In this document: piece by piece, positions 1 through 54,548 of the stretch
How the letters are laid out: each line of letters starts with the position of its first letter
Numbering within the stretch: the stretch's first letter is position 1
IMG/VR virus record: IMGVR_UViG_3300015373_000006
Coordinates: 1-54,548 of that record
Strand: one strand, 5' to 3'
From: a virus
DNA: 54,548 nt
Translations under genes and position numbers: made by a program
Notes under the pieces: model-generated
What the model was told of the DNA's origin: nothing
Databases searched by the model: none
What the model saw: the letters and a program-made list of their open reading frames with translations, nothing else

Positions 1-35
1 CCGCGCCAAGCGATGCCCCGCCTCGCCCCTCCGAG

Positions 36-440
36 CGCACCATGCCTGCCTAGCCAAACCGAGCCTGAGCCTGGACCCGACGAGCCTAGCCATACCAATC
101 CGCGCCTGCCACGCCCTGCGGAGACGAGCCGATGCCTTGCCGGACGATGCCACTCCACGCCGCGCCAAGACCAGCCTGCCGCGCCGTACCGTGCCCCGCT
201 GTGCCCCGCCGCAGCCATGACGGGCCTCGACAGGCCACGCTGTACCTCGCCCCGTCCGGTCGTGCCTTGCCTAGCCTGCCTAGCCGAGCGCTGCCAAGCC
301 ACGCAGGGCCGAGCGGTGACAAGCCTAGACAAGCCATGCCGACGCGCAACCGAGCCGTGACAAGCGGAACCATGCGATGCCAAGCCTGCCTTGCCTCGCC
401 GGACCGAGCGCCGCCAAGCCGCGCACGGACGCGCCCTGCC
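36..440. repeat. Noncoding tract with strict 5-bp periodicity
   Basis: Cut into pentamers from base 1, this stretch keeps one phase without slipping: from pentamer 8 (36-40) to pentamer 88 (436-440), the fifth base is C in 66 of 81 pentamers by hand count. Typical units are CAAGC, CATGC, CTAGC and CTGCC. The unit sequence varies, so it is a period rather than a simple tandem repeat. The open frames across it are by-products of the composition; none has a ribosome binding site. A shorter tract with the same rule on the other strand lies at 48893-48955. Confidence 0.85.
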
Positions 441-444
441 CACG

Positions 445-479
445 TAAAAATGGGGAGCCGAGCGTCGCACTCGGCTCCC
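445..479 (-). terminator. Intrinsic terminator of the leftward early operon
   Basis: A perfect 10-bp stem (453-462 with 470-479, GGGAGCCGAG/CTCGGCTCCC) with a 7-base loop is followed, on the minus strand, by CATTTTTACG. It lies about 70 bp beyond the stop of the last leftward gene and just inside the edge of the 5-bp periodic tract. Confidence 0.85.
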
Positions 480-550
480 GTTGTCCGGGTTCACCGATCT
501 CACATTGATCGGATCGCCCTCGCCCTGCATCAGCGACGGCAGGGCCGCAC

Positions 551-1012
551 TTACGCTGCCATGCTCGCTGGCAACTCTTTCGCGCATGAGACTCCGTACT
601 CAGCCAGCGTCTCCATCATCTGATCGCAGAACGCGATGGAGCGCTGGATGCCGTTCAGTTGGCCGAGGAGAAGCATCTTGCGGGCCTTCCAATCTTCGAT
701 CCGCATTTCCTCAAACCGTCGCTCTACCCCGTCACCGACTCGGTATTTCTTGCCCCACAGGGAGGTGATACCGCCGACCGCGAGTGCGGTTTCGGTGGCA
801 GTCCGGGGATGCCCCGTGGAGCGGAGAGCTGAAAGAGCCATCGCCTCCCGCGAACGAGTCAGCGCCCGTTGCAGGTGGACAACCTCGTCGGCGACCAGCG
901 GCTCCAACTCGGCCTTCGTGTGCGCCGAGAGGAATTCCCGAGCGATCACCTCAGGCGGGTCGTCAGGATCGGCAGCTAGGACGAACTCGCGTAGTGCTTG
1001 TGCGAGAGTCAC
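551..1012 (-). CDS. Conserved-looking hypothetical protein, 153 aa
   Basis: I do not recognise this family. The protein is mostly helical by composition, with a charged N-terminal half and no signal peptide, membrane segment or cysteine cluster. It starts at GTG (1012-1010), which overlaps the TAG of the upstream gene by one base, so translation is probably coupled. It is the last gene of the leftward operon, before the terminator at 445-479. The upstream partner is the protein with a glycine-rich RAMP-like loop, so the two may act together, but nothing in the sequence shows this directly. Confidence 0.75.
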   Translation of the reverse strand: MTLAQALREFVLAADPDDPPEVIAREFLSAHTKAELEPLVADEVVHLQRALTRSREAMALSALRSTGHPRTATETALAVGGITSLWGKKYRVGDGVERRFEEMRIEDWKARKMLLLGQLNGIQRSIAFCDQMMETLAEYGVSCAKELPASMAA

Positions 1013-1596
1013 TAGCTCGTCACCTTGACCTCGGCCTCAAAGCGCCCGTAGCCGATTGCCCGTCCATCGCCGATCCCGATTGCACGGCCAGCCAGATCGA
1101 CCAGCCGTTCCAACTCGTCGTAGTTGAGGCCCGCATCCTCCAACAGCACGGCCGGGACCTCCAGCGACCACGGCATGAATTGGGGCCGGACGCGCATCAC
1201 GCGCTTGCCGCCGACGCCCACGCTCATGCGCGAGACGTAGCCGTTGCCCGTGGCGAAAATCTCGTCCGGGTCCTTCGGCCCTTCGTAGATCAGGGGCACG
1301 TTGAGGGAGGTCATCACGAGCGACCGCTCGACGTGCTTGCCCAACTTGCTGATCCGGCCCGCTTCGATGATCGACTTGCGGACCTTGGCGGAGGGCTGGA
1401 ACACGCCCGTCTCCTCGTCGTAGTAGAGGCCGCCGTGCCACTCCAAGACCGCCATGCGTGCCAGATCGTCGTCGGTCTTTTTCCGCTTGCTGGTGATCGA
1501 CTTCAGCTCCCGGTTGATCGGGAAGTCGGGATCGACCATGCGCGGGTTGTGCATGAGCAGAGGCGATACGCCCTTTAGTGCGATTGAAACGTCCAA
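1012..1596 (-). CDS. Phage protein with RAMP-like glycine-rich C-terminal loop, 194 aa
   Basis: The start is TTG (1596-1594), 6 nt after GGGAG in a structured leader. The N-terminus has SPLLMHNPRM and a conserved-looking basic stretch (TSKRKKTDDD); the C-terminus has GIGDGRAIGYGRFEAEV. That glycine pattern (GxGxxxGxGxF) resembles the G-loop of RAMP/Cas7-fold RNA-binding proteins. From memory, similar proteins with the same start and end are common in phages and have no fixed function. A nucleic-acid-binding RAMP-like fold is my inference; no catalytic residue is evident. It opens a transcription unit with its own promoter (1632-1647). Confidence 0.7.
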   Translation of the reverse strand: MDVSIALKGVSPLLMHNPRMVDPDFPINRELKSITSKRKKTDDDLARMAVLEWHGGLYYDEETGVFQPSAKVRKSIIEAGRISKLGKHVERSLVMTSLNVPLIYEGPKDPDEIFATGNGYVSRMSVGVGGKRVMRVRPQFMPWSLEVPAVLLEDAGLNYDELERLVDLAGRAIGIGDGRAIGYGRFEAEVKVTS

Positions 1597-1602
1597 ACCT
1601 TG

Positions 1603-1617
1603 CTCCCTTCAGTGGAG
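1603..1617 (-). promoter_or_regulatory. Start-associated RNA hairpin enclosing the Shine-Dalgarno
   Basis: On the minus strand CTCC-ACTGAAG-GGAG forms a 4-bp stem with the loop ACTGAAG; the GGGAG half is the ribosome binding site for the TTG start at 1596. It is one of six structured copies in the window with a constant ACTGAAGG core. Confidence 0.65.
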
Positions 1618-1631
1618 TAGGGATTAGCCCT

Positions 1632-1647
1632 GTTCACTTGCAGTATA
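1632..1647 (-). promoter_or_regulatory. Putative promoter, TATACT-N4-GTGAAC type
   Basis: TATACT (1647-1642) is followed after four bases by GTGAAC (1637-1632) in the 71-bp gap between two genes. The same arrangement occurs at 4778-4793 and 6027-6042. No good -35 box is visible at any of them. Confidence 0.55.
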
Positions 1648-1667
1648 GCAGCTAATGGCATCGCCTC

Positions 1668-1967
1668 CTATTCATGCGTGCTTTCGTCCAGGCTTTCAAG
1701 TGCTGCCCGAACTCGCTTGCGTGCGTTCACGGGGTCTAACTTCGCAGCCTCCCGCAGCGCGTCTATCGCCTGCTGGCGAGCCTCTTGCGATGCGTCTAGA
1801 TAGCCGTTGAGCGCTTCCACGTCGGCTTTCAGGTCGTCCCGTTCCGCCTGCGCCTGCTGTAGCTCGCCCTCCAGCCGTTCGATCTGAGTCGTCAGCCAAG
1901 CAATGCGCGTGTACGGATCGGCGCGGGTCGGCTCGTCGTTCAGGATCGTGTCGGCGTGGTCGGTCAT
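1668..1967 (-). CDS. Coiled-coil protein, 99 aa
   Basis: Residues from about 25 to 75 form a strong heptad pattern rich in Leu, Gln and Glu, so an extended coiled coil is likely. No other domain is visible. The ATG (1967-1965) overlaps the stop of the upstream gene in ATGA. A paralogue lies at 17295-17582: both carry an (Q/R)QAIDALRE segment and share 25 identical bases (1749-1773 and 17382-17406), which suggests duplication or recombination within the phage. Confidence 0.75.
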   Translation of the reverse strand: MTDHADTILNDEPTRADPYTRIAWLTTQIERLEGELQQAQAERDDLKADVEALNGYLDASQEARQQAIDALREAAKLDPVNARKRVRAALESLDESTHE

Positions 1968-2635
1968 TGCGCCTCCGCCACGAGCGTTATGTCGATCAGG
2001 TCGGCGGCGTCCACGACAACCTCCTGCTCCGCGCGATCATCGAAGTAACCGAGGACCTTGCCAGCGGGGACGTAGGCTCGCCAGATCGACGGCACCCCAT
2101 CCTCGTCGTAGAGGCCGAGGAACATACCGCGCAGCGACTTCGTGGCCGATGCGAAGAACACGGCTTGGTCGTAGTCGAGCGTCCAAGAGCCGACGCCCTC
2201 GTCCGGCGTCTCGCCGTTGTTGCCCCGAAAAATAGTCACCATCCCAGAAGGCAACGGACGCGGATGGTCCTCGTCCAGCGTCTCCACGTAGGCAACGCGC
2301 TTAATGAGGTCGTGCATCCCGGCACGCAGCACCGGATCGCCGGACCAGGCTTCGGTCACGCTCCACCATTTCTCTACCAGCCGCCGCGCCTCGCCGTCGC
2401 ACACATCGGCGCAGCAGGCGATCAGCGGCAGGGCGCGTTGCTCCGAGCCGTGCATCACCAGCACGCGGTCGTAATCGCCCTCCTCCATCGCCTCGCGGAT
2501 CACGTCGTCCTTTCTAGCCAGCGAGTCGAGCGCCCTTTGCCACATGGGGCGGTCGGCCTCAGGCATCGCGTCGATCTGCTCCTGCGTCAGCATCGGCTCA
2601 CGGAGAGCCTGCACTAGCTCGTCCTTCTCGGTCAT
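1964..2635 (-). CDS. Putative mono-ADP-ribosyltransferase-like protein, 223 aa
   Basis: The C-terminal half carries the R-S-E signature of ADP-ribosyltransferases in order: Arg137 in a FRG context, Ser150 in SWTLDYDQAVFFA, and E203-x-E205 in EQEVVVD. The strands around them (WRAYVP, KVLGYFDDR) fit the NAD-binding core. The ExE motif points to arginine as acceptor. The N-terminal 120 residues are helical and of unknown role. The ATG start follows GAGGGAG. Phage ARTs such as those of T4 modify host RNA polymerase or translation factors; a similar host-takeover role is inference. The gene sits inside an operon of small early genes with 4-bp overlaps on both sides. Confidence 0.65.
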   Translation of the reverse strand: MTEKDELVQALREPMLTQEQIDAMPEADRPMWQRALDSLARKDDVIREAMEEGDYDRVLVMHGSEQRALPLIACCADVCDGEARRLVEKWWSVTEAWSGDPVLRAGMHDLIKRVAYVETLDEDHPRPLPSGMVTIFRGNNGETPDEGVGSWTLDYDQAVFFASATKSLRGMFLGLYDEDGVPSIWRAYVPAGKVLGYFDDRAEQEVVVDAADLIDITLVAEAQ

Positions 2636-2808
2636 GGTCGCTCCCTCAATCTGTTTTCCAGCCGGATCAGCTCGCGCTGCTCGTGTCGGATGATCGCAGC
2701 GACTCGTTCGGCTTCCACGCACTCGTCGCAGAGGTCGCCGGGTTTGGCGAGCGCGTCAGGCTCGCCCGTCGGCAGGGTGATGATCGCGTTGCAGGCGTCG
2801 CAGCGCAT
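2632..2808 (-). CDS. Small zinc-ribbon protein, 58 aa
   Basis: The protein begins MRCDACNA and has a second pair in CDECVEAE, so two CxxC knuckles about 25 residues apart can bind one zinc ion; a basic helix rich in Arg follows. This is a common layout in actinophage early genes, where such proteins are thought to bind nucleic acid. The start overlaps the upstream stop in TGATG and its stop overlaps the next start in ATGA, which supports its reality despite the small size. Confidence 0.8.
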   Translation of the reverse strand: MRCDACNAIITLPTGEPDALAKPGDLCDECVEAERVAAIIRHEQRELIRLENRLRERP

Positions 2809-3323
2809 CAGAACTCCGGTGGCTGGAAGCCGAGTTTCTTGCGATGCTCGCCGAGCGTTTGCGACACGGCCTCAGCCCACGCGCGGTCCGGGGATTGCCC
2901 AACGGCCAGCCCCATGCACAACTCGTCCACGAGGTCGATGAGCGAGCCGAGTGCTTGCCTCATTGTCTCTGAGGCGTCAGCGTGGAGCATCCCGGCGCTG
3001 GAAATCAGGTCCACCTTCTCGGCTAGGTCGAGTTGCCCGTCGAGGGCGGAGCCGAGCGCTTCGGCACGCTCCCTCTGTAAGTCTCGGTCCTCGCGCAGCG
3101 CGATCACCTCAGCGATTAGGTCGAGCCGTCGTTGCCGACGCTCCTCGGGAGTGTGTGGCCCGAGCATTTCGCGCAGCCACTTCGGTACGTCGTCGTTGCC
3201 CGCATCCTCGCGCAGCACGCGAGCGAGGTGTTCCAGGCGGTCGGTGTCGCAATACTCGCCCTCATCGACGCCGCGTAGCTGGTCGAGATAGTCGGCTGCT
3301 TCCTCGCGTTCTTCGGGTGTCAT
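2808..3323 (-). CDS. Hypothetical helical protein, 171 aa
   Basis: A wholly helical, charged protein with no cysteine cluster or membrane segment; the family is not recognised. I chose the ATG at 3323, 5 nt after GGAG and overlapping the upstream stop in ATGA, over a GTG two codons earlier. It may be an adaptor or structural early protein, but there is no direct evidence of function. Confidence 0.75.
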   Translation of the reverse strand: MTPEEREEAADYLDQLRGVDEGEYCDTDRLEHLARVLREDAGNDDVPKWLREMLGPHTPEERRQRRLDLIAEVIALREDRDLQRERAEALGSALDGQLDLAEKVDLISSAGMLHADASETMRQALGSLIDLVDELCMGLAVGQSPDRAWAEAVSQTLGEHRKKLGFQPPEF

Positions 3324-3520
3324 TCCCACTCCAAACTCAGGCGTAGGGTTCGGGCGATGACGAGCGCGTCGCTGGAACGCAACCAGCCGAGCGCGGCCTC
3401 GCTCCCATCCGGGTAGATCAGCCTCACGGGGCCGATCACTTCGCCGTCCACTTCATCCTCGTCTTTCATTGCGATGCGAACGGGCGTCGGGGTGACGATT
3501 GTGTAGGGCCGCCCGATCAT
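3320..3520 (-). CDS. Hypothetical protein, 66 aa
   Basis: A small, beta-rich protein (IGRPYTIVTP, GPVRLIYPDGSEAALGWL) without recognisable domain. The ATG overlaps the preceding stop by four bases, as throughout this operon. Function unknown. Confidence 0.65.
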   Translation of the reverse strand: MIGRPYTIVTPTPVRIAMKDEDEVDGEVIGPVRLIYPDGSEAALGWLRSSDALVIARTLRLSLEWE

Positions 3521-3621
3521 ACGAACAGTCCGATCAGGTTCGGAATGTGGCCCGTGAACATGAAGTCCAGCGCAAAAAATCCGAGTACCCAGAGCAGCGA
3601 ATGTTCGATGCGCTTGCTCAT
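3517..3621 (-). CDS. Single-pass membrane peptide, 34 aa
   Basis: MSKRIEHS is followed by one hydrophobic segment (LLWVLGFFALDFMFTG) and a short tail, so an inner-membrane peptide with a cytoplasmic N-terminus is likely. The ATG follows GGAGGGG by six bases and overlaps the upstream stop in ATGA. It is the first of several tiny membrane peptides in the early operon; the role is unknown. Confidence 0.7.
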   Translation of the reverse strand: MSKRIEHSLLWVLGFFALDFMFTGHIPNLIGLFV

Positions 3622-3800
3622 CGCATACCCCTCCAATTCCGGTACGTCTGCCGACCACGGAGCCAGCAGGCGAGCCGCCAGCGCAAAAGTGCGCGGCGGT
3701 TCAGAGTCGTCGTGTCGAGGTGGAGTGGACAGTCCTGCGCGTACCACGCCTTCGTCACGGCCTCGGGGTGAATCAGCCGTCCGACCTTCGCCCGGATCAT
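3618..3800 (-). CDS. Hypothetical basic protein, 60 aa
   Basis: A small, Arg- and Trp-rich protein with one domain-like stretch (EAVTKAWYAQDCPLHLD). Its N-terminal half resembles nothing I know; the C-terminal basic tail could bind nucleic acid or membranes. The gene is held between ATGA overlaps on both sides, which is the main support. Confidence 0.65.
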   Translation of the reverse strand: MIRAKVGRLIHPEAVTKAWYAQDCPLHLDTTTLNRRALLRWRLACWLRGRQTYRNWRGMR

Positions 3801-3925
3801 GCGATCACCTGCGCGATCACCAACGCGAGCCAGGAAAAGAGGTAGTAGGCCAGAGCTACGAGCAGGGCTACCTGCAACGGGATGAGGACGTACAAGTGCA
3901 GGTTGTTCCAGCGTTGCGGCGTCAT
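3797..3925 (-). CDS. Membrane peptide, 42 aa
   Basis: After MTPQRWNNLH, almost the entire peptide is hydrophobic (YVLIPLQVALLVALAYYLF, then WLALVIAQVIA), enough for one long or two short membrane segments. The start overlaps the upstream stop in ATGA. Function unknown. Confidence 0.65.
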   Translation of the reverse strand: MTPQRWNNLHLYVLIPLQVALLVALAYYLFSWLALVIAQVIA

Positions 3926-4137
3926 TCCTCGTCCCACCTCTCCCCCGCGTACAGCGGGTCGAAATCGGCAGGAGGGATCGGCGAGTCCGGGTAGCGCTCG
4001 TTGATTCGCTCCTGCTCGTCCAGGCGCTCGCCCCAATGCTTGTCGCAGCGAGGGAACGCCCTGCCCGTGGGCGAGAGCGGGAGACGGTATTGCACCGCCC
4101 CCTCGCAGTCGCCCTTGCGACGATCCAAGCACTCCAT
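3922..4137 (-). CDS. Conserved-type actinophage protein with Cys/His residues, 71 aa
   Basis: The sequence MECLDRRKGDCEGAVQYR with PLSPTGRAFPRCDKHW holds three cysteines and one histidine that could form a zinc site; an acidic tail with PPADFDPLYAGERWDEE follows. I recall similar short proteins in many actinophage early regions, all of unknown function. The start overlaps the upstream stop in TGATG. Confidence 0.75.
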   Translation of the reverse strand: MECLDRRKGDCEGAVQYRLPLSPTGRAFPRCDKHWGERLDEQERINERYPDSPIPPADFDPLYAGERWDEE

Positions 4138-4526
4138 CAGATCGTCCAATCCTCGGGCAGCGTCTCGGGCACCTTGAAGCCCACGTCGTCCGGGTTCGGC
4201 ATTTCCAATGCCGCCACCGTTTTGTCGAGGTCCACCAGCTCCGTGACCATCGCGGCCTTCGCTTCCCAGGGCAGGCATTTGGTAACGGTGCCCATGATCG
4301 TCTCCTGGTCAGCCTCGGGGTCAATCTCCTGCGCCGCGTTCAGGCAGGCCATACCGATACCGAACATGATGCCGCGAGCCGACGTGCGGTAGGTGTTGGC
4401 CTCGTCGTCCCAGAGGAGGATGCCTGCCTCCTCCGACTCGCGGAGTCGCTGGCGGGTGTATTCGGGATCGAAAACACCAGCGCCGGGGAGGTCCTCGTCA
4501 GGAATGTCGTTCTCGTGCGTCGTCAT
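4137..4526 (-). CDS. Hypothetical protein, 129 aa
   Basis: Acidic N-terminus (MTTHENDIPDEDLPGAG) then a mainly helical body; family not recognised. The ATG at 4526 lies 6 nt after GGGAG of a structured leader (4532-4546). A longer reading frame upstream has no ribosome binding site. It heads a run of overlapping genes. Confidence 0.75.
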   Translation of the reverse strand: MTTHENDIPDEDLPGAGVFDPEYTRQRLRESEEAGILLWDDEANTYRTSARGIMFGIGMACLNAAQEIDPEADQETIMGTVTKCLPWEAKAAMVTELVDLDKTVAALEMPNPDDVGFKVPETLPEDWTI

Positions 4527-4531
4527 GCTTG

Positions 4532-4546
4532 CTCCCTTCAGCGGAG
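4532..4546 (-). promoter_or_regulatory. Start-associated RNA hairpin (copy 2)
   Basis: CTCC-GCTGAAG-GGAG on the minus strand, a 4-bp stem with the Shine-Dalgarno in its 3' arm. It begins exactly at the stop codon of the upstream gene. Confidence 0.6.
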
Positions 4547-4756
4547 TTAGTGCGACAGCCAGCCCGGAAGCTCCGGGGGCTGCTCTACGTCGATCACGGG
4601 CGCGAACAACACGCCCTCGTCCGTCAAGCGACACTCGTACTGCTGGTCGCGCGGCAGCAGCCGGGCGATGCGTGCCGGGACGGTGAACGTGAACCGATCA
4701 GGCTCGCCATCCTTGGCCCGGCTAGAGCGTGCCGTGCGGAGTTTGAGTAGTGCCAT
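4547..4756 (-). CDS. AbrB/SpoVT-like small DNA-binding protein, 69 aa
   Basis: The core FTFTVPARIARLLPRDQQYECRLTDEGVLFAPV has the swapped-hairpin pattern of AbrB-type proteins: a strand ending in (V/I)P, a short helix, then strands closing with EGVLFAP. Such proteins bind DNA as dimers and often act as antitoxins or transition regulators. No toxin gene is recognisable next to it. The ATG at 4756 follows AGAGGAG by four bases. A longer in-frame extension has no support. Confidence 0.6.
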   Translation of the reverse strand: MALLKLRTARSSRAKDGEPDRFTFTVPARIARLLPRDQQYECRLTDEGVLFAPVIDVEQPPELPGWLSH

Positions 4757-4889
4757 GTGACTCCTCTGCTTCCTCGTGTTCACCCTCAGTATAACCCAAG
4801 GGTTCCTCATCCGGGTAGCCAGCCTCCAGAAACTCGCGCTGCCACTTGGGGAGGTCGAGTACGTCGATCAATCGCGTGCGCCGCTCCAA
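4722..4889 (-). CDS. Possible small acidic protein, 55 aa
   Basis: A TTG start (4889) is preceded by GGGAGG nine bases upstream and opens a frame with KWQREFLEAGYPDEEPLG and an acidic tail. It overlaps the AbrB-like gene by 35 bp, and the putative promoter of that gene lies inside it, so one of the two readings may be wrong. Function unknown. Confidence 0.45.
   Translation of the reverse strand: MERRTRLIDVLDLPKWQREFLEAGYPDEEPLGYTEGEHEEAEESHGTTQTPHGTL
4778..4793 (-). promoter_or_regulatory. Putative promoter, TATACT-N4-GTGAAC type (copy 2)
   Basis: TATACT at 4793-4788 and GTGAAC at 4783-4778, upstream of the AbrB-like gene, with the same spacing as at 1632-1647. Confidence 0.5.
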
Positions 4890-4904
4890 AAAAAATCGCC
4901 TCCC

Positions 4905-5135
4905 TCAGATGGGCAGAACCTTGCCGATCTTGTCCAGGGCTGCCAGCGCGTGCCGCTCGCATAGCCGGACCGACCGGGCCGTGTTCTGGCCCTGCTTCGG
5001 CTTTCCTCCGTGCCCCACACGGGACACGATCACCTGCACCCGCACGGGCGCTTCCTTGCCGCACATTGCACAGCGGGCGCGAGACTTCCTGCGTCCCTCA
5101 CCTGTGGCGAATACGGCGTCGAGTTCTTCGGTCAT
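4905..5135 (-). CDS. Small zinc-finger protein, 76 aa
   Basis: One CxxC knuckle (CAMCGKEA) and a later C-x3-H (CERHAL) can form a zinc site. Between them lies a basic loop (GHGGKPKQG). The ATG follows GGGAGG. It is likely a nucleic-acid-binding early protein, but the partner is unknown. Confidence 0.7.
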   Translation of the reverse strand: MTEELDAVFATGEGRRKSRARCAMCGKEAPVRVQVIVSRVGHGGKPKQGQNTARSVRLCERHALAALDKIGKVLPI

Positions 5136-5157
5136 TGATCCTCCCGTGGAGGGTGGT

Positions 5158-5316
5158 CTAAGAGGTCGGGCTGCTGGCGCTGTTCAGGTCGAAGATCACG
5201 CAGTCGAGCGCGTCGCTTACGTGAGCAGCCCAATCCTTCGCCTCTTGATCGTTGGCGAACGGGCCGAACAGCTCGGGGGCGTCGTAGCCGCCCATGAGTA
5301 GGACGTACCAAGTCAC
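5158..5316 (-). CDS. Small protein, 52 aa
   Basis: A GTG start after GGGAGG opens MTWYVLLMGGYDAPELFGPF followed by NDQEAKDWAAHV and a short tail. The pattern of a strand, a helix and an FGPF turn looks like a real folded domain. It is the first gene after a structured leader (5323-5339). Function unknown. Confidence 0.65.
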   Translation of the reverse strand: MTWYVLLMGGYDAPELFGPFANDQEAKDWAAHVSDALDCVIFDLNSASSPTS

Positions 5317-5322
5317 GATTCC

Positions 5323-5339
5323 CACCTCCCTTCAGTGTG
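5323..5339 (-). promoter_or_regulatory. Start-associated RNA hairpin (copy 3)
   Basis: CAC-ACTGAAGGGAG-GTG on the minus strand: the conserved ACTGAAGGGAG sits in a loop closed by a different 3-bp stem from copies 1 and 2. Confidence 0.5.
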
Positions 5340-5379
5340 ACGTTCTAGCCCCGGTCGTTGTCGGGCCGGAGCTACAGCG

Positions 5380-5691
5380 TCAGTCGTCTAGTTCGATGAC
5401 GTTTGTGCCAACCTTGATTGCTTCGATTGCTGCCTCTGACATATGGAAGTAGCGCTTGCCGTTCGGAGCCTGCCTCAGTACGCCGAGCGGGAACGACGGA
5501 CGCGCCTCGTTACTACCACCCGTCAGACGCACATAGAAGCAGTCTTGCTCGCTGCCAGCATCGTCCGGGTGTCCGTTCACCTGGACGCCAGCAGTCCAGC
5601 CCTGAGCCTGCGCCCGGATACCTGAGTTCGCATTGCCGAGCCGGGACACGGGCTGCCGCCCACCTTCAACTACGCCCATGAAGCGTGCCAT
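5380..5691 (-). CDS. Conserved-type actinophage protein, 103 aa
   Basis: The protein opens MARFMGVVEGGRQPVSRLG and continues with GWTAGVQVNGHPDD, a beta-rich pattern I recall from small early proteins of many actinophages, where no function is established. There are no membrane segments or zinc ligands. The ATG follows GGAGGAGGTGACTC. It is the first leftward gene after the foreign island; two 25-bp direct repeats lie just upstream (5712-5764). Confidence 0.75.
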   Translation of the reverse strand: MARFMGVVEGGRQPVSRLGNANSGIRAQAQGWTAGVQVNGHPDDAGSEQDCFYVRLTGGSNEARPSFPLGVLRQAPNGKRYFHMSEAAIEAIKVGTNVIELDD

Positions 5692-5711
5692 GAGTCACCT
5701 CCTCCATTTCG

Positions 5712-5764
5712 GCCCAAAAAAATGTGGCCCTTCAGAATCGCCCAAAAAAATGTGGCCCCTCAGA
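5712..5764 (-). repeat. Two 25-bp direct repeats upstream of the leftward gene
   Basis: Copies at 5712-5736 and 5740-5764 share GCCCA7TGTGGCCC then TCAGA, 28 bp apart, differing at one base. On the minus strand each reads TCTGARGGGCCACA followed by seven T, related to the start-associated leader core. They may be operators or duplicated leaders. Confidence 0.7.
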
Positions 5765-5790
5765 TGGGTCCCAAACCGTGGCCGACCCTG

Positions 5791-5865
5791 CCCTCCGTTG
5801 GCCCGGCCAATTGTTGGTTGGGTCAATCGTTGGCGGGGCCAATCGTTGGCCCGGCCAATAATGGA
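5791..5865. repeat. Five 16-bp iterons at the left edge of the island
   Basis: Units begin at 5791, 5807, 5823, 5839 and 5855, each an 11-bp near-palindrome plus a 5-bp G/C spacer: CCCTCCGTTGG, CCAATTGTTGG, TCAATCGTTGG, CCAATCGTTGG, CCAATAATGGA. The register is exact. A matching array closes the island at 10214-10272. Confidence 0.85.
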
Positions 5866-6409
5866 ATGGGGGTCGCTGTCTGCCATAAGGGGGGCTGGCT
5901 GGCTGCCCTGCCGGGGGCCGCTGCCCTGGGGCTGCCGGGGCCGCTGCCGCTGTCGCTGCCAGCGGGGGGCCGGGGCTGTCTGGGGGCTGCCGGGTCCGGG
6001 GCCGATTGCCTGCCGGGGCTGCCTGCCTTCACCCCTAGTATAGCTGAGACTTTGCAAAGCGGGGCTAGCAGCCGGGGCCGGGGGCAATCGTCCCCAGGGC
6101 CGGGCTTAGTTGCCAGCGGGGGCAATTAGCTAACCGGGCTAACGAGCTGTCAGGGCTGGCGACTAGTTGCCAGGGCTGGCGAATTTCGGCCCCTCAGCCG
6201 GGCGATACTTGCGGGGGCAAGCGAAATTCCCGCAAATAGCGTGTTTACCACGGAGGCAACACTTCGCTATGCGATGGGAAAGCCCCTGGACGAAGGGGGC
6301 CATTTGCAGGGCTTTTCTGTCTGCCCTTCCCTTGTGTTATCCCAGGGGCTTCCCCACACAATCGCTGCCCCTTCCTGGGGGCAGCACAGCGGCAGGGAGG
6401 CCGCAAGCA
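5866..6409. other. GC-rich noncoding left spacer of the island
   Basis: No gene is supported in these 544 bases. The sequence repeats short G/C words such as GGCCGGGG and TTGCCAG. A hairpin at 6279-6316 (AAAGCCC pairing with GGGCTTT, then TTTTC on the + strand) lies in the leader of the ATPase gene and could be an attenuator. A leftward TATACT motif lies at 6037-6042. Confidence 0.6.
6027..6042 (-). promoter_or_regulatory. Putative leftward promoter, TATACT-N4-GTGAA type (copy 3)
   Basis: TATACT (6042-6037) then GTGAAG (6032-6027) on the minus strand, inside the island spacer and directed at the gene at 5691. Spacing matches the other two copies; no -35 box is evident. Confidence 0.4.
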
Positions 6410-7255
6410 ATGGCGACAGCGACAGGTAAGGCAAAGGCAGCGGGACCCCGGACCCGGGGCAGACTGCCGAAGGCAGCGACCCTGCTAGCCGATGATGGAG
6501 GCTGGGCAATGGCAGGGGCAGTTATCGGCCGGGTCCCGAACGTACTGCTTTACGGTCCCCCAGGGACAGGGAAAAGCACACTTGCTGCAAAGCATGGCGG
6601 AGTAAATGCCTTCCGCGTTTACTTGAACGAGGAAATGCCTGCTACGGAATTGCGGGGAGGACCCCTCCCGGCTAATGGGCAATGGGAATGGCAGCACGGT
6701 CCCGGGGTCCTGGCATGGCTGGCAGGGCAGCGGCTCATTCTGGACGAAGTAGATAAGGCAAGCGCAGACACATTTACCTTCCTGCTTGCCTTGCTGGACA
6801 ATCCTGAGACTGCCGGGGTCCACCTTCCTAATGGCGAATACGTATCGCCCCGGGCTGGCTTCCATTCCGTAGCCACTAGCAACTGTCTTGACCCGAACGA
6901 ACTGCCCCCTGCATTGCAGGACCGCTTTTCCGTTTGCGTCAATATCACCCGGCCCCATCCGGCAGCTATCGCTTCGCTACCTAAGGACCTCAGGGAGGCA
7001 GCTAAGACTTCGTGTTCGCTGCCGGAGGACCGCCGGATTTCTATGCGGGGCTGGCAGACATTCGCCAGCCTTCGGGACCTTTTCGGCCCCGAAGCGGCAG
7101 CGAAGGCAGTATGGCGGGACCGGGGGCCAGCGGTCCTTTCGTCCCTGGCGATTGCATCGGCCCCGGGGCTATGTGAAGGGCCATGCGTTTACTGCGGGAC
7201 CCTGACGGACCATTCCGATAGCCGGGGCCGCTTCGTTTGCGGGGGCTGCCGCTAA
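6410..7255 (+). CDS. MoxR-type AAA ATPase with C-terminal zinc ribbon, 281 aa
   Basis: Walker A GPPGTGKS (49-56), Walker B LILDEVD (109-115), a sensor-1-like ATSN (155-158) and an arginine-finger region LQDRF (169-173) identify a MoxR/CobS-like AAA ATPase. The C-terminal 25 residues add two Cys pairs (C259/C262 and C277/C280), a zinc ribbon not usual for the family. The ATG at 6410 follows GGGAGG by nine bases. MoxR ATPases work with VWA proteins, and a VWA protein is encoded two genes downstream with no gap, so the pair probably remodels a target together. Codon use (GAA, GCA, CTA, GTA, GGG) differs from the flanking phage genes. Confidence 0.85.
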   Translation: MATATGKAKAAGPRTRGRLPKAATLLADDGGWAMAGAVIGRVPNVLLYGPPGTGKSTLAAKHGGVNAFRVYLNEEMPATELRGGPLPANGQWEWQHGPGVLAWLAGQRLILDEVDKASADTFTFLLALLDNPETAGVHLPNGEYVSPRAGFHSVATSNCLDPNELPPALQDRFSVCVNITRPHPAAIASLPKDLREAAKTSCSLPEDRRISMRGWQTFASLRDLFGPEAAAKAVWRDRGPAVLSSLAIASAPGLCEGPCVYCGTLTDHSDSRGRFVCGGCR

Positions 7256-7419
7256 TGGCTGCCGCAATCAGACACGCAAAGGTAAAGGGCAGCAAGGGGC
7301 AGCGCGTTCGGACCGCTGCCCCTTGGCTGCCGGAATACGAAAGGGTCCGGCCGGAATATGTATCGCTGGGATATGGCAGGCGGGTCCGGCGGGTCCTTCC
7401 TACAGGGGAAGGGCAGTAG
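7255..7419 (+). CDS. Small basic protein, 54 aa
   Basis: The ATG overlaps the ATPase stop in TAATG, so translation is coupled. The peptide is Arg/Lys-rich (RHAKVKGSKGQRVRTAAPW, then LGYGRRVRRVLP) with no membrane segment or cysteine. It could bind nucleic acid or bridge the ATPase and the VWA protein; neither is shown. Confidence 0.6.
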   Translation: MAAAIRHAKVKGSKGQRVRTAAPWLPEYERVRPEYVSLGYGRRVRRVLPTGEGQ

Positions 7420-7421
7420 AT

Positions 7422-9257
<1,836 letters not shown>

Positions 9258-9266
9258 GAAGGGGCA

Positions 9267-9371
9267 ATGGCAATGCAGACTTATCTAAGCCCGGCAGGAT
9301 TCGCGGTCTTAGTGATTGCGGCCCTGGCAATTCGCATGGCCCTGGCTTCCATCGGAAGGCATAAGGGCTAG
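9267..9371 (+). CDS. Single-pass membrane peptide, 34 aa
   Basis: MAMQTYLSPAG precedes one hydrophobic helix (FAVLVIAALAIRMALA) and a basic tail, so an inner-membrane peptide is likely. AGGAAGGGG precedes the ATG. It lies nine bases after the VWA stop and is the last gene of the island operon; it might anchor the ATPase/VWA pair at the membrane. Confidence 0.6.
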   Translation: MAMQTYLSPAGFAVLVIAALAIRMALASIGRHKG

Positions 9372-10213
9372 CCCCCGGGCAGACATAGCAAGCAGGGCCA
9401 GCGGCCCCGGGTGAAGCCAGCCCGGGGCCGCAATCGTTCCGGGGCCATGTAAGCCCCGCTGCCGACAGCGGCAGGGGTCCGAAGGCAAGCAGCCGGGGCC
9501 GGGGGCCGGGGGCAGCCAGCGGCCCCCAGGTAGCCAGCGGGGGGCAGCCGGACCGGGGCCAGCCCGGGGGCTATTCCGGCAGCGCTGCCAGCGGCCCCCA
9601 GGGGACCGGGGCCGGGGGGCGAAGGCTGGCAGCCGGGCCAGCGAGGGAAGCCCGGCAGCGGGGCAGCCAGCGGCAGCGAGGGGCAGCCAGCCCGGGCCAG
9701 CCATGCCAGCAAGGGCCGGGCCAGCCAGCGGCCCTGTAAGCCCCTCTAAGCCCCTGCCCTGCCGGGCCATGCTGGGGGCCGGGCGATGGGGACAGCGGCC
9801 CCTCAGGGCTTAGAGGGGCAGCCCGGGGGCCATTGCAGCCGGGGCCGCTTGCAGCCGGGGGCGATGGGGGGCTGCCAGCAAGGGCCGCCAGCGGGGGCCG
9901 CCAGCCCCCGGGCCGCAGCTCGGTCCCAGCTCGCCAGCGGGCCAGCGGGGGAAATTGAAAAGCCCCCATTAGCAGGGGCTTTATCGACATCCGGCAGCCT
10001 ATTCCGGCCCCTGCCGGGGCTGCCGACATCCGGGGCCGGGGGCGAAATAGCCGGGCGAGATCGTACTAAAGCCCTGCATATCGGCAGTTTTCAATTATGC
10101 GGGGCTGCCTCGTGTTCCAGGTAGGGCCGGGCCATCGAAGGGGCCGGGGCCATCGCCGACACGAGGGGCAGCCGGGGCCGGGCGATAGGTAGCCGGGCTA
10201 GATATGGAATGGG
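9372..10213. other. GC-rich noncoding right spacer of the island
   Basis: About 840 bases without a supportable gene. Long open frames on both strands reflect the lack of A/T-rich stops. Structure visible: a perfect 9-bp inverted repeat (9403-9411 with 9421-9429) right after the last gene, a 12-bp palindrome GGCAGCGCTGCC (9578-9589), many CCGGGGCC and CAGCGG words, and a hairpin at 9959-9982. Confidence 0.6.
9959..9982 (+). terminator. Possible terminator in the island spacer
   Basis: AAAGCCCC pairs with GGGGCTTT around an 8-base loop, giving a U-rich 3' edge (TTTAT) on the + strand. It would end a rightward transcript from the island; the U-run is short. Confidence 0.5.
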
Positions 10214-10272
10214 CCGACGATAGGCCGGGCCGATCATTGGCCGCGCCAATCGTTGGAGGGGCCAATCATTGT
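10214..10272. repeat. Four 16-bp iterons at the right edge of the island
   Basis: Units start at 10214, 10230, 10246 and 10262: CCGACGATAGG, CCGATCATTGG, CCAATCGTTGG and CCAATCATTGT, separated by 5-bp G/C spacers. The unit length, spacer length and consensus match the left array (5791-5865). Confidence 0.85.
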
Positions 10273-10436
10273 TTTTAGGTCCTATCTACGAGCGGGACCC
10301 CGCGCAGAGTCTTATTTCTCTCCCCATTTTCGTTTTGCCCTGCAAATGGCCGTTTTCGACCCGGGCAACTGCTTGGTTGAGCCAAATACGCCGTGATTCG
10401 GCCTGAAATACCCCGATGGCCCTGGCGAACAGAACC

Positions 10437-10457
10437 CCCCGCAAATCGGGGCTTTTT
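10437..10457 (+). terminator. Intrinsic terminator, right of the island
   Basis: CCCCG-CAAAT-CGGGG followed by CTTTTT on the + strand, beyond the right iterons. It overlaps the stop of the convergent membrane-peptide gene by two bases. Bases 10273-10436 hold nothing else that I can identify. Confidence 0.75.
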
Positions 10458-10545
10458 AGCGCCTCAGAAGCAGCAATGCGATGACCATTATCAGGCCCAC
10501 GAGGACGAGAATCTGGAACGTCGTCTCGTTGAGTGCGGCGATCAT
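10456..10545 (-). CDS. Single-pass membrane peptide, 29 aa
   Basis: MIAALNETTF then one hydrophobic helix (QILVLVGLIMVIALLLL) ending RR. The ATG overlaps the upstream stop in ATGA and follows AGAGGGGG. It is the last gene of the long leftward operon; role unknown. Confidence 0.65.
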   Translation of the reverse strand: MIAALNETTFQILVLVGLIMVIALLLLRR

Positions 10546-10850
10546 TGGATCAAGCCCCCTCTCAATGCGATAGCGATGAGGTGGTAATCGTCCTTCGCTG
10601 CGAGCAAGGTCCGTGCGCTACGCAGTCGTCGGTAGATGGCATCGACGCTGACGCCAAGAATCTCGGCCGCGCCTTTGTGCCCGAGTCCATGACTCAGCGC
10701 GTTGATCGCCGCGACTTCCTTGTCGCTCACGATCTCGCGGGGCGTAGGCCCACCGTTCCTGTATCCCTGGCCGTGGAGTTGGGCCTGAATCCTGGTCAGC
10801 GCCGCTTCCCTTCGGTCTGCGTCCGGCCACATCTGCTCCAGCTCGTCCAT
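10542..10850 (-). CDS. LuxR/sigma-4-type helix-turn-helix protein, 102 aa
   Basis: The C-terminal half (INALSHGLGHKGAAEILGVS and on to a long second helix) is a clear GerE/sigma-4-like helix-turn-helix, followed by HLIAIALRGGLI, an ending I recall from small phage regulators. The N-terminus is a short helical region. It probably binds DNA and regulates phage transcription. The ATG at 10850 overlaps the upstream stop in TGATG. Confidence 0.75.
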   Translation of the reverse strand: MDELEQMWPDADRREAALTRIQAQLHGQGYRNGGPTPREIVSDKEVAAINALSHGLGHKGAAEILGVSVDAIYRRLRSARTLLAAKDDYHLIAIALRGGLIQ

Positions 10851-11041
10851 CACTTCTCACCCGATGGTCGGAAGCCGATCTCCACTTTGCGCTTCGCCTT
10901 GGCTGCGGCCTCCGGCAAGAACAAGCCCGACCCCTCATCGAACGCGAAGTCCTTGCTCTCCGGTTCGGGCTTCACGGTCGATTCGCCATAGCCCAACCGC
11001 TGCTTCGGCGCTGGCGCTCTGCCCTTTTGGTGTCTCACCAT
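10850..11041 (-). CDS. Hypothetical protein, 63 aa
   Basis: A basic N-terminus (MVRHQKGRAPAPKQR) and a mixed C-terminus with FDEGSGLFLPEAAAKAK; no known domain. Short overlaps with both neighbours support it. A GTG one codon downstream of the chosen ATG is an alternative start. Confidence 0.6.
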   Translation of the reverse strand: MVRHQKGRAPAPKQRLGYGESTVKPEPESKDFAFDEGSGLFLPEAAAKAKRKVEIGFRPSGEK

Positions 11042-11277
11042 TCGCGGCTCGTCGCGTGCTGCTCAGGTTGCGTGCCGAAGATCACGCCGACAACGCCGCG
11101 CCCGATGGCCGGGATGCCGCGCAAGGTCCGACTGTCCGAGGCCGCCATGTTGAACGTCTGTCGCTCGACCCGCAGCTCGGCGAGGTCGCCTGCCTGCTCG
11201 CGGGCTAGCCGTTCCAGCAGCTTCGCGTTCTCAACGTTCGCGCCGTAGTTTGCGAACCCACGAGGGAATGTCGGCAA
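11035..11277 (-). CDS. Hypothetical protein, 80 aa
   Basis: TTG start (11277) nine bases after AGGAGG. The middle is a helix rich in Leu and Arg (KLLERLAREQAGDLAELRVE), the end beta-like with many glycines. It overlaps the upstream gene by 47 bp. No family recognised. Confidence 0.55.
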   Translation of the reverse strand: MPTFPRGFANYGANVENAKLLERLAREQAGDLAELRVERQTFNMAASDSRTLRGIPAIGRGVVGVIFGTQPEQHATSREW

Positions 11278-11545
11278 GGTCGGCCACCTCCTCCCGCGTC
11301 TTGACTTCGATTTCGATGTCGGCGGGCTTGACGATGACGTGGTTGCGGTCGAGGTGCGGCATCGCCTGATGGATCATTTCAAAGACCCTGTACGCCTGTT
11401 CGCGGCTGACGTACCGTGGCTCGTGGATGGTGACGACCACGTAGTCGTCCTTCTGGATGGTCATTTTCTGCAACGTCGTGCGGAGGCCAGCGATGGTCAG
11501 CTCCGGCCTGATCTTCACGGTGATCGTGTCCGGGGTCTTAGGCAT
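11231..11545 (-). CDS. Hypothetical alpha/beta protein, 104 aa
   Basis: Begins MPKTPDTITVKIRPELTIAG and alternates strands and helices (DDYVVVTIHEP, YRVFEMIHQAMPHLDRN), ending basic. No catalytic motif is visible and the family is not recognised. The ATG at 11545 lies inside the upstream gene's last codons; GGAAGG is the nearest ribosome-binding-like sequence. Confidence 0.65.
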   Translation of the reverse strand: MPKTPDTITVKIRPELTIAGLRTTLQKMTIQKDDYVVVTIHEPRYVSREQAYRVFEMIHQAMPHLDRNHVIVKPADIEIEVKTREEVADLADIPSWVRKLRRER

Positions 11546-11942
11546 GGGCTTCAGCCTTCCCGCCTTCCAGCAGGCCCGGTCGGTACGGATGCTCGTGCCC
11601 GCAGCGGCAACACCGCGCGGTCCCGTCGTCATGGACGATGTGCCACGTCGAGGACGGCTCCTCGTTCGGACAGAATCCGTCGCGCACGTCCTTGCCCTCG
11701 TTCATGCAGAACACGCAAGCGTCGCGTTCGATCCCATGCTGGCACCACTCGTCCTCGGCGTCGAGCGCCATTTGCGCCTCCCGTAGATCGCCAACGATCT
11801 CGTTCGCGTTGCGGCCGATGACCTCACCGTAGGCAAAAACTCGTCCCATGCACATCCCCTGCAAGCCGTTGTCCGTCCTGATGGCGAACGCCCAATGGTT
11901 GATCGCCTCGGCGTAAATAGTCTCTGGCGTCTCAGACATCAT
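11538..11942 (-). CDS. Cysteine-rich zinc-binding protein, 134 aa
   Basis: The N-terminal half is helical (ETIYAEAINHWAFAIRTDNG); the C-terminal half holds CQHG, CVFC, CPNE and CCRCGHEH, enough ligands for two zinc sites. Such proteins are frequent in phage early operons as nucleic-acid- or protein-binding modules. The start (ATGATG) overlaps the upstream stop. Confidence 0.7.
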   Translation of the reverse strand: MMSETPETIYAEAINHWAFAIRTDNGLQGMCMGRVFAYGEVIGRNANEIVGDLREAQMALDAEDEWCQHGIERDACVFCMNEGKDVRDGFCPNEEPSSTWHIVHDDGTARCCRCGHEHPYRPGLLEGGKAEAHA

Positions 11943-12295
11943 CGGTTCAGCCACCACCAAACGATGCGCTGACCGATCCCACGCGGCGGCTGCTGCATCA
12001 CCATCGGTGGGTGGACAACCCCGATACGCGCGAACAGCGGCTCGTTAGCGAGGCAAAGACGGTACTGCTTCCGCAGGCTCCGCGTCTGCTCAAACGCACG
12101 CTGATTCGCTGCGATCTCGTCCAACGTCTCGGTGAGATAAGCGGCAGATGGGTTCGAGGAGCCGGAGCCGGGCTGGGAGATAACCGAGCCAGTCGCCATA
12201 CCCGACGCCCTTTCGCCTTGCTCGGGAGACTCGGGGCGCTGCCCCGGCTCCTCCAACCCATGATCGCACGCGGCATTGTCAACTTGCGGCGGCAT
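11939..12295 (-). CDS. Hypothetical protein, 118 aa
   Basis: Low-complexity first third (Pro, Gly, Ser, Glu), then a helix (DEIAANQRAFEQTRSLRKQY) and a Trp-rich end (IVWWWLNR). No domain recognised. The ATG follows GAGGCTGAGG and overlaps the upstream gene by 17 bp. Confidence 0.6.
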   Translation of the reverse strand: MPPQVDNAACDHGLEEPGQRPESPEQGERASGMATGSVISQPGSGSSNPSAAYLTETLDEIAANQRAFEQTRSLRKQYRLCLANEPLFARIGVVHPPMVMQQPPRGIGQRIVWWWLNR

Positions 12296-12590
12296 GTTCC
12301 TCAGCCTCCCGTTTCAATTGGCGGTCGATGCACGACCAGCGATTGCGACAGACCGTGAGGTTCGCGCCGCGCACGCCCGCATAGCCCTCGATGCGTTCCA
12401 GGTCGCTCGTCGCTCCGCACAGATCGCACGCAGGCGTTGTCGCGGCATCCGAAGCGGGAGCGTCGTGGTGAGTAGCGTCGCCCTTGCAACACGGACACTC
12501 AACCACGTTCCCCTGGACGCGCGGGTCGTAGAGGTAGCCATCCGCGCAGCCGTACTCGCAGGGCGTTGTCGCGGCATCACGGCTAGACAT
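12279..12590 (-). CDS. Zinc-finger protein, 103 aa
   Basis: Two Cys clusters: CEYGCADG with CPCCKGDA, a DnaJ-like CxxxC/CxxC pair, and CDLCGATS followed by further Cys residues in CRNRWSC. Likely two zinc sites. It may bind RNA or DNA; partner unknown. Confidence 0.65.
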   Translation of the reverse strand: MSSRDAATTPCEYGCADGYLYDPRVQGNVVECPCCKGDATHHDAPASDAATTPACDLCGATSDLERIEGYAGVRGANLTVCRNRWSCIDRQLKREAEEHAAAS

Positions 12591-12894
12591 CTTCCAGCGC
12601 TCTCCTAGCTAAAGACTTTGACCCGCCCGCAGCGATTGTCCTCAGCGCCTTTTCGTAACGCGCGATCCGAACGAGAGACTTGTCCGTCACCGCGCCGAGG
12701 CGTTGGATTCGCTCTAGTGCTTCATAGGCGATCCAGAATCCCTCCGCGACCGACGGGAATTCACGCAATTTCGGATTGCCCCAAGGAGGCCCGATAGCGT
12801 CGAGCCGGTCCTCCATCTCTTGCAGAGTCGCCTCACTCCAATCGTCCCGTGCCCTTGCGGCAGTATGCGTGTCGCGCTCGTTTCTCTCAGCCAT
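12583..12894 (-). CDS. Hypothetical helical protein, 103 aa
   Basis: Helical throughout, with DDWSEATLQEMEDRLDAIG and a C-terminal basic helix. Not recognised. The ATG overlaps the upstream stop by eight bases. Confidence 0.65.
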   Translation of the reverse strand: MAERNERDTHTAARARDDWSEATLQEMEDRLDAIGPPWGNPKLREFPSVAEGFWIAYEALERIQRLGAVTDKSLVRIARYEKALRTIAAGGSKSLARRALEDV

Positions 12895-13051
12895 TCGACT
12901 CAGCGCTCCTGCCCTTGCGACCCCGAGCGTGTCGCTTCAGGCAATGGCCGACGTAGCAATAGCGCTGTCCGGTTACTCGGCTGTAAACCCACTTGCCGTT
13001 CTTTAGCCGCCGACCGCAACGAGCGCAGCGGTAATTCCGTGTGCCTGACAT
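12887..13051 (-). CDS. Small zinc-ribbon protein, 54 aa
   Basis: CARCGRRL is followed by a basic beta segment and CYVGHCLKRH, giving a Cys2 plus Cys/His zinc site; the tail is strongly basic. Probably binds nucleic acid. The ATG lies behind a structured leader (13052-13071), so this gene opens a new transcription unit. Confidence 0.75.
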   Translation of the reverse strand: MSGTRNYRCARCGRRLKNGKWVYSRVTGQRYCYVGHCLKRHARGRKGRSAESNG

Positions 13052-13071
13052 AACGCCCCTTCAGTAGCGTT
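13052..13071 (-). promoter_or_regulatory. Start-associated RNA hairpin (copy 4)
   Basis: AACGC-TACTGAAGGG-GCGTT on the minus strand: a 5-bp stem of different sequence around the same ACTGAAGG core, ending directly at the ATG. Confidence 0.65.
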
Positions 13072-13086
13072 TGCACACACATTCTA
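13071..13086 (-). promoter_or_regulatory. Putative promoter upstream of the zinc-ribbon gene
   Basis: TAGAAT (13086-13081), four bases, then GTGCAA (13076-13071), a variant of the TATACT-N4-GTGAA arrangement, in the 35-bp gap between genes. Confidence 0.4.
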
Positions 13087-13308
13087 TCAGGCGTCATTTT
13101 CGGCACCCTTGATCGTCACGCCGATTTCGCCGAGATCAACGTCCAGGGTGGCGTCGTCAGCCAGCAGCTCGACGTAGATCACCCCAGCATGATTCACCTG
13201 AAGGTCGATGACCATGCGGCGCACGTACATCGGGTCGATGCCTGCCTGCTCGCAGATCGCGTTCGCCAGGGCGAAGCGCGTCGGGTCGGTGAAGATGAAC
13301 TTCGCCAT
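13087..13308 (-). CDS. Hypothetical protein, 73 aa
   Basis: A compact alpha/beta protein (MAKFIFTDPTRFALANAI, then VIDLQVNHAGVIYVELL and an acidic strand). No family recognised. The ATG overlaps the upstream stop in TGATG. Confidence 0.65.
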   Translation of the reverse strand: MAKFIFTDPTRFALANAICEQAGIDPMYVRRMVIDLQVNHAGVIYVELLADDATLDVDLGEIGVTIKGAENDA

Positions 13309-13502
13309 CACGCCCTCGCCTTCAGAGCCTTGTGGATGTTCCGGTGGGCGGCGTCGAGGTGTACGCGCACGGTGCCAACCGCAATGTCGCACGCCAGGGC
13401 TATCTGGCGCAAGCTGAAGCCGTGCTTCTCCCGCAGCTCCAGCACCCGAAGCTGCTTCGTGGTGCAGACCTCCTCGGCCGTGTCCCAATACGGGTCGATC
13501 AT
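13308..13502 (-). CDS. Sigma-4/LuxR-type helix-turn-helix protein, 64 aa
   Basis: Almost the entire protein is one helix-turn-helix: TTKQLRVLELREKHGFS, then LRQIALACDIAVGTVRVHLD with a Ser/Thr-capped recognition helix. It resembles sigma factor region 4 or a small LuxR C-domain. It could regulate phage genes or bind near the replication origin in the neighbouring gene. The start overlaps the upstream stop in ATGA. Confidence 0.75.
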   Translation of the reverse strand: MIDPYWDTAEEVCTTKQLRVLELREKHGFSLRQIALACDIAVGTVRVHLDAAHRNIHKALKARA

Positions 13503-14140
13503 CCGCCTACCGTCTCTGCTCGTTTCTGTCGCGCCCACTCGCGCTGCCGACGCCGCTTCGCCCTCAGTCGCTTTCGCTTCAGCGACAACTCCGCGTTGTA
13601 GCGCTTGTCCCACTCGGCCTGGAACTTAGCCTGCTCGTCCGGTGTGCGCCAATGCTCGTTGCGCGGGGCGAGCGGCAACTCCGGCTCACCCCGCATGGCA
13701 GCGCCCCGATGGATCGACCGCTGGTTTCGCCACTCGTTGTTCAGGCGGGCCTCACGCAGCACGGGGATGATCTTTCGCAACGACTCGCGCCGGATGTAGC
13801 GCTGCCTGCCTGTGCGCCAGCGCCAGATGCTCTGGATCGCGCAGCCCGTTCTGCGATGCGTCTCGTTGATGCCGATGCGAACAACCAGCTCCTCAATGAT
13901 CCAGCCGTGCTGCTCCAGCAGCATGAATCTCTCCCACCCCGGAGCGGCACAGTGACACCGCTTGCAGCGGTACTGCGCGACGCGATGCCCGTTCTCGCTT
14001 CTGCCGTAGAAGTCGTACAGCGGGACCCACGCTCCCTCGGGGTGCAGGGGGCCGTAGCACGCCTTGTGTTCGATGCCGCCGATCATCCGCATCGGGGCGA
14101 AGCGACGACCGGGCCTGTACGTGGGGACGGGGATGCTCAA
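13499..14140 (-). CDS. Putative DNA-binding protein with zinc knuckle and HTH, 213 aa
   Basis: An early CKRCHCAAPGW segment suggests a zinc knuckle; IGINETHRRTGCAIQSIWRW fits a helix-turn-helix, and the last 40 residues are extremely Arg/Lys-rich. A nucleic-acid-binding role is likely. I chose the TTG at 14140, whose TTGA overlaps the stop of the upstream primase-like gene; ATG codons further in (MRMIGG) are alternatives. It sits next to the putative iteron cluster, which it might bind. Confidence 0.6.
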   Translation of the reverse strand: MSIPVPTYRPGRRFAPMRMIGGIEHKACYGPLHPEGAWVPLYDFYGRSENGHRVAQYRCKRCHCAAPGWERFMLLEQHGWIIEELVVRIGINETHRRTGCAIQSIWRWRTGRQRYIRRESLRKIIPVLREARLNNEWRNQRSIHRGAAMRGEPELPLAPRNEHWRTPDEQAKFQAEWDKRYNAELSLKRKRLRAKRRRQREWARQKRAETVGG

Positions 14141-16293
14141 AACGGAATGTCGTCGTCCCACTTCGGCTTGCTCTCCTCGCGCGGGGGCGTAGTGGATTCA
14201 TGCGTAGTGGATGAATCGGCTTGGTTGCGTGACGTGACATCCGAAAGTCCCTGCAAATCGCCACTACGCTCATTTTTTTCCTGATGCGTAGTGGCTTGCG
14301 GATGCAAAACCCCTGGAAATAACAACAACGTATTTTTTTCCTGCTCCCCCGCGCGTGCGCGTGCGCGAGGACCGTGCGGATCATCACTAGGTTCAGACTC
14401 CTGAACCTCGGCCTCCTCGGGCATGAACGGCGTCGTCAGATGCACCTGCCAGGTCGTCGCGCGGCCATAGTCGTCGCGGTCGGCGACGTGGCGGATCACG
14501 CCGTCGTCGCGCAGCTTGGTGCGGACCTTCCGCAGCGTCGCCGCCTTCAAGCCCGTCTGCTCGCTGACCATGAAGTCGAGCGCGTCCGACTCCATCACGC
14601 CGCCGTTCTGCTGAAGCACGTCCACGATGACGCTCTCGGCCTTCTGGGACTTCGTTTCGGCCTCGCCAGCCAGCATCGTGTCAATGTCGGCTTCCGAGGC
14701 TCCCACGTCGCGGGCGACCACCACCGTCTCGTTGAAGCCGGGGAGCAAGTGACCGTCGAGGTGGAATTGACGGCCCGCCTCGCTGATCGGCACCCGGTTG
14801 CCCTTGATCGGCTTGACGTGGACAGTCTCGGGGTCGGTCGGGTCCTTGACGGCAGCCAGAACGACTCTAGGCACCCCGATCCACGCAGTTGAGCCGAGGA
14901 TGTGCATGAGCGCCCCGCCCTTGGCTTCCTTCGTGGTGATGTGGCGCACGCCGAGGATCGGCACGTCCAGCTCGTGCGCGATCACCCCGAGCGGCATGAG
15001 CGCGGTGCGTACCTCGTTCTCGCGGTCGGTGTTCGTCGTCCCCGTGTGGTTGGAAATGGGGTCGATAATCACGAGGCCAATGTTCTCAAAGTCGCGGAGG
15101 CGTGCTATCAGCCAATCTGCGCTGGCGGGAAGCTGGAATGTGTGCGGGATCAATCCGACCATACTGCGATCACCGCCTGCTGCTTCCACCCGTGGGCCAA
15201 GGTCGATGGAGGGATCATCTTCGCTCGACAACCACAACACCCGACGCGGCTCTGGGTACATTCGACCCGTGGTGCAGCGAGCTACCCAATGGGCACAGAG
15301 GGCACCTTTCCCCACGCCAGGACGACCACCGACGAGAGTAAAGGTGGCGGCTTGAATGAGGGGTCGGTCGATATAGCGTGCTTCCTTTAGCTCATAGCCT
15401 TCCAGCCAAATGACACCATCGTCCGAGCGAGTAGTTCTGGGGTCGCCGGGGTGATCGTCCAGCCAATCATCGGGGTCTGCTTTAGGCATGGCATAACGGA
15501 TTTCCTCGCCAGCCGGGTATTTCATCGCGCCATCCACCTGCGTCTTGACTTGGTATTCCTCGACAGGAGGTAGGCAGCGAGTGAGGTTGAACTCCTGGCA
15601 ATTCCGAAGGATGCTCTCGTAGGGAATTCCCCACCGTTGCTGCTGGCAGGCGTAACGGAAGATCATTTCGCGGCGCTTGCCTGCCTGAATCTTCGCCTCG
15701 GGATCGGTGCTGATCCGCTCACGGAGGTCGTCGTCGTCCTGACGGGCCTCACGAGCGAGGTAGGCGTACGCGGCCTCAGGCAACTCGGCAATGTCCACCT
15801 CGTCAGGTCCCCGTCCCGGTAGGAAGCTGTAGATCGCCCCCGAGGGATGGAGTGAGGGCGGCACGAGGAAGTAGCGGCCGGAGTCGGCGGTCAGGCGGCC
15901 GGACTCAAAGCGGAAGGCGACGTAGGGCACCATGCCGAGTTCCATCGGTGGCCGGAACCACCAATGGCGCTTGTACGGGGCGCTCGACCGCACGGTGATC
16001 GTCTCTGGGAGCTTCAGCTCCTCGACGGCGACGAGATCGGCCTCGGTGTCGCACTCCAAGACGATCAGGTTGGAGGGGCGCAGCACGACAGCGGGGTTGG
16101 CTTTCAGCCCCCGGCTCCCGATCAGGCCAGCGGCGTAGGCGGCGTCCGGCAGCGGGGCGGTCTTGTCCCACCCCTTCGTCGTCACGCGCTTGGCGTCGTC
16201 ACCCTCTAGGGCCGACGTGAAGGTGATCGCCAGATGCTCGTCGCCGTAGAAGCGGCCGTAGCGTTCCAGCAGGGCGTCCCGCGCGTCAGCCAC
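14137..16293 (-). CDS. Bifunctional primase-polymerase / RepA-like ATPase, 718 aa
   Basis: The first 200 residues carry primase-polymerase hallmarks: acidic pair E80-x-D82 and RHWWFRPP (109-116). A RecA-like ATPase follows with Walker A GRPGVGKG (323-330) and an acidic strand GLVIIDPIS (406-414), then a winged-helix-like segment and a Ser/Thr/Glu-rich tail. It most likely opens and primes the phage origin and moves as a helicase. No DNA polymerase gene is seen, so elongation would rely on the host. GTG start; no strong ribosome binding site. The tail codons contain repeated 9-mers (14187-14295) suited to an origin. Confidence 0.85.
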   Translation of the reverse strand: MADARDALLERYGRFYGDEHLAITFTSALEGDDAKRVTTKGWDKTAPLPDAAYAAGLIGSRGLKANPAVVLRPSNLIVLECDTEADLVAVEELKLPETITVRSSAPYKRHWWFRPPMELGMVPYVAFRFESGRLTADSGRYFLVPPSLHPSGAIYSFLPGRGPDEVDIAELPEAAYAYLAREARQDDDDLRERISTDPEAKIQAGKRREMIFRYACQQQRWGIPYESILRNCQEFNLTRCLPPVEEYQVKTQVDGAMKYPAGEEIRYAMPKADPDDWLDDHPGDPRTTRSDDGVIWLEGYELKEARYIDRPLIQAATFTLVGGRPGVGKGALCAHWVARCTTGRMYPEPRRVLWLSSEDDPSIDLGPRVEAAGGDRSMVGLIPHTFQLPASADWLIARLRDFENIGLVIIDPISNHTGTTNTDRENEVRTALMPLGVIAHELDVPILGVRHITTKEAKGGALMHILGSTAWIGVPRVVLAAVKDPTDPETVHVKPIKGNRVPISEAGRQFHLDGHLLPGFNETVVVARDVGASEADIDTMLAGEAETKSQKAESVIVDVLQQNGGVMESDALDFMVSEQTGLKAATLRKVRTKLRDDGVIRHVADRDDYGRATTWQVHLTTPFMPEEAEVQESEPSDDPHGPRARARAGEQEKNTLLLFPGVLHPQATTHQEKNERSGDLQGLSDVTSRNQADSSTTHESTTPPREESKPKWDDDIPF
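14187..14295. repeat. Iteron cluster in the 3' end of the replication gene, possible origin
   Basis: The 9-mer GCGTAGTGG occurs at 14187, 14202 and 14286, and inverted (CCACTACGC) at 14261-14269. The last two form a 10-bp perfect inverted repeat, GCCACTACGC (14260-14269) with GCGTAGTGGC (14286-14295), around CATTTTTTTCCTG. A second seven-T tract lies at 14332-14338. The encoded protein tail is low-complexity, so DNA function may shape it. Confidence 0.6.
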
Positions 16294-16423
16294 GGGAGAG
16301 TCGGTCGATCAATTTTCGCCACCAGCGCCGCCGGACCAACGTGCCGTCCGGTACAGCGTCGCAACTCTCGCGCCAGAGGCGGTCTAGCAATGCCTTTTCC
16401 TCAGGCGTCTCCTGGTAGCCCAT
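16286..16423 (-). CDS. Small hypothetical protein, 45 aa
   Basis: MGYQETPEEKALLDRLWRES followed by a basic Trp-rich tail (RRRWWRKLIDRLSRG). AGGGGCAGCGG precedes the ATG, and the stop overlaps the GTG of the replication gene. It may be a cofactor of the primase-like protein; this is only suggested by position. Confidence 0.65.
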   Translation of the reverse strand: MGYQETPEEKALLDRLWRESCDAVPDGTLVRRRWWRKLIDRLSRG

Positions 16424-16781
16424 CCGCTGCCCCTAATCCCTTCGGCGAGACAATCTCCACTTCGATGCCCCGCTTGTTTGCCTCGGCGACGGTGTGACCC
16501 GTGCCTGTGGACTGTCCATCCCAGAAGGCGATCACGAGGTCCGGCTCCTGGTCGAGCATTTCGATGTTACGAAGCACCCCTGCGGCCTTCCCCTGCTCCC
16601 GCCACTTCGCAGGGTAGGCCGTCTCGGGTATGCCTAAGGCTCTCGCATAGAGGGCGGCGATGGTGTCAGCACCACGAGCGCCGCCGTGGATGATCCTTGC
16701 ACCTCGGGGGAGTCGCTGCAAGCGCAGTTTGATGACGAGTGGGTCGCCCCAGCTCCGGCTGCCGCAGACGAGGACGAGCAT
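16401..16781 (-). CDS. SLOG-family (DUF2493-like) nucleotide-binding protein, 126 aa
   Basis: MLVLVCGSRSWGD at the N-terminus and IIHGGARGADTIAALYARAL are the glycine-rich loops of the YspA/SLOG Rossmann-like fold, which binds nucleotides or nucleotide-derived signals; DLVIAFWDGQSTGTGHTV completes it. The length fits the family. Proteins of this type are frequent in phages, with no proven role. The start overlaps the upstream stop in TAATG. Confidence 0.8.
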   Translation of the reverse strand: MLVLVCGSRSWGDPLVIKLRLQRLPRGARIIHGGARGADTIAALYARALGIPETAYPAKWREQGKAAGVLRNIEMLDQEPDLVIAFWDGQSTGTGHTVAEANKRGIEVEIVSPKGLGAADGLPGDA

Positions 16782-17167
16782 TACGAGCGGGACCTCGATT
16801 TCGCCGTGGCTGTCGAGGAGACGGAGCCTCGCGTACCGGAGACGCGCTTCTCGGCCTGTGGTTCCCGCCCGAAATTACAGGGCGTGGGGCCAGCGGCAAA
16901 CTCGCTGCGGGGAGTTACCCCACGCCTGTTGTCTAGGCTTGCGTCCGGTGATCGTTGTGCCAGCGCCGAACGGTTTGCGCCTTGGCCTAACTCCTCGTCG
17001 TACCTGATTCTCGTGATGTGGACGACCCATTTCTCGGGCAGCAGCGAGCCGACGAACTCGACCAGCACGTTGCGCGGCCCGCCCCGGCCGTCCCAGGCTG
17101 CCAGCACGACGGCGCGGCGGCCAGCCACCCTGACCGCGCTGCCGATTTCGGGCCTGGTGAATCTCAC
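16781..17167 (-). CDS. Hypothetical protein, 128 aa
   Basis: The first 65 residues look like a folded beta-rich domain (AVRVAGRRAVVLAAWDGRGG, NVLVEFVGSLLPEKWVVHIT); the last 60 are a Ser/Arg-rich, probably disordered tail. I chose the GTG at 17167, which follows GGGGAGCAGCC and overlaps the upstream stop in GTGA. Other frames open here are not convincing. Confidence 0.55.
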   Translation of the reverse strand: MRFTRPEIGSAVRVAGRRAVVLAAWDGRGGPRNVLVEFVGSLLPEKWVVHITRIRYDEELGQGANRSALAQRSPDASLDNRRGVTPRSEFAAGPTPCNFGREPQAEKRVSGTRGSVSSTATAKSRSRS

Positions 17168-17280
17168 GGCTGCTCCCCGCGCTGCACCACAGGAGGCCAA
17201 TACAAAGTTTGCCCCTGCCGCGAGCGCGTCCATGTATCCCAACTAAACGACAGCGGGAAAGCGCAGACACCGATGGTCAC
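17164..17280 (-). CDS. Possible small protein, 38 aa
   Basis: GTG start; MTIGVCAFPLSFSWDTWTR then QTLYWPPVVQRGEQP. The stop overlaps the next GTG. The final GEQP is shared with the coiled-coil protein just upstream, hinting at local duplication. Function unknown. Confidence 0.45.
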   Translation of the reverse strand: MTIGVCAFPLSFSWDTWTRSRQGQTLYWPPVVQRGEQP

Positions 17281-17294
17281 AACGACCCGCCGCC

Positions 17295-17582
17295 TCACGG
17301 CTGCTCCCCTAGCTGCACCAGGGCGGCGCGAGCGATGCCCGACTCCGTGCTGCGGTTGCCTCGATAGTCGATGGTGGCGATCTCCCGCAGCGCGTCTATC
17401 GCCTGCCGCCGCTGAACGCGCAGTTGCTCAACCTCGGCAAAGACACGCACCGCAGACGGAGTGAGTTTCGCAAGCGCCGCGTCCCGTTCCTCCTGCGCCT
17501 GCCGTAGCTCGGCTTCCAACGCCTCCCATTGCGCCACGATCTCGGGGAACGTCATCGACTCATGGATGCGCGGTTCGCTCAT
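17295..17582 (-). CDS. Coiled-coil protein, 95 aa, paralogue of the one at 1668
   Basis: Residues about 10-75 form a heptad-rich helix (IVAQWEALEAELRQAQEERD and on), with QAIDALREIA matching the paralogue at 1668-1967. A 25-base identical stretch is shared (17382-17406 and 1749-1773). Probably a dimeric coiled coil; function unknown. Confidence 0.7.
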   Translation of the reverse strand: MSEPRIHESMTFPEIVAQWEALEAELRQAQEERDAALAKLTPSAVRVFAEVEQLRVQRRQAIDALREIATIDYRGNRSTESGIARAALVQLGEQP

Positions 17583-17583
17583 A

Positions 17584-17727
17584 TCAGACGTAAGACCTCC
17601 GTGGTGCAAAGGTGACATAGGGGTGAAGGGCCGGATCGCACCGACCGTCCACTCGGCGTGAGGAGCGCTCTGCTGACACGATCACGGCATCGACCCGGAG
17701 TGCAGGCGCGAGGTGTCCGGCCCTCAT
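17584..17727 (-). CDS. Possible small protein, 47 aa
   Basis: ATG overlapping the upstream stop in ATGA, with GGAGCGGCGAGG before it; it ends two bases before the next start. The sequence (MRAGHLAPALRVDAVIVSAE and a basic, Pro-rich tail) has no known motif. Confidence 0.45.
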   Translation of the reverse strand: MRAGHLAPALRVDAVIVSAERSSRRVDGRCDPALHPYVTFAPRRSYV

Positions 17728-18125
17728 CCTCGCCGCTCCGTGTGCGACGGGTCGGGTAGAACGACCGTGCCCCAGGTGGCGTCTGTGAGTTCCAGGCCGT
17801 TCACCGCGAGCGGCGTGTACGTGACGCCCTTCGGCAGCACCATTACCTTGTGCGTCTTGTGGGCCTCGGCATAGTGCCGAATAGCGGCGGCTGGCGTGAT
17901 CGTCTTGCCCCGCAGGGCCGCCGCGACGCGCTCCTCCAGCTCCTCCAGGCTGATCCGGTCATAGACGTACTCGGCCTTCGCTCGCTCAATCGTCGCCTCA
18001 CGGCCGTCGGTGGCGAGCAGGTAGCGCGGAGCCGGGTCGCCGAAGCCTGTGATCTCGACCCAGGAGTCCCTGATTTCCTCCAGCCCTCTGATCTCCACCT
18101 CCGATGCTTGTCTAGGCACGCGCAC
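17724..18125 (-). CDS. Hypothetical protein, 133 aa
   Basis: A beta-rich first half and a helical segment with YDRISLEELEERVAAALRG, which resembles the short SHOCT/DUF1707-type helix pair; then KVMVLPKGVTYTPLAVNG. GTG start, overlapping the upstream gene by 14 bp; an internal GTG two codons on is possible. Function unknown. Confidence 0.6.
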   Translation of the reverse strand: MRVPRQASEVEIRGLEEIRDSWVEITGFGDPAPRYLLATDGREATIERAKAEYVYDRISLEELEERVAAALRGKTITPAAAIRHYAEAHKTHKVMVLPKGVTYTPLAVNGLELTDATWGTVVLPDPSHTERRG

Positions 18126-18270
18126 GCCCCGCAGCGATGATCCGTTCCTGGTGCAGCAGCCTGCGTTCCACCTGGACGCGGCGCGTGACGGTCAGGCATG
18201 GCTTCCCGGCCCTCGCGCCGCAGAGGGGGCAGCGGGTCTGGATTGCCACGTCCAGCGGGACACCCATCAT
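18112..18270 (-). CDS. Zinc-finger protein, 52 aa
   Basis: CPLCGARAGKPCLT is the zinc-binding signature found in many small actinobacterial and actinophage proteins, followed by a basic helix (RRVQVERRLLHQERIIAAGR). Probably nucleic-acid binding. The first ATG of an ATGATG pair overlaps the upstream stop. Confidence 0.7.
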   Translation of the reverse strand: MMGVPLDVAIQTRCPLCGARAGKPCLTVTRRVQVERRLLHQERIIAAGRARA

Positions 18271-18380
18271 GCGGTCCATTCTTTGCCGCAGGAGATACAC
18301 CTATATTGCGCGGCGAGTAGGCCACGAACACGCACGCTGGCTCGGGGATGAAATCCAAGGAAGCAGAGCAAGCGGCTCAT
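18267..18380 (-). CDS. Small zinc-ribbon peptide, 37 aa
   Basis: MSRLLCFLGFHP then QYRCISCGKEWTA: a Cys/His start and a CxxC end make one zinc knuckle. I recall peptides of this shape in many phages. ATGA overlaps on both sides support it. Confidence 0.65.
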   Translation of the reverse strand: MSRLLCFLGFHPRASVRVRGLLAAQYRCISCGKEWTA

Positions 18381-18868
18381 GCGGTCGTCACCTCGCGCAC
18401 CAGCACCATCCGGGTCGCCCACGCGATACAGAAGGCGTCGGCGGCGTCCTGCGTCAGATGCGGCGTGTTGAGGCCACCCGGCTGACCGCCCCAATGCTGC
18501 TCGGCGAACTCCATCAGGGGCGGCTTGCCGATATGGGAGACGCCGATCTGCTTGCGCCACGCCTGCGGCTTCCAGGGATGAACGTACAGCCCGTCAGGGA
18601 GGCAGGCAAGGATCGCGCCCTGCGTGCGGTAGATCGGCGCGTCGGCGCTACGGGCTGGCCCACGAGGGTCCTCGATCCCGAGCGCGATCACGTTGCGCCA
18701 CGCGGTTGAGTCCCAGACGAATTTCCTTAGGCCCGCGACGTGCTGCGCCCGGTCGAAGGCGTCCACGCCGATCAGCGGCCAGCGCTCGTGGAACGCCTGG
18801 TCGGAATCCTCCTCCAGCAGCACGAGGTCGATCCCGTGCGAATCGAAATCTACGCCCGCGACCCACAT
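18377..18868 (-). CDS. RuvC-like Holliday junction resolvase, 163 aa
   Basis: The RNase H-like fold is suggested by VAGVDFDSHGIDLVLL at the start (first catalytic Asp), an acidic strand VIALGIEDPRG in the middle and QDAADAFCIA near the end (last acidic pair). Length fits RuvC-type phage resolvases. It would resolve branched replication intermediates before packaging. The ATG at 18868 overlaps the upstream stop. Confidence 0.75.
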   Translation of the reverse strand: MWVAGVDFDSHGIDLVLLEEDSDQAFHERWPLIGVDAFDRAQHVAGLRKFVWDSTAWRNVIALGIEDPRGPARSADAPIYRTQGAILACLPDGLYVHPWKPQAWRKQIGVSHIGKPPLMEFAEQHWGGQPGGLNTPHLTQDAADAFCIAWATRMVLVREVTTA

Positions 18869-19236
18869 CAGGTCGCCACCGCGTAAGGGGCGAGGAAGCA
18901 GGTATGCCCGTGGTCGTTGAACAACTGCGACATCGCCCGAGCGCCGTCGAGGTTCCACGAGTGAATCTTGATCGTCGCCGGGACGTGGCCCGTCTCGCAC
19001 ATCCAGCGCACGAGGTCGAGGCCCGTCTCTACGGCTTCGCCCCGGCCGAACAGCAGCTCCGGGTCGGCAGCGATCTGTTCCTCGGAGAAATGGTCGAGGC
19101 CGAGGTCGTGATCCATGCTGATCTCGGCGACCACGATCTCCTCGTCGCTGAGTATTTCCCGTGCGGCGGCGTTGGTGCGGACCCAGACCCACCCCTCGGG
19201 CGCAGGTCGAATGTCGTCATGCCAGAGGCGCACCAT
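18868..19236 (-). CDS. cREC (cyclic-phosphate processing receiver-like) domain protein, 122 aa
   Basis: MVRLWHDDIRPAPEGWVWVR, then EISMDHDLGLDH and ATIKIHSWNLDGARAMSQLF match the receiver-like cREC family as I know it: DD after the first strand, a DHDLG loop and an HS-N-GA segment. Such proteins are predicted to handle cyclic phosphates or nucleotides and appear in phages and defence islands. The ATG overlaps the upstream stop. Biochemistry is unproven. Confidence 0.7.
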   Translation of the reverse strand: MVRLWHDDIRPAPEGWVWVRTNAAAREILSDEEIVVAEISMDHDLGLDHFSEEQIAADPELLFGRGEAVETGLDLVRWMCETGHVPATIKIHSWNLDGARAMSQLFNDHGHTCFLAPYAVAT

Positions 19237-19457
19237 CAGAAGGGGATCGTCTTGTCGGAGGGGTCGAAATCGACGGTGCCGGAGCCGTGGCACATCGGGC
19301 AGCGGTCGGCATCCTCTGGCTCGCGGCCGTAGCAGACGCCAGCGCCCTTGCAGAGCGGGCACTCGTAGAGGTCAAGCAGGCTCATCTGTGCATCAGACCC
19401 GGCCCGACTTGCACTCGGCAGGCGGCTTTTGTGACCTTCCCCGCGCGGGTCAATCAT
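19236..19457 (-). CDS. DnaJ-type zinc-finger protein, 73 aa
   Basis: Two CxxCxGxG-like elements (CPLCKGAGVCYG and CPMCHGSGTVDF) form a DnaJ-like zinc site. I chose the ATG at 19457, which overlaps the upstream stop in ATGA and follows GGAGACGAGG; a later ATG (19385) would shorten it to 49 residues. Confidence 0.65.
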   Translation of the reverse strand: MIDPRGEGHKSRLPSASRAGSDAQMSLLDLYECPLCKGAGVCYGREPEDADRCPMCHGSGTVDFDPSDKTIPF

Positions 19458-19765
19458 CGCCTCGTCTCCGTCAGCGTCATACCGTCGCTCATCAGACCGC
19501 TCTCCAACACGAAGTCGTGCAGGTTGGCAACGGCGTAGAGCGCAGCGATCTGCTCGACAATCGTTGGGCCTGTCGGCTGCTCACCACCGAGGGGCGGCGT
19601 CGCGTGATGACGCGGCCAGGGCACATCGACCCGGCAATGGATCGCAGGGAATTTCGTCTCGCCCTCGGGCGCGTAACCGTAGGGATGGTGGCCGACCTGA
19701 AGCGTGTGCGAAATACCCGCCTCAGACAGCGCCTCCGTTAGCTCCATTGCTCGCTCAAAGGTCAT
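19454..19765 (-). CDS. Hypothetical protein, 103 aa
   Basis: A helix (ERAMELTEALSEAG), a His/Tyr-rich loop (VGHHPYGYAPEG) and a second helical part; no recognised family. The ATG overlaps the upstream stop. Confidence 0.6.
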   Translation of the reverse strand: MTFERAMELTEALSEAGISHTLQVGHHPYGYAPEGETKFPAIHCRVDVPWPRHHATPPLGGEQPTGPTIVEQIAALYAVANLHDFVLESGLMSDGMTLTETRR

Positions 19766-19914
19766 TTCACGACCTCGTTGAGAAGTAGGAGGGCGTCGAT
19801 GGCGAGCAGCGTGAAGGCCGCGACGACCATCGGCCAGGGGAAGTGGACGAAGAACGAGGACACGACGAGCATGACTAGCGCCCCACGCCAGAACCAGGCC
19901 GTCTTGCTGTTCAT
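19762..19914 (-). CDS. Membrane protein, 50 aa
   Basis: Two hydrophobic segments (GALVMLVVSSFFVHF and VVAAFTLLAIDALLLL) separated by a Pro-Trp turn: a two-pass membrane protein. ATGA overlap with the upstream methyltransferase gene. Role unknown. Confidence 0.65.
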   Translation of the reverse strand: MNSKTAWFWRGALVMLVVSSFFVHFPWPMVVAAFTLLAIDALLLLNEVVK

Positions 19915-20810
19915 CCCAACACCGACAACTGCTGTGTGCGCCGTGCAGCGATCTCGCACGACTCCTGACTGATTTCGATGCCGATGCACTTGCGGCCGAG
20001 CCGTCGCGCCACGAGCGCGGTCGTGCCCGACCCGATGAAGGGATCGAAAATAGTTCCATTTTCGGGGCAGCCTGCAAGCACGCATGGCTCAATGAGCGCC
20101 TGCGGGAACGTCGCGTAGTGCGGATCGGGATTACTCTCGGTCGGGACGGTCCAGACGGAACGCTTGTTCTTGCCCTGGCCCTCCGTGAGCGTGATCGCGC
20201 CCGTGCCCTGGCCGCCGCCGTTCGTGTCCACGCCCTCGCGCACCGTCCGGCGCTTCACCAGCTCGCGCTTCTCACCCGGCTTGATCCAGCCCATTGACCC
20301 CTTTCCCGTCGTCTGATCGCCCCACCGCTCCCACAGCGCCTCCTCGCGGATCGCGTCGGCGTCGAAGTAATAGACCTCCGACTTGGCGAAGTGGAACAGG
20401 TACTCGTGAGCTACGGTGCAGCGGTCGGTCGCGCTCGACGGCATCGGGTTCGGCTTGTGCCAGATCACGTCGCAGCGCAGCCACCAGCCAGCAGCCTTCA
20501 GCGCGAACGCGACCCTCCACGGGATACCGACCAATTCCTTGTTCGCGTAGGTGTCACCGAGGTTCAGCCAGAGCGTGCCGTCATCACGCAGCACTCGGCG
20601 CACCTCAGCAAATACTTCGACCAGCGCCTCCACGTATTTCTGCGGCGTCTCCTCGCGCCCGAGCTGCTTGTCGTCTCGGTAATCGCGCAGGTTCCAATAC
20701 GGCGGCGACGTGATGCAGCAATTCACGCTCTGACTCGGCAGTTGTCTCGTGGCCGTGAGAGCGTCGCCGAGCCAGAGCGTGAAGTCGGGATCAGAAAGGA
20801 ACGGTGTCAC
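19911..20810 (-). CDS. Site-specific DNA methyltransferase, 299 aa
   Basis: Motif IV is TSPPYW (34-39), in the beta-class order with the AdoMet-binding DPFIGSGTT near residues 256-264. SPPY is found in N4-cytosine and some N6-adenine methylases. The length and a central variable region for target recognition are typical. No restriction enzyme is nearby, so it is an orphan methylase, probably protecting phage DNA. The GTG start overlaps the upstream stop. The recognition sequence cannot be read from this gene. Confidence 0.9.
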   Translation of the reverse strand: MTPFLSDPDFTLWLGDALTATRQLPSQSVNCCITSPPYWNLRDYRDDKQLGREETPQKYVEALVEVFAEVRRVLRDDGTLWLNLGDTYANKELVGIPWRVAFALKAAGWWLRCDVIWHKPNPMPSSATDRCTVAHEYLFHFAKSEVYYFDADAIREEALWERWGDQTTGKGSMGWIKPGEKRELVKRRTVREGVDTNGGGQGTGAITLTEGQGKNKRSVWTVPTESNPDPHYATFPQALIEPCVLAGCPENGTIFDPFIGSGTTALVARRLGRKCIGIEISQESCEIAARRTQQLSVLG

Positions 20811-20890
20811 TTAGCCTTTGGCTTCGGCTTTGGCGGCTTCGTCCAGGGCGGCAGCTTGAACCGTTCGTCCAGCACGTTGTAGATCGGCAT
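20807..20890 (-). CDS. Possible small basic peptide, 27 aa
   Basis: MPIYNVLDERFKLPPWTKPP followed by a Lys/Pro tail. The stop overlaps the methyltransferase GTG, and the ATG directly follows the upstream TAA. There is no good ribosome binding site, so coupling would be needed. Confidence 0.45.
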   Translation of the reverse strand: MPIYNVLDERFKLPPWTKPPKPKPKAK

Positions 20891-20995
20891 TTAGCCGAGG
20901 CCCAGATACCAGCGGATCGGATTGGTCACGACCGCGCCCACCGTGAGGGCAAACGAGGTCGCCGTGATCGTGAGAAAGGTGAGACGTGCCTTCAT
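20891..20995 (-). CDS. Single-pass membrane peptide, 34 aa
   Basis: MKARLTFLTITATSFALTVG is a basic start plus a hydrophobic helix, then NPIRWYLGLG. AGAGGAGG precedes the ATG. It lies next to a muralytic protein, so a holin-like or signal-anchor role is possible but unproven. Confidence 0.6.
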   Translation of the reverse strand: MKARLTFLTITATSFALTVGAVVTNPIRWYLGLG

Positions 20996-21014
20996 CGTGT
21001 GCCTCCTCTTACTC

Positions 21015-21599
21015 TTAGGCGTAGCCCATACAGGGCGGTGATGTGTTCGGCCACTGACCGCGAAGCCATGAGGTCGAGTAGCCGCTGGCGCGGTACTGCC
21101 CTTCGGCGAGTGACATCTGGGCAGCAGGACTGAGTAGGTCCGGCCGAGCGACGCCTCCCCAACCGGAGGTCATTTGCAGGCCGCCGTAGTAGCCGTTGCC
21201 CGTGTTCGCGTTCCATGCGCCCTCGCCCCTGTGGATACAGAGCCAGAGAGCCATGTGTGCGATCCGTGGCTTCGGCCGTAGATGACTTGCCCGTTTCTGC
21301 CGCCCGAGCCAGAGGTTGTTGATCCAGCGCAGGTAGGCGATTGCTTCCGTGTGACGTTCTGCGTGGGCTGTTGGTGTACGTCGTACCCCCGCGCGGTCCT
21401 GGTATCGCCACGTCTTGCTGCGGTGCCATGTGATCGCGTGCCGCAGGGGAGTCACTTGGCTTGTGGATTGCAAGTGCCTCGCCTGCTGATGGTGTCCGTG
21501 AACGGACAGAGTTATGACTACTGCCGTGAGCCAACTGAGGATGATCCCTTTCCTTTCGTCGCTTGCGCGTCCTCCGGCATTGCTGCCGGGCATTTGCAT
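21015..21599 (-). CDS. Membrane-anchored transglycosylase/Rpf-like muralytic protein, 194 aa
   Basis: The C-terminal domain has ALWLCIHRGEGAW followed by NTGNGYYGGLQMTSGW, the signature of resuscitation-promoting-factor/lysozyme-like transglycosylases with a catalytic Glu in GEGAW. An N-terminal hydrophobic segment (GIILSWLTAVVITL) looks like a signal anchor. The middle is basic and low in structure. Start uncertain: I give the ATG at 21599, without a clear ribosome binding site. It lies among early genes, well away from the late endolysin at 29 kb. Confidence 0.7.
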   Translation of the reverse strand: MQMPGSNAGGRASDERKGIILSWLTAVVITLSVHGHHQQARHLQSTSQVTPLRHAITWHRSKTWRYQDRAGVRRTPTAHAERHTEAIAYLRWINNLWLGRQKRASHLRPKPRIAHMALWLCIHRGEGAWNANTGNGYYGGLQMTSGWGGVARPDLLSPAAQMSLAEGQYRASGYSTSWLRGQWPNTSPPCMGYA

Positions 21600-21757
21600 G
21601 ACGGCCAATGCAGCCACGCTTTTGCGCCGCAATTTTCACAAATTGCGTTGTAGGTCGGAACGTCACCTCCGTAGGTTTCGGTTCCAATAGGTGTAACTAC
21701 GGGCGGCACGCGCCGCCATTGATGCGGAAGCACCTTGCTGCTAGTCCGGCTGCTCAT
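21518..21757 (-). CDS. Small zinc-finger protein, 79 aa
   Basis: CENCGAKAWLHWPSCKCP gives a Cys-rich zinc site; flanks are polar. It overlaps the muralytic gene by 82 bp in another frame, which is unusually long here. The ATG at 21757 lies inside the upstream gene's end. An internal start would not change the zinc site. Confidence 0.6.
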   Translation of the reverse strand: MSSRTSSKVLPHQWRRVPPVVTPIGTETYGGDVPTYNAICENCGAKAWLHWPSCKCPAAMPEDAQATKGKGSSSVGSRQ

Positions 21758-21932
21758 CAGGCTCTTGGTTGTTGCCGGAGATCAGCAGGGCGTAGAACCA
21801 TGCTGCCGCAACGAAGAACGCCTCGTTGCGTGTGGCCCCCTCGCTGCGAGCGCCACGAAAGATGCGTGAACCGCCGATGCCCATTTCCTCTAGGGCACGC
21901 TGCTGCTCTAGGTCGTCAATCGGATTACCCAC
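21741..21932 (-). CDS. Hypothetical protein with one hydrophobic helix, 63 aa
   Basis: An acidic, helical N-terminus (NPIDDLEQQRALEEMG) and AFFVAAAWFYALLI near the end, which may span the membrane. GTG start overlapping the stop of the RDF-like gene. Confidence 0.6.
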   Translation of the reverse strand: MGNPIDDLEQQRALEEMGIGGSRIFRGARSEGATRNEAFFVAAAWFYALLISGNNQEPDEQPD

Positions 21933-23202
21933 CGACAGGCTCCTGTGTGTCCAGCTTTGCGCCCGCCTTGGCGATCTGATCGGTCAGCCAATGCAGGAGC
22001 AGGGAGCGCTGCTCGTGGGAGTAGGGGTCGATGCCCTCGCGCTTCTCGGCAATGGCGTTGCGGGCCTCGGTCGAGCGCCCGAGTTCTTCGGCCTTGCCGA
22101 GCAGGTTCTTGATCGCGCCTTCGATCTCAAACCACGCCAGCACCAAGTCCACATGGTCGCCCAGGACGCCTTGTGAGGAGGGCTGTCCGGTTAGCTGCTC
22201 CGTGATCGCGTGGCGCTCGTCATCGGTCAGGCCGTAGAAGTCGGCCCGTGCCCGGATGAGCCGTTGCTGCGCCTCCGACGCGAGCGGGGGTCCGGGGTCA
22301 TGGACCCTCTCCGGCTCCTCAACAGGCACGGGCACGTCTGAAAGCCAATCCTCAGAATCCTCGGCACCGATGGGGGCCGCCGAACGAGCAGAGCGGGTGC
22401 GTTGCGCTTCCGGCCCTGACTCGACGGCGGCCAGCCCGTCGGCAAGCGTCGCCTCCCCACGAGACGACGCTGGCAACGGCGTGTAACTCAGGGAGGTCAC
22501 ACCGTCACCATCATCAGTAGCAGCGCTGGCCGCAGGCAGCGCAGCCTGCCCTGATGAACCCCCTTCTGGCAAACCGCCCCGAGCAATCTGGATCATTTCC
22601 AACGGGCGTATGTCGAGGTCGAGCGTCGGCACGGGGTAGTGTCGCGTTTGACCACCTCGGATGGACGTGCGCTGGTCGATACGCAACCGCGCAGGGAGTA
22701 GGACGCCACGGGCGGTCGCCATTTCCAGCAGGTCCACAGCGCCAGCCAGCTCGACGGCGGCGTAGTAGCCCTGCGTGTCGAGCCGCCAGCAACCGATCCC
22801 CGGCACGTCCGGCAGCATCACGGCAAGCCGCGTGTGCGGCTTGCACTCACGGTTGTCGGGATCGCATTTGCAGGGGCCGTCGCTGATCGCTTCGCTCTCG
22901 CCGTCACAGCGGCGCTGGCAGCCACCACCGGACCACAATTCGTAGTGCTGGCTGAGGGTCTGACCGGGAAGCAGCAGAATCGGCAAGGCATCTGTTTCCG
23001 TGTGCAGCGCCCACTGACCTTCGTGGCCTTGCCAGGGCGTGACGCTACCGCCATATGCTTCGGCAGCGGCGTCCAGGCGCACCTTGTCGCGTCCGGTCAA
23101 TTTCCAAGTTTGAAGGCGGGTCGGATACCCCTGCGCGTTCTTCTCGCCCATACGGATGCGGCCGACCTCAACGAGTCGGCGCTGAAGGTCAATGAGGGGC
23201 AT
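21925..23202 (-). CDS. Gp3/recombination-directionality-factor-like protein, 425 aa
   Basis: MPLIDLQRRLVEVGRIRMG and WSGGGCQRRCDG with four further cysteines, then TRLAVMLPDVPGIGCWRLDT, match the phage Gp3-like family named after the recombination directionality factor of serine-integrase phages, as I know it. The C-terminal 190 residues are a poorly conserved extension with a helical end. In temperate relatives it redirects the serine integrase to excision; here no integrase is visible, so a replication or recombination role is more likely. It lies beside the nuclease and repressor genes. Confidence 0.75.
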   Translation of the reverse strand: MPLIDLQRRLVEVGRIRMGEKNAQGYPTRLQTWKLTGRDKVRLDAAAEAYGGSVTPWQGHEGQWALHTETDALPILLLPGQTLSQHYELWSGGGCQRRCDGESEAISDGPCKCDPDNRECKPHTRLAVMLPDVPGIGCWRLDTQGYYAAVELAGAVDLLEMATARGVLLPARLRIDQRTSIRGGQTRHYPVPTLDLDIRPLEMIQIARGGLPEGGSSGQAALPAASAATDDGDGVTSLSYTPLPASSRGEATLADGLAAVESGPEAQRTRSARSAAPIGAEDSEDWLSDVPVPVEEPERVHDPGPPLASEAQQRLIRARADFYGLTDDERHAITEQLTGQPSSQGVLGDHVDLVLAWFEIEGAIKNLLGKAEELGRSTEARNAIAEKREGIDPYSHEQRSLLLHWLTDQIAKAGAKLDTQEPVGG

Positions 23203-23581
23203 AGTCGGGGTGCCTCGTTTCCATATGACGGGCGAGGTTCTGGAAGCTGCGGTTGCAGCAGGGACAGACGCCGTTGGCGACGCGGGCCAGCTTTTTCCTC
23301 TGCTTCGTCACCACGCCGCGCGTTGCGGCATGGGAGCGCTCCTCGGCGTGAAGTAGCTCCAGCCGCGCGTTCGCCTGACGCTCGGCCTCCCTGCGGCGCT
23401 GCTGTTCCTTCTCTAGCTTCGCCTGCACGCTTTCGACGTAGTGCTGCTGGTGCCCATTCGGGCAGTAGAAGTCCCGCCCGGTTCGCAGTAAGTCCTCATT
23501 CACCTGCGACGGCACGGCGAACAGAGCGCCGCACTTGAAGCAGTCGATCACCGTGTAGGTCGTTGAGATCGTGAGGCTCAT
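23189..23581 (-). CDS. Zinc-ribbon plus C2H2 zinc-finger protein, 130 aa
   Basis: An N-terminal CFKCGALFAV with CPNGHQQH forms one zinc site, a central helix follows (coiled coil from about 50 to 85), and the C-terminal CPCCNRSFQNLARHMETRH is a classic C2H2 finger. Likely DNA- or RNA-binding. Its ATG lies behind a structured leader (23585-23601). Confidence 0.8.
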   Translation of the reverse strand: MSLTISTTYTVIDCFKCGALFAVPSQVNEDLLRTGRDFYCPNGHQQHYVESVQAKLEKEQQRRREAERQANARLELLHAEERSHAATRGVVTKQRKKLARVANGVCPCCNRSFQNLARHMETRHPDYAPH

Positions 23582-23584
23582 GCC

Positions 23585-23601
23585 CCTCCCTTCAGTAGAG
23601 G
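23585..23601 (-). promoter_or_regulatory. Start-associated RNA hairpin (copy 5)
   Basis: CCTC-TACTGAAGG-GAGG on the minus strand, again a different stem around the fixed core, four bases before the ATG. Confidence 0.6.
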
Positions 23602-23647
23602 CCAGCCCCCCAGGGGTTCGCTCCCTGACGAACGGAGGCTGGCTTTT
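23601..23647. terminator. Hairpin with T-run between two early genes
   Basis: GCCAGCC (23601-23607) pairs with GGCTGGC (23637-23643), followed by TTTTCTC on the + strand. On the minus strand it lies directly upstream of the zinc-finger leader. It could terminate antisense transcription or attenuate the operon. Orientation favours the + strand. Confidence 0.45.
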
Positions 23648-23684
23648 CTCTGACGTGCGGGATGAATCCCGGCGAACACCTTGG

Positions 23685-23792
23685 TCACGTCACCCACGTC
23701 CAGATTGCGTACAGACCGAGGGCGAACAGCGCCGCCGTCAGCCAACCGCCGATGATGGCTCCGGCCCACACGATCCCGAGGGGCAGCCTCAC
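23685..23792 (-). CDS. Single-pass membrane peptide, 35 aa
   Basis: GTG start overlapping the nuclease stop in GTGA; the peptide is VRLPLGIVWAGAI followed by GGWLTAALFALGLYAIW, one or two short membrane helices. Role unknown. Confidence 0.6.
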   Translation of the reverse strand: MRLPLGIVWAGAIIGGWLTAALFALGLYAIWTWVT

Positions 23793-24601
23793 AACAGCGC
23801 TCCCTGCGGATTTGGTGAGCCGATAGGGGGACCGAATACGTGCTTGCTCGTATCGACCTGGAACCTCGCGCACTCGCGGGCAGCAAGGAACGCCTTGAAG
23901 ATTTCGTCGTCGGTTCGCACCGGGACGACTTCGTAGTCGTAGGGCGAGATCACGATGCAGACTGCCCCTTCGGTCTGCGGCATCGGGCTGTGATCGGCCT
24001 CGGGGTCGAACAAGTAATATCGCTTTCCGCCAGCATAACGCTGTTCGGAAAGAACGCCAACCAATTCTGCACGACGATAGGCCGCAAGTTGTAGTGCAAC
24101 TTCTGGATACGGGGGACGAGACTTCTCGCGCCCACTTTCCAGCTTGGTGCCCTTTTTTACGTCGGTGGTTTTGATGTCGGCAACGACAGTTTTGCCATCC
24201 AGCTTGATGATCGCGTCGAGCGTTCCCGCATAGAAGCGCGAGGGGTTATAGACAGGACACTCTGCGAGTTGGAATGTCGGTCTGTGGTCGTTGAGGAAAT
24301 TCCGGTACTGCTCCGCGTAGGGCACGATTTCTTCTGCGACCTCGGGACTGACTCCGAGCGCCATCTTCTCGGCGGCCTCGTGTAGCTCTGTGCCTCGGGC
24401 TGATGCTTTGCCCGAGGAGCGGTAGCGAGCGCGGGTGAGGAAGTCCATCGCCTCCGTGCGGTCCATTTCCTTCCAGACGGGCCAACGGTCGAGCGCGGCC
24501 TCGGCTGTGGTGCGTACAGCCCAATTCACGAGGGGGTCGGATGTGCCCATTCCGATCTTCACGAGCGTCGTGACGCTCCAGAGCCGCAGCGGTTCAGCCA
24601 T
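23789..24601 (-). CDS. PD-(D/E)XK nuclease (Cas4/RecB-like), 270 aa
   Basis: YAGTLDAIIKLDGKTVVADIKTT carries the LDAI Asp and the D-I-K catalytic core; an upstream Glu in TELHEAAEKMALG and the later YPEVALQLAAYRRAE (Q-x3-Y) complete the RecB-family motif set. No cysteine cluster is present, so it is unlike Cas4 with Fe-S. It probably processes DNA ends in phage recombination or replication. The ATG at 24601 lies within the overlapping end of the upstream gene. Confidence 0.85.
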   Translation of the reverse strand: MAEPLRLWSVTTLVKIGMGTSDPLVNWAVRTTAEAALDRWPVWKEMDRTEAMDFLTRARYRSSGKASARGTELHEAAEKMALGVSPEVAEEIVPYAEQYRNFLNDHRPTFQLAECPVYNPSRFYAGTLDAIIKLDGKTVVADIKTTDVKKGTKLESGREKSRPPYPEVALQLAAYRRAELVGVLSEQRYAGGKRYYLFDPEADHSPMPQTEGAVCIVISPYDYEVVPVRTDDEIFKAFLAARECARFQVDTSKHVFGPPIGSPNPQGALL

Positions 24602-24833
24602 AGTGACGCTCCATGTGGTCGGCGACGAGCCAAGCGTGCCGTCGCTGCTTGTCGAGGGGCAGGTGCATGACGCGCTCGTTGTTCCAATTCGTCCACACGA
24701 CTTTGTGGCAGTAGGCCCGATCCATGACCATGATCTCGGTGCGTTCGACGCTGCCCTGGCCGCCGTCAGGAAGGATCGCGTAACCCGAGTTCTCACGCAC
24801 GATGAAACGGGAGCCTTCGGCCGTCGAAGGCAT
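24594..24833 (-). CDS. Hypothetical protein, 79 aa
   Basis: A beta-rich N-terminus (FIVRENSGYAILPDG) and a Trp/Asn-rich middle (VVWTNWNNERVMHLP); not recognised. The ATG overlaps the repressor stop in TAATG, so it is co-translated with the repressor. Confidence 0.6.
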   Translation of the reverse strand: MPSTAEGSRFIVRENSGYAILPDGGQGSVERTEIMVMDRAYCHKVVWTNWNNERVMHLPLDKQRRHAWLVADHMERHYG

Positions 24834-25057
24834 TAGACCGCTTCCGTCTTGAAGAACTCCAGGGATTTCCTCGTCGCCTTGGCGATCCGCCACACGACCA
24901 TTTCGGTGCGCGGCTCGTTGTGACCGCGCTCCCATCTGACCACCGTGCGCTCCCTGACGCCGATCAACAGCGCGAGCTGGAGTTGCGTCAGTCCGGCATC
25001 TTCACGGGCCGCTTTGATGCGGCTGCCGATGCCGTTGAGGGAAGGTTGGTCGGTCAT
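24833..25057 (-). CDS. XRE-family repressor, 74 aa
   Basis: The helix-turn-helix is GLTQLQLALLIGVRERTVVRWERG with the Q..LA..IGV....V..WE pattern of XRE/Cro proteins. There is little beyond the DNA-binding domain, so it is Cro-like in size. It is the first gene of the leftward early operon and faces two 8-bp direct repeats in the control region, which it probably binds. The ATG at 25057 was preferred; a longer frame runs through the promoter. Confidence 0.85.
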   Translation of the reverse strand: MTDQPSLNGIGSRIKAAREDAGLTQLQLALLIGVRERTVVRWERGHNEPRTEMVVWRIAKATRKSLEFFKTEAV

Positions 25058-25072
25058 GTGGGGAGTGGGAGC

Positions 25073-25165
25073 AGTATGGCATGACGGTCGGCTGACGGTC
25101 AAAGGTCGCGCCTGAGCAGGGGAAAAGGAAGTCGATTGACATGACACTCAGTTGGGACTTAGGAT
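25073..25165. promoter_or_regulatory. Divergent early control region with tandem operators
   Basis: Leftward promoter: TTGACC (25102-25097), 18 bp, CATACT (25078-25073). Rightward promoter: TTGACA (25136-25141), 18 bp, TAGGAT (25160-25165). Two copies of TGACGGTC (25082-25089, 25093-25100) lie 11 bp apart between the leftward boxes, on one face of the helix: likely operators of the XRE repressor. Confidence 0.7.
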
Positions 25166-25194
25166 GTGAGGGACTGAAGGAAAGGAGTGGTCTT

Positions 25195-25668
25195 TTGAGC
25201 GGCAACAACGGGGATGGACCCGTGACGGACTTCGATCTTCTGGCGCAGCAGATCGGGGATCAGTACGACCGTCTGCTCGCCGAGCGGGAGCCTTTGAAGG
25301 CGCGGCTCGCCGAGCTAGACGCAGACGTGAAGCGGTTGGAGCGGATGCTCCTGATCGCACGGCCGGAGTTGCGAGAGACGGTCGAGCCGAAGCCAAAGCC
25401 GAGGGGCAGTAGGGACGTGAAGGGCCGGACTTCGGAGGCCACACGCAACCGCGTGGTCGAGTTCATGCAGACGCATGACCCGGCCCCATATCGCGGCTTC
25501 GACCGCAACACCATTTCGGAGGCGCTTGGCCTCTCCGACTCGTCGGTGAGCTACGCCTTGAAGGAACTCCGCGCTGAGGAGCGCGTGCGGCTTGTCGGCA
25601 AGCTGCCGAGGCAGGATGGGCAAATGGGGATCGCCAAGTCGCTGTATGCGGTGATGCCGAATGGCTAG
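25195..25668 (+). CDS. Winged-helix regulator with coiled coil, 157 aa
   Basis: TTG start after AAGGAAAGGAG; upstream codons would lie in the promoter. Residues about 15-55 are a heptad-rich helix; the C-terminal half (FDRNTISEALGLSDSSVSYA and a basic wing ending KLPRQDG) is a winged helix. It is the first gene of the rightward operon opposite the repressor and probably regulates phage transcription. Confidence 0.7.
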   Translation: MSGNNGDGPVTDFDLLAQQIGDQYDRLLAEREPLKARLAELDADVKRLERMLLIARPELRETVEPKPKPRGSRDVKGRTSEATRNRVVEFMQTHDPAPYRGFDRNTISEALGLSDSSVSYALKELRAEERVRLVGKLPRQDGQMGIAKSLYAVMPNG

Positions 25669-26071
25669 CCCGAAGTCTCTAGCTCTGATGGAGTTCTCCG
25701 ACCGAGAGCTGCTGAACGTCATGCTCGACGTGGAGGATGAGAACGGCTACGTCACCACCGAGCAGTTGATGGAGACGATTGGCCTCGACCACAAGCACGC
25801 TCGCAGTTGCGTCGGTATCCGCCTCTCGTGGATGCGGCGCTACGGCGTCGTGGATCGGCACGAGAAGAAAGGCTGGACGCTCACGCCCATCGGTCGCAGG
25901 ATCGCGTTGGGCGCTCTGACCGACGAGGAGAAGAAGGTCCTCCGCGACCTGACCTCCGAGCAGTTGATGGAGGCGACCCGCGTGCTTACGGGCCGCTACC
26001 AGCGCGTCGGAGCAACGGCCAGCACGATGATGCGGCGGGCATGGCAGAACGGAACGGGGAGGCGCACATGA
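25661..26071 (+). CDS. Winged-helix-like protein, 136 aa
   Basis: GYVTTEQLMETIGLDHKHAR and VGIRLSWMRRYGVVDRHEKK fit a winged-helix fold with GWTLTPIGRRIAL as wing. The C-terminal helices are of unknown role. The start overlaps the preceding stop; the two regulators are co-expressed and may form a complex. Confidence 0.65.
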   Translation: MASPKSLALMEFSDRELLNVMLDVEDENGYVTTEQLMETIGLDHKHARSCVGIRLSWMRRYGVVDRHEKKGWTLTPIGRRIALGALTDEEKKVLRDLTSEQLMEATRVLTGRYQRVGATASTMMRRAWQNGTGRRT

Positions 26072-26451
26072 GTAGGACAGCAATCGCTCTGGCGTGGTCG
26101 TTCATTGTCGGCTTCGTTTGCCTCATCATCATCGGGCTGATGTTCGGCCTCCCGGCGTACAACCGCTACCAAGCGCGGGCGAACGCCAAGAACGAGACAG
26201 TCACGTCGCTGAAGCAAATCAAGATCGCGCAGAACCTCGCTCGGGCGAGGTACAAAACCTCCATTGGCCTGCGGAAGTCGCAGGACGAAATTCGCAAGAC
26301 GCTGACGCCTCTCTACGTGCAATTTGAGCTAGTGCAGGCGCTTCAGCAGATCGCCACCTCGGGATCGAACAACAGCATCATCTACCTGCCGACGAACCCG
26401 GTGAACGGGTTGCCTGTCGTGCCAACGTCGAACATCCAGGTGAACAAGTGA
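26068..26451 (+). CDS. Membrane protein with Band-7-like C-terminus, 127 aa
   Basis: One N-terminal membrane helix (IVGFVCLIIIGLMFGLP) is followed by a long charged helix and an end QALQQIATSGSNNSIIYLPT, which resembles the tail of prohibitin/SPFH (Band-7) proteins; the Band-7 domain itself is missing. It may form oligomers at the membrane. Its ATG overlaps the upstream stop in ATGA. Confidence 0.6.
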   Translation: MSRTAIALAWSFIVGFVCLIIIGLMFGLPAYNRYQARANAKNETVTSLKQIKIAQNLARARYKTSIGLRKSQDEIRKTLTPLYVQFELVQALQQIATSGSNNSIIYLPTNPVNGLPVVPTSNIQVNK

Positions 26452-26678
26452 CCGTCCTGCTCCCTGTGCTGGCGGTCATTGTGCTGCTGTGGTTCGGCTT
26501 CGTCATGTTCCTGTGCAACGACAACAGGGTCGTGATTCCGAAGTCGGTGCAGATCAGCGAAGCGCTGATTGCGGCGGCTGCACAATTCAACAAGGCCATG
26601 CGAGCTATGGCGGCTGCGATGATCTCGGCGACGGAGGCGGCGCGTCGTCTCAGCCTTGCTTTCCAGGGGCGGCGATGA
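26448..26678 (+). CDS. Single-pass membrane protein, 76 aa
   Basis: GTG start overlapping the upstream stop. A hydrophobic helix (LLPVLAVIVLLWFGFVMFLC) then an Ala/Met-rich amphipathic helix. Role unknown; part of the rightward membrane-protein operon. Confidence 0.65.
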   Translation: MTVLLPVLAVIVLLWFGFVMFLCNDNRVVIPKSVQISEALIAAAAQFNKAMRAMAAAMISATEAARRLSLAFQGRR

Positions 26679-26914
26679 AGCGGTTGCTCGCAGGTTTCGT
26701 CGCCGGGGTGATCCTGGCGAGCGCGAGCGTCGCGGGAGCTGCGAGCGGCTTGCTGCTACACCGCCATCAGGCGGTTTACTACAAGCGGATCGCCTGCGTC
26801 GGCGAGCGTTACAGCCTCGTTTGCCTGAAGAACCGCGACGGCTATCAGGTCAGCTACTCGCGCAGCGGCGTGTTCGTGTTCCACGGCCAGCACGTTGTTT
26901 GGCACTCGCGCTGA
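26675..26914 (+). CDS. Exported or membrane-anchored small protein, 79 aa
   Basis: MKRLLAGFVAGVILASASVA is a typical signal peptide; the mature part holds two Cys (CVGERYSLVC) that could form a disulfide, and a beta-rich end. It may reach the cell envelope, perhaps for superinfection control; this is inference. ATGA overlap with the previous gene. Confidence 0.6.
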   Translation: MKRLLAGFVAGVILASASVAGAASGLLLHRHQAVYYKRIACVGERYSLVCLKNRDGYQVSYSRSGVFVFHGQHVVWHSR

Positions 26915-27204
26915 TGTTCACCGTCTGGAAATACACGCTGCCCGTCGATGACGACCAATGGATCGAAATGCCAGCCGACGCGGAGATTCTGTTCGTCGCG
27001 TCGCAGCGGAACGAGATTAGCTTCCTCTCGTTGTGGGCGAAGGTCGATCCCTCTCGGCCGATGGTCAATCGCCGCATCCTGATTCGCGGCACCGGGCATC
27101 CCCTAGAGGTGGACGTGGCCTACATCGGGTCGGTGATCGTTGCTGACGGCGACATCGTGTGGCACGTATTCGATGGTTACGAGGAGGGAGCCATCACGGT
27201 TTGA
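26914..27204 (+). CDS. DUF7352-like protein, 96 aa
   Basis: WKYTLPVDDDQWIEMPADAE, LWAKVDPSRP and IRGTGHPLEVDVAYIG match a small phage and bacterial family that I recall as DUF7352; its members have no known function. The start is joined to the previous stop. Last gene of the rightward operon; 83 bp separate it from the convergent late genes, with no clear terminator. Confidence 0.65.
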   Translation: MFTVWKYTLPVDDDQWIEMPADAEILFVASQRNEISFLSLWAKVDPSRPMVNRRILIRGTGHPLEVDVAYIGSVIVADGDIVWHVFDGYEEGAITV

Positions 27205-27287
27205 TTTGGAGGGCAGGGCGACGCTAACGGGCTGGCACCGATGCGGCTGAGACGCGAGAGTTCGGCGGCTTTCCATCCTTTCCCGTC

Positions 27288-27809
27288 CTACGAGGTGCGC
27301 TCCGTCCCTGCCCCTCCACTCTCGCCGTTGGCGGTCGCCAAGAGACCGATGATCGTGGAGAACTGCGTCATCGCCTCGGTGTGCTGCTTGGCGAGCAATT
27401 CAATCAGGGCGCTGAGGTCAGTCTTAGTCTGCTCGACGCGCAGGTTTGCATTGAGTTCGGCGATCTGATTTTTCAACTCGTGACGAATAGCGCGTTGCTC
27501 CTCCGCATCCTGAGCGCGAGCATCTTCACGTTCGCGTAGGTGTTTTTCGAGGACCTTTATCTCCTCCCCGCGCTCCTCGGCGAGATTGCGCCAGAACGAG
27601 CGCATATTGTTCCGCAGCGTAAAGAGGCCGCTGGCAATAACGACCAACGCGGCGACGATGATTGAGCCGACAGTGATCGTATTGGAGAACTGAATTTGGG
27701 CTAGCAGGGCCACAAGGCTGCTGCCGTAGGCGAGGATCGACGTAATGCTCCGGGGAATTAGCCATCCTAAGAGCATTGCGGCGGCCCCGGAATGTCGATC
27801 CTTCGCCAT
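27288..27809 (-). CDS. Membrane protein with long coiled coil, 173 aa
   Basis: Two hydrophobic stretches in the first 60 residues (LLGWLIPRSI region and IIVAALVVIASGLF), then a helix with heptads over about 70 residues rich in Glu/Arg. The layout resembles spanin-like or cell-envelope proteins, but no lipobox is present. It is the last gene of the late operon, after the lysis genes. Confidence 0.6.
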   Translation of the reverse strand: MAKDRHSGAAAMLLGWLIPRSITSILAYGSSLVALLAQIQFSNTITVGSIIVAALVVIASGLFTLRNNMRSFWRNLAEERGEEIKVLEKHLREREDARAQDAEEQRAIRHELKNQIAELNANLRVEQTKTDLSALIELLAKQHTEAMTQFSTIIGLLATANGESGGAGTERTS

Positions 27810-28135
27810 CGCCCGAGCGTTTGAGTCGCGTGGCGCTCTAGCTCTTTTGCGAAATGCCTATCGAGCCGAGCGGTGACGAGATCGGGTTCCTCGGCCGCTG
27901 ACTCACGATACTCTCGGGCCTCGTGGAGCTGTAGCAGGTAGTGGTCGTGAAGAAAGCGCTTGACTTCGACTCGGTAGCGGTGAGCCGATGGGTAAATAGC
28001 ACGCTGATAAGCGCACGTACTCTGGCTCTGCCGTAGTCCGTAAACGGCAATCACAACCGCGATCAAGACCCCTAGACCCATCACGATGTAGGTTGCCGTC
28101 TGCCACCCGAAGTGTGGCTCCGGCTCCCTGTGCAT
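27767..28135 (-). CDS. Membrane protein, 122 aa
   Basis: MHREPEPHFG then a hydrophobic helix (TYIVMGLGVLIAVVIAVYGL) and a charged helical domain. AGAGGGGGACAA precedes the ATG. It overlaps the next gene by 43 bp. Possible lysis or envelope role from its position only. Confidence 0.6.
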   Translation of the reverse strand: MHREPEPHFGWQTATYIVMGLGVLIAVVIAVYGLRQSQSTCAYQRAIYPSAHRYRVEVKRFLHDHYLLQLHEAREYRESAAEEPDLVTARLDRHFAKELERHATQTLGRWRRIDIPGPPQCS

Positions 28136-28145
28136 TTGTCCCCCT

Positions 28146-28472
28146 CTACGGTCCTGTGAACAAACAGGTGAAGATTTTGACGTGGCCGCCCGGATGGTTG
28201 ATGACCAGCACTCCCGGCTCGTAATCGACGGCGCAACTGAAATCGCCAGCCGGACCCGGCGGCCCCTGGTCGCCCTTCGCCCCAGGCGGTCCGGGTGGCC
28301 CCGCAGCGCCATTCGTGAGATCAACCGTGACGGTGCGTGTGGGTGCCGTGCTAGCCGTGCTGCTTGCAACTGCCGCCGAGACGATGACGCCCGTGATGGC
28401 GGCAAGCGCAAGGCTGCCGATCATCAGGGCCGTCGCCTTCGACGGTACGAGGCTACGGATTCTGTCTCGCAA
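28146..28472 (-). CDS. Membrane-anchored collagen-like protein, 108 aa
   Basis: After a basic start comes a hydrophobic helix (ALMIGSLALAAITGVIVSAA); residues 55-77 are seven Gly-X-Y triplets rich in Pro, and the last 30 residues contain two cysteines. It may trimerise through the short collagen segment outside the membrane. TTG start behind GGGAGCGGAAC. It lies among the lysis genes, and the role is unknown. Confidence 0.7.
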   Translation of the reverse strand: MRDRIRSLVPSKATALMIGSLALAAITGVIVSAAVASSTASTAPTRTVTVDLTNGAAGPPGPPGAKGDQGPPGPAGDFSCAVDYEPGVLVINHPGGHVKIFTCLFTGP

Positions 28473-28695
28473 GTTCCGCTCCCTTCTCTAGCCCTCGCTC
28501 ATAGGCGTCCACCAGGGCTTGTTCGTTTTCCGCTCCGACTGTCGCAGCGGCCTTCTCTGCCGACTTTTTCTTCGTGATGCCGAGCGCCGCGAGCGCTCCG
28601 AGCAGCGAAGCCGCAGCAGTCATGGTCGCGCCCAGGCCAGCCATGTAGTGATCGACCTGGAATTGGGCTGTGTCGAAGGCGTTGGCGAGAATCAA
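28453..28695 (-). CDS. Possible membrane-associated protein, 80 aa
   Basis: TTG start eight bases after GGAGG. A weakly hydrophobic segment (GATMTAAASLLGALAALGI) followed by a charged helix. Could be a holin partner. A longer upstream frame is not supported. Confidence 0.55.
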   Translation of the reverse strand: MILANAFDTAQFQVDHYMAGLGATMTAAASLLGALAALGITKKKSAEKAAATVGAENEQALVDAYERGLEKGAELARQNP

Positions 28696-28799
28696 TCTGG
28701 GTGCCTCCAATTCCAGATTGCGATGCCGATGATGATGAGGACGATGCCTGTGGCGACGCCCCACATGAACCCGTGGAACGGAAAGAGGGAGGTAATCAC
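28692..28799 (-). CDS. Tiny membrane protein, 35 aa
   Basis: GTG start overlapping the holin stop; FMWGVATGIVLIIIGIAIW is a single strong membrane helix. Its tight overlap with the holin gene suggests a holin modulator, unproven. Confidence 0.6.
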   Translation of the reverse strand: MITSLFPFHGFMWGVATGIVLIIIGIAIWNWRHPD

Positions 28800-29065
28800 T
28801 TTGCGGCTTCGATAGCCTTCGTCGGCTCTGTCGTACCGTCCTCGGGCGGCTCTGTCGGCAGCGTTAGCGCTTGCGGGACTGCATCGTGAACCACGGGAGC
28901 GATGTAGCCGCCGATGAACGTGAGCAGGGTCGTGATCGACGCAGCGATGGTCGGCGGGATGTCGGTGTTCGCGTAGGTCTGAAGCAGGTAGATGATGAGC
29001 GCCGTGATCGACCCCGCGATAGTGGCCGAGGCGACCTTTGGGTGGAGGCTGGATGCAGAGTTCAC
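28796..29065 (-). CDS. Holin, 89 aa
   Basis: Two membrane helices (ATIAGSITALIIYLLQTY and TIAASITTLLTFIGGYIAP) joined by a short polar turn, and an acidic Pro-rich tail: the two-helix holin type that follows endolysins in many actinophages. GTG start with AAAGGGGAGAAC upstream. It would form the inner-membrane holes that release the endolysin encoded just before it. Confidence 0.8.
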   Translation of the reverse strand: MNSASSLHPKVASATIAGSITALIIYLLQTYANTDIPPTIAASITTLLTFIGGYIAPVVHDAVPQALTLPTEPPEDGTTEPTKAIEAAK

Positions 29066-29077
29066 GTTCTCCCCTTT

Positions 29078-29764
29078 CTAGGCGAGTATCTGGCAGACAC
29101 GCTTCGGTGCGCGAGTGTCGTACCCCTGGTGGAGCGAGATCGGCCCCGGCTCGCTGCCGTGTGAGACGACGATGGGATCGGAAGCCTGTTGGACGCAGAT
29201 GGTCGTGTGCCAGCCCGTCCCCGGCCCGATCACGATGGGGTCGCCGGGTCGCGCGAGCGCGAGATTCGTTAGCACCTTGCCGTGGCGATAGGCGTTCGCA
29301 AGCAGCGTGCCCGTGTAGCCCATGTAGCGGTAGTTCAGGCCGGAGGGATCGGGCAAGCCTGAGGCCCAATAGCAGTACGTGACCCATCCCGAGCAGTCCG
29401 TCCAGATCGGCAAATGCCCCTTGGAGCCGTGGAGGTAGTCGTCCCGGCGACCGTCCTGCGTGTAGTGAATTGCGGCGTTGTGCAGCACTCCCCACTTTGC
29501 CCACTTGACCAGCGCCTCGCGGTGCGTCGCGCCGACAGCATCGGGGTTGGGCTGCGCGGCTACGGCGGCGTGGTACGCCTTCCACGCCCAACTGCCCCTC
29601 TTGTTGGCCTTGGCGAGTCGATACAGCCGCCAGGTGTGGAACCAGGCGGGCAAATGCTTTGGAGCATGGCGCGGCCGTGGGCCTTTCTTGCCGCCCCGAA
29701 TCCAGGCGTCCATGTGCCACGCCCATAGCGGAATCTTGTGCGGTGCGTCCGGTGGTCGGATCAT
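29078..29764 (-). CDS. NlpC/P60-type endolysin, 228 aa
   Basis: The catalytic set is C124 (IWTDCSGWVTYCYW), H186 (GPGTGWHTTICV) and a later polar residue near H202, in the order of NlpC/P60 cell-wall peptidases; the first 90 residues are basic and helical and may bind the wall. No signal peptide, so release depends on the holin downstream. It starts the lysis module after the minor tail genes. Confidence 0.85.
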   Translation of the reverse strand: MIRPPDAPHKIPLWAWHMDAWIRGGKKGPRPRHAPKHLPAWFHTWRLYRLAKANKRGSWAWKAYHAAVAAQPNPDAVGATHREALVKWAKWGVLHNAAIHYTQDGRRDDYLHGSKGHLPIWTDCSGWVTYCYWASGLPDPSGLNYRYMGYTGTLLANAYRHGKVLTNLALARPGDPIVIGPGTGWHTTICVQQASDPIVVSHGSEPGPISLHQGYDTRAPKRVCQILA

Positions 29765-29955
29765 TTTGTTCCTCCGTTGCCGTTTCGCAACACCGAAACT
29801 GCTGGCGTTACGCCGAGTGCGATCAGGCCCGCTCCGACGATGTAATGGTTCGGATCATCGTCTATTGCCGTCTCATAAACAAGTAGGAAGATGCCGACCA
29901 CAATCAGCGCGAGGCTGCGTGCCACGGACAGCCACAGAACTACGCGATTCCCCAT
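29761..29955 (-). CDS. Two-pass membrane protein, 64 aa
   Basis: Two hydrophobic segments (ARSLALIVVGIFLLVY and YIVGAGLIALGVTPAVSV) with a negatively charged loop between. ATG overlapping the tail gene's stop. Possible second holin or antiholin. Confidence 0.6.
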   Translation of the reverse strand: MGNRVVLWLSVARSLALIVVGIFLLVYETAIDDDPNHYIVGAGLIALGVTPAVSVLRNGNGGTK

Positions 29956-30308
29956 ACCACATCCCCATTCTGTTTCACGGTCAAGGGCGTGAAAGTGCCG
30001 ATGTCGTCCGTCGCTGGCAGATGCACGTCGTAGTCCCAGGTCAGCGGAAGCGTGAAGATCGTGTCGCCGAGAGAACCGCCCGTCACCGATCCCTGGATTT
30101 CGATGCCGGGGAGCGATGAATCGAGGTCCTTCGCGGGCAGGAACCGATAGCGCATCGGCGATTTCGTGCCCCCTACGTTGTCGAATCCGTTTTGGAACGC
30201 TGGCTCGTCGGTATCGCCGACGTAGTGCCAATTAGACGGGATCGGATCAGCGCCACGCCAATTATGGTCGTTGGCATGGATGAGGGGTTGGTTCTGCTCT
30301 TTGTTCAC
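29940..30308 (-). CDS. Probable minor tail protein, 122 aa
   Basis: Asn/Trp-rich beta protein (NHYVG-like region, then TFTPLTVKQNGDVVWGIA) without known domain. GTG start overlapping the PKD protein's stop. Its place after the minor tail protein suggests a tail-tip part. Confidence 0.55.
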   Translation of the reverse strand: MNKEQNQPLIHANDHNWRGADPIPSNWHYVGDTDEPAFQNGFDNVGGTKSPMRYRFLPAKDLDSSLPGIEIQGSVTGGSLGDTIFTLPLTWDYDVHLPATDDIGTFTPLTVKQNGDVVWGIA

Positions 30309-30520
30309 GTCACATGAACCGATTTGATGACCGTGTTCGTACCATCCGGCGTGGTCCCCGTGATCTGAAGATGCACGCTGTAGATACCGGGAGCCGCGTA
30401 ATTGTGCGTCGGGTTCTGGGTGGTCGAGGTGCCGCCGTCACCGAAGTTCCAGGCCCATGCCGTGATCGGCCCGGACGGTCCCGGTGTCGAGAGGTCGTAG
30501 AAGGCAACCGTGACGCTCAT
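30305..30520 (-). CDS. Single PKD-domain protein, 71 aa
   Basis: The core WAWNFGDGGTSTTQNPTHNY followed by a strand is the PKD signature (W-x-FGDG ... HxY). The protein is just one PKD domain, a beta sandwich often used to bind sugars or extend surface proteins. Between two tail genes it probably decorates the tail tip. Confidence 0.8.
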   Translation of the reverse strand: MSVTVAFYDLSTPGPSGPITAWAWNFGDGGTSTTQNPTHNYAAPGIYSVHLQITGTTPDGTNTVIKSVHVT

Positions 30521-31890
30521 TCGGCTGTCTCAAAGTTCGCTAGCAGGGTGGGCGATCCCGTCCAATAGTCGGGCGGGTAATACGTATCTGGCGAAAGGTC
30601 GAGCGTCAGCGTTACGTCGGCGAAATCGCGCAGGGGGTTGATCTGATAGTGGACACCTTCGATGAAATACTGCTCATCGGTAAAGCCACCACCAGGCCAG
30701 GAAACTGTTAGGCCGATGGCGTCCGAGATTTCTGCGCCACACAGCAAGGCCCAATTCGGCTCGGCGCGGGCATCCCAGGGATACATCGACCTGAACGAGA
30801 CAGCGGTGACACGCTCTTTCGGGTTGTGGTAATTGTCCACGTAATACTGAGCGAACAATTTACACTCGTCGTCGGAATTGTTGCCTGTCGTCCAGCCATG
30901 CTCGGTGAACAGGCCCGACTTCGACCATGTGCGGTAGCCGTACTTGCCGATGGAGGTGCTGTTCTTCACGTTCTGGCCCTTCAGGTTCTTGTCCTTGGTC
31001 GTGATGGAGCTGGCCGACGCGAAATTGATGATCCGCGTCTCGCCCCGGCTGTAGGCGAACGTTCTGATCTGGGCCGTGTTCGGGGGGTCGGCGTCGATGC
31101 CTGCGCCGTCGCCGCCCTTCCAGCGCGTGAAGTTCCAATTCCCCTGCTGGTGCGATTGGGCCTGTGCGGAAATCGTGTCGGGGTCGAACTTGGCGAAGCG
31201 ACCGTGGAAGGTGAGGACGCCATCCTTGTCGGTGTAGAGGTTGCCGACGCCGGGGAATTCGGAATCCGCTGCGTCCTGCAAGACGGTCAGCACGTTTTCG
31301 CCCGGTGAGTAGGTGGACTCGTAGAGCGAGACGTTGCCGGAGAAGATCGTCGCCAGCTCGGGCGGCCAGCCCGCGTTGCCGAGGACCTGGAACATCCGCA
31401 CGCGCACTTCGTCGGCGTTGTCGAAGAAGATGTTGCCGTCAGCGCCAACAGGCGGCGGGTCGCCGAACGTCGTGATGCTGTCCGGTTGCATGGCAATGGC
31501 CGCGAGGATTTCAAAGGTGTCGGCGCAGTTGAGCGTGATGCCGACGTTGCGCTGCGACGGCTCGACGGCGTAGTCGTAGTCGGTGATGTAGCCGCGCCAG
31601 ATGCCATTCCATACTTCTGTGACGGGGTTCCAGAGTTCGATCTTCGTCTGGACCAGCGGCTCGACCTTCCCGGCATATGGGCCGGAGCCGAAGTTGTCGA
31701 GCAAGCCCTCTACGTCGTTGATCGTGATGGCGGCGCGACCCGTATCTGTCGCGTCCGTCTCAAAGCTGCGCCCCCGGTCGATGGTGCAGTTGGCGACGAG
31801 GTTGTTGTTCGCCGTGATGTCGGTCCACGTCGGACTAGGCTCCAGCGTGTCGTCATCGAAGGCGCAACTGACCTTCACGCCTCCGGCCAT
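30517..31890 (-). CDS. Minor tail / baseplate hub-like protein, 457 aa
   Basis: Begins MAGGVKVSCAFDDDTLEPSP with a beta-rich body, then a middle segment (AQAQSHQQGNWNFTRW) typical of tail-hub proteins, and a final fold rich in Tyr/Pro. It directly follows the tape measure gene, the usual place for the distal-tail/hub protein. ATG immediately after the tape measure stop. Confidence 0.7.
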   Translation of the reverse strand: MAGGVKVSCAFDDDTLEPSPTWTDITANNNLVANCTIDRGRSFETDATDTGRAAITINDVEGLLDNFGSGPYAGKVEPLVQTKIELWNPVTEVWNGIWRGYITDYDYAVEPSQRNVGITLNCADTFEILAAIAMQPDSITTFGDPPPVGADGNIFFDNADEVRVRMFQVLGNAGWPPELATIFSGNVSLYESTYSPGENVLTVLQDAADSEFPGVGNLYTDKDGVLTFHGRFAKFDPDTISAQAQSHQQGNWNFTRWKGGDGAGIDADPPNTAQIRTFAYSRGETRIINFASASSITTKDKNLKGQNVKNSTSIGKYGYRTWSKSGLFTEHGWTTGNNSDDECKLFAQYYVDNYHNPKERVTAVSFRSMYPWDARAEPNWALLCGAEISDAIGLTVSWPGGGFTDEQYFIEGVHYQINPLRDFADVTLTLDLSPDTYYPPDYWTGSPTLLANFETAE

Positions 31891-34800
31891 TTACTGCCTC
31901 CGTCGGTGGTGGCGCTGTCCGGCGCGACGGCGTAGCTCCTCCTCGACCTCGCGCCAATTCTTCGGGGCATAGACCTGGACGCCGCCGTGGATGACGTAGT
32001 TGTTCTGCGTCGCCCCTGCGCCCTTCAGCGCTGGCGACTCACGGCCGGGGATCGAACCCCGTGGCCCGATTTGTGACTGCCGGAAGGCAGCTTTCTCACG
32101 GTTCAGCCCCGTCAGATTCTCCAGCCCGAGCGCTGCAAGCTGCGCGTTTACGCCGAGGTGTCGGAACTTCGTCTGATTGCCGATGTTCGTCTGGGAGAGC
32201 TGGTTGTTGATGTCGGTGATCGTGTTCCAGGCGTCGATCTGAGCCTGGATCGACAGTTTCCCTGAGGCCAGCGCCTTGCGAGCGGCTGCTCGGGCGGCCA
32301 GGAGAGCCTTACGGAACGCCTTGTCGTCGCCCTGAGCCTGCGCCTTGGCCTCGGCAAGCTGAATCTTCAAGGGCACGGTGAATTGGTCCTTGACGGCGCT
32401 CTGGGCTTTCTTCGTTGCGCCAGCGATTTCGTCCCGAATCGACTTCAGCGCTTGGAGCGCTTGCACCAGCTTCTCGCCGTGGAGGTGCGGAAGCTGCCGC
32501 AGGATGTAGGCGATCTCGGCCTGCCACGCCCGAATGTCGTCCTTCATCGTTTTGGTCAGCGCGGCGCGGGCCTCGCGGATGCGGAGCTTTACGGGTAGCT
32601 CAAACGACTTCGCGGCCTTGGCAGCCGGGTCCTTTGATGGGTCGCCTCCACCGCCACCTCCACCGCCACCTCCACCGCCAGCGCCCTTCTGGAGTTCCCT
32701 GCGGGCCTTCTCCTGCAAGCCTTTGAGCGCTGCGGCGATAGCGGGGCCGACGCTGGCAATACCCTTGACGATGGTGCCGAACAGCGCTGCGGCGATGCTA
32801 TGGCCGAGCGAGCGTGCGGCAGCTACAGCGGCGGGCCTGATCTTGCGAATCTTGTTCGGTAGCTTCGCTAGCTCTGCGAGGAATTGGATCGTTGCATCTG
32901 GCACCGCAAGCCCATGACCGATTGCTTTTCTCAACGCATCGGCCGCATTGCGTACCTTCGGCTTCAATGCCTCCATTCCGGCCGGGATGCCGAGCAGGTT
33001 GGAGAGCAGCCGCGCACGAGCGGCGGCCTGGTTGGAGACGGTCTGCGCGATCTTGGCGAGTTCAGGCTGCGTGCTGCGGTTCGCGTCAGCGAACTTCTGA
33101 GCGCCGACTGCGAGATTGATGTAGGAGTCGCGCAAGCCCTTCAGCTTTTTCGTCGCGTCGCCGATCTGCGTAGAGGCTGTGGCGGCGGCGAGTGAAGCAG
33201 CCGTACTATCGGTCGCATGGGCGATAAGCCCCTGGAGGTAGCGATAATCGCGTGCTGCGTTCCTGGCCTTGCCGCCTAGGTCCTCAAGTGTGCGGCCGAA
33301 GCCCTTGGTCTGCTTCGCGGCGTTCTGTCGTGCTGAGGCCGTGCGATTCTCCGTGTTGGTGAGGTCGTTTTCGGCCCGCTGTACCTCTAGGAGCGCCTGC
33401 TTGTAGCTAAGGACAGCCTGCGCTCGGTCCTGCGCTGACGCCTTCGGGTCATGCTCAACCCGGATCATTTCCTTCCGGGTCGAGAGGGCTGTGAGCTGTG
33501 CCTGCTGGACGGCGAGGTGCGCCCCCTTTAGGTCGAGCAGCGCACCGCGTAGATCGCGCACCGCTCGGCCAGCGCTATGAACCGAATCAGCGACGCGCTG
33601 GTTCGCTTCGGCCACGTCGTCCGACCTGTTTGCAAACACGGAGTAGGCGATAGCGGCTGCGCCTGCTGCGATTGCGAGAGTCAGGAGAATGGGGTTGGCT
33701 GCCGCGAGCGCGAGCGAGGCGTCTGCTGCCGCTGCTGCTGTCACGGTCAGCAAGCGCAATTCGGCAACGACTACCGTGATAGCCCCCTTGATCGCTGTGA
33801 AGGCGACGATCAATTTGCGACCCGCATAGACGGCGGCCACGATGCTGAGAACCGTTGTGGCGAACGCGCGGCCAGCCGCCGTGTTGAGCGCGTCAGCGAC
33901 GCCCTTGATAGCCGCGAGGATGGGCGGCAGGACGGCGGCCAACGCCTTGAACGCGACGACCAGCGTGCCGCCGATGATGCCCACGATGGGCTTGGCGATG
34001 GTCGCCAGCGCCTTGAATACCGAGGCGATGGTTGCCCTGATCCGTCCGAAGTTCGACCGCAGCACCTCGTAGAGCTGCGCGGCAGCCTCGTTGATTTTGG
34101 CGAACAGGTCGGTGAATGTCCGGCTCACCGTCGCTGCGAAGTCCGGCCCGCCAAGTACCCCGGCCAAGCGCTTCAGCAGGTTCGTTGTGATCCGCTCCGC
34201 GCCGACGAGAACGACGCTGATCTTCGCCGTGACCGTGGGCTGCTGCTCAATCTTTTTGATGAACTCGCGGAAGTGAATAGCGGCCTTGGTTGTCGCTTCG
34301 GCAACGTGCGTGGCGAGCGGTGCGAAGATGTCGCCGATGGTGATGCCTGCGGCTTGTACCGCAGCCTTCATTTGCGCGAAGCGGAACGCCGAGTCCTTGG
34401 CAATAGCTCCGAACGCTGTGTTTAGTGAATTGGTGCTATCCCGCGACTTTCTCAGCACTTCGATCACCTGCGGGAATTGCTTACCAATCAGCGCCAGGAT
34501 GCCTCTGAACGCCCTCATATTCGGGAAGGCTTTGGCGAGCGCATCCGTATTGCCTTCAAAGTGCGATTTGAGCTGCGTCAGGAAGCCGATCATCCCCGTC
34601 GGGCCTTTGATCGTTTTCTTCAGCCCCTCCACGGTGAGGCCGACAGACTTGAACGCCTTGACCGCCTGCGGCGTGGTTTTGAGCAGCGAGGCGAACGCCT
34701 GCTGTAGCTCAATCGCAGCCGTCTGAGGTTCAACGCCGAGGCGGGTGATGGACGCCAGCGCACCACCGAGGTCGCCGAACTTCACGCTCAGGGCCGCAGC

Positions 34801-35424
34801 AACATTCGCCACGTTCCCGAGCGACGGAGCGAAGGCGTCGGCCTCACCCTTACCAAGCCGGACGGTGGAGACGAATACGTCGGCGGCCTTCTGTGCCGAG
34901 AGGTTCGCCTCGCCGTAGGCGTTGATCGCGCTTGTGAGCGCGTCGGCCACGGTCTGCGTGTCGCCGAGGCCCGCGCTGGCAGCCTTCGCCGATACCTCCA
35001 CGACCTTCATCGCGTTGCTGGCGCTGATGCCAGCGGAGGCGACGAAGTAGAGAGCCTTCGCTAGCTCGTTCGGCGTCTTGCCGACAATGGGCGCGAGGCG
35101 CAGCAGCTCGTCGCTGAGGCCCGCCACGGCGTTCTGGGACACCTGCGCCAAGCCCACCGTCTTTTGCATGGTGTCGTTGAACTCGACGGTCGCGCTCGTC
35201 GTGTTCTTGATGATCGTGGCGATGCCCGCAAACGCGATGAATTGCGCCGAGGCGAACGCGACGGCGCGGCCGAGGCCGCCGAAGCCGACCGTGGCGGCGA
35301 AGGCACCACGGCCGGAGCGCACGATCTCGCTGTTCCAGATGCCCGCCGAGCGCCTAGAGCTGGCGAACGCGCGGTTGAGCGAACTCGCGTTCCCCAGGAT
35401 TTCGACTTCGATGCGGCGGGCCAT
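31891..35424 (-). CDS. Tape measure protein, 1177 aa
   Basis: An N-terminal TP901-type core (ELLRLAPIVGKTPNELAKAL and neighbours), long helical stretches, several hydrophobic segments (around 480-600) and a run of ten glycines near residue 910. At about 1.5 angstrom per residue the tail would be near 175 nm. It sets tail length and is ejected with DNA. Its ATG overlaps the last base of the frameshifted chaperone stop (TAATG). Confidence 0.9.
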   Translation of the reverse strand: MARRIEVEILGNASSLNRAFASSRRSAGIWNSEIVRSGRGAFAATVGFGGLGRAVAFASAQFIAFAGIATIIKNTTSATVEFNDTMQKTVGLAQVSQNAVAGLSDELLRLAPIVGKTPNELAKALYFVASAGISASNAMKVVEVSAKAASAGLGDTQTVADALTSAINAYGEANLSAQKAADVFVSTVRLGKGEADAFAPSLGNVANVAAALSVKFGDLGGALASITRLGVEPQTAAIELQQAFASLLKTTPQAVKAFKSVGLTVEGLKKTIKGPTGMIGFLTQLKSHFEGNTDALAKAFPNMRAFRGILALIGKQFPQVIEVLRKSRDSTNSLNTAFGAIAKDSAFRFAQMKAAVQAAGITIGDIFAPLATHVAEATTKAAIHFREFIKKIEQQPTVTAKISVVLVGAERITTNLLKRLAGVLGGPDFAATVSRTFTDLFAKINEAAAQLYEVLRSNFGRIRATIASVFKALATIAKPIVGIIGGTLVVAFKALAAVLPPILAAIKGVADALNTAAGRAFATTVLSIVAAVYAGRKLIVAFTAIKGAITVVVAELRLLTVTAAAAADASLALAAANPILLTLAIAAGAAAIAYSVFANRSDDVAEANQRVADSVHSAGRAVRDLRGALLDLKGAHLAVQQAQLTALSTRKEMIRVEHDPKASAQDRAQAVLSYKQALLEVQRAENDLTNTENRTASARQNAAKQTKGFGRTLEDLGGKARNAARDYRYLQGLIAHATDSTAASLAAATASTQIGDATKKLKGLRDSYINLAVGAQKFADANRSTQPELAKIAQTVSNQAAARARLLSNLLGIPAGMEALKPKVRNAADALRKAIGHGLAVPDATIQFLAELAKLPNKIRKIRPAAVAAARSLGHSIAAALFGTIVKGIASVGPAIAAALKGLQEKARRELQKGAGGGGGGGGGGGGDPSKDPAAKAAKSFELPVKLRIREARAALTKTMKDDIRAWQAEIAYILRQLPHLHGEKLVQALQALKSIRDEIAGATKKAQSAVKDQFTVPLKIQLAEAKAQAQGDDKAFRKALLAARAAARKALASGKLSIQAQIDAWNTITDINNQLSQTNIGNQTKFRHLGVNAQLAALGLENLTGLNREKAAFRQSQIGPRGSIPGRESPALKGAGATQNNYVIHGGVQVYAPKNWREVEEELRRRAGQRHHRRRQ

Positions 35425-36040
35425 TATTCAGGCAGCGAGTTGAACATGGAGACGTAGAGGGCCAGAGAGATTTCCTGCATCCGATCTGGCGTGAGGCCGG
35501 GGTAGAAGTGCAATACCCACGGTCGGCACATCAGTCCGGGGTCACGTTGAATTTCTCGGATTCCAGTTCGGAGGTCGCCGGGGGACTTGGCGGGTCGGTC
35601 GGCGGCAATAAGCGCTCGTCGGACGATGCTCCGTTCGTAGTCCTCTCGGTCGTAAGGTCCGGGGGGTTCGGCCCATCCCCGTTGGCCGCCTCGCCAGGAG
35701 ACGGCAGATCGACAGCGATACCTGCATCCTCGTCGCCACCGACGAAGCTGACTTCACCGAGCGGCATATCCATGACCAGCCTGCTGATCCGTTCGACGGA
35801 TCGCTCGGGATGGGCGGCGCGGATCGACGTTGCCATCAGCGCCATCAGAACGGGGGCGCGGCCTCGCTCTAGGGCGTCGTCCACGATGTCGAAGAACTCC
35901 TGCACGGGCATATGCGTGAAGTAGTCGATGAGCATGAGGTCCTTGCCCACGTCCGATACACGCCAGCGATAGAACTCGCCCTGGTACTCAAAACCTTCCT
36001 CTTGCGGAGCGACTGTCATGTCATCCGCCATACGAATCAC
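35424..36040 (-). CDS. Tail assembly chaperone, -1 frameshift product (G-T type)
   Basis: The in-frame protein ends at 35531 (169 aa). Its -1 frame stays open past that stop and adds about 35 residues (DPGLMCRPWVLHFYPGLTPD and on to NSLPE), ending TAA at 35424, one base overlapping the tape measure ATG. The W-x-L-x-x-YPGL pattern is typical of the T domain of G/GT chaperone pairs. The slip site probably lies in the run TCCCCCG just upstream of the stop, but that is not a perfect heptamer. Confidence 0.7.
35531..36040 (-). CDS. Tail assembly chaperone, unshifted product, 169 aa
   Basis: A helical protein with an acidic and Pro-rich tail: EGFEYQGEFYRWRVSDVGKD at the start, and a tail of Pro, Asp and Glu. 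Phage chaperones of this type hold the tape measure protein during assembly. The ATG follows the gp10-like gene's end. The paired -1 product is the preceding entry. Confidence 0.75.
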   Translation of the reverse strand: MIRMADDMTVAPQEEGFEYQGEFYRWRVSDVGKDLMLIDYFTHMPVQEFFDIVDDALERGRAPVLMALMATSIRAAHPERSVERISRLVMDMPLGEVSFVGGDEDAGIAVDLPSPGEAANGDGPNPPDLTTERTTNGASSDERLLPPTDPPSPPATSELESEKFNVTPD

Positions 36041-36415
36041 CTACCTGTAGAAGTGAGCAATTACCACGTCGAGAGCCTTGTGGAATTCTTCCGTCGTGCG
36101 GAGACTATTCGCTTTCCGCGCTGGAAGCAAAGCTCGCTTCATTTGCAGGTCGCCGTACTCAGGATGTTCCCCTGTCGTCTTGCGAAGTGACTGCCGGATT
36201 TTCACGCTGCGTGTCGTGACACTCACCTTGTATCCAGCAGCGGATTTCTTGCTGTACGGCTCCAGGCGACGCGCAGCGTCGGCACGCACAGGTTCGCCGA
36301 TGGCCTTCAGAGCAGTAGTGACGGCGGCCTTCGTCTCGGGTCCAGCCCGATTGATCGCCTGAACGAACGGGCGGTAGTTCTTGACAACCAGGTAGGGCCG
36401 AAACTCGGCCGCCAT
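36041..36415 (-). CDS. HK97 gp10-like tail component, 124 aa
   Basis: PFVQAINRAGPETKAAVTTA and later REAPYSK-like basic segments fit the gp10 family of head-tail joining/tail completion proteins. Here it follows, instead of precedes, the major tail gene, so assignment is moderate. ATG after the neighbour's stop; the upstream gene ends four bases before. Confidence 0.55.
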   Translation of the reverse strand: MAAEFRPYLVVKNYRPFVQAINRAGPETKAAVTTALKAIGEPVRADAARRLEPYSKKSAAGYKVSVTTRSVKIRQSLRKTTGEHPEYGDLQMKRALLPARKANSLRTTEEFHKALDVVIAHFYR

Positions 36416-36418
36416 CAG

Positions 36419-36850
36419 CTACGGAGCGACCGTGCCCCAGGTGAACAGCGAGTCCGGGGCGGGCTTGAACGAGGCTTCGATCTCGCCACGCGCGTTCAGC
36501 TCTCCAGACAGGCCGTTGTAGTCGAACATGAGCGCCGAGCCGCCGAACAGCGGGTTCGTGGCAGCGGTGCCGAGACGACCATCCGGCTGAATGTAGATAG
36601 GGAACGCGCTCCCACCCTGGTAGAGCGGGTAGAGCGTCGCGTGGACGCTGTTGGCACCGAAGTCCTGAAGGAAGCCGATGGTGATGGTGGCGTCCTCCAA
36701 CCCGGCCAGGAACTCGCGCGTCAGGGTGTTGGAAAACCCGGACACATCGACCTGTTCCTTCGTCTGAGGAGAGTCCAGACGGAAGGCGTGCAGCGACAGG
36801 TCCTGGTTATTCACCACCACCTTGTCGCTGGTATTGAGGAACTTAGCCAT
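36419..36850 (-). CDS. Major tail protein, 143 aa
   Basis: MAKFLNTSDKVVVNNQDLS, then SNTLTREFLAGLEDATITIG and LYPLYQGGSAFPIYIQPDG: the beta-rich fold and small size fit tail-tube subunits of actinophages, as does its place before the chaperones and tape measure. The ATG follows AAAGGAGTGAGGA. Confidence 0.75.
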   Translation of the reverse strand: MAKFLNTSDKVVVNNQDLSLHAFRLDSPQTKEQVDVSGFSNTLTREFLAGLEDATITIGFLQDFGANSVHATLYPLYQGGSAFPIYIQPDGRLGTAATNPLFGGSALMFDYNGLSGELNARGEIEASFKPAPDSLFTWGTVAP

Positions 36851-37466
36851 TCCTCACTCCTTTCACTGTTACGAGCGGTATGGGCCGCTCCTCCCTTTCT
36901 ACGACCTGTAGAGACTCAGCGAATAACTCTGGCACCGAAAACACTGTCCATTGGTCGGCATCGTGCCGAAGGCGGCGGTACTCATTGAGCAGAGATTCGC
37001 GTTCTTCTCTACGCCGGACGAGAAACTTGTGATGCTCAATAGCGACAGGTGCTTGCTCGCCTGAGCCGTAAGGCGATCCGTCGTGAACCCTGTGTCGTCC
37101 CCCGGATTTTGCCTTGATCGACAGCCGCGTTTGCAGGTCTGGGTACAGCGGTGGCGTTGGAATGTAGTGGTGCGTATCGCCCCAGAGGTGTAGTCGGGGG
37201 AAGCACCAATGGTCTGCGGCTTCATAGGAGCAATCCCTGAGCCATTCGACCATTTCCGGCGACGGCAATTCATCGTCATCCAGGCGCAGGATGTAACCGT
37301 CAGCGCACTCAGCCACCGCTTCGTCCAACGCATCTTCGATGGTCCGAATGTGCGAACCGTCGTACTCGACCATTTCGCCGTCGAGTAGATCGGCCAGATC
37401 ATCGAACGCTTGCAGGAAGCGGCCAGCGTGCGGTGCGTAGCGCGTGACGCAGAGTATGGTGAGCAT
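36843..37466 (-). CDS. GT-A type glycosyltransferase, 207 aa
   Basis: MLTILCVTRYAPHAGRFLQA begins a Rossmann-like fold; YILRLDDDELPSPEMVEWL contains the metal-binding DDD motif of GT-A transferases. The rest resembles family-2-like enzymes. Probably transfers a sugar to a virion protein. TGATG overlap with the neighbouring transferase. Confidence 0.8.
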   Translation of the reverse strand: MLTILCVTRYAPHAGRFLQAFDDLADLLDGEMVEYDGSHIRTIEDALDEAVAECADGYILRLDDDELPSPEMVEWLRDCSYEAADHWCFPRLHLWGDTHHYIPTPPLYPDLQTRLSIKAKSGGRHRVHDGSPYGSGEQAPVAIEHHKFLVRRREERESLLNEYRRLRHDADQWTVFSVPELFAESLQVVEREERPIPLVTVKGVRNG

Positions 37467-38140
37467 CAGTCCGGCACCGCCAACATCAGCGGGTAGGCCA
37501 TCACTTCGACCTGAGCCTCGTGGACGGGAAGATGCGGCTCGTCTTGCAGTAGCTCTGAGCGGTCGATATGCGCGAGGTCGTAGGAGTACGTCAGACCTTG
37601 CGGCCTCATGTTGTGCATGATCGGGTAGGCGTCGATCACCCCGAGCTTCAGATGCTCCTCTTTCAAGCGGTACGGCCAGATCAGGTCCAGCCCCCATCCC
37701 TGCTCCGCGCCCTTGTCGAACGGGAAGATGTGTGGGTAGGCAACGCGGGCGACCGAGAACAGCGGCCCGATCTCCACGAACCGCGTCTCGCGGCCGAGCA
37801 AATCGTCGTGGCGACTGTTGATCGGGTAGGTGTGGATGCTGCCCGGAAGGTGCGCGGGTTGAGCAAGCGCGAAGCCGAGCTGCTTCTGCACGGCGATGTA
37901 CGAGTCGAGCCAGCCTTCCGCGAGGTTCGTGTCGTCGTCGGTGACGACCACGAAGTCGAATTTCTCCACGTCTTTGAGCAGGCGGTTCAAGGCCGGGTAC
38001 TTCGGCTCTTTCGTCGCCTCGGTCATTTCCATCCAACGCTGTTCGACCTCATGCTCCTGGCTCGCGCCGAACACCCCGGCTAGATGCTCCTGCGTGTTCG
38101 GGATGTCGCTCAGGTAGATGCCGACGATGAGAATGTTCAT
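37466..38140 (-). CDS. Glycosyltransferase-like protein, 224 aa
   Basis: MNILIVGIYLSDIPNTQEHL and KFDFVVVTDDDTNLAEGWLD: a nucleotide-sugar-binding N-terminus with a DDD motif of GT-A enzymes. It overlaps both neighbouring transferase genes by a few bases, so the three are translated together. Acceptor unknown. Confidence 0.75.
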   Translation of the reverse strand: MNILIVGIYLSDIPNTQEHLAGVFGASQEHEVEQRWMEMTEATKEPKYPALNRLLKDVEKFDFVVVTDDDTNLAEGWLDSYIAVQKQLGFALAQPAHLPGSIHTYPINSRHDDLLGRETRFVEIGPLFSVARVAYPHIFPFDKGAEQGWGLDLIWPYRLKEEHLKLGVIDAYPIMHNMRPQGLTYSYDLAHIDRSELLQDEPHLPVHEAQVEVMAYPLMLAVPD

Positions 38141-39330
38141 GCCGTGACCTTCGCTGTCTTGCGCTCACGGGCACGGCGGACCTGTCGTGATTCGGCCGGG
38201 ACTAGCTGCTCCAGGGCGGGCAGCCAATATTCGATCAGCACCTTGTCGGCGTCGTACTGCGAGGCGAACTCGACGCATTTGTCGCTGCGCTCCTGGTCGC
38301 CTCGTGCTTCGTAGGCGGCTTCCAGGGCCGCGATGATCGACGGCACGAAGGGCATGAAGAACCAGGACACCCCGGCGTTGTCCCAGAAGGGCTGTCCGTC
38401 CACGAGCCAGCCGGGGCCAGCCAGCTCACTCATGGCCGAGTGGTCAGACGTGATGACGGGAACGCCGCACGCCTGCGCCTCGACAATCGGGATGCCGAAG
38501 CCCTCGCCCATCGACGGCTGAAGCAGCACGTCGAACGCCTGGTAGATCGACGCCAACGTCGAGGCGGGCATCCCGAGGTGCCAGATCGCATCCTCGGGGA
38601 AGCGCACGCGGCCCTCCGGCGTGTCGCAGGCGGTAGCGATCAGGTCAAGGTTCATCCCGACGTGCGTGTTCGCCTCGGTGTGCGCGTAGAGGTAGGCGTC
38701 GTCATGGCGCTTGGCGAACGCCGCGAACGCCTGTAGCGCCTCCGGGTACGCCTTGCGGTGGACGACCTGACCGCGATTCGCGGCGACCATTCCGACCAGG
38801 AAGGCGTCCTGGTCGATGCCCAATTCCTTCCGCACCGCTGCCTTGATCTCCGGCCTCGGCTTGAACAGCTCCGTATCGACGCCGTGCGGCACGTAGAGCG
38901 GCTTCAGCTTGAAAACCTCCATCCACTCCTGCCCGAAGCGGCTCATGGCGATGGGCTGGATGCGCTTGTCCTGTAGGACGTGCAGGATCGGCGGCGGGAT
39001 CGGGTAATGGTCGAGCGGTGCCCATAGGCCCATCGGAGCGCCGATGTCGTCCTGCCACTCGTCCACCTTGAAAACGTGAGCGTCGGCCAGCGAGATCACT
39101 AGGTCGGCGTTGAAGTCCTTGATGTACGTCGGCAGCGCCTTGTTGCCCCAGGAGCCGTCGGCCGGGTAGGTCGTGATCCCCTGGATTTCCCACCGCGCCT
39201 CTTGGATGCCGAAGTTGCACATCATGGCAACGTCGTGGCCGAGTGCCTGAAGGCGGCGCAGAAATAGGTTCGTCTGCTCGCCGTAGCCGGAGGGTGCCCA
39301 AAATGCGTTGGAGAGCCACAGGATTCTCAC
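38137..39330 (-). CDS. GT4-type (GT-B) glycosyltransferase, 397 aa
   Basis: Start GTG at 39330: it overlaps the upstream stop in GTGA and gives VRILWLSNAFWAPSGYGEQT, the usual N-terminus of GT4 enzymes with its glycine loop. The C-terminal PSMGEGFGIPIVEAQACGVP carries the E-x7-E motif for the donor phosphate. It likely adds a sugar to a structural protein. Confidence 0.8.
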   Translation of the reverse strand: MRILWLSNAFWAPSGYGEQTNLFLRRLQALGHDVAMMCNFGIQEARWEIQGITTYPADGSWGNKALPTYIKDFNADLVISLADAHVFKVDEWQDDIGAPMGLWAPLDHYPIPPPILHVLQDKRIQPIAMSRFGQEWMEVFKLKPLYVPHGVDTELFKPRPEIKAAVRKELGIDQDAFLVGMVAANRGQVVHRKAYPEALQAFAAFAKRHDDAYLYAHTEANTHVGMNLDLIATACDTPEGRVRFPEDAIWHLGMPASTLASIYQAFDVLLQPSMGEGFGIPIVEAQACGVPVITSDHSAMSELAGPGWLVDGQPFWDNAGVSWFFMPFVPSIIAALEAAYEARGDQERSDKCVEFASQYDADKVLIEYWLPALEQLVPAESRQVRRARERKTAKVTA

Positions 39331-39746
39331 GGCTGCACCGTCAGTAGCCATGTGCATCCCAGGAGGGCCGATCCGCCCGGATCGGTGAAGAACCCCCACT
39401 CGCTAGGTGGGCCGCAATACGAGTTCTGAACCGTGTTGCCGATCTGCTGGTCGGCGAACAGCGCCGTTCGCACGGCGGTATCTGATCCGGGGTCCATGAG
39501 ACTGAGCAAGAGTTCCTGCGCTCCTTCGCGGTCGGGGGTATTGACGCGGGCGCGGATGACGAAGCTGAGTTCGCTCACCTGCCCGTAGGCGATGTCGGCG
39601 AAGAACGGATCGGCGGGGTACATATCAATCGCAGGCGGGGTCGGATTCCACATCATCGACGGCTCGACCTGAAGGTCCTCAATGTCCGAGAGCGCGTCGA
39701 GGAGAAGGTCAGCGATGGCCCGCATGATCGTTGGGGCGTCGCTCAT
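39327..39746 (-). CDS. Tail terminator/completion-like protein, 139 aa
   Basis: IADLLLDALSDIEDLQVEPS and the beta strands with WNPTPPAIDMYPADPFFADI fit small tail-terminator proteins; it lies just after the connector. ATG overlaps the connector's stop in ATGA. Function inferred from position and fold. Confidence 0.55.
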   Translation of the reverse strand: MSDAPTIMRAIADLLLDALSDIEDLQVEPSMMWNPTPPAIDMYPADPFFADIAYGQVSELSFVIRARVNTPDREGAQELLLSLMDPGSDTAVRTALFADQQIGNTVQNSYCGPPSEWGFFTDPGGSALLGCTWLLTVQP

Positions 39747-40372
39747 GCGATCCCCCATTCCATCTTCAGCGGAGCCAGCTTTACGGCATGGCGCTCCCAG
39801 GAATTGCTCGTGGCGAAGGCGGGTGATTCAACGCCGCCAGCACCGATCAGACCGAACGGTGACTGCGCCTGCTGCCAATGCTCCACGGCGCGTTCCAGAC
39901 AGACTTCGACTGCGAGCGCAGGCGGATTGGCGTAGGGGGCGTCGGAGTTGCCGACCTCATGGTCGATTTCCCGTGACGCTGCGATCAGGACGCGCTCCAA
40001 GGCCGCATGACGAGCCGTGGCATCGACCTTCACCAGCCGAGCCAACTCATCGACGCTGGCGTAGGGCGCGGTGAGGAATTCGCTGTTCTGCGCCGGGATG
40101 GACGGAAGGCTGACGTTGCTGCTGCCGTCGGCGAAGATGACGCGATACCAAAGGTCGGCCGTGCTGCTGGCAAGCGACGTGGTGAAGCTCCTGCTCTGAG
40201 GGTCGGCCGGGTCCACATCCGTCGGCGAGAGCGCGATCACGTCGATCTGCGTCCAGATCGTGTCGTCGGAGAGCGTGTCGGTGTCGCTCTCCTCAATCCG
40301 TACCTCGCTCCAGGGGATCGAATCGAAGCGAGCCGGAGGCGTGTAGTCCTCAAAGGAAATGATCTGCGTCAT
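39743..40372 (-). CDS. Head-tail connector with N-terminal FN3-like domain, 209 aa
   Basis: The C-terminal half (PYASVDELARLVKVDATARHA and on) is the helical gp6-like connector signature. The first 105 residues look like a fibronectin-III-type beta domain (WTQIDVIALSPTDVDPADPQ, DLWYRVIFADGSSNVSLPS), which is unusual in connectors and may sit at the neck surface. Confidence 0.65.
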   Translation of the reverse strand: MTQIISFEDYTPPARFDSIPWSEVRIEESDTDTLSDDTIWTQIDVIALSPTDVDPADPQSRSFTTSLASSTADLWYRVIFADGSSNVSLPSIPAQNSEFLTAPYASVDELARLVKVDATARHAALERVLIAASREIDHEVGNSDAPYANPPALAVEVCLERAVEHWQQAQSPFGLIGAGGVESPAFATSNSWERHAVKLAPLKMEWGIA

Positions 40373-42252
40373 GTGATCCTCCCGCCGACAGGCACCGCTA
40401 CGCGCCCCGACTTCCCGAGTTCAAGTCCGAGCGGCGGTTGCTCGCCGAAGTCGATGGTTCCGCTGTCCCATTCCCCGCCGATCACCGTGGCGGCCCATTG
40501 GGAATTGATGTGGAAGATCAAATTCATTGCGCTGTCGCCGTACACCAACACCACGCCGTCGGTGACACCGATGTAGTTGAGCGCCATCGACGCGGAGGCA
40601 AATGTCTCGCGTGTCGAGGTGGATGCCGGGGTGAACAGGAACCCGGCAATCGGTGGCCCAAATGGTCCCATTCCGCCGAAGATGTAGCGGTGGGTGGCTG
40701 TCACGCCGAATGTCGTGCGCGTGCCACTCGTGCTGGCACCGAAATGCAGGCCAAATGCTGACGAACCGAACGCGCCCGAGGCGGTTGTGAGAATCTGGAA
40801 CAGCAGCGCTGTGGTGGTCGAGTCGAAGGTGGTGCGTACACCCGTACTCGTTACGGCAAACACCTCGCCCATCGCGCTCACGCCGAACGTGCTGCGGATC
40901 GCGGATGTCGTAAGGCCGAGATTCAACGCTGTGCTGGTGGAGGCGAATGTATTTCTCCTGCCGCTGGAGGTGGCGCTGAAGTTCAGCCCCGTACTTGTCG
41001 TGGCGAACGTCGAGCGGCTGCCCGAGGTCGTGATGCCGACCGAGAGTGCCATGCTCGCCGAGCCGAAATAGGTCTGGAAGCCACCTGTTACGAATCCGTC
41101 CGTCGAGACGGAGTAGTTGAGGGACGTGCTGGAGGCTCCCAACCTCGTGCGCGTCCCCGCCGTAGTGATGCTGACCGTTTCCGTCGTCGTGGTCGCCCCG
41201 AACGTCGTGCGTACCCCCGAGGTCGTGAAGGTGTCGGTGAGCGCTGTCGCTGTCACGCCGAAGGTCTTTTTGAAGCCCGACGTGACGACGCTGAACGTCT
41301 CAGCCATGACCGAGGCTGCGAAGGCACCGAGCCTGCCGACGGTGGTGAAGGTGTCCGTCAGGGCAGTCGTCGTAGCTGCGAACGTCTTTCGCACGCCCGA
41401 CGTGGTGATCGTGTCGGTGAGGGCCGTGCTTGTCACGCCGAACGTCTTTCGCACGCCGGAGGTTGTGATCCCGTCCGACAGCGAGGTAGTCGTGGTGCCG
41501 AAGGTCTTGCGAACGCCTGACGTTGTGATCGTGTCCGTAAGCGCGGTCGTCGTTGCTCCGGTCTGCATCGTGGACTTGAAGCCGACCGAGCAGGTGAGCG
41601 CACGAGCAGAGGTCGTCGCCGACCAAGTGACCGTCGCCGTGCCCGACGATCCCGCAGAGCTGGAGCCTGTCTTGAACAGGTCGGACACCTCAACGACGTG
41701 CCCGGTGCCCGTCGTCGTTTGGTTGTCGTAGCGCTCGGTGAACGTGGCAACGGTCGAGGTCTGCCCTGACGACTCCAGAATCTTCACGGCGATGCCGACC
41801 ACGAGCGAGTTGTTCGTGCCTGTGGTGAACGCCGGGATGACGGAGGTGGTCGTCTGCGCCGAGAGATCAGACGAGGCAACCGTGCCATCCAGCGTTGTAG
41901 TCGTGCCTGTCCAGGCGAGAATCTGTGCGCCGGACGAGTCACCGCTCGTGCCTGTGGTCAGCCCCGTCCAGGTGATCGTCGGGCTGTCCGTCGCGGTGCC
42001 ATCAGCAATCCGCGTGAACACATAGATTTTCCCGCCCGAGGCTGTGCCCGAGGCGACCGGGAAGCCTGTCGGCAGGCTCCAGCCGCTCGGCGTCGAGACA
42101 GTGGCGGAGTTCGATCTGCTCTCGGTAACGCAGAGCAAGAGGTCCCCAGACTGCCGTGAAGCCGGAGCCGTCGGTGTGAGGCTGGTCGGATTCGCAACAT
42201 TGTTTGCCGTGAACGAGGACGTTCCGGCTGCACGGAAGGTGGGGTTTGCCAC
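40369..42252 (-). CDS. Structural protein with 20-residue tandem repeats, 627 aa
   Basis: Residues 1-235 are a Ser/Thr/Gly-rich beta-type domain. From about residue 236 to 535 there are about 15 copies of a 20-residue unit, consensus TALTDTITTSGVRKTFGVTS with variation at most sites. The last 90 residues form a different end. Probably an elongated, beta-solenoid-like virion fibre or adhesin. GTG start without ribosome binding site, overlapping the previous stop (TAGTG). Confidence 0.7.
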   Translation of the reverse strand: MANPTFRAAGTSSFTANNVANPTSLTPTAPASRQSGDLLLCVTESRSNSATVSTPSGWSLPTGFPVASGTASGGKIYVFTRIADGTATDSPTITWTGLTTGTSGDSSGAQILAWTGTTTTLDGTVASSDLSAQTTTSVIPAFTTGTNNSLVVGIAVKILESSGQTSTVATFTERYDNQTTTGTGHVVEVSDLFKTGSSSAGSSGTATVTWSATTSARALTCSVGFKSTMQTGATTTALTDTITTSGVRKTFGTTTTSLSDGITTSGVRKTFGVTSTALTDTITTSGVRKTFAATTTALTDTFTTVGRLGAFAASVMAETFSVVTSGFKKTFGVTATALTDTFTTSGVRTTFGATTTTETVSITTAGTRTRLGASSTSLNYSVSTDGFVTGGFQTYFGSASMALSVGITTSGSRSTFATTSTGLNFSATSSGRRNTFASTSTALNLGLTTSAIRSTFGVSAMGEVFAVTSTGVRTTFDSTTTALLFQILTTASGAFGSSAFGLHFGASTSGTRTTFGVTATHRYIFGGMGPFGPPIAGFLFTPASTSTRETFASASMALNYIGVTDGVVLVYGDSAMNLIFHINSQWAATVIGGEWDSGTIDFGEQPPLGLELGKSGRVAVPVGGRIT

Positions 42253-42644
42253 TAGGCGGCTGTGGGGGTGATGGCGACGGTCAGCGAGCCGGATGCGATG
42301 GTGAAGGTGTCGCCGACGGCGACCGTCTTGGAGGCTGCGAGATCGTCCGAGCCGAGGAACGTCCCTGCCGATGATGCGGTCCAGAACGAGACGTGCGAGT
42401 ACGTCTCGGCCGTGCTTACGTTCGTCCAAACGAGATCAGCGTTGGTCGAGATCGAACCTCCCGAGGCTGTGCCGAAGGCCGCCTGCTGTCTCGTCGTATT
42501 GCCTGCGGCGGCCGTAGTGCCAGCAGAGCCGGGATCGGCCGTGTGCAGCTTGACCCAGAAGGCTGCATTGCCGCCGTAGGACGTGCCCTTGCAGTAGGCC
42601 GTAATCATCGAGTTAGCTTCGGTGTCCTTGATTCCAACTGCCAT
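42252..42644 (-). CDS. Fibre-like structural protein, 130 aa
   Basis: The segment VKLHTADPGSAGTTAAAGN is a signature I recall from short tail-fibre-like or head-decoration proteins (LHTGDP family); the remainder is beta-rich. It sits after the capsid gene, so head decoration is possible. A similar type lies at 52080-52469. Confidence 0.6.
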   Translation of the reverse strand: MAVGIKDTEANSMITAYCKGTSYGGNAAFWVKLHTADPGSAGTTAAAGNTTRQQAAFGTASGGSISTNADLVWTNVSTAETYSHVSFWTASSAGTFLGSDDLAASKTVAVGDTFTIASGSLTVAITPTAA

Positions 42645-42755
42645 TGATTCCTCCTCTCAAATGGCCCCGAGGGGGCCGCCCCATTCCTGGCTTTGTGGAA
42701 ACCGTGGACGCGGGCGGCCCCCTTTTGCGGCGCAGGGGCTTCCTCTCCTATGCGG

Positions 42756-44051
42756 CTAGGAGAGCTTGACGAACCTCTGCGGATCGAACACCTTGCTCTG
42801 GAAGGCACCGATCACGCCGACCTCCATCCCGCCGATGGCAGGCTCGACGGCTCGCATTTCGACGGGTGCCCCCGGCGTCTCTCCGACCAGGAACGCCGAC
42901 GAGTCGCCGACGATGGCCCGGTTGGTGTCGAAGCCGTAGCTCCCCACGACGCGGAGGCCACGGAAGGTGCCCGTCATCGAAGCGATGTCGAGGTTGCCGA
43001 CCGCGCTGATGTTGAGGACCTGATCGGTTGCGATGCCCGCGAGGGCGAAGAACCGATTGGCCGAGAGGTAGAGCGTGTTCGTGCGTGCCCGTCCACCCGT
43101 GGTGCTGTAGATGGAGCTGATGGCCGCAACGATGGCCGCCGACCACGCCGCGAAGTTCTCCGTCCCGGCCGTTCCGAGCGGCACCGAGATCGTGCCAATG
43201 GCCGTGCCGGAGAGTTCGGTGCAAGCGGCCGTCTCGGTCGCACGCCCGTAAGCCTCAGCAGCCAGATCGAACCAAAGCTGAAGGGCGTTCGGGGTGGACC
43301 AATTGATCGCCTGCCACGACAGGTCGCCTGCACCCAGGTAGGTGTCAGCCGTCATATCTTCCAGGCTGACCTCCATCTTCTGCGTGCCTGCCTCGGTCTT
43401 TTCAGACCCCTGCTTCAGCACCTCGGGGCGCTGCCCGATCTTCGGGTAGGTCAGCTTGCCGCTGGACAGATCGACCCGGCGAGCGGTCGTGACCACGGGC
43501 CGGGAACCGTCGATGATGTCCATGATCTGCGCCATGTGCTGCGGCGGGAGCAGACCTTCGATGTCGCTCGTTGTGGTGTTCTGGACGGTGCGCTGCAACC
43601 GCTCCATCGCCTGCTCTCGCACCTGAGTAGCCCCACCGGGGCCATCCACCTGCGAGGCGATGAGATCGAAGCGGCTGAGGATCACGTCGCGGGCGTAGGC
43701 CGCATACGTGCGGTACACGACCGGGCCGTCATCGCCGAACTCCACGAGGCCCGTCCCGGTGCCGAGCGATGAGCCGTTGCCGCCGCTCTGATCCTGGCGA
43801 CCACGAAGCACGGCCGAGACATCCCTCGCCCCGTCCACGCGCTCCAGGTCGTCAGCGAGCATCCCGATCTCCGTCTCCAGCTCGGTGAGGTGGGTGCGGT
43901 GACGAGAAAGCTGCTCGGCCTCGTACTCGGCGAGTTCCCGATGCTCCTCCTCGGCGAGTTCGATGATGTCGCCGATCTTCTCCTCGGTGCGGGAACGCTC
44001 GTCGGCAAGCCGCTCCAAGCGCATCCGCGTTACGTTCACAAGCCCTGACAC
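42756..44051 (-). CDS. Major capsid protein (HK97 fold), 431 aa
   Basis: GTG start eight bases after GGGAGG. Residues about 10-70 form a charged coiled coil like the scaffolding delta domain of HK97 capsids; the rest, ending VIGAFQSKVFDPQRFVKLS, has the expected length and capsid-like features (TGGRARTNTLYLSANRFF, FDTNRAIVGDSSAF). The protease encoded just upstream likely removes the N-terminus. Its own promoter lies at 44197-44226. Confidence 0.85.
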   Translation of the reverse strand: MSGLVNVTRMRLERLADERSRTEEKIGDIIELAEEEHRELAEYEAEQLSRHRTHLTELETEIGMLADDLERVDGARDVSAVLRGRQDQSGGNGSSLGTGTGLVEFGDDGPVVYRTYAAYARDVILSRFDLIASQVDGPGGATQVREQAMERLQRTVQNTTTSDIEGLLPPQHMAQIMDIIDGSRPVVTTARRVDLSSGKLTYPKIGQRPEVLKQGSEKTEAGTQKMEVSLEDMTADTYLGAGDLSWQAINWSTPNALQLWFDLAAEAYGRATETAACTELSGTAIGTISVPLGTAGTENFAAWSAAIVAAISSIYSTTGGRARTNTLYLSANRFFALAGIATDQVLNISAVGNLDIASMTGTFRGLRVVGSYGFDTNRAIVGDSSAFLVGETPGAPVEMRAVEPAIGGMEVGVIGAFQSKVFDPQRFVKLS

Positions 44052-44149
44052 GGGTTGTTCCTCCCTTTCGTTCTGTATGGGCTTCCGTGGCGGGTGTCGC
44101 TTGCCTTCGCGCGGGGGTGTCGCCATTCGCAGCGATGTGCCCGTGTCCG

Positions 44150-44171
44150 AAAGGCGGCGATGTGCGCCTTT
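44150..44171 (-). promoter_or_regulatory. Hairpin in the capsid leader
   Basis: AAAGGCG (44171-44165 on the minus strand) pairs with CGCCTTT (44156-44150). It lies between the capsid promoter and gene; the following U-run is short, so it may be an attenuator or mRNA-stabilising element. Confidence 0.45.
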
Positions 44172-44196
44172 ATTTCTTGCGAACTACAACTGCCTG

Positions 44197-44226
44197 CATA
44201 TAAGTAGATTACGGGGTTCACGTCAA
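44197..44226 (-). promoter_or_regulatory. Promoter of the capsid gene
   Basis: TTGACG (44226-44221), 18-bp spacer, TATATG (44202-44197) on the minus strand, in the gap between protease and capsid genes; the leader is about 140 nt. Good match to a sigma-70-type promoter and consistent with extra capsid expression. Confidence 0.65.
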
Positions 44227-44277
44227 GGGGTATTTCTGCGTTTTGGCCTGGTTTTGGCCGAGTATTTCTCCAGCTCG

Positions 44278-45633
44278 CTAGCCCCCGGCCAATGCCCGAA
44301 GGCCGTCGGGCGGTGTCTTGCCAGCCGCCGCGTAGTAGCGGAGCAGCTTGCGGGCCGCTGATGCCCGCATCGCCGGAGTGACATCGGCGAGTGGAGTGCG
44401 AGCGCCTTCCAGGGCCGCAGCAGCAGGCCCGAGAGCATTGACGTTCAGCGTCCCATCCGGCTCCAGCACAGGGACAGAGCAGCGTTCTTTGACGCTGGCA
44501 TCCCCGCCACGGTCGATCAGCGTGGCCCGCTGGTACTCCTCCTCCGTGTACCGAGAGGCCGATCCATCCCACGGCTTCTGCGTGACAGCGATCCGCTTCA
44601 GCGGCCGATGCGGTGACACGGCCTTGCCGCGAGCCATGCCCACGAGCTGCGGCGGCGGGTCGATGAGAGCCTGGTTGTAGTAGCGCATGAGCATCTGCGC
44701 GGCCCGCATCTTGATCGACGTGGACAGTCCTCGGAGCGCTCCCCGCTGAAGAATCGCCACGGCAGGCTCCAGGGCGTTCATGTTGATCGCCCCGTCCGGC
44801 TCCAGAACAACGAGATCGCACCGTTCCTTTGCAGGTGCATCGCCGCCGCGATCCACCAGGCAGGCAGCCTCGTACTCCTCGTCCGTGTAGCGATCCGGGT
44901 CTGGGTTCCACGACCCATGTGCGATGGCCGTGCGCTTGATCGCATGGATGCCGAGTGCTTCCAGCCGCTCCGTTAGCTCTGGATCGGCGTGCGGGACTTC
45001 GATGTCGGCGAGGACGGGCGCGGCTCGTACAGCCACGACCTCTGCGCCCTGGAAGGCAGGGAAGCGGCAGAGGCTCACCTTGTCGATGTGAGCGCGGAGC
45101 CGCTGCATGATGCCGCGCTCGTTCTTGCGCGACTTCAGCGGGATGTATTCGACCGACATCCCGGTCAGCAAGCCGTCGTTCACCATCTGGAGCGCCTTGT
45201 CTCCGTCGGCGTTGTCGTGAACACGGAAGCTGGCCCGCAGGAAATTGGCACCCTCGTCGGCGAGTGAGACTCCATGCCCAACGATCCCGCGCAGCCCGCC
45301 CTCATGCTCAAAGTTGAGCCACACCTTCACCTTGTCGGCTGCCCTGGTCTGCTTGTCGAACGCGCCTGGTACGAACTCCTCCATGTACGGGATGAAGAAC
45401 GGCGGATCGGCCACCTGCGCCGGGGTGTTGTAGGGAACGATGCGGGCGTCGATGGTGCGACCATCGCCCTGCTCCATTTCGACCGCGTACTCCCGTGTGC
45501 GAACCGTGCGCTCCAGCGCGTCCTCGGGCGGGTCGGTCGGCGGCGTCTCCTCGCCGGGTTCAGCTTCCGGCTCCGGCTCCGGCGTCGGCTCATCCTGCGG
45601 CTCGGCTTCCGGGTCGATGACTGTTTCGCTCAT
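44278..45633 (-). CDS. Prohead protease with duplicated C-terminal domain, 451 aa
   Basis: After a Pro/Glu-rich leader (about 1-40), residues 45-200 form an HK97-like S78 protease: H110 (WLNFEHEGG) and S160 (LTGMSVEYIP) are the catalytic pair. Then a domain is present twice, 241-320 and 354-436, both with YT(D/E)EEY, DRGGD, KERC and (V/L)LEPDG. The repeat may bind the capsid during assembly. ATG at 45633. Confidence 0.8.
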   Translation of the reverse strand: MSETVIDPEAEPQDEPTPEPEPEAEPGEETPPTDPPEDALERTVRTREYAVEMEQGDGRTIDARIVPYNTPAQVADPPFFIPYMEEFVPGAFDKQTRAADKVKVWLNFEHEGGLRGIVGHGVSLADEGANFLRASFRVHDNADGDKALQMVNDGLLTGMSVEYIPLKSRKNERGIMQRLRAHIDKVSLCRFPAFQGAEVVAVRAAPVLADIEVPHADPELTERLEALGIHAIKRTAIAHGSWNPDPDRYTDEEYEAACLVDRGGDAPAKERCDLVVLEPDGAINMNALEPAVAILQRGALRGLSTSIKMRAAQMLMRYYNQALIDPPPQLVGMARGKAVSPHRPLKRIAVTQKPWDGSASRYTEEEYQRATLIDRGGDASVKERCSVPVLEPDGTLNVNALGPAAAALEGARTPLADVTPAMRASAARKLLRYYAAAGKTPPDGLRALAGG

Positions 45634-45643
45634 GTGAACCTCC

Positions 45644-46891
45644 TCACGGGGACAGCACCCCTTCGACCACAGCGTCCTGAGCCATAGCGGGCCGCAGCGG
45701 TTGGACGTTGGTGTTGGAATTTGCGACGGCAGGCGTCCTGAGTTCATCGACAGCGCCTAGCTCATCACCCTGCTCTAGCGGCGGAAGCCGCAGGACGGCC
45801 GCGCGGTACTCGTCCACAGTGACCGCGCCGTCAGCCAGCAGTTGCGACCACGCCTTGACCAGCTCCGGCAGCGGCGGGGCGAGAATGTCGCGGGCGTCGA
45901 ATTCGACCCAGGAGCCGCGCGGCAGCATTTGGGCCGAGAGCGCTTGTGAGATACGGAACTGCGCTGGCCGCAACTCCGTGCGCCACCACTGTTCGATCAA
46001 CATATCCGGCGACTGATAGGTCAAGCTGCCCTCCAGCGGCATCCCGAGCAGGAAGGGCGGGACACCGAAGGCCGAGGCGATGACGCGAGCCTCAAACTGC
46101 TGCGCGTCGAGGAGCAGCAGGTCCTTGGGCGAGAAAGCAAGCTGCTCAAATTCGATCTCGGGCGGAAGGACTGCGGGGAGGCCGCGACGGACCGCTGAGG
46201 CCAGCGCCCACTGATTCTGAATTCCCGCCGCCTGAGCCTTGTCGATCTTGTGACCTTTTTGCAGCTTCAAGACGGCGTGCGGAACGGACCCCTCGCCGAC
46301 CATTACCTGCCCGAGTTCGCCAGCCGCGAGCGAGGCCCACAAGTGCGGGGCATAGGAGCGGAGGGCGCTGGTGCCCCGCAACCCTCCGCGCGGATCGCGG
46401 GTGATCTGCACCACGCGCGACGAGTCGAGCAGGGTGTTGCCCGAACGGTATTTCCTCGTCCCGTCAGCGTTCTGCTCGACAGAGATCGGCTCCGGGTTGA
46501 GGACGGTCCAGCCGGACGGCAGGCCGTTCGCATAGGTCGAGGTGACGTAGAGGAAGGCGTCGCCCCATCCGTACATCGACCATGTGGCCGCGAAAACGGC
46601 ATCGCCGATGCCGTTCGGATACCAAATCGGATCAGGATTCGATACCCAGGCGGGCGTCGTGGTGCCGAAGAAGCGCAGGGGCATGGAGGCGATCTCCTGG
46701 CAGCAGAGCTGCATACAGCGATTCGCCACCCACACGCGGTCGATCAGGCGCGGTGTGAAGCCCGTGCCCTTCAGCGTCTCCCAGAAATTGTGCATCTGGG
46801 TGTCCCAATCGACGGTCGTGTCCTGGCGCTCTAGGGTGTCGTCGCGCTTGAACGTCGGGAACAGATCACCAAATTTCAATCGGGCCACCAC
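45644..46891 (-). CDS. Portal protein, 415 aa
   Basis: HK97-type portal: WANRCMQLCCQEIASMP-like N-terminal region, IASAFGVPPFLLGMPLEG in the stem, and size typical of the family. Two GTG codons (46891, 46888) could start it; GGAGG lies just upstream. It overlaps the terminase end by 26 bp and precedes the protease. Confidence 0.85.
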   Translation of the reverse strand: MVARLKFGDLFPTFKRDDTLERQDTTVDWDTQMHNFWETLKGTGFTPRLIDRVWVANRCMQLCCQEIASMPLRFFGTTTPAWVSNPDPIWYPNGIGDAVFAATWSMYGWGDAFLYVTSTYANGLPSGWTVLNPEPISVEQNADGTRKYRSGNTLLDSSRVVQITRDPRGGLRGTSALRSYAPHLWASLAAGELGQVMVGEGSVPHAVLKLQKGHKIDKAQAAGIQNQWALASAVRRGLPAVLPPEIEFEQLAFSPKDLLLLDAQQFEARVIASAFGVPPFLLGMPLEGSLTYQSPDMLIEQWWRTELRPAQFRISQALSAQMLPRGSWVEFDARDILAPPLPELVKAWSQLLADGAVTVDEYRAAVLRLPPLEQGDELGAVDELRTPAVANSNTNVQPLRPAMAQDAVVEGVLSP

Positions 46892-48305
46892 CCTCCGGCA
46901 TTTGCATAGCGGCCCACAGCGCTAGCGTCGATGAGACGAGCGGGCTGATGTCCACGTTGGAGTCCTTTCTCGACCAAGCCCATGCGTCTCCGAGCGGCCT
47001 GGTCGCAGCGCCCTTGATGGCGTTGCGGAGGTCAGCGCTGCCAAGGTGCCGCAGCGTCTTTTCATTCACGGCGTCGAGCAGGAGGCCGCAGGCTTGTCCA
47101 TGCTCGGAAGCGGTCATGCCTTCGATCAGCACGCCCGCCTCCTCGACGGCGTGCATCATCGACCCGGATGGCCCGAAGGTGTCGCAGACGACCATGTGCG
47201 GCTCGTGGTCATCGACGTACCTACTGAGGGCATCGGGAATCCAGCCCGTGCCGTTCTTCTGCGCGATCACCTCGACGTGCCATTGCCCGTCGGCGTTACG
47301 ACCAGCAGCAGCGATGGACGCCTTGCGCTCCGGTGAAATGTCGTAGGCGAGGCAGACGGGGTTGAGCAGAACGGAGTTCGGATCGGCTAGCTCGTCCCAC
47401 TGTTCCAGCGGGATCATCGTGACCGTTACCTCGTCGGTGCGCGGCCAATCGCCGACGTTCAGACGCTCGACGGCGAAGATGCGTCGCTCGACTGAGCGCT
47501 GCTCGTGAGCGATGTGTTCGGGTCGGATGCGAATGTCGAGCGCCGGGTTTGATTCCCGCCACAGCGTTTGGTCCACAGCCAAATCGTCTGTTATCTCGGA
47601 GGGATTGTCGAAGTCGAGCGACCACTCGGCATAAACGAGCGAGGGGTCGTTGCCCTCCTGACCACGTTCACGGAGGCGGGCGAGGACGACCCCGTGTTCA
47701 TGGACGAGCTGGTCCACCGCCGACCCGCCGTACCAAACCTGCGGATCGGGACGTGCAGAAAGCGTTGGTAGGAGTGCCCCCATCGCCATATCAGGCAGGA
47801 ACATGGCCTCGTCCAAAATGAGGAGGTCGCAACTGAATCCACGGCCGCCGCCTTTCGTTCGTGTCCGGTATCGGATGCGGTTTCCATTCGTAAGTTCGAC
47901 CCCCTCCTCGCCGTGCGAGCGCCGAATCTGCTTGATCTGGCGCTCCAGCTCGGGCGTGTCCTCAATGTAAGAGAGCAGTCGGCGGAACGCCTCCAGCGAG
48001 GTGTCGAATTGGTGCGCCGAGTGGATGACGAATTGGTCCTTGAGCAAGAACAGGCTGGCTAGCTCGCGGGCCTCCTCGATAGCGCCTTTGCCGTTCTGCC
48101 GGGGGACGACGCACCCGACTTCAAAAGCCGCCCACCTGCCATCGTTGCGTCCACAGCCATGAATCAGCATGAACTCCTGCCACGGGTCGAGCTTCAGGCC
48201 CGCGCGAGCGGCGAGGTCGATAGCCTCCCGGCCGAACGAGTCATCGTCGTACTCAGGCCATGACGCGATGCGGGGCGGGACATATGGCGGTGCGGCTGTT
48301 ACCAC
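46866..48305 (-). CDS. Terminase large subunit, 479 aa
   Basis: Walker A VPRQNGKG (67-74) and Walker B DLLILDEAM (160-168) in the ATPase; the nuclease part has acidic positions in VCLAYDIS and MVVCDTFGPS. It packages DNA into the prohead. The GTG at 48305 follows AAGGTGAG by six bases and overlaps the HNH stop, so it is preferred to a GTG 20 codons earlier. Confidence 0.9.
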   Translation of the reverse strand: MVTAAPPYVPPRIASWPEYDDDSFGREAIDLAARAGLKLDPWQEFMLIHGCGRNDGRWAAFEVGCVVPRQNGKGAIEEARELASLFLLKDQFVIHSAHQFDTSLEAFRRLLSYIEDTPELERQIKQIRRSHGEEGVELTNGNRIRYRTRTKGGGRGFSCDLLILDEAMFLPDMAMGALLPTLSARPDPQVWYGGSAVDQLVHEHGVVLARLRERGQEGNDPSLVYAEWSLDFDNPSEITDDLAVDQTLWRESNPALDIRIRPEHIAHEQRSVERRIFAVERLNVGDWPRTDEVTVTMIPLEQWDELADPNSVLLNPVCLAYDISPERKASIAAAGRNADGQWHVEVIAQKNGTGWIPDALSRYVDDHEPHMVVCDTFGPSGSMMHAVEEAGVLIEGMTASEHGQACGLLLDAVNEKTLRHLGSADLRNAIKGAATRPLGDAWAWSRKDSNVDISPLVSSTLALWAAMQMPEGGGPIEIW

Positions 48306-48562
48306 GCTCGACTCACCTTCAGGTGTCGGGAGTTCGTCTTGTTCGCTGCTGCAATCAGGTTGCACCGCTCATGTTCTGGCCCTGAGTACGTGCTGCGATC
48401 ATCGGTGTGTCCCAGATGCCATTTCTGGCCTGGTCGAATCGGCTTCTCACAGCGCGGGCAGATCACCGTCCCTGTGGCAACCAGCGGTGCGAGACGTTGG
48501 CGCGTCGCCTGATGCGTGCGACCGTATCCCCGCGCCGCTGCGCTTCGCAGGTGCCGCCTCAT
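48299..48562 (-). CDS. HNH endonuclease, 87 aa
   Basis: Two Cys in CPRCEKPI and the HNH-type core WHLGHTDDRSTYSGPEHERC, followed by N. This small HNH next to the terminase is the usual arrangement in HK97-like phages, where it helps genome cleavage during packaging. The ATG overlaps the stop of the upstream acidic protein. Confidence 0.85.
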   Translation of the reverse strand: MRRHLRSAAARGYGRTHQATRQRLAPLVATGTVICPRCEKPIRPGQKWHLGHTDDRSTYSGPEHERCNLIAAANKTNSRHLKVSRAW

Positions 48563-48753
48563 TCGTCGCTTGACACCTTGACGCCCGAGCGCTTCGGCCT
48601 CGGCGCTGGTTCCTCGGCTGCGCCTTCCTCCTCGGCTACGCCTTCCTCCTCGGCTGCCTCCTGTACCGCTTCCAGCGCTGGCTTGTCCTTGTCGTACTTT
48701 GTCGCGGTGACTGCAAATTCCCCCGCCTCGCGGCGCTCTCTATACGACGGCAT
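48559..48753 (-). CDS. Small acidic protein, 64 aa
   Basis: MPSYRERREAGEFAVTATKY then a Glu/Ala-rich low-complexity middle and a basic end. It may be a small terminase substitute by position, but it has no HTH. ATG seven bases after GTAGGAGG. Confidence 0.55.
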   Translation of the reverse strand: MPSYRERREAGEFAVTATKYDKDKPALEAVQEAAEEEGVAEEEGAAEEPAPRPKRSGVKVSSDE

Positions 48754-48787
48754 TTCGTCCTCCTACGGGTGAATCAGGGCAGAAGAA

Positions 48788-48805
48788 AACCGCCTTGCGG
48801 CGGTT
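48788..48805 (-). terminator. Hairpin with U-run between late promoter and packaging genes
   Basis: AACCGCC-GCAA-GGCGGTT on the minus strand followed by TTCTTCT. It ends transcripts of the fibre operon or, because a promoter at 48862-48890 lies upstream, acts as an attenuator before the packaging genes. Confidence 0.75.
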
Positions 48806-48861
48806 GGGGGGTGGCTTTCGCATGGGCGTGCGTGCGTGTGGTCGCACTCCACGTTGTCAAG

Positions 48862-48890
48862 ACAGTAGCCTAGCGAATAGAATTATGCAA
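48862..48890 (-). promoter_or_regulatory. Putative late promoter
   Basis: TTGCAT (48890-48885), 17 bp, TACTGT (48867-48862) on the minus strand, downstream of the fibre gene and upstream of the small acidic, HNH and terminase genes. Confidence 0.5.
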
Positions 48891-48892
48891 TC

Positions 48893-48955
48893 GCACGGCC
48901 AGGTGCGGCCGGGTACGGCAGGGCGCAGTAGGGCCAGGTCAGGCATGGCAGGGTC
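48893..48955. repeat. Second 5-bp periodic tract
   Basis: From 48893 to 48953 every fifth base on the + strand is G, 13 of 13, with pentamers such as GCACG, GCATG and GCAGG. On the minus strand this is the same rule (C every fifth base) as the tract at 36-440. It lies right after the fibre gene's stop codon. Confidence 0.85.
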
Positions 48956-51900
48956 AAAATCTCTGCCAAATATGGATACCGGATGGCGTTGGGGAAATGT
49001 CACCGCCTTCGCCGCCTTCAATGGTTGTCGGTGGGACACTGACGGTCCCTCCGTCGGGAGAAGGCCCACCGCCGAAACTAACGCCAGGAGCAGCAGTACC
49101 ACCACCAGGCCCGATGGGGATAATGGTGCCGCCAATGGTGGGGCCGAACACGATGTACGGCGTGTTGAACAGCACGACGTACCAGCTCGCCCCAATGAAA
49201 TAGGTGCCGTCATCCCAAACGGTATCGGGGCCGTCGATGTCCAGGTTGTTCGGCAGATCGACCACGGGCACGCTGTCGAACACGACGCCATTGCGGTTGA
49301 TGAGGATTTGGGCGTAGGTCGCGTCGATGCCGAAGCCCGTGTAAACGTAGGCATAGTTGTGCCAATCCCACGAGGCCCAATGTGGGACACGGCGGTTGCC
49401 CTGGCGCACGGCGAGGCAGCACATGGGCCAGCCTTTTTCGTCATATCCGCCGTGCCCGGACCCTCGCGTGAAGAAACGGTCGGTTTTTGGGAGCGTCACA
49501 GTGGTCCAGGCGACCGGATTAGGTGTAGGCACCGCAAAGCCAGCGACATCGCTCGCGTCAGGAGCAATGCCCGTGACGAGCGGCACGGGATCATCCCACT
49601 CGCCGTTCACGCTGCCTGTGAAGGTGTCATAGGTTCCCGTGGTATCCACGACGATCCCGTTAGGGTCCGTGAATGTCACATCCGCATCGCTCGTTGAGAC
49701 ACGCTTTAGGCCGAACCAGGACTGAAGGGACACGCTCCGAGGCCCGAGATCAAGCACGCTCGCCTCTGGGTTTGTGAAGCGCACAACAGCCACATCGCCC
49801 ACGTCGATGTCCGTGTCGATGCGCGAGGGATTTGACAGGGCTGCGGGGCAATCGTCTGAGGTGGTAGCGGGCGCAGCGATGGCGTTGGGCTGCGGCCCAT
49901 CCGTGCGACTACTGCCCGTCGTGCCTACCCCGGCATCGAACACGCCGAGGACTTCCGTGACGTGCATTGGGTAGCGGTCGCCAGAGAGGTACGCCTGCGA
50001 GCTGTCGAAGCAGATCAGCCAGCCTGGATAGGTGAAGCTGCCCGTCGAGTTGATGTTGGCCGTGAAGCTGTTGGCGATGGCCGAGCCAGCCGTGATCGCC
50101 TGGTCGTAGGTGTCATCCCAGGTGGCGTCGTCGCCAATGCTGTGACCGACGGCGGTTGTATTACTGAGGGCGCGATGCCATACCCGATAGACGCCCGCAG
50201 ATGTCTGCCGTAGGCCGATCACCTCGCTGCCGACTGTGACTACGAATCCGGCGTCACTCGGCCAGCTTCCATCACCAGCTACGTGAACGATTCCGTCAGA
50301 CGATGAAATGTTGCGTGTAAGCGTGGCCGTTACGCTCATGCCGTTCGGGGCGAGGCGCACACCGAATACTTCGCCTCCATTACCCGGACCACCATATCTA
50401 ATCGCTGCGTCGTAAATCGTGAAGATCGCCCATACGTGCGTGCGCGATGCAATGAATGGGACATCAATTTCCGGTTGCGTGACTAGCGGCGTATAGACGA
50501 CCGTGACTGAACCGATAAACGGGACCGCGACGTATCCCAGAAACGTCAGCGCATAGACCGTCGTAGTGCTGGAAATGAAGCCGAGCGGGACGATCGGTAA
50601 CGTCGGCGTATAAACGACGGTGGTGCTGGCGATGAATGGACAGGGAAGCTGCGCGTTGTATTTGAGCGCATAGAGCGCCGTTACGCTGTTGATAAACGGG
50701 ATGTCTTGGATGTAGCCATTTAGCCCCGGTGTATAGACAGCCGATACGCTTGCGATGAACGACGGTAGGATGATCCCCGCGTAGGCGAAGTCGTCCACAC
50801 GGGCGGCGGTGCCCGTGTCACCAATAATCATTCCGGTCTTGGCGTTTCTCGCGGTCGTATCATCGACCGCTCCGAACATTCGCCAAGCGCCGCCCGTTTT
50901 CCACCAAAATTCCAGCGTATCGCCGAGCGTTTTCATGCCGAGGAGATCGCCTGCGGCAAGGCCCGGATATTGGTAGATAATCTTCGGCTGGCCGATGTCC
51001 GAGCCAAGGTTGCCGCCCTGCGTATAGGCGACACGCACCGATCCAGGGACCCCTGAGCGCGGCTCAATTGTGACCGTGTAGCCGTTCCAAGTATTGCCAG
51101 CGCCTTCGCCGGAGAAGTGAGCGCCGAACCCGATCTGCGCTGCGGCGTTCACGGGCGGTAACACCGCCACCGTGACGTAGCCCTGGAAGTCGTTGGCTGG
51201 CCCGCTTCGCTCCGACCCGCGTGATAGAGCAGCCGATACGGTGCCCACCCGGTTAGTGACCAGCTTCAGCCCTGAGGCGTCGATTTTCGACCAGGGTGCG
51301 GCGAGCGGGTTCTCGTCTGCTCGCGTGAAGCTGTCTAGAACACCCGCGTCCGGGTCGGGACTGCGCGTGTATTCGCGGATCGCAACGAATACTTGCGTGT
51401 TGGTGCGAGCAGACGATGTGTTGTTGGTTACGTCCACCGTGTCGCTGGTGAGCGTGGCGATCCTGAAGCCGCCGAGAACGCTCATGTTCGTGTTGTCCAC
51501 GCCACCCGTTGTCCCGTCCACGGTGAGCTGGGTGTAGTCGCTGTCCCAGGTGAACGAATCCGTGCTTGGCCCTGCGCTACCTAGACAGTGGAGCAGCAGA
51601 TATTCGCGTGAGGGCAGGCTGGACAGTGAGATCGCGGCGGGGTCCTGGCCTGAGCCACCGTTGAATCCATTATTCGTCGCCTTCTGGACAAGGCAGATGT
51701 CGGAGGTGCCGAGCGAGAACCGACGGGCCGAAATCGCCTTGGCCGTTCGTGCAGTTACCGACGTGCAAGTGATGGTGCCCCCCGACGACAACTGAGCCTC
51801 CGCGACACTCCCGAAGATGCCGCACTCAGAGCCGTTCGCTGCCGCAGTCCCCCCGACGTACTGACCGAGGTAGCGATAGAAGTTGCCAGCCGAGTCGGTG

Positions 51901-52067
51901 ACGTAGTGGCGTAGCCCGTCGAACCCCGACGTATCGGTGTTGTCCCACGCCATCATCACCACGATTAGGTCGCCGACATTGACCGTTTGGCTCGTAGTCA
52001 GCGCGACAGTGGTGCCTGAGGTCTTGCTGTTAGCTGTGCCTAGACCACCCAGGTCGGCGAACGCCAT
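48954..52067 (-). CDS. Large fibre / minor tail protein, 1037 aa
   Basis: Begins MAFADLGGLGTANSKTSGTT with a beta domain; about 240-440 looks lectin-like (DDFAYAGIILPSF closing it); about 450-570 has repeats of PFI-x-S-x-T-x-VY; the end is rich in glycine. Likely receptor-binding. ATG start; the gene lies upstream of the packaging genes, an unusual place for a fibre. Confidence 0.7.
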   Translation of the reverse strand: MAFADLGGLGTANSKTSGTTVALTTSQTVNVGDLIVVMMAWDNTDTSGFDGLRHYVTDSAGNFYRYLGQYVGGTAAANGSECGIFGSVAEAQLSSGGTITCTSVTARTAKAISARRFSLGTSDICLVQKATNNGFNGGSGQDPAAISLSSLPSREYLLLHCLGSAGPSTDSFTWDSDYTQLTVDGTTGGVDNTNMSVLGGFRIATLTSDTVDVTNNTSSARTNTQVFVAIREYTRSPDPDAGVLDSFTRADENPLAAPWSKIDASGLKLVTNRVGTVSAALSRGSERSGPANDFQGYVTVAVLPPVNAAAQIGFGAHFSGEGAGNTWNGYTVTIEPRSGVPGSVRVAYTQGGNLGSDIGQPKIIYQYPGLAAGDLLGMKTLGDTLEFWWKTGGAWRMFGAVDDTTARNAKTGMIIGDTGTAARVDDFAYAGIILPSFIASVSAVYTPGLNGYIQDIPFINSVTALYALKYNAQLPCPFIASTTVVYTPTLPIVPLGFISSTTTVYALTFLGYVAVPFIGSVTVVYTPLVTQPEIDVPFIASRTHVWAIFTIYDAAIRYGGPGNGGEVFGVRLAPNGMSVTATLTRNISSSDGIVHVAGDGSWPSDAGFVVTVGSEVIGLRQTSAGVYRVWHRALSNTTAVGHSIGDDATWDDTYDQAITAGSAIANSFTANINSTGSFTYPGWLICFDSSQAYLSGDRYPMHVTEVLGVFDAGVGTTGSSRTDGPQPNAIAAPATTSDDCPAALSNPSRIDTDIDVGDVAVVRFTNPEASVLDLGPRSVSLQSWFGLKRVSTSDADVTFTDPNGIVVDTTGTYDTFTGSVNGEWDDPVPLVTGIAPDASDVAGFAVPTPNPVAWTTVTLPKTDRFFTRGSGHGGYDEKGWPMCCLAVRQGNRRVPHWASWDWHNYAYVYTGFGIDATYAQILINRNGVVFDSVPVVDLPNNLDIDGPDTVWDDGTYFIGASWYVVLFNTPYIVFGPTIGGTIIPIGPGGGTAAPGVSFGGGPSPDGGTVSVPPTTIEGGEGGDISPTPSGIHIWQRF

Positions 52068-52079
52068 GACGTTCGCTCG

Positions 52080-52469
52080 CTAGGCGATAGAGAACAAGCC
52101 GGAGGCGTTGAAAACCACGGTGATGTCGCCGCCGTTGGGCGTGAACGACGTGACATCAAACACCGCTACGAGCCGTGAGGTCGAGTCCGTCCCCGTGTCG
52201 GCGTAGAGAATGACGTGAGTGAAAGCCGAACCGCTTACGGCCGAGACGGTGATGTCGTTCGCGTCGAACACACCGTTCGTGGTCGTCTTGCCAGCGAGGT
52301 TTCCCGAGCGGGCAATAATCGACCCGCCCGTCAGATCACTGACGAACTCCCAGGTAGTTGTGATTGCGGCCGAGTAGAACAGAATCTTGATGTTGTTGGC
52401 CGTCATATCCACGGCAGTTGAAGCACCGAGGATGTGGCCCGCGCCCTTCGGGAAAAGCTGACTAGCCAT
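52080..52469 (-). CDS. Small fibre/decoration-type protein, 129 aa
   Basis: MASQLFPKGAGHILGASTAV then beta strands (NIKILFYSAAITTTWEF, HVILYADTGTDSTSRLVAVF). The fold type resembles the protein at 42252-42644, so a structural role is likely. Confidence 0.6.
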   Translation of the reverse strand: MASQLFPKGAGHILGASTAVDMTANNIKILFYSAAITTTWEFVSDLTGGSIIARSGNLAGKTTTNGVFDANDITVSAVSGSAFTHVILYADTGTDSTSRLVAVFDVTSFTPNGGDITVVFNASGLFSIA

Positions 52470-52701
52470 GAATCTGCTCCTCCACGTCTCGTGTAGCAGC
52501 GGTGGTCAGGTTGCCCGCTTCGTCAATTTCATATTGCGCGTCTCCGACCTGTGCGACCAACGGACCTGAATCGCCGGGGTCGCGCCGCGTCACGGAAATT
52601 GGCTGATCCGCGTTGGCTGCAATTAGGAAGTCGAGAGCGCTTGACTCGACATCAGACATCTGGATGCGGCCCGGTTGCAGCACTTCCGCCTGAAGATACA
52701 C
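52462..52701 (-). CDS. Hypothetical structural-region protein, 79 aa
   Basis: Beta-rich, polar (DADQPISVTRRD-like region and EIDEAGNLTTAATRD). GTG start at 52701 without a good ribosome binding site; an ATG at MSDVESSALD is an alternative. It overlaps the next gene by 8 bp. Confidence 0.55.
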   Translation of the reverse strand: MYLQAEVLQPGRIQMSDVESSALDFLIAANADQPISVTRRDPGDSGPLVAQVGDAQYEIDEAGNLTTAATRDVEEQIHG

Positions 52702-52743
52702 CGTTTAGGCGGCGAAAATTCAATGGCATGACAGCCAGGTGTA

Positions 52744-53052
52744 TTATCGGCCGTGGCGACGCACGATGGACACGGCGAGCGGGTTCGGCTTGATCGCCCG
52801 GACGCGCTTCGTTCGCAGGCAGCGTTCTAGCCGGGGCGCGGGTAGCACCCGCCAGGGCATCCTCCTGAGGCTCCGGCTAGAGGCCGTGGCGGAAGGGCCG
52901 CCGAAGCGACCCTTTCCGCGCTTGTTCCCCTCGACACCCGGACCGCGGGGCTTTCCCACCCGCCTCCGGTACGCCGCGCACTTCAGGCGATTGCGACCGA
53001 ACTTGCGGTTCTTCCGCGTCGGCTTCGCCTTGTGCGGCTTCGATTCGGCCAA
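52744..53052 (-). CDS. Small highly basic phage protein, 102 aa
   Basis: TTG start five to eight bases after AGGAGGTGAGG. The N-terminal region KPTRKNRKFGRNRLKCAAYR is a signature I recall from small basic phage proteins of unknown role; the tail is Arg-rich. Probably nucleic-acid binding. It lies at the head of the late region behind the 53.2-53.5 kb leader. Confidence 0.65.
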   Translation of the reverse strand: MAESKPHKAKPTRKNRKFGRNRLKCAAYRRRVGKPRGPGVEGNKRGKGRFGGPSATASSRSLRRMPWRVLPAPRLERCLRTKRVRAIKPNPLAVSIVRRHGR

Positions 53053-53102
53053 GTGGCCTCACCTCCTGTTGAGGGCGAGGCCGAGCGGGGGTGCGCGACT
53101 TC

Positions 53103-53136
53103 GCCCTAAAGGGCTGGCAATCCGGTCATGCCGGAT
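53103..53136 (-). promoter_or_regulatory. Two tandem hairpins upstream of the basic protein gene
   Basis: GCCCTAAAGGGC (53103-53114) is a perfect palindrome and ATCCGG-TCATG-CCGGAT (53120-53136) a 6-bp stem. They lie about 50 bp before the gene and may be operators or leader structures. Confidence 0.5.
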
Positions 53137-53189
53137 ATGCGCTCAGAGGTGAGGCGAGTCGTCTTGAACATCTACGTGAATGGAAGCAT

Positions 53190-53511
53190 ACCCAAAAACA
53201 CAACCGCCCCCACAAGGGGGGCGATTAGTGCGGGAGAGGGGATTGCCTACCCCCAAGACCTAGACCAATGGCTTTTCCATGAGGCCTGGTTCAGTCTGCC
53301 TGACTCTCGGCGGCTCGTAGCTCCGTCGCTAGATGGTGTCCACCTACCTGCCGTGGCCCGAGGTTTCCGGCGAGCGCTTGCTACACGCCTCCGGCCTACC
53401 CTTCACTCCTAGCTCGTCAGCACCTTCCCTACCTCGTACCCCTGGTCACAGGATACGTCGTCGGGTCAGTCACTCCCTGTCCGATTGAGGGGGCGACCCC
53501 CGACCGAACCG
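53190..53511 (-). ncRNA. Candidate noncoding RNA or attenuated late leader
   Basis: Promoter TTGACT (53545-53540), 16 bp, TATAGG (53523-53518), predicted start near 53511; terminator stem CGCCCCC/GGGGGCG (53205-53223) followed by GTTGTGTTTTT. The roughly 320 nt between contain a GGGGGTCGCCCCC stem and no convincing gene. It could be a stand-alone RNA, or a leader controlling the basic protein and late genes beyond it. I do not recognise a known RNA family. Confidence 0.5.
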
Positions 53512-53596
53512 TTGCACCCTATAGAGCTGGCGTGGTAGAAGTCAAGTCGCAACACCCCGTAACGCCCGTCACACCCGCAACAGGAAGGAGCAACGC

Positions 53597-53995
53597 ATGG
53601 GCGAAGAAGTAGCCAAGCAGCCGACCTACGAGGAGCGTCGGCTAGCCGCCAAGGAACACGCAGCGAAGGTCATGGGCGACGCGACGGCCGAGAATTTCAT
53701 GGCCGCCGCACAGGATCACACGCTCGCCGATGAGTACCGCGACCTCGTGGAGTGGTACACGGACGCCTATGACGCGGCGATGATCGACACCTATCACGAC
53801 GATCCGGCCGCTCCAACGGCGGCGCTGCAATCCATCGTGCGGCGGAAGGTACGTGAGACGCAGCCGCAGAAGTTCGACCGTCTCCGCGAGCTGGAGCGTG
53901 TGATGGAGCGCCAGCACAAAACGAATCAGAATATGTCGTCTGCTGCTTTTGCGACCATTACGGCGCAGAAGCTAGAAAGTGAGTGGGTCGCATGA
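53597..53995 (+). CDS. Hypothetical helical protein, 132 aa
   Basis: Helical and charged (EERRLAAKEHAAKVMGDATA and a long C-terminal helix), no known domain. AAGGAG precedes the ATG. First gene of the rightward terminal operon, divergent from the leader RNA, with a possible overlapping promoter TTGCAC (53512-53517), 18 bp, TAGAAG. Confidence 0.65.
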   Translation: MGEEVAKQPTYEERRLAAKEHAAKVMGDATAENFMAAAQDHTLADEYRDLVEWYTDAYDAAMIDTYHDDPAAPTAALQSIVRRKVRETQPQKFDRLRELERVMERQHKTNQNMSSAAFATITAQKLESEWVA

Positions 53996-54201
53996 AACTG
54001 TACGAGTACGCGGTCATCCGCGACGAAAAGGAAGATCGGGACGGTGAGGTTGTGCAGGAGGCGAAGATCGTTGTCGAGCCGACCGCCGTTCTAGCCCGAG
54101 ACGACGCGCAGGCGCAGCTCTTGGCCGCCCGTTCGATTCCCGAGGAGGAAATCACGAACGGCAACCTGGACCGTATTTCGGTCGTGGTGCGCCCTTTCTA
54201 G
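53992..54201 (+). CDS. Hypothetical protein, 69 aa
   Basis: MKLYEYAVIRDEKEDRDGEV and VVEPTAVLARDDAQAQLLAA: an alpha/beta domain that looks like the small tail-assembly or host-interaction proteins found in many phages, but not assignable. ATGA overlap with the previous gene. Confidence 0.65.
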   Translation: MKLYEYAVIRDEKEDRDGEVVQEAKIVVEPTAVLARDDAQAQLLAARSIPEEEITNGNLDRISVVVRPF

Positions 54202-54233
54202 GACGGGCACCACTCGCAGATACGGCGAAGGAA

Positions 54234-54473
54234 ATGGAGCATGACGGTGGCTGGACCTACGTGGAGCCTGCCGTTACGACCGGAACCGACATCACGAAGT
54301 TTATGGGTGGCTGGACGAACGTGAACAGCACGAGCGGACCGCTGATCGCCACATCGTCCGTGCCGAACGTGATTTGGCAGAACACGAGCAGCAACGCCAC
54401 CTACGCCTCGGCGTCGAACATCATCACGCCGGAGGGCAAGACGTTGAAGCGCACGGGCGCTGTCTATACCTAG
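54234..54473 (+). CDS. Hypothetical protein, 79 aa
   Basis: A Ser/Thr/Asn-rich beta-type protein (NSTSGPLIATSSVPNVIWQN) resembling a short structural or surface protein. GAAGGAA precedes the ATG. Last gene of the operon before the terminator. Confidence 0.55.
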   Translation: MEHDGGWTYVEPAVTTGTDITKFMGGWTNVNSTSGPLIATSSVPNVIWQNTSSNATYASASNIITPEGKTLKRTGAVYT

Positions 54474-54487
54474 TCCTGAAACGACGA

Positions 54488-54521
54488 AGCGCCCCGGCCA
54501 CTGAGGAAGGACCGGGGCGCT
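54488..54521 (+). terminator. Terminator of the rightward terminal operon
   Basis: AGCGCCCCGG (54488-54497) pairs with CCGGGGCGCT (54512-54521) around a 14-base loop. The following bases are CTCGCC, so there is no strong U-run. Confidence 0.6.
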
Positions 54522-54524
54522 CTC

Positions 54525-54538
54525 GCCACTGAAGGGGC
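54525..54538 (+). promoter_or_regulatory. Start-associated RNA hairpin (copy 6) at the window end
   Basis: GCC-ACTGAAGG-GGC on the + strand, with the Shine-Dalgarno in the loop. No gene follows before the window ends, so a start may lie beyond it or, if the molecule is circular, in the first bases of the window. Confidence 0.5.
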
Positions 54539-54548
54539 AAGGCATCGA

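Follow-up and report, generated by a model that had tools for sequence, protein, structure and literature searches.

What is a noncoding tract of viral DNA doing with C at most of its fifth bases? The question is posed by positions 36-440 of the window (the whole 54,548-nucleotide stretch analyzed here), for which a sequence-only reading had reported C as the fifth base in 66 of 81 consecutive pentamers. Our recount gave the same number, and we agree that the tract is noncoding and that the pattern is not a coding signal. Autocorrelation at lag 5, a check that this reading had proposed, yielded a self-match of 0.502 in the tract, above all controls up to third order. First-order Markov controls gave 0.306 ± 0.026 with a maximum of 0.39 (n = 2000), and third-order controls, in which most of the local pattern is already reproduced, did not exceed 0.495.

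Register and distribution of the repeat

On the minus strand, an HMM and a unit table resolve window 1-440 into the 88 units of a degenerate (GGY-NN)n array. Most units (78) are five nucleotides long, and the register shifts 10 times through six 4-nt and four 6-nt units, so the phase is not locked, contrary to the earlier statement that it never slips. The slips are invisible in the C phase because the plus-strand GCC has two adjacent Cs and a 1-nt slip still falls on a C. Nor do the other positions vary freely, as had been thought: on the minus strand we counted G 76/89, G 76/88 and C 76/88, followed by NN. Furthermore, 36-440 is too short an extent, since the array reaches base 1 of the contig, where it runs off the edge, and a second array is present at 48893-48953 on the plus strand.

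A search of related phages for similarly phased tracts, which had also been suggested, was strongly positive. An exact pattern of seven GCC triplets spaced 5 bases, scanned over IMG/VR, matched at least 120 contigs, and named phages carry such arrays as well (see below). Among the matches listed plus two named-phage loci, the HMM delineated 208 arrays, mostly of 50-80 bp, and many of these recur within a locus with short conserved spacers in between. Positions 1-3 are G (95%), G (94%) and C (88%; T 9%), and NN is almost free, with neighboring units matching at NN at a rate of 0.085-0.106 vs 0.074 expected. Conserved GGY with nearly uncorrelated NN points to selection on GGY and variability at NN, unlike slippage, and upholds the earlier view that this is not a simple tandem repeat. 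A near-identity blast of window 1-20000 against phage records and a blast with the array of locus L035 gave no match, Rfam had no family in the window or in 15 loci, and a literature search on pentameric repeats or GGCNN found nothing relevant.

The high GC content and the C-rich strand could suggest that the rhythm arose by chance or by simple repeat expansion in GC-rich DNA. We consider this practically negligible, given the lag-5 controls, the finding of zero arrays when shuffled windows were scanned with the array HMM, and the near-independence of neighboring NN in related arrays; the linkage of the arrays to one RAMP gene family, described next, already refutes it.

A RAMP-fold protein beside the arrays

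The arrays of loci L002, L022 and L051 flank a protein that ends in a glycine loop of GxGDxRPxxGRF type. An iterated profile found this protein in 83 of the 120 IMG/VR array loci listed and in Mycobacterium phage Quico, and also in the window, where it lies at 1012-1596 on the minus strand and is 194 aa long with a TTG start (hereafter vipr, for reasons given below). Because the family HMM score of the window protein includes the window protein itself, we cite instead its match to PHROG 4652 (function unknown; E 3e-45) and, below, its match to phage SUSP1; against Pfam, nothing scored above the cut-off. The AlphaFold2 model, built with 61 family members, has a pLDDT of 97.2 and a pTM of 0.90. 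Its top Foldseek hits among PDB structures come from the RAMP subunits of three kinds of complex, type VII, Csm and Cmr (E about 6e-6 to 1e-5, probability 1.0, TM about 0.5). The window protein is thus predicted to have a Cas7/Csm3-type RAMP fold. The gene is intact, and all conserved residues are present. RAMP proteins oligomerise along RNA in CRISPR complexes. The earlier idea of a protein lining the tract therefore holds up insofar as a RAMP partner fits binding every five bases, while a polymer in the DNA groove is unsupported.

Gene and arrays nearly always share a strand. In the array-selected loci listed, GGC lay on the sense strand of the gene in 161/167 array-gene pairs, and the nearest array was a median of 10 bp away. 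For an array-independent test, the window protein served as the sole query and retrieved 79 loci. An array was present within 1.5 kb in 66 of them, and some of the others end close to the gene; 167 of 170 arrays were near the gene, and all of those (167/167) were on its strand. L039 is the sole array locus in which all four arrays are opposite in strand to the vipr gene. Named phages with both the family protein and HMM-found arrays are LESphi2, wV8, LittleE, MakoManhole, Trine, prophiBWHA-1, ODay and UmaThurman.

The noncoding nature of the tract and its 5-nt rhythm would also suit a DNA element, that is, a packaging, partition or origin site where a protein contacts double-stranded DNA at each half turn. 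The arrays argue against this by their strict strand bias with respect to the RAMP gene, their sizes, which match one guide, and their hypervariable NN with register slips, as does the report that the closest studied relative makes RNAs from its arrays (PMC13142463), so we hold such an element to be highly improbable. In particular, the packaging or partition site proposed from sequence finds no support, the arrays being confined to one strand, the sense strand of the RAMP gene, and transcribed in SUSP1 (PMC13142463). The sequence-only reading is partly confirmed: its periodicity is real, and the nature of the tract was misread.

Two observations concern the ends of related arrays. In phage wV8 (L124), positions 3750-3807 and 5143-5200 are annotated only as 58-bp direct repeats, DR_4; these adjoin GGY arrays of the phage's VIPR locus and carry a conserved tail. 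In addition, tRNA-like minihelices follow arrays in a number of actinophages and further contigs: LittleE, MakoManhole, Trine and prophiBWHA-1 (L125-L128) as well as L106, L004, L021 and L147. They take the form of an acceptor-type stem around a T-arm with a GTTCGANTC loop, and ARAGORN calls two of them as tRNAs. They may serve as tails for RNase P-type processing. Pseudoknot tails and hammerhead ribozymes appear in the main text of the VIPR preprint, and tRNA-like minihelices do not (PMC13142463).

The window locus as a VIPR locus

A preprint of 2026 describes a system called VIPR, in which a phage-encoded RAMP protein, Vipr, is accompanied by an accessory gene, vap, and by vrRNAs with 9-16 YNNGG repeats and a structured 3' tail (PMC13142463). 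The NN bases of the vrRNA are reported to pair with double-stranded DNA with one base skipped, whereby transcription is repressed, and the system is aimed mainly at competing phages and satellites (PMC13142463). RNA expression, RNP formation and DNA targeting are reported for the SUSP1 and P. fulva members, and in SUSP1 the arrays are transcribed and vrRNAs co-purify with Vipr (PMC13142463). Our literature search found no further VIPR paper.

By position and homology, we placed the SUSP1 Vipr at KT454805 28474-29061. The window protein shares 33% identity with it over 189 aa (E 5e-36), and the wV8 protein shares 98%. The SUSP1 gene pair is flanked on both sides by GGY arrays, consistent with the mapping of one vrRNA upstream and three downstream (PMC13142463). 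Because protein family, fold, repeat unit, strand and gene order agree, we assign the window locus to VIPR. Specifically, we give a probability of about 0.93 to the reading that the tract is a guide-RNA (vrRNA) array of a phage VIPR system, in which the RAMP protein Vipr and vrRNAs would silence competing elements through a gapped reading of DNA. The guide function of the window copy is inferred from homology, and its guide boundaries and targets are likewise inferred.

By this mechanism, minus-strand transcription would yield an RNA of GGY-NN pentamers. Vipr (1012-1596) would bind the GGY triplets, in one register per five nucleotides, and present the NN dinucleotides. One guide would comprise about 8-15 units, with boundaries probably at the 4-nt GGCA units. 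The NN series of the Vipr-vrRNA complex would then pair with double-stranded DNA, one base being passed over between successive dinucleotides, and the complex would repress transcription of a competing phage or satellite.

The GGCA units are five of the six 4-nt units of the main array (the other is GCTC) and are located, on the minus strand, at 387-390, 277-280, 177-180, 107-110 and 47-50. Across long arrays, 256 four-nt units are GGCA and the next commonest has 14 occurrences. Segments between GGCA peak at 8-15 units with a mode of 11, which is the size of one vrRNA. Separate vrRNAs favor A at N1 of their last two units (143/212 and 108/212). From these statistics, GGCA appears to be punctuation between guides. 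Whole guide segments are duplicated inside one array at L146:6198-6589 and at L139:4587-4881, one pair having an altered 5' part, a hint as to the origin of new guides.

The minus-strand order of the locus is vipr (1596-1012), a 153-aa gene (1012-551), a hairpin (479-453) and the array (440-1). A layout of vipr, a single gene and a long unbroken array recurs in several of its closest relatives (L131-L146, 52-63% identity). The 153-aa gene overlaps the vipr stop and is a candidate vap. Its product had no PHROG or Pfam match above the cut-off, PHROG 5926 included, and a homologue search found it only in L131/L132 (E 2e-11); its model is weak (pTM 0.37). Several relatives carry a PHROG 5926 partner of vipr, and several near relatives carry a different one, winged-helix-looking by eye. 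The hairpin is strong and terminator-like, with 12 pairs and a loop of 3 followed by CATTTTT. We found no promoter-like site upstream of the main array.

The solitary array (48893-48953, plus strand; 61 bp, 12 units by HMM and unit table) has 9 nt upstream of it a sigma-70-like promoter, TTGTCA-18-TAGAAT (48854-48883, plus strand), and looks like a stand-alone guide gene. A short hairpin can form 3' of the array. Taken further, the clade of the window could be a VIPR variant with a long multi-guide transcript, in which GGCA punctuation would be the cue from which Vipr or a nuclease sets guide ends, with an unusual accessory protein and with a solitary guide under its own promoter. We put this forward tentatively, as a proposal that is rather less likely to hold than to fail.

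Strict GGY is found in 67% of main-array units, compared to 83% in the solitary array and 89-100% in the nearest relatives. The low share, together with the four 6-nt units, which are unusual, makes partial decay possible. In the full form of this alternative, the main array would be drifting without usable guides, and only the solitary array, or none, would be active; the failure to find a promoter-like site before the main array is in keeping with it. Against it, Vipr is undamaged, none of its conserved residues is missing, its fold is predicted with confidence, and the GGCA punctuation is retained five times. The SUSP1 arrays, too, hold several non-GGY units (by eye), yet their vrRNAs are reported to be expressed (PMC13142463). 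On balance, we judge a decayed array unlikely and retain the reading of a VIPR guide array.

We searched for guide targets and found none for the window. Exact searches with 12 and 10 units of the solitary guide gave no target in IMG/VR; when up to 3 mismatches were allowed, this guide had none in the window's own record or in 395 genomes of the Piscicoccus class (L212). Neither segment C1 nor one guide of the relative L132 yielded a target. Segment B2 gave one 20-base match, in L222, which was dismissed because both flanking units mismatch and the L222 phage has 31% GC. A global test of the skip rule in about 2 Mb of loci showed little difference between skips, the database being too small. 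One case bears on the code. A guide of L175 with 11 NN units matches a related phage, L180, in its tail-tip gene, with 2/22 mismatches under a one-nt skip, compared to 5-6 under other skips; units one to nine of the guide match perfectly. In L175 itself, the guide NN land on codon positions 1-2 of the homologous gene, and this own copy differs at four positions. The case was picked from 979 guide windows, for which we estimate ~0.06 chance matches (18 exact bases in 2 Mb). It may be taken as supportive of the one-nt-skip code, not as proof.

The large terminase of the window is closest, at about 40%, to those of Rhodococcus, Mycobacterium and Gordonia phages, so the host is likely an actinobacterium. 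Elsewhere in the window, an inverted (plus-strand) block at 5720-10300 contains an AAA_5 ATPase gene (6167-7255) and a VWA-like partner (7323-9257) and is flanked by GC-rich noncoding repeats. In composition it departs sharply from the remainder, with GTG, CAC, GAG and CTC at 0.15-0.29 of their expected frequency vs about 1 elsewhere. The block looks like a recent insertion with an unexplained avoidance of GWG/CWC.

Comparison with known systems

VIPR itself, with RNA-guided DNA recognition, a gapped code and a possible standing as a CRISPR forerunner, was reported in 2026 (PMC13142463). The window locus is a new member of this published kind, some features of which may be new. It adds a VIPR member in an uncultivated, apparently actinobacterial phage and shows that a 5-nt rhythm can reveal a guide array in raw sequence. 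Leads on guide processing come from the GGCA punctuation and from the tRNA-like tails of actinophage arrays.

The VIPR locus of SUSP1 (KT454805; PMC13142463) resembles that of the window in its homologous RAMP protein, its same-strand GGY/NN arrays, and its pairing of vipr with one small gene. However, the vrRNAs of SUSP1 are four in number, lie apart from one another and have a pseudoknot tail, whereas the window has one long contiguous array and a solitary second array. The accessory proteins also differ, that of SUSP1 being of the PHROG 5926 type (as judged from its near-twin wV8). PHROG 4652 proteins of LESphi2, Felixounavirus wV8, mycobacteriophages and Gordonia phages belong to the same family and adjoin GGY/NN arrays, several with separate arrays and a PHROG 5926 partner. 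These are annotated only as hypothetical, and the window locus points to a function for such proteins in Felix O1-like phages, mycobacteriophages and LESphi2.

Class 1 CRISPR-Cas systems (Cas7, Csm3, Cmr) share the RAMP fold with VIPR and, going by the preprint's account of VIPR, an RNP in which the pairing of guide and target is interrupted at regular intervals (PMC13142463). Unlike them, the VIPR locus has one RAMP and lacks CRISPR repeats and spacers as well as adaptation genes; the tract showed no CRISPR repeat-spacer array, and one RAMP gene was found in the window. Finally, the register of VIPR is 5 nt with a gapped code, whereas that of class 1 CRISPR-Cas is 6 nt.

What the first reader, a model, noticed from the sequence alone, without database searches (positions are those of the whole stretch)
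5770..10273. Compositionally foreign island shared by genes and spacers
Genes and noncoding DNA alike use words such as GGGCC, CAGCGG and GCGAA, and the genes prefer codons (GTA, CTA, GCA, GGG, GAA) that are rarer nearby. GATC, common elsewhere, looks scarce. The island is the only + strand block in the left half. It looks like a recently acquired element or one under a special constraint.
Basis: partly seen in the sequence, partly recalled or inferred. Interest (0 to 1): 0.7.

Follow-up and report, generated by a model that had tools for sequence, protein, structure and literature searches.

The report
Foreign chaperone cassette inside phage genome
A 4.3-kb block in the middle of a phage genome, carrying a two-protein ATP-driven remodelling machine, is written in a very different DNA dialect from its surroundings, and the restriction sites it keeps and lacks suggest that it was acquired from another, still unidentified, phage lineage.

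Summary
The island is real and sharply bounded: the composition switch lies at about 5,849-10,230 in a 54.5-kb phage contig. Dinucleotide distance to the rest is 0.316 (null mean 0.046, maximum 0.087); the AC/GT odds ratio is 0.50 against 0.96. A model trained on its genes alone recognises its spacers, so the dialect is shared.

It encodes an operon: a MoxR/NorQ-type AAA+ ATPase, a small ORF, a 611-aa protein with an HExxH motif and a C-terminal vWA (MIDAS) domain, and a small membrane ORF. The gene pair is common in phages (vWA relatives in at least 336 contigs; ATPase upstream in 80 of 100 loci). The 11 cassettes compared have ordinary composition, so the dialect does not come with these genes.

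The phage has lost most palindromic hexamers (165 seen, 1,027 expected). The island shares this (GGGCCC 0 of 14, GCCGGC 0 of 12) except for CCCGGG: 19 in the island, 1 in the other 50 kb (p=2e-10). It alone avoids TCGA, GATC, GCGC and CGCG. Best reading: acquisition from another phage lineage under overlapping but different restriction pressure. Both junctions fall in a 16-bp repeat array, suggesting insertion there. The donor was not found.

The parts
5849..10230 (.). Compositional island (best-scoring segment); the inserted cassette itself is probably about 5,871-10,203
   Evidence: Order-3 Markov maximal segment; edge scores per 60 bp
5796..5859 (+). Left part of a 16-bp repeat array, four units (consensus CGTTGGCCGGGCCAAT)
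   Evidence: composition is phage-like
10219..10266 (+). Right part of the same array, three units, same direction
   Evidence: composition is phage-like
5861..5870 (+). Left copy of a 10-bp direct repeat ATGGAATGGG; possible insertion junction
   Evidence: chance 3-9% for such a match; inference
10204..10213 (+). Right copy of the 10-bp direct repeat ATGGAATGGG; possible insertion junction
   Evidence: inference
5871..6409 (.). Left spacer, island dialect, no coding signal
6410..7255 (+). MoxR/NorQ-type AAA+ ATPase (AAA_5), 281 aa, GGGAGG ribosome-binding-like sequence upstream, two CxxC pairs at the C-terminus
   Evidence: Pfam AAA_5 E=4e-17; model pLDDT 88; closest folds NorQ and CbbQ
7255..7419 (+). 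Small ORF, 54 aa, overlapping the ATPase stop codon
   Evidence: Translation; no relatives found by tblastn in the fetched loci
7422..9257 (+). 611-aa protein: N-terminal region with HEMGH (residues 74-78) and EDSRI, Gly/Pro-rich linker (about 205-357), C-terminal vWA domain with MIDAS DCSGSM
   Evidence: Alignments; model; phrog_33218 E=6e-19; NorD VWA domain Z 9.7
9267..9371 (+). Small ORF, 34 aa, hydrophobic, membrane-type
   Evidence: Translation; positive coding score
9373..10203 (.). Right spacer, island dialect at its most extreme (AC/GT odds ratio 0.29), no coding signal
10437..10457 (+). Terminator-like hairpin with T-run beyond the island, facing the operon
   Evidence: Consensus scan, not above shuffles in number

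Best explanation
A 4.3-kb cassette from another phage lineage was inserted into this phage's leftward-transcribed early region, inside a 16-bp repeat array. It carries a MoxR/NorQ-type AAA+ ATPase and its vWA partner, which has an HExxH metallopeptidase-like motif. Shown: the compositional boundary, the operon, the conserved pairing in other phages, and the differing restriction-site fingerprint. Inferred: that it was acquired; that the donor was another phage (same gene pair in hundreds of phage contigs, same near-complete hexamer avoidance); that it entered the array. Probable function, by analogy with NorQ-NorD and CbbQ-CbbO: a hexameric ATPase ring docks on the vWA domain through its metal site and uses ATP to remodel a target protein or complex, the N-terminal HExxH region possibly cutting or holding it. 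The target is unknown; other cassettes often sit beside recombination genes, so a target there or in virion assembly is plausible.
For: Sharp switch and delta* 0.316 against a null maximum of 0.087. Eleven relatives of the cassette are not islands in their genomes (delta* 0.02-0.20). CCCGGG 19 in the island versus 1 elsewhere, Fisher p 2e-10. TCGA, GCGC and CGCG, and less strongly GATC, avoided only in the island. Shared avoidance of other hexamers, 4 of 77 expected, fits a phage donor in a similar restriction environment. Pairing ATPase-vWA in 80 of 100 loci. NorQ and NorD VWA are the top structural matches for the two proteins. Repeat units at both junctions, in phase once the two 10-bp repeats are merged.
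Against: No donor or close relative was found. No recombinase in the island. The in-phase junction was noticed after the fact and is only suggestive. Restriction as the cause of the avoidance was not tested. The HExxH fold is not confirmed (model of that region moderate, whole-model Foldseek without significant match).
Confidence: 0.72

Rival explanations
1. Old resident DNA under a local constraint: the island has long been part of this phage and a local process (for example a structural or protein-binding requirement) enforces the dialect in genes and spacers.
For: Shares with the phage near-total loss of most hexamers, of TTAA and of ACTGG.
Against: CCCGGG purged in the phage but abundant in the island; 4-bp palindromes avoided only in the island; cassettes elsewhere ordinary; a local constraint would not be expected to switch restriction-site sets.
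Confidence: 0.13
2. A non-autonomous transposon-like unit mobilised in trans, the 16-bp units being its transposase-binding ends.
For: Repeat units at both ends and a 10-bp direct repeat.
Against: The units have phage, not island, composition, run in the same direction at both ends and continue in phase once the insert is removed; no inverted repeat between the ends; no island with such ends in the viral contig scans.
Confidence: 0.06
3. Assembly chimera: DNA of another organism joined into the phage contig.
For: Both junctions lie in repeats; no reads available; no relative with the same arrangement.
Against: The longest exact match between the two edges is 12 bp, too short for usual assembly word lengths (own knowledge); two independent misjoins would be needed; the island shares the phage's TTAA, ACTGG and hexamer avoidance; both flanks have the same fingerprint.
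Confidence: 0.07

Closest known systems
MoxR AAA+ - vWA/metallopeptidase pair of group 2.2 jumbo phages (PMC7824862)
   Same: Adjacent MoxR-type ATPase and vWA protein with an N-terminal metallopeptidase-type region, in a phage
   Different: Found here in a 54.5-kb contig, with a long Gly/Pro-rich linker, and inside a compositionally foreign island; sequence relation to the jumbo-phage pair was not tested
NorQ-NorD and CbbQ-CbbO remodelling systems
   Same: ATPase fold matches NorQ and CbbQ; vWA domain matches the NorD VWA domain
   Different: About 22-25% identity in the ATPase; no NOR or Rubisco target; HExxH region instead of the NorD/CbbO N-terminal parts
Restriction-site avoidance by phages (PMC6286503)
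   Same: Elimination of palindromic Type II sites; the paper reports complete or almost complete elimination in about a tenth of viral genomes
   Different: Here 30 of 43 testable hexamers are absent at once, and an internal island has a different avoidance set
Horizontally acquired compositional islands
   Same: Sharp k-mer boundary, operon on the opposite strand, ordinary relatives elsewhere
   Different: AC/GT odds ratio of 0.50 lies below all the other loci fetched here (whole-locus range 0.79-1.25); donor unknown; no integrase

Membership tests
Phage MoxR-vWA pair (as in PMC7824862) | AAA+ ATPase of the MoxR type | tested here: met
   Pfam AAA_5 E=4e-17; folds NorQ/CbbQ
Phage MoxR-vWA pair (as in PMC7824862) | Adjacent vWA protein with a MIDAS metal site | tested here: met
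   DCSGSM invariant or nearly so in 35 relatives; adjacency in 80 of 100 loci
Phage MoxR-vWA pair (as in PMC7824862) | N-terminal metallopeptidase domain on the vWA protein | tested here: inconclusive
   HEMGH present, with E/D downstream in most HExxH members; no Pfam match; fold not confirmed
Phage MoxR-vWA pair (as in PMC7824862) | Sequence relation to the jumbo-phage pair | not tested
   The paper's named proteins were not fetched
NorQ-NorD / CbbQ-CbbO | Dedicated target (nitric oxide reductase or Rubisco) | not testable with these tools
   No such gene was noticed in the ORFs examined in the window; the target is unknown
Transposon | Transposase or other recombinase gene in the element | tested here: not met
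   Operon holds ATPase, vWA protein and two small ORFs; spacers have no coding signal
Transposon | Terminal inverted repeats | tested here: not met
   No inverted match of 9 bp or more reported between the edge regions
Known anti-phage defence systems (PADLOC) | Match to a defence model over most of the protein | tested here: not met
   Nearly all hits are short P-loop stretches, best E=6e-4; the vWA protein has none

The most novel reading that the evidence does not exclude
The island's dialect is the genome-wide signature of an unknown phage lineage whose whole genome obeys an extreme step rule: G/C runs that begin with G and end with C, GT/AC steps at half to a third of expectation in genes and spacers alike, together with near-total loss of palindromes. 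Such a rule would point to an unusual polymerase, base modification or host defence, and the cassette would be a sample of a genome not yet seen.
Probability: 0.25. Interest if true: 0.75.

Novelty: new variant of a known kind. Interest (0 to 1): 0.5.

Why it matters
The restriction-site fingerprint works as a forensic trace. Because the phage has purged some 30 palindromes, a newly arrived segment shows which host defences its donor did and did not face, even with no relative in the databases. It also places a conserved, uncharacterised phage remodelling machine (hundreds of copies) on a moving segment, and points to a donor with a dinucleotide signature outside the range of all the other loci compared here.

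Tried and rejected
Whole-protein searches of viral contigs with the ATPase, the vWA protein and the primase found nothing, probably because the chosen peptides were variable; a vWA-domain query then found 21 and its alignment at least 336 relatives. Similar-DNA searches in phages and plasmids gave only short chance-like matches, including one to Streptomyces plasmid pSVH1. Repeat-pattern scans found six contigs, none with such an island. MoxR-vWA cassettes as general compositional islands: rejected. G-quadruplexes: few, at most about 2.5 times expectation, in the genes. RNA families and tRNAs: none in Rfam (4,500-11,500) or by ARAGORN. Hidden genes in the spacers: no coding signal. A whole-model Foldseek search of the vWA protein gave no match at E<=0.001; the NorD match came from the second look. 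The phage methyltransferase resembles CcrM and cytosine-N4 enzymes, which does not fix its specificity.

Full report
What was checked. The window is a 54,548-base virus record, GC about 0.63, with phage structural genes on the right and primase, methyltransferase and recombination-type genes on the left, mostly on the - strand. Its terminase is closest, at about 40% identity, to phages of actinobacteria.

The observation. Between about 5,849 and 10,230 the DNA changes dialect while GC content hardly changes. Tetranucleotide distance is 0.59-0.82 against 0.23-0.47 elsewhere. The strand-symmetric AC/GT odds ratio is 0.50 overall and 0.29 in the right spacer, against 0.93-0.96 in the flanks; GA/TC and CG are also low, and GG/CC, AA/TT, AT and TA are high. 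Put simply, G/C runs tend to begin with G and end with C. Genes-only models recognise the spacers and a spacer model recognises the genes, so this is not codon usage alone. The switch is complete within about 60 bp at each edge.

What it encodes. A rightward operon: a 281-aa AAA_5 ATPase with a confident model whose closest solved folds are NorQ and CbbQ; a 54-aa ORF; a 611-aa protein with HEMGH at residues 74-78, a Gly/Pro-rich linker and a C-terminal vWA domain with a DCSGSM metal site, closest on second look to the NorD VWA domain (Z 9.7, rmsd 4.0, 157 residues aligned); and a 34-aa membrane-type ORF. Relatives of the vWA domain occur in at least 336 viral contigs. In 100 loci examined, the ATPase lies upstream in 80, and many of the others are cut off by the contig end. 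Recurrent neighbours include a single-strand annealing protein and an exonuclease; one locus has an SSB gene. A MoxR-vWA pair with a metallopeptidase domain has been described in jumbo phages and proposed to act in virion assembly (PMC7824862).

Why acquired. In 11 relatives the cassette differs from its own flanks by delta* 0.02-0.20; here it is 0.316, against a null maximum of 0.087 within this phage. No other fetched locus approaches this GT/AC depletion, apart from a stretch of L033 at 0.57-0.60 that lacks the other features.

The restriction fingerprint. Outside the island, palindromic hexamers number 165 against 1,027 expected; 30 of 43 with expectation above 5 are absent. Three control phages of similar GC give ratios of 0.61-0.87, against 0.16 here. 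The two flanks agree with each other: palindromes outside the tolerated set number 0 of 98 on the left and 3 of 97 on the right. The island shares most of this: without CCCGGG, 4 of 77; GGGCCC 0 where simulations give 13.7, GCCGGC 0 versus 12.4, TTAA 0 versus 5.5, ACTGG 0 versus 7.2. It differs in two ways. CCCGGG occurs 19 times, against once in the other 50 kb (at 10,360, just outside; Fisher 2e-10). And TCGA (2 versus 15.4), GCGC (8 versus 20.8), CGCG (5 versus 13.9) and, less strongly, GATC (3 versus 9.4) are avoided in the island but little or not at all in the phage. I read this as a donor lineage exposed to an overlapping but different set of restriction enzymes, and an arrival too recent for CCCGGG to have been lost. 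That restriction is the cause of the avoidance is inferred from established knowledge (PMC6286503).

How it may have entered. Both edges lie in 16-bp units (consensus CGTTGGCCGGGCCAAT): four at 5,796-5,859 and three at 10,219-10,266, same direction, with phage-like composition. A 10-bp direct repeat, ATGGAATGGG, sits at each inner edge. Merging the two copies restores one array in 16-bp phase. The phase match has a chance of 1 in 16 and the 10-bp match 3-9%, so this is suggestive, and it was noticed after the fact. No recombinase gene or inverted termini were found.

How it works (inference). The two proteins most resemble NorQ and the VWA domain of NorD, in which a MoxR ring and a vWA partner remodel a target. 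The same division of labour is the best guess here, with the HExxH region as a possible protease or holding domain. The N-terminal fold was not confirmed, and about a third to half of the relatives lack HExxH, so proteolysis cannot be general to the family.

What remains open. The donor, the reason for its extreme step bias, and the target of the ATPase-vWA machine are unknown. A chimera cannot be excluded without reads, but the island's shared avoidance pattern and the short matches at the junctions make it unlikely.

Noticed in passing
window 1-5795 and 10273-54548: Near-total loss of palindromic hexamers in the phage (165 seen, 1,027 expected; 30 of 43 testable ones absent), plus TTAA (1 in 54.5 kb) and ACTGG/CCAGT (2); tolerated ones include AGCGCT, CGGCCG, GCTAGC and GAATTC.
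   Followed up: yes
window 19911-20810 (-): Phage-encoded N6/N4 DNA methyltransferase; its specificity may bear on which palindromes are tolerated.
   Followed up: partly
window 5712-5767 and 4885-4912: A 28-bp direct repeat GCCCAAAAAAATGTGGCCCNTCAGA, twice in tandem just left of the island and a degenerate third copy 0.8 kb away; possible regulatory element of the phage.
   Followed up: no
window 40501-42500: Second-highest tetranucleotide outlier (0.39-0.47), within a repetitive Thr/Ser-rich ORF at 40,369-42,429 on the - strand.
   Followed up: no
L110:3288-3313: Another GC-rich viral contig has two 16-bp units with the core CAATTGTTGG upstream of a leftward gene, suggesting that such arrays may be operators.
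   Followed up: partly
L050 and L103: Two relatives of the cassette lie in contigs that also show strong hexamer avoidance (ratios 0.08 and 0.23).
   Followed up: no
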